Source: Mycobacterium sp. (GTDB taxonomy: Bacteria; Actinomycetota; Actinomycetes; Mycobacteriales; Mycobacteriaceae). From it: a stretch of DNA of 34,397 nt. Under the pieces are notes generated by a model, which was not told the DNA's origin, made no database searches, and was given only the letters and a program-made list of their open reading frames with translations. Below, one piece after another: positions 1 to 34,397 of this stretch. The stretch spans positions 1 through 34,397 of the forward strand of contig JAGQTU010000042.1 of assembly GCA_020438865.1 (NCBI GenBank), given 5' to 3'. Within the stretch, counting starts at the first letter, position 1, and the number at the start of each line of letters is the position of its first letter. Made by a program: the position numbers and the translations under genes.

Positions 1-477
1 GGTGTGCATGGTCAGCCCGGCGAACGAGTCGACGCCGTCGATGTCGGGAAGGTTCGGCGTGATCAGCACGCCGCTGGCGTTGATCAGAAACCGCCCGGTG
101 ATCTCCGCGCCGCTGTCGAGTTCGAGGCGCCAGAGGTTGTCATCGTCGTCGAATCTCGCGCCGAGGACCTTGGTGCCGAACCGGATTCTCGGGCGCAGGC
201 CGTACTTGTCGACGCAGTGTTCGGCGTACGCCCGCAGCTCGCGGCCCGGCGCGTAGGTGCGCGTCCAGTCCGGGCTCTTCTCGAAGGAGAACTGATAGGA
301 GAACGACGGGATGTCCACGGCGATGCCGGGATAGGTGTTCCAGTACCAGGTGCCGCCGACGCCGTCGCCGGCCTCGATGATCTGGTAGTCGCCCAGCCCG
401 GCCTTGTCGAGGTTGATGGCCGCGCCGATCCCGGAGAACCCGGCGCCGACGATCAGCGTTTCGTAGTCGGGCTTCAT
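1..477 (-). CDS. Flavin-containing (Baeyer-Villiger-type) monooxygenase, partial
   Basis: N-terminal 159 codons of an FAD/NADPH-dependent monooxygenase; the rest lies beyond the left window edge. The FAD-binding Rossmann motif GAGFSG is at residues 11-16 and the family signature GGTWYWNTYPG at 41-51. The last visible residues, FAGLTMH (152-158), match the first half of the Baeyer-Villiger fingerprint FxGxxxHxxxW, so ketone-to-ester oxidation is more likely than N- or S-oxidation. The ATG at 477 is preceded by a GAGAGGA ribosome-binding site. It lies 84 bp downstream of the esterase gene on the same strand. A BVMO-esterase pair would oxidise a ketone to an ester and then hydrolyse it; this is inferred from gene order, and the substrate is unknown. 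Confidence 0.9.
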   Translation of the reverse strand, partial: MKPDYETLIVGAGFSGIGAAINLDKAGLGDYQIIEAGDGVGGTWYWNTYPGIAVDIPSFSYQFSFEKSPDWTRTYAPGRELRAYAEHCVDKYGLRPRIRFGTKVLGARFDDDDNLWRLELDSGAEITGRFLINASGVLITPNLPDIDGVDSFAGLTMHT

Positions 478-561
478 CGTGGTCCTCTCGCTACGTCTCT
501 CCACGGCGGGGCCGCTATCCCAGCGTCGCCTCCGACGCCACCGGATGGCAAGAGGTTCCGG

Positions 562-1542
562 CTACCCGTCGTGCAATGCGGCGCGCAGGGCGCGCAGACC
601 GCGCTCGGTGGCCTCGGTGGCGGCGGGCACGACACCGGCGTAGCCGAGGTAGCCGTGCACCAGCGTCTCGGCGTTGTGCAGTTCGACCGGCACGCCGGCG
701 GCGGACAGCAGTTCGGCGTAACGGGCGCCGTCGTCGCGTAGCGGGTCGTGGCCGGCGACGGCGATGTAGGCCGGCGGCAGCCCGGACAGGTCGGCCGCCC
801 GGCCCGGGGCCAGCCCCGGCGGGGGATCGGTCAGGTCGACCTCGCCGGCGTACCAGCGGGTGAAGGCCTTGATCGCGGCGTTGTCCAGCACCGGCGCCTC
901 GGCGTTCTCGGCGAAGGACGGCAGCGAGGTGTCCCACATCGTCGACGGGTACCAGAGCAACTGGAATGCCACGGCGGGCCCGCCGTTGTTGCGCGCGAGT
1001 TGAGCGACCACGGCCGACAGCGTTCCGCCCGCCGAATCACCGGCAACCGCGAGCCGGGAGCCGTCGGCGCCGAACCGCCCGGCGTTGTCGGCCACCCACC
1101 GGGTCGCCGCCCAGACGTCGTCGACGGCGGCTGGATAGGGGTGTTCGGGGGCCAGCCGGTAGTCGACCGACACCACCACGGTGCCGGCGGCGGCGGCGTG
1201 CTGGCGGGCGGTGCCGTCATGGGTGTCGAGGTCGCCGACGGCGAAGCCACCGCCGTGGAAATACATGGTGACCGGAGGGGCCGACTCGGGATTCGACTCC
1301 GGAGGCGCCGCCGCCCCCGGGGCGTTTTCCGGCCAGTACACCCGGATCGGGATCGCGCCCCGCGGGCCGTCGATCTCGCAGTTCTCCACCCGCAGGTCGG
1401 GGTGCACGGGCCGGCGGGGCAGGTCGCGCAGCCGGCGGCGGGCCTGCTCGATTCCGCCGTCCACCGTCAACCGGAAGGGCACCGCGTCCAGTACCTTCTG
1501 CAGGATGGCGTCGATCGCGGGCTTGTCGGCCGAACCGGGCAT
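562..1542 (-). CDS. HSL-family alpha/beta-hydrolase (Lip-type esterase)
   Basis: A 326-aa carboxylesterase of the hormone-sensitive-lipase family, like mycobacterial LipH/LipI/LipN. The oxyanion-hole motif HGGG is at residues 96-99 and the nucleophile elbow GDSAGG at 168-173 (Ser170). Asp266, in HDPLRDDG, and His296, in HGY, complete the triad. No signal peptide is visible, so it is probably cytosolic. The ATG at 1542 has no Shine-Dalgarno, but TACCGT lies 6 nt upstream, suggesting a leaderless transcript. The start overlaps that of the divergent membrane-protein gene. Its position beside a YhhN-family gene resembles Rv1400c (lipI)-Rv1401 of M. tuberculosis. The family call is secure; orthology and substrate are inferred. 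Confidence 0.93.
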
Positions 1543-2266
1543 GAGCCCACGGTACGGACGGGCGGTGACAGGCTGGTGGGCGGCCGGGGCGCTGGCCGCC
1601 CTGGGCTACGGCATCTTCCTGTTGGTCGTCGCGCTGCAGTCGCCGTCCGGTGCGGAGTTGACCGGGCGGTTCCCCGGCCAGCCCGCGGCCAAGGCCGCGA
1701 TGGCGGTGCTGCTGGCCGTCGCGGCCTGGTGCCATCCGATCCGCCGCGAGCGCCGGTGGCTGGTGCCCGCCCTGCTGTTGTCGGCGGCCGGTGACTTCTT
1801 CCTGGCGATGCCGTGGTGGAAGCCGTCTTTCGTGCTCGGCCTCGGCGCCTTCCTGGTGGCCCACCTGTGCTACCTGGGTGCGCTGCTGCCCCTGCGGGGG
1901 CGCAGTGGCCCGCGCTTGGCGGGCGCAACGGTGGTGGTCGCCGCCGTGGTGGGCATGCTGGTGTGGTTCTGGCCGCGGCTGCTGGACCAGGGGCTGGTCA
2001 TCCCGGTGACGGTGTACATGGCCGTGCTTGGCGCGATGGTGTGTGCGGCGCTGCTGGCCCGGCTGCCCACGCCGTGGACGGCCCTGGGTGCGGTGTGCTT
2101 CGCGGTGTCGGACGGCATGATCGGCACCGGCCAGTTCGTGTTGCAGTCCCATGCGCTCGAGGTGCCGATCTGGTGGGTGTACGCCGCCTCGCAGGTGCTG
2201 ATCACCGCGGGCTTCTTCTTCGGTCGGGTCGGATCTGGTGCCGGCGGTGGACCCGCAGCGCGATGA
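1541..2266 (+). CDS. YhhN/TMEM86-family membrane protein (lysoplasmalogenase-like)
   Basis: A 241-aa polytopic membrane protein, about eight hydrophobic helices. Family motifs seen are [10 protein letters not shown] early in the protein, YMAVLGAMV in the middle, and FAVSDGMIG near the C-terminus; their acidic residues lie in the membrane region and are thought to form the active site. Family members hydrolyse the vinyl-ether bond of lysoplasmalogens, but mycobacterial members have no proven substrate. The ATG at 1541 overlaps the divergent esterase start by two bases; an in-frame GTG at 1565 would separate the two genes and is a credible alternative. It probably corresponds to M. tuberculosis Rv1401, which sits beside priA; here priA is about 31 kb away. 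Confidence 0.85.
1549..1554 (-). promoter_or_regulatory. Candidate -10 box, leaderless esterase transcript
   Basis: TACCGT on the minus strand fits the mycobacterial TANNNT -10 element. Six nucleotides separate it from the ATG at 1542, placing the predicted transcription start at the start codon. No clear -35 was seen. It lies inside the first codons of the divergent gene. Confidence 0.4.
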
Positions 2267-2339
2267 CCCGGCCGCCGCCCCCCGCCCTCGGCGATGCACA
2301 CCGCCGCGCACACCCTAGTGGGCAGCCGCTATGCAACAG

Positions 2340-2840
2340 CGGTCTGCTGGGCCGTGCCTGCGACGCATTCGGGACGGACAGCGAACGCCTATTCGCTCCT
2401 TGAATGCCACTGCGGCCAACCCTGGAGGCCGACCTGGACAAGGTGGCTGAACTGGTGGCGGGCCTAATCGACTCCTACCGGATGGTCAAACAATTCATCC
2501 ACGCCGACGGCCACCGAATCTGGGGTGATCTCGCCGTGGGCTGTCTGCGCCGCGACGACCGCAGTATCGAGGTCACCATCGGCCAGATCGTCGAGATCAC
2601 CGCCTGGCATCCCGCATCGGCCACCGTGTTCCCGACGGGGACACCGTTGGGCGCATCGGACGTGACGAGATTCTCGTCCCTCCTGCCCGGTATGCCCAGC
2701 ATGGATCAGGTCACCCGGGTCGCAGAGAAAATCATCGCCACGCCGCCGAACCGCTCCGCGTTGGCGGCCAGGCCATCATGGTCACCCTCAGCATCGGGGC
2801 CGTACTCGCAGCGCGGGACCGGTCGAATCGAGGGAGCACC
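2340..2840 (+). pseudogene. Decayed PAS-GGDEF (diguanylate cyclase) gene
   Basis: Several reading frames together spell a broken signalling protein. At 2404-2600 one frame reads a PAS domain with SYRMVKQFIHADGHRIWGDL, closely matching the second PAS domain of the PAS-EAL protein at 30508-32901. Upstream in the same frame, ACDAFGTDSERL resembles the preceding PAS helix, then a TGA (2401-2403) falls about where the intact relative has Trp. From about 2613 another frame reads RVPDGDTVGRIGRDEILV, a GGDEF core with IGRDE replacing GGDEF. The original frame then gives LLPGMPSMDQVTRVAEKIIA, and from 2748 the other frame returns with EPLRVGGQAIMVTLSIGAV. The linker and the front of the GGDEF domain are missing. 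Nonsense, frameshift and deletion damage make a functional product very unlikely. Confidence 0.75.
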
Positions 2841-3024
2841 TCAACCATGGCCTGCCACCGGGACCGAGGGCCCGCGATGTCTCCGCCTCGGTTGGTTGGC
2901 ACGTTTCCACCGTCCTCTGGGCCCCCGCAATTCCGCGTACCGTAACCGACGAAGCTCGGTACAGATCCGTCCCAAGTGCGGTACTGTCGGTCCGTTTTTA
3001 ACCAGCATTGAATGCATTTCGGCC

Positions 3025-3030
3025 TAGATT
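3025..3030 (+). promoter_or_regulatory. Candidate -10 box upstream of GT2 gene
   Basis: TAGATT fits TANNNT and would start transcription near 3037, leaving room for the AAGGAG ribosome-binding site at 3045-3050. No convincing -35 at standard spacing. The stretch from about 2840 to here holds no gene I can recognise and is less GC-rich than its surroundings. Confidence 0.3.
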
Positions 3031-3058
3031 GCCCATCGTTCAAAAAGGAGCGTCGGGG

Positions 3059-4066
3059 ATGAGTGACTTGGCTCACGGACCGGGCGAGACGGAGCAGACG
3101 GCGGGCGCCGAAGGTGCCGACGCGGTCCGATACGTTCTCGGCCCCGATGGCCAACCGTTGATCGGTGCGGACGGCAACCCGATCATCGACCGCCGCCGCC
3201 CCAAGGGTGTGCGCCGGCCGAAAGATCCCCGGGTCAGCGTGGTGGTGCCGGCCAAGAATGAGTCCCCCAACATCCGCGAGATCCTGCCCTACCTCAAGGA
3301 CTATCACGAGGTCATCGTCGTGGTCAGTGTGGACGACCACGAATCCGCCGAGGCGGCTCGCCAAGCGCTGCCGACGGCGAAGGTCGTATTCCAGACCCGC
3401 AAGGGCAAGGGAAACGCAATGGCGTGCGGGTTCGCCGAGGTCACCGGCGACGCCATCGTGATGTTCGATATCGATGGTTCAGCCGATCCCCACGAGATCC
3501 CGCGGTTCATCAAGGCCCTGACTGACGGAGCCGACTTGGCGAAGGGGAGCCGGTTCTGCCGCGGCGGCGGTAGCGATGACATCACCCTGCTTCGCACGTC
3601 GGGTAACTTCGGTTTGAATCTGCTGGCCAGTGTGCTCACCAAGAGGCGCTTTTCGGACCTCTGCTATGGCTACAACGCTTTCTGGGCCGACCAGCTGTAC
3701 ATGCTGGATCTGCCTGACACCGAGGCCAATGATGCAGAGATGGTGCGCGGCGACGGTTTCGAAATCGAGGCGCTGATCATCGGCCGCTTCGCACTATCCG
3801 ACGCCGCCATCACCGAGGTACCGAGCTTCGAGCATGGTCGATATCACGGCCACACGAATCTCAACACCTTCCGGGACGGGTTCCGGGTGCTATGGACGAT
3901 CCTTCAGGATCGCGCCTATGCCCGGCGGATACGCACGCTCGCCAAGCGTCGTCACCTGAGCAGTGCGGCCGGCCCGCAACGCCCCGGCTGGATGACAGAC
4001 GAAGTGCGGCACGGGGTTCGTCGCATCAAGCGGCTCGACTTGGAGAGCATGCCCCGGACTGGATAG
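3059..4066 (+). CDS. Family 2 glycosyltransferase (DPM1-like)
   Basis: A 335-aa GT-A fold glycosyltransferase of the dolichol-phosphate mannose synthase type, probably cytoplasmic and acting on a lipid-phosphate acceptor. VSVVVPAKNES (59-69) is the nucleotide-sugar-binding strand, GKGNAM (116-121) the family loop, and FDIDGSADP (136-144) carries the metal-binding DxD (D137, D139). There is no C-terminal membrane domain. A 55-residue N-terminal extension contains a short tandem repeat, GPDGQPLI/GADGNPII. The ATG at 3059 has a good ribosome-binding site, AAGGAG, 8 nt upstream. The EEP-fold membrane protein gene follows after 11 bp, so the two are probably co-transcribed. Donor and acceptor sugars cannot be read from the sequence. 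Confidence 0.88.
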   Translation: MSDLAHGPGETEQTAGAEGADAVRYVLGPDGQPLIGADGNPIIDRRRPKGVRRPKDPRVSVVVPAKNESPNIREILPYLKDYHEVIVVVSVDDHESAEAARQALPTAKVVFQTRKGKGNAMACGFAEVTGDAIVMFDIDGSADPHEIPRFIKALTDGADLAKGSRFCRGGGSDDITLLRTSGNFGLNLLASVLTKRRFSDLCYGYNAFWADQLYMLDLPDTEANDAEMVRGDGFEIEALIIGRFALSDAAITEVPSFEHGRYHGHTNLNTFRDGFRVLWTILQDRAYARRIRTLAKRRHLSSAAGPQRPGWMTDEVRHGVRRIKRLDLESMPRTG

Positions 4067-4077
4067 GTTCGCTGGCG

Positions 4078-5139
4078 ATGCCAGCACCGACCGAGGCCGA
4101 CTCACCGCGCGGGCGTTCCCGATTCCGCCGCGCCGTGCGATACGCGGCCGCCGGGGTCCCCTTCGTCACCGCCACCGCAGCACTGACGGCGCGTTTCGTC
4201 CCGGTGACGAATCATCTCGTCCTGGCACTGGCCGCATGGTTTCCCTACCTGTTGATCGGCGCGGCCGTGGCCGCACTCCTGCTGCTGTTCACCCACCGGC
4301 GGTACATCGGCGCGGTCGCTCTGTTGCTTACCGCGGCCGCTGCAGGCGTGCAGATCCCGCTGTTCGTCGGCTCGAACGAGGTGCCGGCGAACACGGTCCC
4401 GGTGCGCCTGCTCACCGCGAACCTCAGCGAAGGGGCCGTGGATCCGAAACCTTTGATGGCCATCGCCCGCGACCGAACCGACCTCCTGCTCGTCCAGGAA
4501 CTCACGCCGCAACTTGCCGACACTCTGGCGGAGGACGGCATCGACACGGCGTTCCCGTATAAGGCACTCGATGCGCGACCCTTTGCCGCCGGGGTCGGCA
4601 TCTGGAGCCGCTACCCGATCGTGGGTTCGCGCCTAATCCCCGGCTACCGACTGGGCATGCTGAGCGCAAACATCCGTGTTCCGGGGGCGGCCGACGACGC
4701 CGTCGTGGTGGTCACACACCTGGCCGGCCCCTGGCCGCAACCTATCGATGACTGGGTCCGAGAGATCACCACGCTCCCTGACACGTTGCGCCAGGTGGCA
4801 ACCGGTGCAGGCGAGCGATCGGCAATCGTCGCCGGAGACTTCAACGCGACGTATGACCTGCAGCCGTTTCGGCGGCTCCTCCACGACGGCTTTCGCGATG
4901 CAGCCGAGCAGTCGGGCGCCGGGCTGACTCCAACCTTTCCCGCCGACAGCGTGGTGCCACCGCTGCTCGGAATCGACCGCATCCTGACTCTCAACGGCTC
5001 GACGACCGATGTTCAGACGGTGCGCATACCCGGCTCGGACCACCTCGGACTCAGCGCAACAATCCACACTCCCAGGCAGAGTCGGCCGGCGCTCACTGTG
5101 GTCGGTTCGAGTCCGTCTGTTGCTCCAGAACCTGGTTGA
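4078..5139 (+). CDS. Membrane-anchored endonuclease/exonuclease/phosphatase-fold protein
   Basis: A 353-aa protein with about three N-terminal membrane helices (roughly 23-42, 48-71, 77-96) followed by an EEP domain that probably faces outward. Catalytic signatures are Asn115 (LLTANLSEG), Glu141 (LLVQELT), GDFNAT at 253-258, IDR at 299-301, and the terminal GSDH motif with Asp321 and His322. The family cleaves phosphodiester bonds in DNA, phosphoinositides, sphingomyelin or similar substrates; membrane topology favours a lipid, glycan-phosphate or extracellular DNA substrate (inference). ATG 4078 was chosen because the longer open frame overlaps the upstream gene. Its 3' end overlaps the convergent disrupted membrane gene by 47 bp. 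Confidence 0.83.
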   Translation: MPAPTEADSPRGRSRFRRAVRYAAAGVPFVTATAALTARFVPVTNHLVLALAAWFPYLLIGAAVAALLLLFTHRRYIGAVALLLTAAAAGVQIPLFVGSNEVPANTVPVRLLTANLSEGAVDPKPLMAIARDRTDLLLVQELTPQLADTLAEDGIDTAFPYKALDARPFAAGVGIWSRYPIVGSRLIPGYRLGMLSANIRVPGAADDAVVVVTHLAGPWPQPIDDWVREITTLPDTLRQVATGAGERSAIVAGDFNATYDLQPFRRLLHDGFRDAAEQSGAGLTPTFPADSVVPPLLGIDRILTLNGSTTDVQTVRIPGSDHLGLSATIHTPRQSRPALTVVGSSPSVAPEPG

Positions 5140-5332
5140 TCGAGCACCGCAGCTGATCGCGGTCGTTCCAGATCATTTGGAAACTGGGATTGTCCTTCTT
5201 GATTTTCAGGGCTTCCTGATAAATCTCTATGCAGGGTTTTGCCGTTATCGGTTGGACAATTACGGCGGCCCACACCGCCAGTGCGAGAGCCGGCATTGCA
5301 ACAAGAACAGGTACTACCATCCATTTCGCATA
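5093..5332 (-). pseudogene. 3' fragment of membrane-protein gene split by IS256-family element
   Basis: The C-terminal part of the gene whose 5' part is at 6799-7205. It contains a hydrophobic helix (MVVPVLVAMPALALAVWAAV) and then a polar tail with two cysteines, in AKPCIEIYQEALK and DQLRCSINQ, that could form a disulfide outside the membrane. Read alone it has only an internal ATG at 5320 and no ribosome-binding site. The same frame is open upstream through TAT GCG AAA TGG. The TAT-GCG-AA portion is the duplicated target site shared with the 5' fragment, so the two parts join in frame once the element is removed. No function is recognised. Confidence 0.75.
5325..5332. repeat. Target-site duplication, left copy
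   Basis: TTCGCATA directly abuts the left inverted repeat and recurs at 6799-6806 abutting the right one. Eight bases is a normal target duplication for IS256-family elements. Confidence 0.85.
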
Positions 5333-5355
5333 GACAGTGCCCCGTGGGGTGGTGG
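5333..5355. repeat. Left terminal inverted repeat of IS256-family element
   Basis: Imperfect match to the reverse complement of 6776-6798. The inner part TGGGGTGGTGG is identical in both ends; the outer 12 bases are poorly conserved. Confidence 0.75.
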
Positions 5356-5407
5356 ACTTCGGATCGGCGTGTGTTCACGCGTGGTGATCAACGAGTCATG
5401 CTGAATC

Positions 5408-6646
5408 CTAGGCGATTTGGCGTTGTTCGGCGAGGGGTTTGTCGGCGGCCTGTTTGGCGGCGATGACTTTGCGGAGCTCGGCCATGGAGATCTCAGACAG
5501 GTAGCGGCGGGTGACCTGCCATTCGTCGTGGGCCTCGATGACCACGGCAGTGGCCAGCCGGAGGAAAGCGGCCGGGTTCGGGAAGATCTCCACGACGTCA
5601 GCGCGGCGTTTGATCTCTTTGTTGAGCCGTTCGATCGGGTTGTTCGACCAGATCTTCTGCCAGTGCGCCCGCGGGAACGCGGTGAAGGCCAGAACGTCGG
5701 CTTTGGCCTCGTTCATCATGGCGGCCACCTTGGGGAAACTCGCCGCCAGGGAGTCGGCGACGGTGTCCCATTGGGTGGCGACTTCGGCGGGGTCGGTGTG
5801 GGCGAAGACCGTCTTGACTGCCGCGGTCACCGCCGGGGCGTGCTTGGCACTGACCGCGCCGTGCAGGTTGCGCATGAAATGCACCCGGCAGCGTTGCCAG
5901 GACGACCCCGAGAATTGTTGGGCGACGGCGGCTTTAAGTCCGGCGTGGGCATCGGAGATGACCAGGTGCACCCCAGCCAGACCTCGGGCCTTGAGGCTGG
6001 TCAGGAATTCGCGCCAGAACTCGTAGGATTCGCTGTCTCCGACCGCGGTGCCCAGCACCTCCCGGGTGCCCTCGATGGACACCCCGGTGGCCACGACCAG
6101 GGCCTGAGAGACCACATGAGCCCCGACGCGGACCTTGCAGAAGGTGGCGTCGCAGAACACGTACGGGAACTGGGTGTGGGTCAACGTCCGGGTGCGAAAT
6201 GCCTCGATCTCGCGGTCCAGGCCCCCACAGATCCGGGAGACCTCGGACTTGGAGATCCCCGAATCCACGCCCAAGGCGGCCACCAGGTCATCGACGCTGC
6301 GGGTAGAGACCCCGTGCACGTAGGCCTCCATGATCACCGCGTGCAACGCCTTGTCGATCCGCCGACGCCGTTCGAGCAGCGACGGGAAGAACGACCCCAC
6401 CCGCAGCTTGGGGATCTTGACCTCGATATCACCGGAGGTGCTCGACACCGTCTTGGGCCGGTGCCCATTGCGATGGGTACCGCGGTCCTCGGTGCGCTCG
6501 TAGCGGCCGGCGCCGATCTTCTCGGTGGCCTCGGCCTCGATCAGCGCCTGCAGCCCGGCGCGGATCAACTCGGCGAACACCGCACCGGCATCGGCAGACT
6601 TCAGGGCGTCGAGCTGGGCGAGCAGGGCAGAATGGTCATGGGTCAT
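5408..6646 (-). CDS. IS256-family (mutator-type) DDE transposase
   Basis: A full-length 412-aa transposase. The DDE catalytic residues are readable: Asp166 in FCDATF, Asp232 in VISDAHAGLKAA, and Glu339 in NNPIERLNKEIKRR. The family signature between the second Asp and the Glu, SWQRCRVHFMRN, is at 249-260 and includes the C/H pair C253-H256. No frameshift or internal stop is visible, so it is probably active. The ATG at 6646 lies about 150 bp inside the right end of the element. Confidence 0.96.
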   Translation of the reverse strand: MTHDHSALLAQLDALKSADAGAVFAELIRAGLQALIEAEATEKIGAGRYERTEDRGTHRNGHRPKTVSSTSGDIEVKIPKLRVGSFFPSLLERRRRIDKALHAVIMEAYVHGVSTRSVDDLVAALGVDSGISKSEVSRICGGLDREIEAFRTRTLTHTQFPYVFCDATFCKVRVGAHVVSQALVVATGVSIEGTREVLGTAVGDSESYEFWREFLTSLKARGLAGVHLVISDAHAGLKAAVAQQFSGSSWQRCRVHFMRNLHGAVSAKHAPAVTAAVKTVFAHTDPAEVATQWDTVADSLAASFPKVAAMMNEAKADVLAFTAFPRAHWQKIWSNNPIERLNKEIKRRADVVEIFPNPAAFLRLATAVVIEAHDEWQVTRRYLSEISMAELRKVIAAKQAADKPLAEQRQIA

Positions 6647-6775
6647 CGCGTGGTGTGTCCTTTGCTTGAGTCACTTTGGTCGGTAACTCACTGACCACTA
6701 CGCGATGGCCCACCCCGAAGCCCTCAACGACACACCCGGGACTGCCCGGACGCGGTCGACCTCAGGCCCCAAACC

Positions 6776-6798
6776 CCACCACCCCAGGGGACTTACCC
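6776..6798. repeat. Right terminal inverted repeat of IS256-family element
   Basis: On the minus strand this end contains CCCC then TGGGGTGGTGG, paired with 5333-5355. It ends directly at the right target-site copy. Confidence 0.75.
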
Positions 6799-6806
6799 TT
6801 CGCATA
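6799..6806. repeat. Target-site duplication, right copy
   Basis: Second copy of TTCGCATA, flanking the right inverted repeat; identical to 5325-5332. Confidence 0.85.
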
Positions 6807-7205
6807 CGATGCTCGATGCGATTCCTGATTTGCTGTTCGTTCCGGCGTGGCTTCGCTTTCCCGCCCGTATCCTTCGAGTTGCCGCAGAGCGATCGCATAC
6901 CCGATGAGAGCCAATCCGGTGACTAGACTTATCGTGATTGCCGTAATGCAGGCGGTATTCGGTAAATTAGCCCGAAACAAGAGCCCGAAACTACTGAAAT
7001 AGACCGTTCGCCAGAGCCGTATTATCACCAAGAGGTTCACGCCGACGACGAACAGGCCCAGAAGTATCGGAAACGTGAATACCAGGCGAAGCTGTCTTTC
7101 CCTCGCCGCACCGACGCTGTCCGAACCGTTCCCGCCGCTCTCGGAATCCGGGTCGCCGACAACAGCCTCTCGGGCCCCGTGATCACTCTCCGCTTGGTTC
7201 GGCAC
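6799..7205 (-). pseudogene. 5' fragment of membrane-protein gene split by IS256-family element
   Basis: Starts with GTG at 7205 and runs into the element, where the frame stops at 6762 after about 12 foreign codons. It encodes a hydrophilic, Gly/Ser/acid-rich N-terminus (1-40) and two membrane helices (about 42-63 and 86-107). Joined to 5093-5332 with one copy of the target site, it gives an uninterrupted 212-aa protein with three helices and an outward C-terminal tail with two cysteines (C167, C196). Local base composition is more AT-rich than neighbouring genes. TAGTAT lies 6 nt before the GTG. It diverges from the glycan operon across a 151-bp gap. I do not recognise the family. A truncated two-helix product could still be made. 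Confidence 0.8.
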
Positions 7206-7211
7206 GCCCAG

Positions 7212-7217
7212 ATACTA
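7212..7217 (-). promoter_or_regulatory. Candidate -10 box, leaderless GTG at 7205
   Basis: TAGTAT on the minus strand, with 6 nt before the GTG start at 7205. It lies in the 151-bp divergent region shared with the glycan operon. No clear -35. Confidence 0.45.
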
Positions 7218-7344
7218 GCGCCCAGGGAATTCTCATCCGCGGTTTCCGAGTGGACTCCGAACACTGACTTACCAGGGGCAGTCGCCGCCAAGCGGCGCGT
7301 GGAGTCGAGATTCTTGTTCGCGGATGCTGCAGAGGTCGATTGCC

Positions 7345-7350
7345 TACGAT
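7345..7350 (+). promoter_or_regulatory. Candidate -10 box, leaderless start of the glycan operon
   Basis: TACGAT fits TANNNT and lies 6 nt before GTG 7357. This would make the first operon gene leaderless and supports GTG 7357 over the upstream ATG 7324. Confidence 0.45.
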
Positions 7351-7356
7351 TGTCGC

Positions 7357-9348
7357 GTGGAATGGAACCTGCTGCGCCGCCTTGCAGCACTTGCCGGGAG
7401 CATCGTAATGCTTGGCTGGATGGTGCCCTATGCAGGCGCTGAGCCCACCAATGGCGGCGCTCTTCTTGACTCTCCGACCATTTCACTGGCCGACCTGGGC
7501 TCTTCAACAATGGTTACTTTCAAGGGGGATCGACAGACCACCACCGCGTCGGTGTCGTTTCCGGTCCCGGTCGGATTGGTGCCCGTGGCTCTGACGGCGA
7601 CTCTCAAGCTCCCGACCCCGGCTCGATTCGGCAGTATCACCGTCACTCAGGACGACAGATTCATCAGCCGGATCGGGGTGGGCCCCTCAGATGTGGGCCC
7701 GGTGAACATCCCCCTCGTCGGTACCCAGGTCTTCGGTAACTTCGTGGGTCTCACGTTGACGTCAACCATCATCCCGGTTGACGGATACTGTTTCGATGCG
7801 CTTAACCCGGTCCAGATCCTAGACGGTTCAGTCAAATTCGCCGGGCGGGAAACCGCACCGACGTCGGTCGCCGCATTCATGCCGCCGGTACTGCGCAAGC
7901 TGACGGTCGCCCTTCCCCCGAAGCCGTCAACCGCGGAATCCGACGCAGCAGTGCAACTGATCGCAGCGGTGCAGGCCAAGTACGGCGGATCGAGAAGGAC
8001 GTACGCCGTCATACCGCTTGGCGACGGCGCGACCGCCCTGCCGCCGGCGGCGCCCCTGGAACGGCAGATAGTCATCAAAGAGGGTCCTGACAAAGGACTT
8101 TCACTCCAGGGCAACATGGGGGTTCCAGCATTGCTGATCTCGGGGCCCGCCGATGAGCTCAAGAACCAGACGCGGTTGCTGACCGATGACTCACTCAATC
8201 TCGCACAGACCCCCAAGGCGGTGGCCGGACCGCTGGAAACCAGGCAGAAGATCGTCGGCGACCACACCACCCTCAAAGAATTGGGTATGGGCGAGTTCAC
8301 CTCGATTGGTCTGTGGCCCGAGGTGGGAATCGATTTGGAGCAGACGAAATTCGGCCACCCGCTGCAGGGGGTCCGGGTACACCTCATCGGCTCGTACACA
8401 CCCCCCGCGCCTGACTTCGGCGCCCAAGTCACCGCCGAAGCCGGCGGGGAGACGCTCGGTCGCTGGCCGGGTGAGGCCAACGCAACCATCGACCACTGGG
8501 TGGATATTCCAGACCGTCTGTTGAAACGCAGCACCACGCTCACCGTGTCTGTCACCACTACCGGTAACGCGGGATACTGCGGTGCTTACCTGCCCCTCAA
8601 CCTCAGGATCGACGGCAGCACCGAAGTTCAGGTCGGCGGCATCTCCAAACCGCCTCTGCCGGCGGGGTTCACCTCGCTGCCGCAGGCCTTGATGCCGAAG
8701 GTACTGATCGGCATCGGTGCTAACGCCTTGCCCGACACCATGCGCGCGGCACAGATCATCGCGGGACTACAACGCTTCAGTTCGGTGCCCGTCATGACCC
8801 AGGTGACCAGCCTCCAGCAGGCGGTCAGCAGCAAAGACCCGGCGATTCTCATCGAAGCGGACAATTGGACGCAGAAATCGATCGGACTGCCGATCACCGC
8901 CGACAACGGGCATATCACCGTCGCAGGGATCGATCCCGACGGCAAGTCCGTCAAGCTGACGCTCGAGCCCGCGATGAAGGTCGGCTCGCTGCAGACCGTG
9001 TTCGACGGACAACGTTCGGTGCTGATCGCTACGTCGAACGGTTCGGCCGCGCAACTCGACGAACTGTTGCGGTGGCTGTCCAGCGACCCGGACCGATGGC
9101 CGGGGCTGAACGGCCGGGCGATCATCTCCCTCCAGGGCCAGCCGCCGGTCGCCATCCCCATTCCGCAGAGCGAGCTTCCCTCGGAGACGGAGCCGGCGAC
9201 CGGCCCCTCGAGCGGCTTCGGGATGGTCTGGAAAATCGCCGCCGGTGTCGTGGCCGCCGCCGTCGTCGGCGCCGCCCTCATCCTGCTGAGGGTTCGGCGC
9301 CGTCGACCGAAAGCGGACCCGCCGCTCGAGACCCCCCAGGACGAGTGA
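7357..9348 (+). CDS. BcsB-like exported, membrane-anchored glycan-export subunit
   Basis: A 663-aa protein resembling BcsB, the periplasmic partner of cellulose synthase. After a signal peptide (about 1-28, ending near AGA-EP), two related halves each carry the family's Cys-to-IDGS pattern: GYCFDAL with ILDGS (about 143-158) and GYCGAYLPLNLRIDGS (about 406-421). A single C-terminal membrane helix (about 623-644) precedes an arginine-rich cytoplasmic tail, the BcsB topology. GTG 7357 is preferred to ATG 7324 because it gives a compact signal peptide and has a -10 box at leaderless spacing. It heads the operon, and its stop overlaps the next start (GTGA). No BcsA synthase with PilZ domain is present nearby, so cellulose itself is not assured. 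Confidence 0.8.
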   Translation: MEWNLLRRLAALAGSIVMLGWMVPYAGAEPTNGGALLDSPTISLADLGSSTMVTFKGDRQTTTASVSFPVPVGLVPVALTATLKLPTPARFGSITVTQDDRFISRIGVGPSDVGPVNIPLVGTQVFGNFVGLTLTSTIIPVDGYCFDALNPVQILDGSVKFAGRETAPTSVAAFMPPVLRKLTVALPPKPSTAESDAAVQLIAAVQAKYGGSRRTYAVIPLGDGATALPPAAPLERQIVIKEGPDKGLSLQGNMGVPALLISGPADELKNQTRLLTDDSLNLAQTPKAVAGPLETRQKIVGDHTTLKELGMGEFTSIGLWPEVGIDLEQTKFGHPLQGVRVHLIGSYTPPAPDFGAQVTAEAGGETLGRWPGEANATIDHWVDIPDRLLKRSTTLTVSVTTTGNAGYCGAYLPLNLRIDGSTEVQVGGISKPPLPAGFTSLPQALMPKVLIGIGANALPDTMRAAQIIAGLQRFSSVPVMTQVTSLQQAVSSKDPAILIEADNWTQKSIGLPITADNGHITVAGIDPDGKSVKLTLEPAMKVGSLQTVFDGQRSVLIATSNGSAAQLDELLRWLSSDPDRWPGLNGRAIISLQGQPPVAIPIPQSELPSETEPATGPSSGFGMVWKIAAGVVAAAVVGAALILLRVRRRRPKADPPLETPQDE

Positions 9349-11786
9349 AGCTGATCCGGGGCGGTGTTGGGGCCGAACCGGGCGATCCGGCGGTGCGCGC
9401 CGCTCGTACCCACGCTGCTGTCAGCGGTCATGATTACCGAGTGATCCTGCTCGCCTGGCAAGTGTGTGCGCTTGGCTTGCAGGTCATTGCCGTGACCCTC
9501 GCGCGGCGCAGTCACGGCTATGAGGCCGCTTTGTTCGGCTTTGCCGCCCTTGCGACCGCGTACGGAAGCGCGCTCTGGGTTCTCATCAGGCCGCAACTCA
9601 GCCGGGCTGCGCGCAACGCCGCGGTGCTGTGCCTCGGTCTGACGCCCACGTTGATCTGGCGTGCCACCAATCCGCTCCTGTTCACCGGCTTCGACGAACA
9701 ACTCCACATGCGCACGCTCGGCGACATTCTGTCCTCGCACCGACTCTTCGAGGCAAACCCGCTGCTGCAGGTGAGCCCGCGCTACCCGGGTATCGAAACG
9801 ATCACCGTCTTGGTGCACCAGACCGGTATCCCCACGATGGCGTCGGCTGTGATCGTCGTCATCTTGTGCCGCATCGTGCTGGTCACCGTGTTGTGCGATG
9901 CAGTCGAGCAGTTGACCGGCAACATGCGGGCCGGCGGACTGGCCGTCGCCGTCTACGCGCTGGGGCCGCAGTTCATCTTCTTCAACTCCCAGTTCTCCTA
10001 TCAGACGCTGTCAATTCCGTTGGCGCTGTCGGCGGTCAGTCTCATCGCCCGCTCGCGCTGGTCCGACGATCCGCTGCCGCTGTTGTTCGGCGCGACCGTC
10101 TGCCTTCTCGGCACCGCGATGTCGCATCACGTGACCAGCTTCTTGACCGCGGTGTTCCTGCTGCTGTGGATGCTGTTCCAACGGGGTCCCGCCAGGCTGC
10201 GCGTCACCTACGGAGCGCTGGCCGCGATAGCGACAACGGTGGCCTGGATGATCGTGCAACGGGCGCTTCTCGAGGAATACTTCGGTCCCATCATCCACGA
10301 CGTGACCGCTTCGGCCGAGAAAGGTGAGAAACGGGAGGCCTTCAAGGACTCGGCGGGAACGCCCACACCGCTCAGGGACACTCTGCTGCTTCTGTACTAC
10401 GCCGCAGCGGTGGTGTTGGTGGTGACGGCTCTGGGGGTGCTCGCCTTGTACTGGTGGCGCCGAGGTGATCGCCACATCTTGCGATGGAATCCCCGATTGC
10501 TGGCTCTGCTGTTGTGCGGCGCCATCCCGGTTACCATGGCGGCACGCGTCATCCCCAAGGGCGGCGAACTTTTCGACCGGGGGAGCAGTTTCCTCTTCTT
10601 TCCGTTCGCACTGATCTTCGCGAGTTTCGCCGTTCGGCTGTGGTGGCCGGACCACCCGAACCCCCCACCCGAGCGACCTCCCGGGCGGCTGGTGGCGGGA
10701 TTGCAGGCGATCGCCCGGGGCGCGAGCACCCGCCTCGGGCTGGCCCGCCGGCCATGGATAGGACGTTTGCTGGTGGTCGTCATGGCCTCGGCATGGTTCG
10801 TCAGTGGCTTCGTGCTGGGCGCCGGGCCTTTTTGGGCTCGGCTACCGGGCCCCTATCTCGTTGCCGCCGACACTCGTTCGATGGACGCCGAGGTACTCGC
10901 GGCCGCCAGGTGGGCGCGCTACGAACTGCCGGCCGGCAGCCGCATCGTCGGCGACCGGGTCGGCTCAGACCTGCTCGCTTCGCAGGCCGGTGTGTGGCCA
11001 GTGATGAAGGCGAACGGTGTGTCCGCACCGCCGCTGTACTTCGCGGACGAGTTCGGCCTCCCCGAACAGGACATCATCCGCAGCCTGCGGCTGCGCTACC
11101 TCTATGTCGACCGCCGGCTCGCCCTCGAACTGCCCCACTTCGGGTCCTACTTCGAAAGCGGCGAGCCCGGCGACGGCCACCTGAAACTGACCGATGCCCA
11201 ACTCGCCAAGTTCGACAAGGTTCCCGGGATCAAGGAGATCTATCGGCACGGCCCGATTTCGATCTACGACCTCAAGGGGCTCGGCGTGCCGGAGGAGCGC
11301 AACGGCTGGTACGGGGAAACCCCGTCGGTCTCTCTCGCGCGACAGCTGACCCTCGGCGCGCTGTTCGGGTTCCTGTTCGTCCTCGTCCCCCGCACGCGGA
11401 TCTGGCCACGGGTGATCCGGCTTACCAAGAGGCTGCGTCGCGCCGCTGGGCCCGCGCTCCTCGGGGGTATCGCCCTTGCGGGAGCCGGCATCGTCTCGGC
11501 GACCCTGCTGCTGCTCGGTATCTGGCTGACTCCGCTGGTCTTCGCGTCGGCCGCCGTCGTCGTCGTGGCGACAAGGCCCCGTCGCGTGGCATCCGTGCTG
11601 CGACGGACGGCGCGGAAAGTCGCGGGCGTGGTCACATGGCCGAGGGCGCGCGTCGCCGCCCTGCTCGCGGTACCGCTTGCCGCAATCATCGCGGTGGCCG
11701 TTCGCGAAGCTGCCGCGGAAGACATCACCCGGGTGCAGCAGATTCTCGACGACCCGGCGGCGGTCCATATATCGCCGAACGGCTAA
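9345..11786 (+). CDS. Large polytopic membrane protein, GT-C glycosyltransferase-like
   Basis: An 813-aa protein with an N-terminal block of roughly ten or more membrane helices (about 30-500), a soluble domain (about 500-655) and further C-terminal hydrophobic segments near 660-680, 700-735 and 765-785. The first large loop contains FDEQLHMRT (D117, E118), the acidic position typical of lipid-phosphosugar-dependent GT-C enzymes. This suggests transfer or polymerisation of a sugar on the outer membrane face (inference). GTG 9345 overlaps the BcsB-like stop as GTGA, implying coupled translation; the longer open frame back to 8865 lies inside the upstream gene. A Wzy-like polymerase is the main alternative. 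It could fill the role that BcsA plays beside BcsB. Confidence 0.65.
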   Translation: MKLIRGGVGAEPGDPAVRAARTHAAVSGHDYRVILLAWQVCALGLQVIAVTLARRSHGYEAALFGFAALATAYGSALWVLIRPQLSRAARNAAVLCLGLTPTLIWRATNPLLFTGFDEQLHMRTLGDILSSHRLFEANPLLQVSPRYPGIETITVLVHQTGIPTMASAVIVVILCRIVLVTVLCDAVEQLTGNMRAGGLAVAVYALGPQFIFFNSQFSYQTLSIPLALSAVSLIARSRWSDDPLPLLFGATVCLLGTAMSHHVTSFLTAVFLLLWMLFQRGPARLRVTYGALAAIATTVAWMIVQRALLEEYFGPIIHDVTASAEKGEKREAFKDSAGTPTPLRDTLLLLYYAAAVVLVVTALGVLALYWWRRGDRHILRWNPRLLALLLCGAIPVTMAARVIPKGGELFDRGSSFLFFPFALIFASFAVRLWWPDHPNPPPERPPGRLVAGLQAIARGASTRLGLARRPWIGRLLVVVMASAWFVSGFVLGAGPFWARLPGPYLVAADTRSMDAEVLAAARWARYELPAGSRIVGDRVGSDLLASQAGVWPVMKANGVSAPPLYFADEFGLPEQDIIRSLRLRYLYVDRRLALELPHFGSYFESGEPGDGHLKLTDAQLAKFDKVPGIKEIYRHGPISIYDLKGLGVPEERNGWYGETPSVSLARQLTLGALFGFLFVLVPRTRIWPRVIRLTKRLRRAAGPALLGGIALAGAGIVSATLLLLGIWLTPLVFASAAVVVVATRPRRVASVLRRTARKVAGVVTWPRARVAALLAVPLAAIIAVAVREAAAEDITRVQQILDDPAAVHISPNG

Positions 11787-11799
11787 CAGGGCCGACGCG

Positions 11800-12804
11800 A
11801 TGGACCAGAATCCTCCTGTGCTCCCCACACCTGCGCCACATGAGCAAGACGGCACCCCGGGTCTACCGACCTGCGCGGTGGTGATCTGCGCATACACCGA
11901 CGAACGCTGGGACGACACGCTACGAGCGGTCGACTCCGTTCAGGCTCAACGACCGGCGCCATACGACCTGATCCTGGTGGTTGACCACAATCCGGAGTTG
12001 CAGACCCGTCTGGCCGCACAACTGCCCGGCGTTCGGGTGGTGGCCAACAGCAACGAACGCGGCCTTTCCGGAGCCAGGAACACCGGTGTCGAACTCACCG
12101 ACGCCGATGTTGTCGTTTTTCTCGATGACGACGCGGCCGCCCAGCCCGGTTGGCTCGAAGGGCTGGCTCGCCATTACTCCGACCCGAACGTCCTGGGTGT
12201 CGGTGGACGCATCGACCCGTTGTGGGCAACCGAACGGCCCGAGTGGTGGCCGCCCGAATTCGACTGGGTCGTCGGCTGCAACTACACCGGCCAGCACGCC
12301 GGCGTCGTTCGCAATCTCATCGGTGCCAATGCCTCGTTCCGGCGGGAGTTGTTCGCCGACGGCGGATTCGTCACCGGCATCGGTCGGTCCGCAACCGTCC
12401 AACGGCCGGTCGGATGCGAGGAGACCGAGTTCTGCATCAGGGCCGGCCAAGCGCGGCCGAATGGAATCTTCCTGTACGACGATCAGGCCCCGGTCGTGCA
12501 TCGCGTACCCGCCGCGCGGCAGAGCTTCGCGTACTTTCGTTCCCGCTGCTACTCGGAGGGGCTGTCGAAGGCTCAGGTGACCGAGAGCGTCGGCGTCGGA
12601 ACCGGATTGGCCTCCGAATGGACGTATTCGACCGTGACCCTCCCACTGGGAGTACTCCGGGGACTGGGGCGGGCGGTCCGCGGCGACTGGGCCGGCTTGC
12701 AGACGGCGACCGTCATCGTGATCGGCCTGGCTTACACCACCGTGGGCTACGTGGTCGGTGTGTTGTCCGGCTTGCGGGGACGGTTGGGAGGTGGGTTGCG
12801 TTGA
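11800..12804 (+). CDS. Family 2 glycosyltransferase
   Basis: A 334-aa GT-A fold enzyme. CAVVICAYTDE (25-35) opens the nucleotide-binding fold and FLDDDAAAQPGWL carries the metal-binding acidic triplet (109-111). GANASFRRELF and EETEFCIRAG match the acceptor-side motifs of rhamnosyl/galactosyl-type GT2 enzymes. A C-terminal hydrophobic stretch (about 305-327) may tether it to the membrane. It starts 13 nt after the GT-C-like gene. ATG 11800 is chosen because a longer frame overlaps that gene; GTG 11818 is an alternative. It probably adds a sugar to a lipid-linked intermediate on the cytoplasmic face; the sugar is unknown. Confidence 0.88.
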   Translation: MDQNPPVLPTPAPHEQDGTPGLPTCAVVICAYTDERWDDTLRAVDSVQAQRPAPYDLILVVDHNPELQTRLAAQLPGVRVVANSNERGLSGARNTGVELTDADVVVFLDDDAAAQPGWLEGLARHYSDPNVLGVGGRIDPLWATERPEWWPPEFDWVVGCNYTGQHAGVVRNLIGANASFRRELFADGGFVTGIGRSATVQRPVGCEETEFCIRAGQARPNGIFLYDDQAPVVHRVPAARQSFAYFRSRCYSEGLSKAQVTESVGVGTGLASEWTYSTVTLPLGVLRGLGRAVRGDWAGLQTATVIVIGLAYTTVGYVVGVLSGLRGRLGGGLR

Positions 12805-13919
12805 CCGATCCGACGAGCAAGAGACCACTTCGCGTCGCGATGGTGTCCGCCAGGGCCCTGCCTTTGATGGGCGGCATCGAGACCCATGTCCACGAGGTCT
12901 CCCGCAGGCTGGCCGCCGCCGGTGTGGACGTTACCGTGCTCACCACCGACACTTCCGGCGACTTGCCGCCCGACGAGATGGTGTCCGGCTACCGAACTCG
13001 GCGCTGGCCGTCCTATCCGCGTTCCCGGGACTACTATCTGTCCCCGGGGTTGGGCCGCCACCTGCTGGATTCGCGCGGCGAGTACGACGTTGTTCACGTG
13101 CAGGGCGTGCATGCGCTCGTCGCGCCGATGGCCCTGGCGGCGACCCGGCGCGCACGCATACCCTCGGTTCTGACATTTCATACCGGGGGCCACTCGTCGG
13201 GTCTGCGAGAGTCGTTGCGCCCCTTGCAGTGGAGGCTGCTTGCGCCGCTGCTGCGCTCGGCCGCAGCGTTGGTGGCCGTGTGCGAGTTCGAACGCGAGAA
13301 CTTCGCCCGCACGCTGCGTGTCCCGGAATCGAGTATCCGGTTGATCAGAAACGGTTGCGACCCACTGCCTGTCGACTCTTCGCTCCCGAAACCGCCGGGT
13401 AACCCGTTGCTGGTCTCCGTCGGCCGGTTGGAGCGCTATAAGGGTCACCACCGAATCCTGCAGGCGATGCCGGCGATTCTGAAGCAGGCGCCGGATGCCA
13501 GGCTGGCACTGATTGGCGGTGGCCCCTACGAACAGCCGCTGCGGGACATGGCCGACGAACTGGGTGTCGCAGACCGGCTGTCCATCCGCGCCTTCGGCCC
13601 GCAGGAGCGCGCGGCCATGGGGAGCATGGTCGCGAACGCCGATGTGGTGTGTCTGCTCAGCGAGTACGAGGCTCATCCGGTCGCGGTGATGGAGGCGATC
13701 GGCACCGGAAGCAAAGCGCTCGTCGCCGATACGTCGGGGCTGTCCGAACTCGGCCGGGACGGTCTGGTGACGCTTGTTCCCCTCGAGGCGTCCCCTGAAC
13801 AGGTTGCTGCTGCGGCGCTCGCGGTGGCAGCGGCGCCGCGGACCGCGCCGCCCCACGTGCAGACCTGGGACGACTGCGCCGACCAACTGCTCCGGCTGTA
13901 CGACGAGGTGCGGGCGTGA
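12801..13919 (+). CDS. Family 4 glycosyltransferase (first of pair)
   Basis: A 372-aa GT-B fold retaining glycosyltransferase. The N-terminal domain has the MGGIETHVHE loop (23-32). The C-terminal domain has SVGRLERYKG (206-215) and the EX7E donor-site motif in SEYEAHPVAVMEA (E290, E298). The start is a TTG overlapping the previous stop (TTGA), with GGGAGG 9 nt upstream. The in-frame ATG at 12840 would cut into the first beta strand and is less likely. It is tightly coupled in the operon, and the following GT4 starts inside its stop codon. Confidence 0.9.
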   Translation: MTDPTSKRPLRVAMVSARALPLMGGIETHVHEVSRRLAAAGVDVTVLTTDTSGDLPPDEMVSGYRTRRWPSYPRSRDYYLSPGLGRHLLDSRGEYDVVHVQGVHALVAPMALAATRRARIPSVLTFHTGGHSSGLRESLRPLQWRLLAPLLRSAAALVAVCEFERENFARTLRVPESSIRLIRNGCDPLPVDSSLPKPPGNPLLVSVGRLERYKGHHRILQAMPAILKQAPDARLALIGGGPYEQPLRDMADELGVADRLSIRAFGPQERAAMGSMVANADVVCLLSEYEAHPVAVMEAIGTGSKALVADTSGLSELGRDGLVTLVPLEASPEQVAAAALAVAAAPRTAPPHVQTWDDCADQLLRLYDEVRA

Positions 13920-15163
13920 GAATCCTGTTGCTGGCCCAGTTCCTGCCGCCGGTCTCGGGTGGCGAGGAGCGTCATGTCTGGAATCTCGCCCGTGCCCTGG
14001 CAACCCGGGCACATGACGTCACGCTGCTCGGCTTCGCCGCCGGCGACGACGAACCCGGCGACACGTTTTCCGAAGGGGTCCGGTTGGTGCGGGTCCGCAC
14101 GGCGGCGTCCCGACTGCCGGTCCTGTACAGCGACCCCACGCGGCCGCACGCGCTGCCGGTGCCCGACCCGGTGGTCAGCCGGGCGATCCGTGACGAGCTT
14201 TCCGCGGGCGGGTTCGACGTGGTGCACGCGCACAACTGGATCGTCAACAGCGCGTTGGGGCCGGCAGCGAAAGCCGGTGTGCCGCTGGTCATGACGCTGC
14301 ACGATTACAGCCACATCTGCGCGACCAAACGGCTCATGGAACACGGGGTCAAGCGGTGCCCGGGGCCGTCCCCCCGCCGCTGTCTGTCCTGCGCATCAGA
14401 CCATTACGGGGCCGTGAGCGGTGCCATCACCCTCACCGGCAACGCCTGGTCGGCGCGGCGCCGGGCAAGACACGTCTCCGACGCCGCCGCCGTGAGCAGC
14501 GCCGTAGCGGATGCCGTCGCGGTGCCGGCCGGCCAATGGTTGCACAGCGCCCGACTCGAGGCCCGGGTCATCCCGAACTTCATTCCCGACGAGATCATTC
14601 TCGACGAGATCCCCCCGATCGAGCCTGACGCGCCGCTGCTCTTCGTCGGCGACCTCAGTCCGGACAAGGGGGTGCAGACCCTCCTCGACGCCTACGAGAT
14701 GCTGACTTCCCCGCCGCCCCTCGTTCTCGCCGGGCGCTCCGCGACACCCGAACCGTGGCGGTTTCCGCCCGGTGCTCGCTGGGAAGGTCCGTTGCCGCAC
14801 GATGCCGTCGTCAGACTGTTCCGGTCGGCCCGGCTGGTGGTGGTCCCGTCCGTCTGGGCCGATCCGTGCCCGACGGTGGTCCTCGAAGCCATGGCGGCGG
14901 GTAGGCCCGTCGTAGCCGCCGCGTCGGGTGGCATTCTCGATATGGTGGTGGACGGCCGCACCGGCCTGCTGGTTCCGCCCGGTGACACGGTGGCGCTCGC
15001 GAAGGCGCTCCTCTCGGTGTTGAGCGATCCTGACACCGCGCATGAATTCGGTGTGGCGGGTCGGGGCCGGGCACGCGAGTTCACGGTGAGTTCCGTGGTG
15101 GAGCGTATCGAGAGGATGTACGCCGACGCCATCGCGAGCCGAAGGGTCTCGGCGGGCGGATGA
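13916..15163 (+). CDS. Family 4 glycosyltransferase (second of pair)
   Basis: A 415-aa GT-B fold enzyme. The N-terminus reads FLPPVSGGEERHVWNLA (10-26), and GDLSPDKGVQTLLDAYE opens the donor domain. The donor site is DPCPTVVLEAMAAG, with Asp in place of the first Glu of EX7E, a common variant. Four cysteines (C135, C148, C156, C159) form a CX12CX7CX2C cluster that looks like a structural metal site and is absent from the preceding GT4. GTG 13916 overlaps the upstream stop (GTGA), and the flippase ATG overlaps its own stop (ATGA). The two GT4s probably add successive sugars to one repeat unit. Confidence 0.9.
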   Translation: MRILLLAQFLPPVSGGEERHVWNLARALATRAHDVTLLGFAAGDDEPGDTFSEGVRLVRVRTAASRLPVLYSDPTRPHALPVPDPVVSRAIRDELSAGGFDVVHAHNWIVNSALGPAAKAGVPLVMTLHDYSHICATKRLMEHGVKRCPGPSPRRCLSCASDHYGAVSGAITLTGNAWSARRRARHVSDAAAVSSAVADAVAVPAGQWLHSARLEARVIPNFIPDEIILDEIPPIEPDAPLLFVGDLSPDKGVQTLLDAYEMLTSPPPLVLAGRSATPEPWRFPPGARWEGPLPHDAVVRLFRSARLVVVPSVWADPCPTVVLEAMAAGRPVVAAASGGILDMVVDGRTGLLVPPGDTVALAKALLSVLSDPDTAHEFGVAGRGRAREFTVSSVVERIERMYADAIASRRVSAGG

Positions 15164-16509
15164 CAAGCGCAGGCGCCTCGGACAACGACCGTGACGTCCA
15201 GGCCGAACATCGAAGTAAGCTCCGTTTTCTGCTGCGTAGCGCCGCCGCTCTGGTGTCAACTTCGATCGTCACCTCGGGACTGGGATTCATCTACTGGGCG
15301 GTCGCCGCCCGAATGTTCCGGGCGACCGACGTCGGCGAGTCCGCCACCGCCATCGCGGCAATGAGCCTCATCGCACCATTCACCGTGCTCGGACTGGGCA
15401 CGGTGCTGGTGAGCCGGCTCCCCACGATGCGCAGCGGCCGCGCCGAGCTGGTGGCGACCGCCACCGTGGTCAGCGGGCTGGTCGGGACCATCGTCGCCCT
15501 GGTGGGTGCATTCACGTTGCCGAGTGACTTCCTCGGGCTGCCAGGTATCGGTAGGGACGTCGGCATCACAGTGCTCTTCGTCGTTGCCGTTGCGACCCAA
15601 GGAATGGGGTACCTGCTCGACTACGCGCTGCTGAGTGCCATCGGCGGCGGAATGCAGCTCGGGCGCAACACGATTCAGGCGATCGTGAAGTTGGTACTGC
15701 TGGTTGTGCTAGCCCTGACGTTGGCAAGGTTCGGTTCGCTCGTCATCGTCGCAAGCTGGGCCGTGGCGAACGTGGTCTCGATCGCGGCGGTGATCGGCCT
15801 ACTGATGCGGCAATTCCCGCAGCCGCTCCGTCACGTGATGCCGAGGCTGTCAGCGCTGCGTGGAATTCACTTCGCCGCAGCAAAACACCACATGCTGAAC
15901 ATCGCACTGTTCACGCCCTTCTTCGCCATGCCGATCCTGGCCAACGTCATCCTCGGCTCCGAGCAGGCCGCCTATCTCTATGCGACGTGGCAGGTGGCCG
16001 GGTTCTTGTTCTACGTACCGATCGCGCTGGCGACGGCGCTGTTCGCTTCCGGTGCGCGAGATGCCAGCACATTCGTCATGGAGTTCCGCTTCACGCTCCG
16101 CTACGCCCTGCTCATCTGTGCGGCGGCCAATGTCGGGGTCCTGCTGCTCGGTGGATGGGTGCTCAGGATTTTCGGCCCCGACTACGCCGCGAACGGGCGA
16201 ATTGCCCTGATCTTCATGTGCCTCGGCGGATTCGGGCTGATCATCAAGGACCACCACGTGGCGATTGCGAGGGTCACCGAAACGGTTGGGCGCGAAGCGA
16301 TCCTGGTTGGTGCGCTGGGCCTCGGCGAGTTGGTCGGCGCTGCGATTGGCGCCTGGCGCGGCGGGCTCAACGGCCTCGGTTTGGGCTGGCTGGCCGCGGT
16401 GGCACTGGAGGCGTTGGTGTGCGGCCCGCTGGTATGGCGCGCCTACCGGGGGAGGCTCGTGATCACCAGCGGTGAACGGGGCACGGCCGCGGAGGCCGGA
16501 CAAGGATGA
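15160..16509 (+). CDS. Wzx/MATE-type oligosaccharide flippase
   Basis: A 449-aa membrane protein with about twelve to fourteen hydrophobic helices, starting after a charged 25-residue N-terminus. The helix pattern and the GFIYWAVAARMFRATDVGE segment, like the first helix-loop of polysaccharide-export (Wzx, RfbX) proteins, support a role in flipping lipid-linked oligosaccharides across the cytoplasmic membrane. ATG 15160 overlaps the GT4 stop and its own stop overlaps the acyltransferase start, both as ATGA. Presence of a flippase together with an outward-facing GT-C-like protein indicates assembly on a lipid carrier rather than synthase-dependent extrusion. Confidence 0.87.
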   Translation: MTSAGASDNDRDVQAEHRSKLRFLLRSAAALVSTSIVTSGLGFIYWAVAARMFRATDVGESATAIAAMSLIAPFTVLGLGTVLVSRLPTMRSGRAELVATATVVSGLVGTIVALVGAFTLPSDFLGLPGIGRDVGITVLFVVAVATQGMGYLLDYALLSAIGGGMQLGRNTIQAIVKLVLLVVLALTLARFGSLVIVASWAVANVVSIAAVIGLLMRQFPQPLRHVMPRLSALRGIHFAAAKHHMLNIALFTPFFAMPILANVILGSEQAAYLYATWQVAGFLFYVPIALATALFASGARDASTFVMEFRFTLRYALLICAAANVGVLLLGGWVLRIFGPDYAANGRIALIFMCLGGFGLIIKDHHVAIARVTETVGREAILVGALGLGELVGAAIGAWRGGLNGLGLGWLAAVALEALVCGPLVWRAYRGRLVITSGERGTAAEAGQG

Positions 16510-17801
16510 GGGTTCTCGAATCCGGTGCCACACCGGTTCGCATGGCGCCCGCTGATGCCTGGTACCTCTTCGAGAAGGGCATTCACGCCGATCAACTCAT
16601 GGTGTATGCGTTCGCCGGAAGCCCGCCGTCCGTCGAACGCGCAGTCGAGGAGGTGGTCGGACGGGCCCGGGGTTGTCCCGAACTCCGGCTACGGGTCACC
16701 CACCGCCGGTTCGGCCTGGGAATTCCGGGGTGGGTTCCCGCTGACATCGATGCCGGGCAGATTCGCATCCACGACCTGCAGTCGCCCGAGTGGTCGGAGT
16801 GCCTGAATGCAGTCGCTCGGATCATCGCCGAGCAACAAGTCGATCCGTGGCAGGCGCTGTGGCGATTCCATGCCTTCCCCGATGTGAAGAACGTGCCCGC
16901 GAGCCAGGGGCAGTCTTCGACAGTGGTTGTCCTGCAGTTCAGCCACGCCTTCGCCGACGGCATCCGGTCCGCTGCTTTGGCCGGCTTCTTGTTCGGGCGG
17001 ACCGCACCGCTGCCGGCGATCACTCCACTGCCGGTCGGCTGGTCCCTCAGTCGAGTTCTCGAGGCGGTCCGCTGGCGGCGACAACTCGTCCGCGACACCG
17101 AGGCCGGCCTGGTGGCACCGCCGCCGTCGCCGGTGCCGGCGCTGAGCATCAACCACCAACCGGTCGGTACCCCCATCCTGCGGACCGTAGTCCGGCCACG
17201 GTCGAAGCTGCCGGAGGGTTCGGTCACCGTCGGAGCGCTCGTCGCGATCTCGGAAGCGCTGTCGGGGTACCTGAGCGAGCGGGGGGAGGATGCGTCCTTG
17301 CTGACCGCGCTCGTGCCGATATCCAAACCGGGAGTCCCGAACGCGCGCAATCACTCCGGTCCCGAATTCATCGACCTGCACCCCGCTGTCAGGGCGCGTG
17401 ACGAACGGGCTCGCCTGATCGCCACCGAGCTGCAGCACTGCCAGCAGCGGCGTCGGCATCCGGCGCTCGCCGCTGACGAGTTGGCGTTGACAGCCTTGCC
17501 GGGGCCACTGCTGAGGTGGGGCGTGCCGCGATTGCAGCGGCGGTCCACGACGGTGGTGGACGACACGGTGTTGGGCAATACGTCGGTGTCCAGCGTCAAC
17601 CGCGGGATGGCTGATCTGCACTTCGGCGGGTGCCCGGTGATCATGTCCTGCGGATATCCGTTTATGACGCCCGCCATCGGACTGACGCACGGGGTGCACG
17701 GCATCGGGGACACGGTCGCGATCAGTGTGAACACGACCGAAGCGGCCATGTCGGACATCGACAGCTACATGGACCGCTTGAACGCCAGCCTGCGGCCTTA
17801 G
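16506..17801 (+). CDS. WS/DGAT-like acyltransferase in the glycan operon
   Basis: A 431-aa protein related to bacterial wax-ester synthase/diacylglycerol acyltransferases and other condensation-domain acyltransferases. The catalytic motif HHxxxDG appears as SHAFADG (146-152); the second, catalytic His147 is kept while the first His is Ser. The C-terminal VLGNTSVSSVNRG region resembles the family's NxSNVxG motif. It is the last gene of the operon, starting on an ATGA overlap, and ends 10 bp before a convergent gene. In this setting it more likely acylates a sugar or lipid-linked glycan than makes storage lipid; that is inference. A polyketide-associated (Pap-like) acyltransferase is another possibility. 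Confidence 0.75.
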   Translation: MRVLESGATPVRMAPADAWYLFEKGIHADQLMVYAFAGSPPSVERAVEEVVGRARGCPELRLRVTHRRFGLGIPGWVPADIDAGQIRIHDLQSPEWSECLNAVARIIAEQQVDPWQALWRFHAFPDVKNVPASQGQSSTVVVLQFSHAFADGIRSAALAGFLFGRTAPLPAITPLPVGWSLSRVLEAVRWRRQLVRDTEAGLVAPPPSPVPALSINHQPVGTPILRTVVRPRSKLPEGSVTVGALVAISEALSGYLSERGEDASLLTALVPISKPGVPNARNHSGPEFIDLHPAVRARDERARLIATELQHCQQRRRHPALAADELALTALPGPLLRWGVPRLQRRSTTVVDDTVLGNTSVSSVNRGMADLHFGGCPVIMSCGYPFMTPAIGLTHGVHGIGDTVAISVNTTEAAMSDIDSYMDRLNASLRP

Positions 17802-17811
17802 GGCTCTCCGC

Positions 17812-18204
17812 TCAGTGCCGATCTTCCCGCGCGTGCCGCCGCTCCTGCGAGATCAGCTCCGTCGCATGGCGGCGGTCCAAGCCGGCACGCTCGCCGGCGT
17901 TGCGCACGTTCAGCCAGGCGAGCTGGACCGCGTGGCGACCCGCCAGCCCTAGGTGTTGCCCGGTGTGCCACAGGGCCACGGCCACCCGCCGAGCCGCGAC
18001 CGCGTTGGTTGCCCGATCGTGATCGGCGACGTGCCGCTCGGCCAGGTGTGCGCGCTCTTCGCCGTGACGCGCATACACACTTTCGTGCGCGGCCAGATGT
18101 CGGGTGTAGAGCGCCGTATGTTCTTCGACATGGCGGTGTTCGACTGCCGCGTGCTCGGAGACGTGCCCGGAACCGGACTCCCCACCATTCATACTCTCGT
18201 TCAC
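17812..18204 (-). CDS. Histidine-rich small protein of unknown function
   Basis: A 130-aa hydrophilic protein with 17 histidines, mostly in its first two thirds, spaced every 4-8 residues in a helical, Glu/Arg/Ala-rich sequence (HVSEHAAVEHRHVEEH, LAAHESVYARH, ERHVADHD). There is no signal peptide or membrane helix. GTG 18204 is chosen because AAGGGGG lies just upstream; ATG 18192 is the alternative. It lies 141 bp downstream of the GH15 gene on the same strand and converges with the glycan operon. The His pattern suggests metal binding or pH-sensitive helix packing, but no family is recognised. Confidence 0.6.
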   Translation of the reverse strand: MNESMNGGESGSGHVSEHAAVEHRHVEEHTALYTRHLAAHESVYARHGEERAHLAERHVADHDRATNAVAARRVAVALWHTGQHLGLAGRHAVQLAWLNVRNAGERAGLDRRHATELISQERRHAREDRH

Positions 18205-18345
18205 CAATGACCCCCTTGAGTTGTGCAAACGATTGCAGGGCTCCCAAGCTACTCCGCGCGCGTAGGTATCGGTCCTCAATCGCGGCAGATCGCTGTCGAG
18301 GGGGAAAGCCGGATCCCTCGTCGGCCCGTCCGGCTACCCGAGCAC

Positions 18346-20346
18346 TCAAATGGGCTGTGACGCTGAGTGGCCCGCCGTTGGCGGTGCGGAGTTGTTTGCA
18401 CCCGGTGGAGCGACGTTGAGCGAGTCGGCTGCCAGCGCCCGCTCGGCCCTGATGACGGCGGTTACGGCATTGATGAGGGCCAGGTGTGTGAACGCCTGGG
18501 GGAAGTTGCCGAGGTGCCGTCCGCTGTGCGGGTCGATCTCCTCCGCGTACAGGCCCAGACTGCTCGCCGCGGCAAGCAGCTTTCCGCACAGTGTCTTGGC
18601 CCGCGCCAGTTCGCCGATCTCGACCAGCGCCGAGACAAGCCAGAACGAGCAGATGGTGAAGGTGCCCTCCTGGCCGCTGAGCCCGTCCTCGGTTTCATCA
18701 AGCCGGTAACGCAGGACCATTTCCTCCTCGGTCAACTCGTCGGCGATGCACAGCACGGTATTGCGGACCCGCTCGTCGTCGGGTGGCAAGAAGCCCACCA
18801 GGGGGATGAGCAGCACCGATGCGTCAAGGGCCTTGGTGTCGTAATGCTGGGTGAACACGCCGCGTTCGTCCAACGCGTTGGCCAGCACATCGGCACGGAT
18901 TTCCTCGGCGGCTGCCCGCCATCGCGCAGCAACATCCCCCTCGCCGCGAACCGCCGCAATTCTTGCTCCCGCGTCGGCGGCCATCCAGCAGGCCACCTTG
19001 GAGAAGGTGAAGTGCTGCGCGCCCGATCGCACCTCCCATATTCCCTGGTCGGGTTCTCGCCAATGCTGCAACGCGGAATCGACCTGGGTTTGCACGATCC
19101 GCCAAAGCCGGTCCTCGACCCTGCGGTGGGGACCGGTATGCAGGTCGATCGCACGCACGATTGCGCCCCACACGTCGTGCTGACGTTGGTCGTATGCGCC
19201 GTTTCCGATCCGCACCGGACGTGCGCCCTCATAACCCCCAAGATGATCCAAGGTCGATTCCTTGAGTACACGTTCACCGTCGACTCCGTACATCAACTGC
19301 AGGTCGGTCCCCTCCGCTCCGGCCACGTCCGCGACGAATCGGAAGAAGTCGTTTGCCTCCCAGTCGAGGCCCAAAGAGTTCAACGCCCACAATGTCTTTG
19401 CGGTGTCGCGGATCCAGGTGTAGCGGTAATCCCAATTGCGTTCGCCACCGGGCGTCTCGGGTAGCGAGGTGGTCGCCGCGGCGATGATCGCTCCGGACGG
19501 GGCGAAGCTCAGGCCCTTGAGGGTAAGTGCGCTCCGCTGCAGATGACCGCGCCACGGGTGGTCGGGAAACGTGCCGCGGTCCAGCCAGTGCTGCCAGTGC
19601 CGGCACGTCCACCGAAGTTGATGTTGCGCGTCGCGCAGCGTTGCGGGCGGGGGATGGTTACTCCACCACAGCGCGACGAACCGGCGCTGCCCTTCCTTCA
19701 GGAGTGTCCGCGCGGTGGCGGTCGGTCCCTCGAACCCGACGTTGAGGTCGGTTGTCATACGCAGCCGCGGTAGCGGCAGGGAGTTCGCGTTCTCCTCGCC
19801 TGCCCGCCGGCGCAACACCGGCTCGGCGACCGCCTCGTGGTAGCCCTCAGCCGCGTACGACCAACTCGCCGGCAGTCGTCCGTAATCGAATGCCGGCGTG
19901 CAGTCCATATCGACCTGAACTTGACCGTTGACGCACTTGAGCATGCGAAGCAAGACGTGCGCAGCGTCGTAATCCGTGGGTGCCCGACGATGCGTGTTCG
20001 ACCGTTCGTCCTGATGGTGCCACGGGCCGATCAGCAGCGCGTCGGTGACGACCAGCCAGCCTCCCGGCGTCCACCAGCTCGTCTCGAGAACCATCGTGCC
20101 GGGGATGTAACGGCGCGCAGATGGTACATCGAGGCCGGCCGGTCCTATCCTGAATCGCCCGGCATCGCGATCGAGGACAGCGCCGAAAACACTGGGGGAG
20201 TCCATCCGCGGCAAGCACAGCCACTCGACCGCACCGTCGGGAGCCACCAGTGCCGTCGTTTCGCAGTCGGACAGAAACGCATAGTCTTCGATGGGCGGAA
20301 AGTGGCTCCGGTCGAGCCCGAGTCCGTTCTCGATATTCGCGACCAT
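18346..20346 (-). CDS. GH15 glucosidase (glucoamylase/trehalase family)
   Basis: A 666-aa cytosolic enzyme of the actinobacterial GH15 type, close in length to mycobacterial GH15 trehalase. An N-terminal beta-sandwich (about 15-265, beginning PPIEDYAFLSDCETTALVAPDG) precedes an alpha/alpha-barrel. Barrel motifs are NWDYRYTWIRDT (304-315), GIWEVR with probable acid Glu438, and GLYAEEID with probable base Glu602. It would hydrolyse trehalose or alpha-glucans to glucose; trehalose is likeliest in mycobacteria but not proven. ATG 20346 has GGGGAGG 8 nt upstream; the longer frame to 20778 adds a low-complexity region and overlaps the divergent gene. Diverges from the phosphatase gene across 196 bp. 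Confidence 0.88.
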   Translation of the reverse strand: MVANIENGLGLDRSHFPPIEDYAFLSDCETTALVAPDGAVEWLCLPRMDSPSVFGAVLDRDAGRFRIGPAGLDVPSARRYIPGTMVLETSWWTPGGWLVVTDALLIGPWHHQDERSNTHRRAPTDYDAAHVLLRMLKCVNGQVQVDMDCTPAFDYGRLPASWSYAAEGYHEAVAEPVLRRRAGEENANSLPLPRLRMTTDLNVGFEGPTATARTLLKEGQRRFVALWWSNHPPPATLRDAQHQLRWTCRHWQHWLDRGTFPDHPWRGHLQRSALTLKGLSFAPSGAIIAAATTSLPETPGGERNWDYRYTWIRDTAKTLWALNSLGLDWEANDFFRFVADVAGAEGTDLQLMYGVDGERVLKESTLDHLGGYEGARPVRIGNGAYDQRQHDVWGAIVRAIDLHTGPHRRVEDRLWRIVQTQVDSALQHWREPDQGIWEVRSGAQHFTFSKVACWMAADAGARIAAVRGEGDVAARWRAAAEEIRADVLANALDERGVFTQHYDTKALDASVLLIPLVGFLPPDDERVRNTVLCIADELTEEEMVLRYRLDETEDGLSGQEGTFTICSFWLVSALVEIGELARAKTLCGKLLAAASSLGLYAEEIDPHSGRHLGNFPQAFTHLALINAVTAVIRAERALAADSLNVAPPGANNSAPPTAGHSASQPI

Positions 20347-20531
20347 GGCGTCGGCCTCCCCGAGATGCGTGCCAGGTAAACCGTACGCGGGACCGTTCTC
20401 GTTAACGCAGGTCTTCGGAAAGAAACCGCCCGTGGGGCGGAAAGGCACCGGAATCGAACGTGGCAGGAGCACGATCCGGCCGCGACCGTTGATAGTCCAG
20501 TCCAACGACGGTTCGCACGGCCGGCGCTGGC

Positions 20532-20537
20532 TACCAT
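20532..20537 (+). promoter_or_regulatory. Candidate -10 box, leaderless GTG at 20543
   Basis: TACCAT fits TANNNT and ends 5 nt before GTG 20543. No Shine-Dalgarno precedes the GTG. Confidence 0.4.
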
Positions 20538-20542
20538 GAGGC

Positions 20543-22117
20543 GTGACTTTCCGTCCGGGGGCCGACCGGTGGCGCCCCAGTCGCCGTGCGGTGCTCAGGG
20601 GTGCCGTCCTTCTCGGTGTCGCGCCGGCGGTGGGGTTCACGCCCGCTAGGAGTGCCGGCGCCCTGCCTGGCGACCCGTTCACGCTCGGCGTGGCTTCCGG
20701 TGACCCGGCCCCCGACGGGGCGGTGATCTGGACCCGCCTGGCACCGCACCCCCTGGCCGGCGACGGGCGGGGCGGCATGCCCGACCAGGTGGTCGAAGTC
20801 GATTGGGAGGTTGCCGACGACGCGCGGTTCGCCAGGGTCGTCCAGCGAGGAGTGACCCATGCCCGGCCGGAGGCCGCCCACAGCGTCCATGTGGAGTTGA
20901 CCGGGCTGCGCCCCGGCGCCGAATACTTCTACCGATTTCGCGCGGCCGGGTTCGTCTCGCCGGCCGGGCGTACCCGAACGGCGCCGCAACCGGATTCGCT
21001 TGCGGCGCAGTTGACCATCTGTGTCGTCTCGTGCTCCAACTACGAGGACGGCTGGTTCACCGCCTACCGTCGCGTGGCCGAGGAACATCCGGATCTCGTC
21101 ATCGAGCTCGGCGACTTCATCTACGAGGACCGCGGGGGCCGGCACGGCGCCCATGCGGTGCGTCGGCATGTCGGGGCGGAACCGGCGATGACCCTCGCCG
21201 ACTACCGATTGCGGTACGCGCAATACCGGACCGATCCGGACCTGCAGGCAGCACAGGCCGCTGCGCCGTGGCTGGTGGTGTTCGACGACCACGAGGTGGC
21301 CAACAACTGGGCCGACGAGATGCCGGAGGTCCCGCAACCGGACTTCCCGGAACGACGGGTCGCCGCCCTGCAGGCCTACTACGAGAACATGCCGTTGCGC
21401 TCGTCGGCCCGGCCGACGGGCGGCAGCATGCAGCTCTACCGGCGGGTGCCCTGGGGCAGCCTCGCGACCTTCCACCTCCTCGACACGCGCCAGTACCGCA
21501 CCGATCAACCCTGTCACGACAAGCTGCCGAGCGACTGCATCGAAAGACTGGACCCCACAGCGTCGTTGACCGGTATGGAGCAGGAACGCTGGCTGTTGGA
21601 CGGCTTCGCCCAGTCGTCAGCCCGGTGGGACCTGATCGCCCAACAGGTCTTGTTCTCCCAGCTCGACCTGACCGAAGGGCCCGGACGCAGCTTCAACCCC
21701 GATGCGTGGGACGGCTATGTGGCGCAACGTGACCGGGTGGTGGCGGCTCTGGCCGACTCGGCGGTGCGCAATCCGGTAGTCCTCTCCGGTGACATCCACT
21801 CGCATTGCGCCGCCGAGGTGTGGCAGCGATTCGACGATCCGTCGTCGCGACGAGTGGCCGTCGAACTGGTGACCACGTCGATTTCTTCCGACGGCGACGG
21901 ATCGGACACCAAACCCGCGATAGCTGCGGTGCTTCCCGAGAACCCCCACATCCGCTACTTCAGTAACCGTCGGGGGTACCTGCGCGCAACCATCACGCCG
22001 GAGGCGCTGCGGGCCGACTTCCGCATACTGCCCTACGTCTCACGGCCGGGAGCTCCGGTCGATACGGGGGCTTCCTTCGTCGTGTCGGACGGCGAGCCGG
22101 CCCTCATTCAAGTGTGA
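20543..22117 (+). CDS. PhoD-like alkaline phosphatase/phosphodiesterase, Tat-exported
   Basis: A 524-aa protein with a twin-arginine signal (PSRRAVLRGAVLLG, residues 12-25), so exported folded. A fibronectin-like N-terminal domain (about 45-150) is followed by the metallophosphoesterase domain, with SCSNYEDGW, ELGDFIYED, FDDHEVANNW and SGDIHSHCAAE as metal-binding motifs. Relatives release phosphate from phosphodiesters including lipids and wall teichoic acids, using Fe/Ca. No Shine-Dalgarno precedes GTG 20543 and a -10 box lies 5 nt upstream. It is coupled to the following DUF4832-like gene. Phosphate scavenging or processing of surface glycan-phosphate are both possible. Confidence 0.92.
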   Translation: MTFRPGADRWRPSRRAVLRGAVLLGVAPAVGFTPARSAGALPGDPFTLGVASGDPAPDGAVIWTRLAPHPLAGDGRGGMPDQVVEVDWEVADDARFARVVQRGVTHARPEAAHSVHVELTGLRPGAEYFYRFRAAGFVSPAGRTRTAPQPDSLAAQLTICVVSCSNYEDGWFTAYRRVAEEHPDLVIELGDFIYEDRGGRHGAHAVRRHVGAEPAMTLADYRLRYAQYRTDPDLQAAQAAAPWLVVFDDHEVANNWADEMPEVPQPDFPERRVAALQAYYENMPLRSSARPTGGSMQLYRRVPWGSLATFHLLDTRQYRTDQPCHDKLPSDCIERLDPTASLTGMEQERWLLDGFAQSSARWDLIAQQVLFSQLDLTEGPGRSFNPDAWDGYVAQRDRVVAALADSAVRNPVVLSGDIHSHCAAEVWQRFDDPSSRRVAVELVTTSISSDGDGSDTKPAIAAVLPENPHIRYFSNRRGYLRATITPEALRADFRILPYVSRPGAPVDTGASFVVSDGEPALIQV

Positions 22118-23688
22118 TGCTCGGCCGACTGGGTTTCATTCCGCGCACCGTAATGGTTATCGCGGCACTGCTCTTGACCTCCCTCGTGCTCGGACCGCGT
22201 GCGCCTGTGAATCGTCCCGCCGATGTTCGGCAGGGCTTCTTGATTCCATATTCGGCCCCCGAGATCGTCAATCCGATGCGCGGGCAGTACCAAGATCTCG
22301 GCATCGCGGTGTACCCACCGGCGGACACCGGCAGAACCCGATGGCCCGGCACCTACGACGCCGGCGACCGCTTCCTGTGGGCCGATATCCAGCCGACAAG
22401 TGCCGACGACTACGACTTCTTGGCTATCGACAAGGCGATCGAAGCCGCGCACGCAGCGGACCAGCGGTTCCATTTCCGGGTCATGGCCCTGTGCAGTGCG
22501 GGCTGCGCGCAGGGCCACCTGAACAGCGCAGTCCCGGATTGGCTGCGTTCCCGCAAGGGCGCTACCAGCGAGTTCTCCAAAGGAGACGCAACCTATGTGG
22601 TGCCCAACTGGAACAGCGACGCATACCTGGCGGCGGCCGAGAAACTGATCGCCGCACTGGGGGACCGCTACAACAAGGACGAGCGTGTCGAGTGGTTCGA
22701 GTTCTCCGGGTACGGCGACTGGTCGGAGAATCACATCGGATTCGTGGCGAACGCGCTTGGCGCTCCGACGCCGTGGCCGGACGAAAGCGTCGCGCAACTG
22801 GGGTATTACGACCAGTATCACGACCAGGCAATCACGAAATCCTCCATCACCCGCCTTGTCGACGCGACGCTCTTCGCCTTCCCGGACACTCGGATCGTCG
22901 TTGCGGCGGGCAACCCAGAAATCACCCGCCAGTTCCTGGCTGCATCGCCGACACAACCGGTCGGAATCCGCGGAGACTGTCTCGGCGTGATTGCGCCAAC
23001 GCAACATTGGGCCACCGACGCTGACTCCTGGTACGTACTCAACGACAAAGAGCTCGTCTCAGAGCTGTTGGAGCGGTGGAAAAGCGCGCCGGTCGTCACC
23101 GAATGGTGTGACGCCCAGCCCGAAGGTGCGACCCAATACTTCAAGGATGCACTGAAAGATATTGTCAAATACCATGTTTCGATGGTAGCGAGCAATGTCG
23201 TGGCTCCGCGCCCGGACCTCCATGACACGTGGGAGCGTTCGAACAAGTACGCCGGGTACCGCTACACGGTTACGTCCTCGACCCTGCCGGACCACGCCGC
23301 GGTAGGCGCGGATCTGCCGATCACCCTCCGCTGGACCAACTTCGGTACCGCGCCGACCTACGACGCCTGGAAGATCTGGTATGAAGTACTCGATCACGCA
23401 GGCACGGTGGTGATGGAAGTCCAGTCGGGTCTGTCGCTGGGCACGATCGCGGCGGAACAGAGCTATTCCGATGTACGTGAAGATCCAGCACCTGCGACCA
23501 GCGACGACACCTTGCTGCTACCGACCAGTGGACTCCCCGCCGGGGACTACACCGTGGTGACGAAGGTCGTGTGGAACCAGCACAAGCCGGATGGCATCAA
23601 CGTCGTCGACTATCCAACGATGGAACTCGCCCAGGCGGGGCGTGACATCCATGGCGGCTACCCGATCGCACAATTTCGCCTGAACTGA
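22117..23688 (+). CDS. DUF4832-like secreted glycoside-hydrolase-fold protein
   Basis: A 523-aa protein with an N-terminal hydrophobic segment (about 12-27) acting as signal peptide or anchor. NPMRGQYQDLG near residue 50 and FEFSGYGDWSENH in the middle resemble DUF4874/DUF4832 proteins, which have a TIM-barrel like clan-A glycosidases. The C-terminal 150 residues (LPITLRWTNFGTAP onward) look like a beta-sandwich. No characterised activity is known to me for this family; a glycan-binding or hydrolytic role outside the cell is inferred. The start is GTG 22114 or ATG 22117, overlapping the phosphatase stop by four or one bases, so the two are co-translated. The C-terminus converges on the esterase fusion gene. 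Confidence 0.7.
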   Translation: MLGRLGFIPRTVMVIAALLLTSLVLGPRAPVNRPADVRQGFLIPYSAPEIVNPMRGQYQDLGIAVYPPADTGRTRWPGTYDAGDRFLWADIQPTSADDYDFLAIDKAIEAAHAADQRFHFRVMALCSAGCAQGHLNSAVPDWLRSRKGATSEFSKGDATYVVPNWNSDAYLAAAEKLIAALGDRYNKDERVEWFEFSGYGDWSENHIGFVANALGAPTPWPDESVAQLGYYDQYHDQAITKSSITRLVDATLFAFPDTRIVVAAGNPEITRQFLAASPTQPVGIRGDCLGVIAPTQHWATDADSWYVLNDKELVSELLERWKSAPVVTEWCDAQPEGATQYFKDALKDIVKYHVSMVASNVVAPRPDLHDTWERSNKYAGYRYTVTSSTLPDHAAVGADLPITLRWTNFGTAPTYDAWKIWYEVLDHAGTVVMEVQSGLSLGTIAAEQSYSDVREDPAPATSDDTLLLPTSGLPAGDYTVVTKVVWNQHKPDGINVVDYPTMELAQAGRDIHGGYPIAQFRLN

Positions 23689-23729
23689 CGGCCACCATCC
23701 GGCGTCTGCCCGTAGATCGTCGCCGTGTC

Positions 23730-26354
23730 TCAGCCGCCCGGCAGCGCTACCGGCTGGACGCCCGGCGTGCCCAGCCTACCTGCTAGCCACGGCAGGGCGG
23801 CGGCGAAACCGTTTGCGGCAGAAGGGAAGTCGTGGCTGCCCTGGTAGCCCACCACTGAACATTCGATGCCGTGGCGACTGAAAAGTTCGCACAACTGGTT
23901 GGCGGTCTTGGCGCGGTCCTCAGAATAGGTGTCCCAGTCGGGGAACGACTCCGGCGAATCCGAGCCCGCACCCGCCGCTCGGTGCACGGTGGGCACCGGC
24001 GCCGACACCCCGATCCAGGCGGCCAGGCCCGTGTACTGACCGCGAGCCTGCACCACCGTCTTCGGATCGAAAGCAGCCCAGGCGGCGGCGTCCCCGCCGA
24101 ACAGCCTGGCGATGGTCTGCTGCTTCTTGCCGGCATTCGGCCCCAGCTGTCCGTCGAGATCCACGATGGCGCTGAACTGCTCGGGGTGGGTGACCCCGAA
24201 CAACACCGCGCAGGTACCGCCGGAAGACCATCCCGCCAGGCCCCAGGCCGAGGCCTGCGTGCTGACGCCGAAGTTCGAGATCACATAGGGGACGACCTCT
24301 TTGAGGACATGGTCGGCGGCGTTGCCGCGCGGTCCGTTGACGCATTCGGTGTCGTTGGTAAACGATCCGCTCGTGTCGGGGAAGACCACAACCGGTGCTG
24401 CACCCCGATGCTCCAAAGCGAACTTGTCGAGCACCTCCAACGCTCGACCGGACTGCAACCAGTCAGCAGGTGCGTTGAGTTCCGCGCTGAACATCAAGAC
24501 CGCGGGCAAGGTCGGCGGTGGGTTGGATGTGAACCAGGCCGGGGGCAGGTACACCAGCTCATCACGGTGAGAGAAGCCGGAGATGTCGCCCGGCGTTCTG
24601 ATCGACACCACCGTCCCCCGCGTCGGCCGCACGCCATCGCGCTGCATGGCAAGCAGTGTTGCCTGATCGATCCATTGCGCGGGCTGCTTCCCGGTCACCC
24701 GCTGCCACGCGACGCCGACCGTAGGCAGATAGCCGAGTGAGGCGTTGAGCACGGTGGCGGCCGACAGCAGACAGAGTGGTACGGCCAGCACCGCAACCGC
24801 CCGCCGCCACCACGGCGATCCGGGCCAGCCGAGCACCGACACCGCCGCGGCGAGGCCCGCGAACCCGACCCAGACCCACATTCCCCAGGGCATCTCGTGG
24901 CCCCAGCCCTGCCGATCGAGGAACCACCAGACGGCCGCGATGAGGAGTATGCCCGCAGCTCCGGCCACCGGCAGCCACTGCAGCCGCCAACGCCGCGATC
25001 GCCATCCTGTCGCTGCGATCAGGGCGATGGCGGCAATCACCTGAAGGGTCAGCGGCAGCCAGCCGTTGAGCAATGAGATACCGCTGCCCGGAGTGGAATT
25101 GGCGATTGGTTCCGGTGACGCCGAGGGTGGCGGGGCAGGCGGCGTGAGCGGCTCGGGTACCCGGACCGATGGCGGGGTGGGCAACGGATGCGCGGCGCGG
25201 AAGGCGGCGCAGTCGTTGGGCGCCGGCTTGTCGTGGATTCGGTCGGCGATCCAATCCAGTGCCGCGGCGTCGAGGGTGGGGTGCAAGTCTTGGCGGATGG
25301 TGATCGAATCACCCATCTGACAGGCACGCACCAACGCCCGCTCCGTCCAGGCCGCCGGTGTGAGGGGGTCCCGGTCACCGAACACCACCAACATCGGTTG
25401 TTGCGAAGGCCCTTGGGGCAGCGTGGTCTTGCGCAGGTACCCGCGCAGCGCGGCGAGCGCCTCCGGGCTCGCCGGGCGAAGGTCCTCCGGGCTGATGCGG
25501 GCGGCGACGGCACGGCGTGCCGCGTCATCACCGGGCCGGCAACTCAACAGCAGGTCCCAGTTCTGCTCGGCCACCCCGCGCCGATAGTCCTTGAGGCGGA
25601 TTCGGCTCGGGTATTCCGAGGACAGCGCCGCCAGAAACCCTACGTACACCAGTTTCTGCTCCGGTGTCAGCGTCCCCGCCGCTGCGGCGTCGGCCAGACC
25701 GTCGAGATCGGCGATGGGTGCGAGGCTGACGGTGCCACGTAGGTTCGCATAGCCGGAGTTGTCGGAGAGTTCGTTGACAGCCCAGGCGGCCTGACCACCC
25801 TGGGCCTCGCCGACGGCTACCCATGCCGGGGAAGCCGTGGGTACCAGGCTCCTCGCCGCGCGGACCGCGTCGATCATGTTGTAGCCGGCGGTGGTCGAGT
25901 CCAGCGACGGGTGGTATTGACGCTGTCCGGTTGTGGGGTGCCCCAGGCCCTGATAGTCGGGGACTGCGACGAGGTAACCCGCCTTCAAGAGTGTGTCGAT
26001 CACCGCCGACGCACGCGCGGCCTGGTCGGGGGCGGCGAATGCACAGTCCGGACTCGGCCCGCCTACCGGGCGCCCGTACACGATCACCGGGAAACCGCCC
26101 GGTGGCGGGGTTGTCCGCGGCACGAAGATCGAGCCGGTGACCTCGGTGCCGGAATCGTAGATGGCGGAACGGGACCGGTAGGTGGCCCGCAGTACCGAGG
26201 CGGCGTCGGCGGGCACCGCCGGGTCGGGCGCGCTCAACGTATCGACGCTGAGGACCGGGCCGGAGCCCGTCGCCTGCGGCGGCGGGGGTGTCGAAGAGGA
26301 GCATCCGATGACGACGGCGATTACGGCCGCCAGCATCAGCGTGGCGCGGGTCAT
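23730..26354 (-). CDS. Lipoprotein fusion: inactive lipase half + membrane helices + esterase half
   Basis: An 874-aa protein. Residues 1-18 are a lipoprotein signal ending VIGC (Cys18). Residues about 35-380 form a secretory-lipase-type hydrolase domain, but its nucleophile elbow reads GEAQGG (182-187), with Ala184 where Ser is expected; candidate acid (D327/D329) and His358 remain. A proline-rich linker (about 395-420) leads to four membrane helices (432-537), then an antigen-85/esterase-D-like domain with intact GWSSGG (Ser710) and SHDF (His841). Thus only the C-terminal half looks catalytic. GGAGGTGA sits 7 nt before ATG 26354. It lies 33 bp downstream of the GH16 gene, so the pair is probably an operon acting on acylated surface glycans or lipids. 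Confidence 0.85.
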   Translation of the reverse strand: MTRATLMLAAVIAVVIGCSSSTPPPPQATGSGPVLSVDTLSAPDPAVPADAASVLRATYRSRSAIYDSGTEVTGSIFVPRTTPPPGGFPVIVYGRPVGGPSPDCAFAAPDQAARASAVIDTLLKAGYLVAVPDYQGLGHPTTGQRQYHPSLDSTTAGYNMIDAVRAARSLVPTASPAWVAVGEAQGGQAAWAVNELSDNSGYANLRGTVSLAPIADLDGLADAAAAGTLTPEQKLVYVGFLAALSSEYPSRIRLKDYRRGVAEQNWDLLLSCRPGDDAARRAVAARISPEDLRPASPEALAALRGYLRKTTLPQGPSQQPMLVVFGDRDPLTPAAWTERALVRACQMGDSITIRQDLHPTLDAAALDWIADRIHDKPAPNDCAAFRAAHPLPTPPSVRVPEPLTPPAPPPSASPEPIANSTPGSGISLLNGWLPLTLQVIAAIALIAATGWRSRRWRLQWLPVAGAAGILLIAAVWWFLDRQGWGHEMPWGMWVWVGFAGLAAAVSVLGWPGSPWWRRAVAVLAVPLCLLSAATVLNASLGYLPTVGVAWQRVTGKQPAQWIDQATLLAMQRDGVRPTRGTVVSIRTPGDISGFSHRDELVYLPPAWFTSNPPPTLPAVLMFSAELNAPADWLQSGRALEVLDKFALEHRGAAPVVVFPDTSGSFTNDTECVNGPRGNAADHVLKEVVPYVISNFGVSTQASAWGLAGWSSGGTCAVLFGVTHPEQFSAIVDLDGQLGPNAGKKQQTIARLFGGDAAAWAAFDPKTVVQARGQYTGLAAWIGVSAPVPTVHRAAGAGSDSPESFPDWDTYSEDRAKTANQLCELFSRHGIECSVVGYQGSHDFPSAANGFAAALPWLAGRLGTPGVQPVALPGG

Positions 26355-26387
26355 AACTGGCTCACCTCCGGTTGCAATAGCGGACCC

Positions 26388-27197
26388 CTACAGCGGATTC
26401 CAGCTCACCCAGTCGACGAGCATGGTGGCCGGAAACCGCGTCGAATCATCCGGTGGACCGGCCCAGCTGCCGCCGACCGCCAGGTTCAGGATCGCGTAGA
26501 AGGGCTTGTTGAACACCCACGTGGCGTCGGCAGGAATCGAGTCGGGCGTGAATGTTCCCCACGTCGTGTCGTCCACCCCGACGGTGATCGCATTCTCGGT
26601 ATGGGTCATCCAGTAGTTATGGAAGTCCTGGCTCAGGTCCGAGCCCGTCCCCGAAATCTGAGCCTGCTGAAAGGCGTTGGTGGAGTCCCGCATCGGACCG
26701 TGCAGCGCGGAGTAATGCGTCTCGGCATCGGATACGAATTCGACGACGTCGATCTCGCCCGAACCCGGCCACGGGTTGCTGTTCTCATCGGAGCCCACCA
26801 ACCAGAATGCCGGCCACAAGCCATGGCCGGACGGCATCTTGATGCGGGCGGTCAGGGTGCCGTAACCGAATTCGACCCTGTCCTTGGTCTGCACCCGGCC
26901 GGAGTTGTAACCCCCGGCTGTGTTGTCGGCACGGATCACAAGGTGGCCTTCTCCATCGAGAGCGGCATTGTCGGGAACGTACTCCTCGACTCCCGCATCC
27001 AACCCACTGCCGTACGCATACGCCCAGTGCTCCGGGTTGGGAGGTGCACCGGCGGGCCCGTCGAAATCGTCGAACATGGGGTTTGCGCCGGCCGGCGGCG
27101 CCAGCACAACTGCGACGGTGACTACCGTGAGGCTCGCCAGAGTTGGCCGCAGGTACCGGCGGGGGATGAACCCACGGGTAACGGCAGCTGCCAACAC
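26388..27197 (-). CDS. Secreted GH16 beta-glucanase
   Basis: A 269-aa enzyme with a signal peptide (about 1-38, ending near PAGA-NP) and a GH16 jelly-roll catalytic domain. The signature GEIDVVE is at 147-153, giving nucleophile Glu148, Asp150 and acid/base Glu153. GLWPAFWLVG just before it is typical of laminarinase-type endo-beta-1,3-glucanases. It would cleave an extracellular beta-glucan; the exact linkage is not readable. GTG 27197 is chosen because GAGAGGGGG lies 5 nt upstream and the signal peptide then starts at once; the open frame extends to 27272. Upstream, 27198-27487 contains no gene I recognise. Confidence 0.9.
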   Translation of the reverse strand: MLAAAVTRGFIPRRYLRPTLASLTVVTVAVVLAPPAGANPMFDDFDGPAGAPPNPEHWAYAYGSGLDAGVEEYVPDNAALDGEGHLVIRADNTAGGYNSGRVQTKDRVEFGYGTLTARIKMPSGHGLWPAFWLVGSDENSNPWPGSGEIDVVEFVSDAETHYSALHGPMRDSTNAFQQAQISGTGSDLSQDFHNYWMTHTENAITVGVDDTTWGTFTPDSIPADATWVFNKPFYAILNLAVGGSWAGPPDDSTRFPATMLVDWVSWNPL

Positions 27198-27487
27198 CGA
27201 TGCCCCCTCTCGGTCCCGCCGCCACGACCCGGCTCGAGGGCGCAGCCCGGCTGTGACTATCCCACACCGCACGGCGCCGCCGGCCTCGTATCTCGTCGAT
27301 TCGCGGGCTCACCGGCCCATCTGCCGCTGGGCCGTCACCCGCGTGCCGCTGGTGCCCAAGGACTTCCGGCCCGCCCTGCCGCACGAAACGTTGCTTCGCC
27401 GCTCGGGGTCGGGACAATTTGCGATGCTCTGACCCCGTCCGATGGCTCCGCGGTGGATAGCCACAGGGGACGTTTGGCTCTAAAGCC

Positions 27488-27506
27488 GGTCTAGACCGAT
27501 CGTCTA
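27488..27506. promoter_or_regulatory. Palindromic operator candidate (TetR-type spacing)
   Basis: Two overlapping perfect dyads: GGTCTAGACC (27488-27497) and TAGAC-n5-GTCTA (27492-27506). The second overlaps the first two bases of the candidate -10 box of the lipoprotein gene, so a bound repressor would block transcription. The arm length and spacing resemble TetR-family operators. No TetR gene lies in the window. Confidence 0.5.
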
Positions 27507-27510
27507 ATAT
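27505..27510 (+). promoter_or_regulatory. Candidate -10 box, leaderless GTG at 27518
   Basis: TAATAT, the best -10 match in the window, lies 7 nt before GTG 27518 and overlaps the palindrome at 27488-27506. Confidence 0.55.
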
Positions 27511-27517
27511 CGGCGCC

Positions 27518-28117
27518 GTGGACAACCGGTGGATCGCGTTCGGGGCGGCGGCCGTGCTGGCCCTGGCCGCCGTCACTGGTTGCGGCAGGACCGACCAGGC
27601 CGGCACGACCAGCCAGACGCCCTCCACATCGCCATCCGCCCAAGGGGCACCCACACCGACCAGCAATCCGTATGGCGTCCCCACCATCGATCCCCCCGGT
27701 CCCGACGAGCCCATCCTCACCGTCACGGGCGGCGCGACCCCGCTGAAGCTGACGATGGACCAGCTCAACGCCCTGGGCAGCACCTCGATCACCGTCGACG
27801 AACCGTTCGTGAAGAAGCGCCAGACCTTCAGCGGTGTTCCGTTGGCCGTGGTGCTGGCCAAGGCGGGCATACCGGACAGCGCGACCATCGACACCGTCGC
27901 CCTCAACGCCTATCACTACAGCAGCGCCGTCGGCCCCCTGGTCGCGTCGAACGCACTGATCGCGACGAAGCGCGACGGCGCAGCGATCCCCTACGACCAG
28001 GGTGGGCCGATCCGGATGGTGTTCCCGGACGGCTCGAAGCTGTCCTCCGTGCTCGACGCGTGGAATTGGAGTCTGGCTTCGATCAACGCGACCGGCCCGA
28101 GTGCCGGTGGTTCGTGA
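27518..28117 (+). CDS. Lipoprotein with molybdopterin-oxidoreductase-like fold
   Basis: A 199-aa lipoprotein: signal peptide with lipobox AVTGC (Cys22), a Thr/Ser/Pro-rich linker (about 26-60) and a domain (about 65-190) resembling the sulfite-oxidase-type molybdopterin-binding fold (LTMDQLNAL, FSGVPLAVVLAKAG, PIRMVFPDG). The cysteine that binds molybdenum in true enzymes is absent; Cys22 is the only cysteine. It is therefore more likely a sensor or binding protein than an oxidoreductase. Its stop overlaps the start of the GGDEF-EAL gene (GTGA), pointing to a sensor-partner role outside the membrane (inference). GTG 27518 has a strong -10 box 7 nt upstream. Confidence 0.75.
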   Translation: MDNRWIAFGAAAVLALAAVTGCGRTDQAGTTSQTPSTSPSAQGAPTPTSNPYGVPTIDPPGPDEPILTVTGGATPLKLTMDQLNALGSTSITVDEPFVKKRQTFSGVPLAVVLAKAGIPDSATIDTVALNAYHYSSAVGPLVASNALIATKRDGAAIPYDQGGPIRMVFPDGSKLSSVLDAWNWSLASINATGPSAGGS

Positions 28118-30489
28118 GCCCCGCCCGACCGAGTTCGCGGGCCCCCCAACTGCGCCCGACTCGCGGGCAGTTGGTGCTCGGCGCGATCCTTGCCCTGCTG
28201 CTGGGCGCCCTGGTGACCACCAACTACCTCGATGAGCACGCCCAGCGGCGGTACACCGAAACGTTCGCGCGAACCGAGACCGGCAACAACAACATGCTGT
28301 ACACGATGCGGGAAACGCTGTCCTACGCCGACGCGGCCGAAGAATACGTGTTCGGCATCGTTCCGCGCCGCACCGTTCAGGTTGCCCGGGCGCTGCTCGC
28401 CCAGCGGCTGTCGGTGACGGGCGAGGACGGGATGACCGCCGAACAGGCTGTCCCCACCTCATACCGGAACGCCCTGCGGGCAGTGGACGACGTGATGGCG
28501 ACGGTACCGGCGGGCATACTGCCTGCCGACCGGAGCGACGGCATCGCGTCACTCGTGATCCCGAAGACCTCGGCGCTGTCCGACGAGGGCAGGCGGCTGC
28601 TCGACATCACCGCCAGCCGCATCCATACGGACGCTCGGGACAGCAACGCCGCGCTGCTGCGCGGACGGTTGGCCCAGTTGATACTGCTGATCACCACCCT
28701 GGCGGTCGCGGCCATTCTGATCGGCTGGGTCGCGATCAACGTGCGGCGCCAGTACCTGAAGGCTCGCGTCGCCCTCGACGAAGACGAAGAAGCCCTGCGG
28801 AAAACCCAGACGCAGTTGGACCGGGTGTCGGCGCTGGACCGGGGACAAGCCCGGATCCTCGAGCAGATCGCCAGCGGGGTGTCGGCCGCCACCGTGATCC
28901 GAGGCATCGCCCGGTGCGCCTCCGAGACGTGCGGCGGGAATCCGGTGCGCATCAACACCGGCACCCGCTCGGTGCTGCACCCGGTTGGCGCGGAGATCGC
29001 TGACCGTCCCCTGTGGAGTACGGGCTTCGACGCCAACACCGCATCCGTGAGCGGGTCGGTCGAAGTCTTCGACGGCCGCGAAGAACTCGACGATCTGGCG
29101 CGCGACGCCTTCCGGCGCTGCGCGGATCTCGTCGTTCTTACGCTGGACCGCGATGCGACCTCGCGGAAGCTCTCCCATCAAGCCAGCCACGACACCCTGA
29201 CCGGGCTGGCCAATCGAAGCCTGCTGATGGCCCGGCTGTCCGACCGGCTCAATGTGGCGCGGCGGGACGGGACCACCCTGGCGCTTCTGTTCTGTGACCT
29301 TGACCGGTTCAAGATGGTGAACGACTCGATCGGCCACGCCGCGGGCGACCAGTTGCTCGTCGAGGCCGCCGGGCGTCTGTTGGCGGCCGTGCGCGATACC
29401 GACACCGTCGCCCGACTCGGCGGCGACGAGTTCGTGATCCTCAGCCCGGACATACCCGACCGAGCCCAAGCCATGGCGCTCGCGGAGCGGATCCGCACCT
29501 CGCTGAGCGCACCGTATTCCATCGACGGCAAGGAGGCGTTCGTCGGGGCCAGCATCGGCATCGCCTTTGCCGACGAGTTGACGGTTTCGGGGCCCGAACT
29601 GATGCGCGAGGCGGATGTGGCGATGTACCGGGCGAAGCTCACCGAGGGTAGCCACATCAACGTCTTCGACTCGCAACTGGAGGCCGAGGTCGCGCAGCGA
29701 CTGGACCTGGATGCCGCACTCCGCCGTGCACTGGAGCGTGATCAATTGCGGCTGGCCGCACAGCCGATTGTGCTGCTGAACACCGGTCGAGTGGCCGGCT
29801 TCGAACTGCTTCTCCAGTGGCGGCGACCTGGTATGCCGGACCTCAGTCCCGTCGCGTTCATCCCGCTCGCCGAGGACAACGGGATGATCGTCGAGATCGG
29901 ACGCTGGGTACTGCAGGAGGGCATTGCGACGCTTGCCCAGTGGCGCGCGTGCGGCCTGGCGGAGGGCATGACGGTCTCGATCAACGTGTCGGCAAGGCAG
30001 GTGCGCGAACCGGGCTTCGCCGAGGAAGTACTGGCGATGCTGACCGCGGACGGAGTGCCGCCGGAGTCGCTGATCATCGAACTCACCGAGCACGCGCTGG
30101 TCGATCTCCGGGTGGCGCAGGCGGCGCTCGACCAGCTTCGCGACGCGGGTGTGAAGGTGTCACTGGATGATTTCGGCACCGGTTACTCGTCGCTGACTCA
30201 GTTGCGCACGCTGCCGGTCGATCAGATCAAGCTGGACCGGTCCTTCGCCGCAGCCCTCGACGTTGGCAGCGACAAGCAGCGCGCCGTCGTCGAATCCGTC
30301 GTGTCGCTCGCAGAGGCGCTGGCGCTGGACCTGGTGGTGGAGGGCGTCGAAACCCTGGCCGAGCGAAATGCGTTGCTGGAGATGGGTGTTCGGAAGGGGC
30401 AGGGCTTCCTCTACGACCGTCCGTTGGAATTCACGGAGGCGCGGCGGCTGCTCGAGTCGGGTGGCGTGTGTGCCGTTCCCGCCGCCTAG
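28114..30489 (+). CDS. Transmembrane GGDEF-EAL c-di-GMP enzyme
   Basis: A 791-aa protein: helix 1 (about 20-38), an extracytoplasmic helical sensor region (39-185), helix 2 (about 187-210), a weak GAF-like domain (about 245-345), GGDEF (about 350-520) and EAL (about 530-785). The cyclase site is intact, GGDEF at 436-440, with an I-site RDTD at 427-430 five residues before it, so product inhibition is expected. EAL residues are also kept: E564 (in ELL), N624, E656, D685-D686, K706, E743, Q763. It could both make and degrade c-di-GMP. GTG 28114 overlaps the lipoprotein stop; the longer frame to 27529 is a shadow of that gene. The lipoprotein is its likely input partner. Confidence 0.92.
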   Translation: MSPARPSSRAPQLRPTRGQLVLGAILALLLGALVTTNYLDEHAQRRYTETFARTETGNNNMLYTMRETLSYADAAEEYVFGIVPRRTVQVARALLAQRLSVTGEDGMTAEQAVPTSYRNALRAVDDVMATVPAGILPADRSDGIASLVIPKTSALSDEGRRLLDITASRIHTDARDSNAALLRGRLAQLILLITTLAVAAILIGWVAINVRRQYLKARVALDEDEEALRKTQTQLDRVSALDRGQARILEQIASGVSAATVIRGIARCASETCGGNPVRINTGTRSVLHPVGAEIADRPLWSTGFDANTASVSGSVEVFDGREELDDLARDAFRRCADLVVLTLDRDATSRKLSHQASHDTLTGLANRSLLMARLSDRLNVARRDGTTLALLFCDLDRFKMVNDSIGHAAGDQLLVEAAGRLLAAVRDTDTVARLGGDEFVILSPDIPDRAQAMALAERIRTSLSAPYSIDGKEAFVGASIGIAFADELTVSGPELMREADVAMYRAKLTEGSHINVFDSQLEAEVAQRLDLDAALRRALERDQLRLAAQPIVLLNTGRVAGFELLLQWRRPGMPDLSPVAFIPLAEDNGMIVEIGRWVLQEGIATLAQWRACGLAEGMTVSINVSARQVREPGFAEEVLAMLTADGVPPESLIIELTEHALVDLRVAQAALDQLRDAGVKVSLDDFGTGYSSLTQLRTLPVDQIKLDRSFAAALDVGSDKQRAVVESVVSLAEALALDLVVEGVETLAERNALLEMGVRKGQGFLYDRPLEFTEARRLLESGGVCAVPAA

Positions 30490-30507
30490 GCTGCCGGCCG
30501 CTCGGAA

Positions 30508-32901
30508 TCAGGAGTTAGTTTCGCCGCTTGTCGTCACGACCGGTGTGGGTCGCCCGATGAGATACCCCTGCAGTTGGTCGACGCCGAGTTCGATCAGCCG
30601 GTTTCGGGTTTCAACGTCCTCGACGCCCTCTGCGGTGGTGAGGAGTCCGAACTCGTTGGCGATACCGACGATGGCCCGGACCACCGATTCGTCCTGGGGA
30701 TCGTGGAGCAGGTCGGTGACAAAACTCTGGTCGATCTTCAACTTGTGCAGCGTCATTCCGCGAAGTTCGGTGAAGGAGCCGAAGCCCGTTCCGAAGTCGT
30801 CGAGCGCCAATCGGCAGCCCACCGCCCGCATTTCGTCGGAGAAGCGCGCGGCGACACCGGTCGACGCCAGGGCCGTTGTTTCGGTGATCTCGAAGGACAC
30901 CCGGACGGCGGCGTCGCCGGCCTGGCGCAGTTGCGCAATGATCGCCGAGATCGTCGCCGTGTCGTTGATCGAGTCGGCCGAAAGGTTCACCGCCACCCGA
31001 CGGCCCGCCCGGGCCAACTCGATACCCCGCGCCGCCATGAAGCGGTCAATGGTCGCCATCGCCCCGTACCGCTTGGCTCGGGCCAGGAAATCTTCGGGCT
31101 CGATCACCTGCCCGTCGGCTCCGGCCATCCGGACCAGCAGTTCTTCCTCGACCACGCGCCCCGTTCGTGCATCGACGATGGGCTGGGTATAGGTCAGCAG
31201 CCGTCCGCCGCTTATCGCCTCCGACAGGAACCCTTCGAACTCCAGGCGTTCCCGCAATTGGCGTTCGACCGGGCTGACGTCGGTCACCTGAACCAGGAAG
31301 CTCTCGACGCGGCCCTCCTGGTCGCGAATGCAGCTCACCGAATGATCCCCCCAGACCAGATGACCATCGGCATGGACGTACTGGTTGATCATCCGGAACG
31401 AGTCGCTGCGGCCCGCCAGGATCTCGGCGAGGTGCGTCAGGTTCTCCTGTAGATACTGCGGGTCGGTCACCTCCGGCCAGGTCTTCTGCCGCAATGTGGC
31501 GGCGTCGTAGCCGAGGAACTCACAGAGCGCCTCGTTGACCACCTGGACGCGCCCTTCGGTATCCAGCAGGCACATGCCGACGGCCGCGTGATCCATCGAC
31601 CGGCGGAAGCGTTCATCGGCTTTCGCCTGCTGCCGGCGGGCCTCCTCCGCCGCTCGCTCGGCGGCCACTTCGTCGTCGACCAAATGGGCCGCGATGACTG
31701 CGCCGTCGCGCTGTCCCTCGGCATTGTGAAAAGGGTTGACGTTGATATGGAACCAGTGCAGGGCACCATCTAGGGATCGCATCCGCACGCGCTGACTGAC
31801 GACGCCGCCCGCACTGACTTTCTTCCATCGGTCGGCGTGGGCCTGCACATCCTCGAGCAAGACCAGATCCAGCAATGTTCGGCCGAGCCAGTGTTCCGGG
31901 GGTGCACCCAGCACGGTTTCGACGTTCGGTGAGATCCAGACGATCCGATTGCCACCCGTGTCGTCTTCCCGGGTGTGGCAGATCAAGTCACCGGCATTCT
32001 CGATCAGCAGGCGGTAGGTGGTCTCCGACTCCGCGATCAGCTTGTTCTGCCGCTCAAGCTGCTGAGCGAGAAGGCGATTGCGCTCGTCGGCCTCCACCTG
32101 GGCGCTGATGTCGATGATCTGCGAGATGAAATTCTCCACGAAGCCGTGCTCGTCGCGGATGCAACTCACCGAAAGATCGCCCCAGATCAGGTGACCGTCG
32201 GCATGGATGTACTGCTTGACCATGCGGTACGACTCCAGGTGGCCGTCCAGAACATCATTGACTTTGTTCAGGTCCGCTTCCAGATAATCCGGCGCGGTCA
32301 GTTCCTGCCAGGTCCTGGCCCTCAACGTGTCGGCGTCGTAACCGAAGAAGTGGCAGAGCGATTCATTGACGTCCATGAATCGACCGTCGGGTGCGACCAG
32401 GCACATGCCCACGGCCGCGCTGTCCATCGATCGGCGATACCGAGCCTCGGAAGCCGCGACGCGTTGCTCGTTCTGGAAACGCTCGGTGACATCGCGCCAG
32501 GTGAGAACGATGAAGTTCGATGAGGCTCGAGTAACCCGCAGGTCGTAGCGGCGCCTTTCTTCGAGAATCTCGTTGTCGTAGCTGAAATCGTTGAGGATCA
32601 GCGGCTCACCGGTCTCCAGGCACCGGATGTAGTCGGCGAGCAGGGTCGCTCTCAGCCCCGGCATGGTCTCCACCACTCCGCGACCGATCAGCTCTTCGCG
32701 AGTCACACCGAGGTATTCACACGTCGCCTGGTTGACCTCGCGGTAGACGAAGTCGACGATCTGCCCGACGGAGTCAGCGGAGGCTTCCAAGAGAACCTGG
32801 GGATCGAGCATTGCGTCGGTGCTGGCCCGTAGCAGGGCCAAGGTCGGCTGATTTGCCGCGCGTGGATCGACATCGTCGTCCGGAACGCGATGTCGGGACA
32901 C
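30508..32901 (-). CDS. PAS(x4)-EAL c-di-GMP phosphodiesterase
   Basis: A 797-aa soluble protein: PAS1 (about 22-140), PAS2 (about 155-267), PAS3 (about 295-412), PAS4 (about 432-543) and EAL (about 550-790). PAS2 and PAS4 are near-copies: both start with RRSMD..AAVGMCL and share an HADGHL.WGD..VSCIRD segment. There is no GGDEF domain. EAL active-site residues are all present: E587, N639, E671, D701-D702, K722, E758, Q778, so c-di-GMP hydrolysis to pGpG is expected, regulated by ligands or light/redox/oxygen through PAS. GTG 32901 is chosen because TACGCT lies 6 nt upstream and the longer frame (to 33162) adds a sequence with no domain. Confidence 0.9.
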   Translation of the reverse strand: MSRHRVPDDDVDPRAANQPTLALLRASTDAMLDPQVLLEASADSVGQIVDFVYREVNQATCEYLGVTREELIGRGVVETMPGLRATLLADYIRCLETGEPLILNDFSYDNEILEERRRYDLRVTRASSNFIVLTWRDVTERFQNEQRVAASEARYRRSMDSAAVGMCLVAPDGRFMDVNESLCHFFGYDADTLRARTWQELTAPDYLEADLNKVNDVLDGHLESYRMVKQYIHADGHLIWGDLSVSCIRDEHGFVENFISQIIDISAQVEADERNRLLAQQLERQNKLIAESETTYRLLIENAGDLICHTREDDTGGNRIVWISPNVETVLGAPPEHWLGRTLLDLVLLEDVQAHADRWKKVSAGGVVSQRVRMRSLDGALHWFHINVNPFHNAEGQRDGAVIAAHLVDDEVAAERAAEEARRQQAKADERFRRSMDHAAVGMCLLDTEGRVQVVNEALCEFLGYDAATLRQKTWPEVTDPQYLQENLTHLAEILAGRSDSFRMINQYVHADGHLVWGDHSVSCIRDQEGRVESFLVQVTDVSPVERQLRERLEFEGFLSEAISGGRLLTYTQPIVDARTGRVVEEELLVRMAGADGQVIEPEDFLARAKRYGAMATIDRFMAARGIELARAGRRVAVNLSADSINDTATISAIIAQLRQAGDAAVRVSFEITETTALASTGVAARFSDEMRAVGCRLALDDFGTGFGSFTELRGMTLHKLKIDQSFVTDLLHDPQDESVVRAIVGIANEFGLLTTAEGVEDVETRNRLIELGVDQLQGYLIGRPTPVVTTSGETNS

Positions 32902-32907
32902 CGTCGC

Positions 32908-32913
32908 AGCGTA
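32908..32913 (-). promoter_or_regulatory. Candidate -10 box, leaderless GTG at 32901
   Basis: TACGCT on the minus strand fits TANNNT and lies 6 nt before GTG 32901. The 202-bp region to priA is divergent. Confidence 0.4.
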
Positions 32914-33103
32914 TGCCCAGATCAGCCCGCCATATGCAGAACGGAGACCTCGCCCGGGTCGGGTGCCGAACTCACCGGACGCCGCAAGGCCGTGGGTGGC
33001 GCGGCACTGCCGACTGATGAACCACCGCACATTGTCGGCGGTCGCTGTCACCATCGGTAGTGTTCGCGAGACGCGGGGTCGCACTGGGCAGGGACGGGGG
33101 CAG

Positions 33104-34397
33104 GTGAGCACAGCCGGTCGGCGCGCCGCCGAGCACGAGCCCATCGCCCGGGTGCTGCCCATGCTGTCGGTCCCGCACCTCGACCGCGAGTTCGACTACC
33201 TGGTCTCCGAGGAACAGTCCGATGATGCCCAGCCCGGGGTCCGGGTGCGGGTCCGGTTCCACGGCCGGCTGGTCGACGCCTTCGTCCTGGAGCGCCGCTC
33301 CGACACCGACCACGTCGGTCAGCTCGGCTGGCTGGATCGGGTGATCTCGGCCGAGCCGGTGCTGACCCCCGAGGTGCGCCGGCTCGTCGACGCCGTCGCC
33401 GCCCGGTACGCGGGTACCCGCCCCGACGTCCTGCGGCTGGCCATCCCGCCGCGGCACGCCGGCGCGGAGAAGGGCGCGGCCTCGGTGCCGCTGCTTCCGG
33501 TGATCGAGCCGGTCGATCCCACCGCGTGGGGTCGCTATCTGCGCGGCGAGCAGTTCCTCGGCGCGCTGCGGGACGGGCGGGCGGCCCGGGCCGTCTGGCA
33601 GGCGCTGCCCGGTGAGCAATGGTGCGAGCGGATCGCCGAAGCCGCAGCCGCGGCCGTCACCGGTGGTTATGGCGTGCTGGCCATCGTGCCCGACCAGCGC
33701 GACATCGACGCGCTGCTGGCCGCCGTCACCGTACGCATCGACGCTGCCGCGGTCGTGGCGCTGTCCGCCGGGCTGGGCCCGTCGGCCCGCTATCGGCGCT
33801 GGCTGTCGGTGCTGCGCGGCCATGCCCGGGTGGTGATCGGCACCCGCAGCGCGGTGTTCGCCCCGGTCGACCGGCTGGGGCTGGTGATCGTCTGGGACGA
33901 CGGCGACGACACCCTGGCCGAGCCCCGGGCGCCCTACCCGCACGCCCGCGAGGTCGCCATGCTGCGCGCCCACCAATTGCGGTGCGCCGCCCTCATCGGC
34001 GGCTACGCGCGCACCGCGGAGGCGCAGGCGCTGGTGCGCAGCGGCTGGGCGCACGATCTGTTTGCGGCCCGGCCGGTGGTGCGTGGCTGCGCGCCGCGCG
34101 TGGTGGCCCTCGACGACGGCGGCTACGCCGAGGACCGCGACGCCGCGGCGCGGACCGCGCGGCTGCCGTCGGTGGCGCTGCGGGCCGCCCGGGGCGCGCT
34201 CGAACGCGGCGCCCCGGCGCTGGTGCAGGTTCCGCGCCGCGGATACGTCCCGTCGGTCGCCTGCGCGCGGTGCCGCACCATCGCCCGCTGTCGGCACTGC
34301 ATGGGGCCGCTGGCGCTGTCCGAGCGGGATGCCGCCGGCGCGGCCTGCCGCTGGTGCGGGCGCATCGACACCGCCCTGCGGTGCCGCCGCTGCGGCG
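33104..34397 (+). CDS. priA: Primosomal protein PriA (helicase-dead actinobacterial type), partial
   Basis: First 431 codons; the gene runs off the right edge. The N-terminal DNA-binding domain (LPMLSVPHLDREFDYLV, GVRVRVRFHGRLVDAFVLE) matches PriA, which restarts stalled replication forks. Where helicases carry the Walker A GxTGSGKT, this protein has only GEQWCERIAEAAAAA, and the DEEH box is replaced by WDDGDD. The ATPase is therefore absent, as is usual for mycobacterial PriA. The zinc-binding cysteine cluster begins near residue 387 (CARC, CRHC, CRWC, CRRC). GTG 33104 follows a G-rich stretch (GGGGGCAG). It serves as the right-hand marker of the conserved chromosome flank. Confidence 0.92.
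   Translation, partial: MSTAGRRAAEHEPIARVLPMLSVPHLDREFDYLVSEEQSDDAQPGVRVRVRFHGRLVDAFVLERRSDTDHVGQLGWLDRVISAEPVLTPEVRRLVDAVAARYAGTRPDVLRLAIPPRHAGAEKGAASVPLLPVIEPVDPTAWGRYLRGEQFLGALRDGRAARAVWQALPGEQWCERIAEAAAAAVTGGYGVLAIVPDQRDIDALLAAVTVRIDAAAVVALSAGLGPSARYRRWLSVLRGHARVVIGTRSAVFAPVDRLGLVIVWDDGDDTLAEPRAPYPHAREVAMLRAHQLRCAALIGGYARTAEAQALVRSGWAHDLFAARPVVRGCAPRVVALDDGGYAEDRDAAARTARLPSVALRAARGALERGAPALVQVPRRGYVPSVACARCRTIARCRHCMGPLALSERDAAGAACRWCGRIDTALRCRRCG

What the first reader, a model, noticed from the sequence alone, without database searches (positions are those of the whole stretch)
7357..17801. BcsB-like protein in a lipid-carrier glycan operon without BcsA: possible undescribed mycobacterial surface-glycan system
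Seven genes run in one direction, five of the six junctions overlapping by 3-4 nt: BcsB-like surface protein, GT-C-like membrane protein, GT2, two GT4s, Wzx-like flippase and WS/DGAT-like acyltransferase. BcsB normally works with the BcsA synthase, which needs no flippase. Here BcsB is coupled (GTGA) to a large GT-C-like protein in a flippase-type pathway. This suggests a different machine in which a BcsB-like guide acts with an outward-facing transferase or polymerase to build an acylated glycan. Neighbouring GH16, GH15, PhoD-like and DUF4832 genes could process the product.
Basis: partly seen in the sequence, partly recalled or inferred. Interest (0 to 1): 0.82.

Follow-up and report, generated by a model that had tools for sequence, protein, structure and literature searches.

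The report
Cellulose-guide protein in a flippase operon
A mycobacterial gene cluster pairs a relative of BcsB, the protein that normally guides cellulose out of its synthase, with a lipid-carrier sugar pathway and no such synthase, and related genomes suggest that this partner swap is recurrent.

Summary
Seven co-directional genes (7357-17801) have five 4-nt overlaps in six junctions. The first is a remote BcsB: Foldseek ranks 1-22 are BcsB, and profile comparison with proteobacterial BcsB gives E 4.6e-12 while shuffled controls fail. The second has a GT-C fold. The operon has no BcsA-like synthase, and the mycobacterial type was not found in the 91%-complete genome.

Beside sampled BcsB relatives the commonest marker is a CelA-like GT2 (54 of 129, non-random sample). 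In the tree the window's protein falls in a derived 30-row clade found mainly in flippase-type or synthase-free loci, including five co-directional PGT, Wzx, GT, BcsB, Wzz, Wzy runs. Close g2 relatives occur in 16 of 297 genus genomes; BcsB is linked in 9, absent nearby in 3 and from the whole assembly in 2.

A DPM-like synthase and a glucanase-type GH16 belong to the cluster; GH15 and PhoD did not recur. g1-g2 coupling is not conserved; acylation is open. Best reading: a periplasmic glycan guide recruited from a synthase to a lipid-linked, GT-C-finished pathway. Function is inferred.

The parts
7357..9348 (+). g1, BcsB-like secreted and membrane-anchored protein (663 aa): apparent signal peptide, CBD1-FD1-CBD2-FD2, C-terminal TM
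9345..11786 (+). g2, GT-C-fold membrane glycosyltransferase (813 aa), conserved DEQLH motif, soluble domain about 500-660, four extra C-terminal TM segments
11800..12804 (+). g3, GT2 without QxxRW (non-processive); best NCBIfam hit is haloarchaeal AglG (184 bits, far below its cut-off)
12801..13919 (+). g4, GT4 glycosyltransferase
13916..15163 (+). g5, GT4 glycosyltransferase
15160..16509 (+). g6, Wzx/MOP-type flippase candidate (12 TM-like segments, weak PF01943)
16506..17801 (+). g7, WS/DGAT-like acyltransferase with HxxxDG; found again only in the closest relative
3029..4066 (+). DPM-like GT2 (polyprenyl-phosphate sugar synthase candidate); fused to g3 in one relative
4135..5139 (+). membrane-anchored endonuclease/exonuclease/phosphatase-fold protein recurring in the related loci
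26388..27197 (-). GH16 beta-1,3-glucanase-type glycanase, ExDxxE intact; follows g6 in the related loci that have it
28171..30489 (+). GGDEF-EAL c-di-GMP enzyme; adjacent to the cluster in the closest relative

Best explanation
The cluster makes a surface glycan on a polyprenyl carrier. A DPM-like GT2 (3029-4066) makes a polyprenyl-phosphate sugar, g3-g5 extend a lipid-linked oligosaccharide in the cytoplasm, and g6 flips it. g2, an outward-facing GT-C enzyme, uses the flipped lipid-linked donor to join or decorate the glycan. g1, a BcsB homologue with no BcsA, is anchored on the outer face, and its stacked carbohydrate-binding and ferredoxin-like domains hold or pass on the growing chain, in trans, much as fused carbohydrate-binding modules serve other GT-C enzymes. 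A secreted GH16 glucanase trims the product, and c-di-GMP may tune output. g1 arose from the BcsB partner of a CelA-like synthase and was recruited to flippase-type loci. Shown by computation: the folds, the cluster's conservation, the context of relatives and the tree. Inferred: donor, acceptor, polymer or oligomer, and every physical contact.
For: BcsB homology of g1. GT-C fold of g2. The DPM-like neighbour's best solved relatives are dolichol-P-mannose synthase and ArnC; homologues (>=35% identity) lie within 12 kb of g2 in 5 of the 17 named loci and near more distant g2 relatives, and one is fused to g3 in L097. Conservation: 16 of 297 genus genomes have close g2 relatives; g1 is linked in 9 of the 12 with informative flanks; GH16 is near g2 in 12 of the 17 named loci. 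GH16's ExDxxE glutamates and aspartate are invariant in 12 of 12. In the tree, the ten g2-linked BcsBs and five from Wzx/Wzz/Wzy gene runs group together (SH-aLRT 83) inside 18-row (99) and 30-row (100) clades; the only two CelA-labelled rows in the 30 are the first copies of tandem BcsB pairs. Those five Wzx/Wzz/Wzy genomes have no CelA-like GT2 hit. CBMs in GT-C enzymes: PMC11127046 (passages).
Against: g1-g2 adjacency and orientation are not conserved; outside the window and its closest relative, g1's usual neighbour is GH16. Of the 16 genomes with close g2 relatives, three (G336, G505, G513) have no BcsB near g2, and two more with fragmented or incomplete assemblies (G342, G504) have no BcsB match at all. 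The operon has no Wzy and no initiating phosphosugar transferase, so a polymer is unproved. g6 is below the Pfam cut-off. The SH-aLRT of the 15-row group is only 83, from a quick search, and a sixth row with Wzx and Wzy labels (L177) falls elsewhere. The genome is 91% complete in 366 contigs, so an absent BcsA is not proved.
Confidence: 0.5

Rival explanations
1. g1 works as an ordinary BcsB with a processive GT2 encoded elsewhere in the genome; its place in the operon is incidental.
For: 7 of 16 genomes with close g2 relatives carry a strong CelA-like GT2 (>=300 bits), a family with the BcsA motifs TED and QRSRW. The window's genome has one multi-TM GT2 with QxxRW at C327.
Against: The other 9 of 16, the window's genome included, have none or only weak hits. 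In the 5 of the 7 that I checked, a BcsB lies beside the CelA-like gene itself, and in 3 of these (G308, G438, G487) a further BcsB lies with g2-cluster genes; G287 and G411 were not checked. The C327 GT2 occurs in 15 of 297 genomes at E<=1e-60 and in 3 of the 16 with close g2 relatives.
Confidence: 0.15
2. g2-g6 plus the DPM-like GT2 form a complete flippase/GT-C glycosylation module (three-component-like) and g1 is a hitchhiker or a leftover duplicate.
For: Synthase-free BcsB copies near a sulfatase are common (12 of 129 genes). g1 position and strand vary. G336, G505 and G513 have g2 without linked g1, and G342 and G504 have g2 but no BcsB match.
Against: g1 is retained in 9 of 12 informative loci of a divergent cluster (g2 identity down to about 55%). 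Its clade is shared with BcsBs lying inside co-directional Wzx/Wzz/Wzy runs.
Confidence: 0.2
3. The product is an acylated oligosaccharide or glycolipid, or a protein-linked glycan, not a polysaccharide; the GT-C acts like an oligosaccharyltransferase or a single-sugar transferase. (This overlaps with the best explanation, which leaves polymer or oligomer open.)
For: No Wzy in the operon; the genome's only Wzy_C hit is at C344. g7 is acyltransferase-like, and 7 of 17 named loci have another WS/DGAT gene by BcsB. g2 resembles STT3 and AftA, and g3 and the DPM-like GT2 resemble AglG and AglJ, enzymes of archaeal glycoprotein assembly.
Against: The oligosaccharyltransferase motif WWDxG is present in 0 of 19 and 0 of 17 g2 proteins. 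A glucanase-type GH16 and a BcsB guide fit a chain better. g7 itself is not conserved.
Confidence: 0.3

Closest known systems
BcsB of the proteobacterial cellulose synthase BcsA-BcsB
   Same: Fold (CBD-FD repeats) and near full-length profile match, apparent signal peptide and C-terminal TM; c-di-GMP enzyme and glycanase genes nearby
   Different: No BcsA partner; flippase-type operon; no PF03170 hit; no BcsC expected in this envelope (recalled)
Mycobacteriaceae BcsB + Xrt-like + CelA-like GT2 + PMT-like loci (seen here; no name found)
   Same: Same BcsB family (about 27-50% identity to g1)
   Different: Those loci carry a processive GT2 with TED/QRSRW; the window has none
Wzx/Wzy-dependent exopolysaccharide loci (e.g. 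Actinoplanes imp and wps-1, PMC13390465, passages)
   Same: GTs and flippase; sister BcsBs lie in Wzx/Wzz/Wzy runs
   Different: No Wzy, Wzz or initiating PGT in the window; GT-C instead; the word BcsB does not occur in the held text of the Actinoplanes paper
Three-component GtrB/flippase/GT-C glycosylation (PMC11127046, abstract and passages)
   Same: Polyprenyl-phosphate sugar synthase, flippase candidate and GT-C; CBMs serve such GT-Cs
   Different: Three additional cytoplasmic GTs, a separate BcsB and a GH16
Sfz1/xag stalk clusters (PMC8250860, passages)
   Same: BcsB-like protein in a non-cellulose exopolysaccharide cluster
   Different: There it is paired with a QxxRW GT2 (Sfz2), so a BcsA-type partner exists

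Membership tests
BcsB | BcsB fold (two CBD-FD units, C-terminal TM) | tested here: met
   the last FD and C-terminal stretch of the model are low confidence
BcsB | PF03170 above the curated cut-off | tested here: not met
   no hit for g1; the C20 paralogue scores 15.2 against 21
BcsA-BcsB synthase | adjacent processive GT2 with TED and QxxRW | tested here: not met
   g3 and the 3029 GT2 lack both motifs; no match to the CelA-like query in the genome
BcsA-BcsB synthase | makes cellulose | not testable with these tools
   needs chemistry
Wzx/Wzy pathway | Wzx flippase | tested here: inconclusive
   PF01943 below cut-off for g6; 10 of 13 homologues match at E<=0.01
Wzx/Wzy pathway | Wzy polymerase and initiating PGT in the locus | tested here: not met
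   for the operon; Wzy_C only at C344, PF02397 only at C346 and C366
Oligosaccharyltransferase (STT3/AglB/PglB) | GT-C fold | tested here: met
Oligosaccharyltransferase (STT3/AglB/PglB) | WWDxG motif (recalled as diagnostic) | tested here: not met
   present in 0 of 19 and 0 of 17 g2 proteins
Three-component GtrB/flippase/GT-C system | polyprenyl-phosphate sugar synthase plus GT-C | tested here: met
   by homology only
Three-component GtrB/flippase/GT-C system | dedicated GtrA or MATE flippase for the lipid-P-sugar | tested here: inconclusive
   g6 is Wzx-like, its substrate unknown
Haloarchaeal AglJ-AglG pathway | AglJ and AglG models above cut-off | tested here: not met
   92 against 325 and 184 against 440 bits

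The most novel reading that the evidence does not exclude
Mycobacteria have uncoupled BcsB from its synthase and reuse it as a general periplasmic glycan guide for lipid-carrier pathways: with a GT-C finishing enzyme in the window's system and with Wzx/Wzz/Wzy in sister loci. This would be a hybrid of synthase-dependent and flippase-dependent export, standing in for part of the Wza-type export route that these cells are not known to have (recalled).
Probability: 0.45. Interest if true: 0.87.

Novelty: new variant of a known kind. Interest (0 to 1): 0.7.

Why it matters
How mycobacterial matrix polysaccharides are made and cross the periplasm is open. One review says that the M. [quoted passage not shown] a 2025 paper calls the mycobacterial machinery unknown (PMC12167362, passages). 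This work points to concrete gene sets: a CelA-like/BcsB-like pair in many genomes of the genus, and BcsB copies moved into flippase-type loci. If right, BcsB is a reusable guide module and not only a cellulose synthase subunit, which can be tested by gene removal and glycan chemistry.

Tried and rejected
Sequence searches of g1 and g2 against PDB chains found nothing useful; only folds and profile-profile comparison worked. The g6 profile also found no solved relative. g1 in plasmids: no match. A PF03170 search of the own genome was empty, so Pfam alone would have dismissed the BcsB reading.

The idea that an unlinked CelA-like GT2 explains g1 was tested on 297 genomes and put at 0.15. The idea that g1-g2 translational coupling is the key evidence was dropped. 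I first wrote that acylation is not conserved; one search showed a second WS/DGAT family next to BcsB in 7 of 17 named loci, so that is now open.

The 129 BcsB contexts are not a random sample, the labels come from home-made HMMs at E<=1e-12, and many of the 47 'Wzx/Wzy' labels rest on Wzx plus PGT genes within 8 kb on the other strand. Only five loci show one co-directional run. Left out there: short loci (L001-L030, L051-L077), L096 and L097-L113 (largely the same assemblies as fetched G handles). For the tree, 128 rows of at least 560 aa were thinned to 91, and L135 was labelled g2-linked by hand because its g2 lies on another contig. The gene finder in the scripts is home-made, trained on the seven operon genes, so starts are approximate. 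One of the eight BcsB references (Croceicoccus) is the BcsB part of a longer BcsA-BcsB gene, taken as the open frame of the fetched stretch. VIA-align lists CBM-like rows below BcsB; no absence is concluded from them. Counts near g2 depend on contig ends.

Not seen in print, within searches of the held library only: a BcsB in a mycobacterial flippase-type locus.
Full report
OBSERVATION. The window is one whole contig (G000:C306, 34,397 bases) of a 4.96-Mb genome, 90.9% complete in 366 contigs. Seven + strand genes run from 7357 to 17801 with 4-nt overlaps at five of six junctions. Pfam and NCBIfam name g3 (GT2), g4 and g5 (GT4), weakly g6 (Polysacc_synt, under the cut-off) and g7 (WS/DGAT); g1 and g2 have no Pfam hit.

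IS g1 A BcsB? Yes. The first half of the g1 family matches its second half by profile comparison (E 8.9e-5, probability 60%), as expected of a CBD-FD duplication. A profile of 36 g1 relatives matches a profile of eight BcsB proteins (seven proteobacterial plasmid-collection records and E. coli K-12) over 532 columns at E 4.6e-12, probability 97.6%. The reversed profile and five column shuffles give probability 0.3% or less, and the g2 profile 0.4%. Using only the 11 sequences from g2-linked loci still gives E 6.4e-8. The AlphaFold2 model (pTM 0.49) is good over most of residues 40-490 and poor after about 500. Foldseek's first 22 PDB rows are all BcsB, and VIA-align's first nine as well. Hydropathy shows a C-terminal TM segment at 619-648.

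HOW COMMON IS g1? BcsB-like matches occur in 112 of 251 family genomes and 184 of 297 genus genomes. The window's genome has three: this one, C20 (49%) and C344 (27%). C20 lies beside a sulfatase and FGE pair. C344 lies beside a gene labelled Wzz-like by my HMM, with the genome's only Wzy_C hit about 6 kb away.

WHERE DO RELATIVES SIT? In sampled loci, 54 of 129 BcsB genes have a CelA-like GT2 within 8 kb, usually in the order BcsB, exosortase-like, CelA-like GT2, PMT-like. That GT2 has TED and QRSRW, in the places where E. coli BcsA has TED and QRIRW. Nine have g2, 12 a sulfatase without a synthase, 47 Wzx/PGT/Wzy/Wzz genes nearby, 7 other. The sample is not random and many of the 47 are loose neighbours. 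The clean cases are five loci (L122-L126) with PGT, Wzx, GT2-GT4, BcsB, Wzz and Wzy_C in one direction; Pfam was run on L122 only and the other four were labelled by similarity to it. In those five genomes neither g2 nor the CelA-like GT2 was found.

TREE. A quick IQ-TREE of 91 of 128 BcsB rows puts the window with its 80% relative (100), then with all ten g2-linked rows and the five Wzx/Wzz/Wzy rows (83), in an 18-row set with the C20 paralogue (99) and a 30-row set (100). The only CelA-labelled rows inside the 30 are L127_6628 and L128_6993, each the first of a tandem BcsB pair whose second copy is nearer the GT2. A sixth row with Wzx and Wzy labels (L177) falls elsewhere. The simplest reading is duplication beside a synthase, then recruitment to flippase-type loci. 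The root is a midpoint, for drawing only, so direction is inferred from the CelA-linked rows on both sides.

THE g2 CLUSTER. g2 relatives are found in 6 of 251 family genomes and 31 of 297 genus genomes, 16 of them close (at least 45% identity and 100 bits). Of the 16, g1 is linked in 9 (G000, G253, G278, G308, G340, G411, G438, G439, G441) and not near g2 in 3 with full flanks (G336, G505, G513). Four could not be judged by flanks: G342 and G504 have no BcsB match anywhere in their assemblies, G487 has BcsB beside g3-like and GH16 genes on another contig, and G287 was not fetched. A named search gave 17 loci, mostly metagenome assemblies, plus Mycobacterium sp. M26, Mycobacterium sp. 1164985.4, M. 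komossense and M. palustre. BcsB is within 10 kb in 10 of 17 and GH16 in 12 of 17; these assemblies largely overlap the unnamed ones. In L097 the order is GGDEF-EAL, DPM-like GT2, EEP, an opposing 172-aa gene, g1, g2, fused GT2, g4, g5, g6, GH16, g7. In the window a Mutator-type transposase (5408-6646) now lies between the EEP gene and g1, and GH16 and GGDEF-EAL lie downstream. A WS/DGAT gene unlike g7 lies one or two genes from BcsB in 7 of the 17 (L098, L101, L103, L104, L106, L107, L108), at 80-95% identity, so it may be chromosomal flank.

CHEMISTRY HINTS. The 3029-4066 GT2 is closest to dolichol-P-mannose synthase and ArnC among solved proteins and to AglJ-type models. In L097 a homologue is fused to g3 in one 641-aa open frame; this is one metagenome assembly. 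g3's best model is AglG. What AglJ and AglG do in haloarchaea is recalled. Three of the related assemblies (L085, L104, L106) carry a 768-774-aa gene; in the two scanned (L085, L104) it is an epimerase plus UDP-glucose dehydrogenase fusion, hinting at uronic acid. GH16 matches bacterial beta-1,3-glucanases best (2hyk, 3e-74) and keeps E148, D150 and E153 in all 12.

BcsA ELSEWHERE? The CelA-like GT2 query has no match in the own genome. Strong hits (300 bits or more) occur in 7 of the 16 close-g2 genomes: G287, G308, G336, G411, G438, G487, G513. Of ten own-genome GT2 matches to PF13641, only C327 has QxxRW and many TM segments. It lies among uvrC, whiA, gap, pgk and tpi-like genes (named from memory of such sequences) and occurs in 15 of 297 genomes at E<=1e-60, three of them close-g2 genomes. 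It remains the one residual candidate.

LITERATURE. PMC6364259 passages say that M. tuberculosis does not seem to encode BcsA or BcsB while some other mycobacteria hold putative cellulose synthase genes; PMC12167362 passages call the mycobacterial machinery unknown. PMC8250860 passages describe a BcsB-like protein with a QxxRW GT2 in stalk clusters. PMC7112194 passages treat BcsB within cellulose operons. PMC13390465 and PMC11127046 were seen as passages. Searches listed no paper on a mycobacterial BcsB in a flippase-type locus; the library lacks most subscription journals.

VERDICT. A real, conserved and apparently undescribed mycobacterial glycan cluster with a true BcsB homologue and no BcsA.

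Noticed in passing
L041:9679-16389 and similar loci (L037-L049, L127, L132, L138): A widespread Mycobacteriaceae locus: BcsB-like, exosortase-like, CelA-like GT2 with TED/QRSRW and PMT-like proteins, often with a sulfatase and its FGE-type activating enzyme in the window's genus. A candidate for a cellulose-like synthase of mycobacteria.
   Followed up: partly
L122-L126: BcsB inside a co-directional PGT, Wzx, GT2-GT4 fusion, Wzz, Wzy_C run, with DUF4832 and GGDEF-EAL genes close by in four of the five.
   Followed up: partly
L097:12562-14487: Natural fusion of the DPM-like GT2 with the AglG-like g3 in one open frame.
   Followed up: partly
window 5408-6646: Mutator-family transposase between the EEP gene and g1, apparently interrupting an ancestral gene order.
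   Followed up: no
window 28171-30489 and 30508-33054: Two EAL-domain proteins; the first has an intact GGDEF, and both read ELL where EAL is expected near the start of the EAL domain, so phosphodiesterase activity is uncertain.
   Followed up: no
L127, L128: Tandem BcsB-like genes, the first close in the tree to the synthase-free C20 copy, the second nearer the CelA-like GT2.
   Followed up: partly
L098:10516-11910 and homologues in L101, L103, L104, L106, L107, L108: A highly conserved WS/DGAT-family gene unlike g7 next to or near BcsB in these loci; cluster member or chromosomal flank is unsettled.
   Followed up: partly
window 18346-20505: GH15 with a trehalase-like N-terminal domain; best NCBIfam hits are trehalases below their cut-offs, so perhaps trehalose metabolism and not this glycan.
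   Followed up: no
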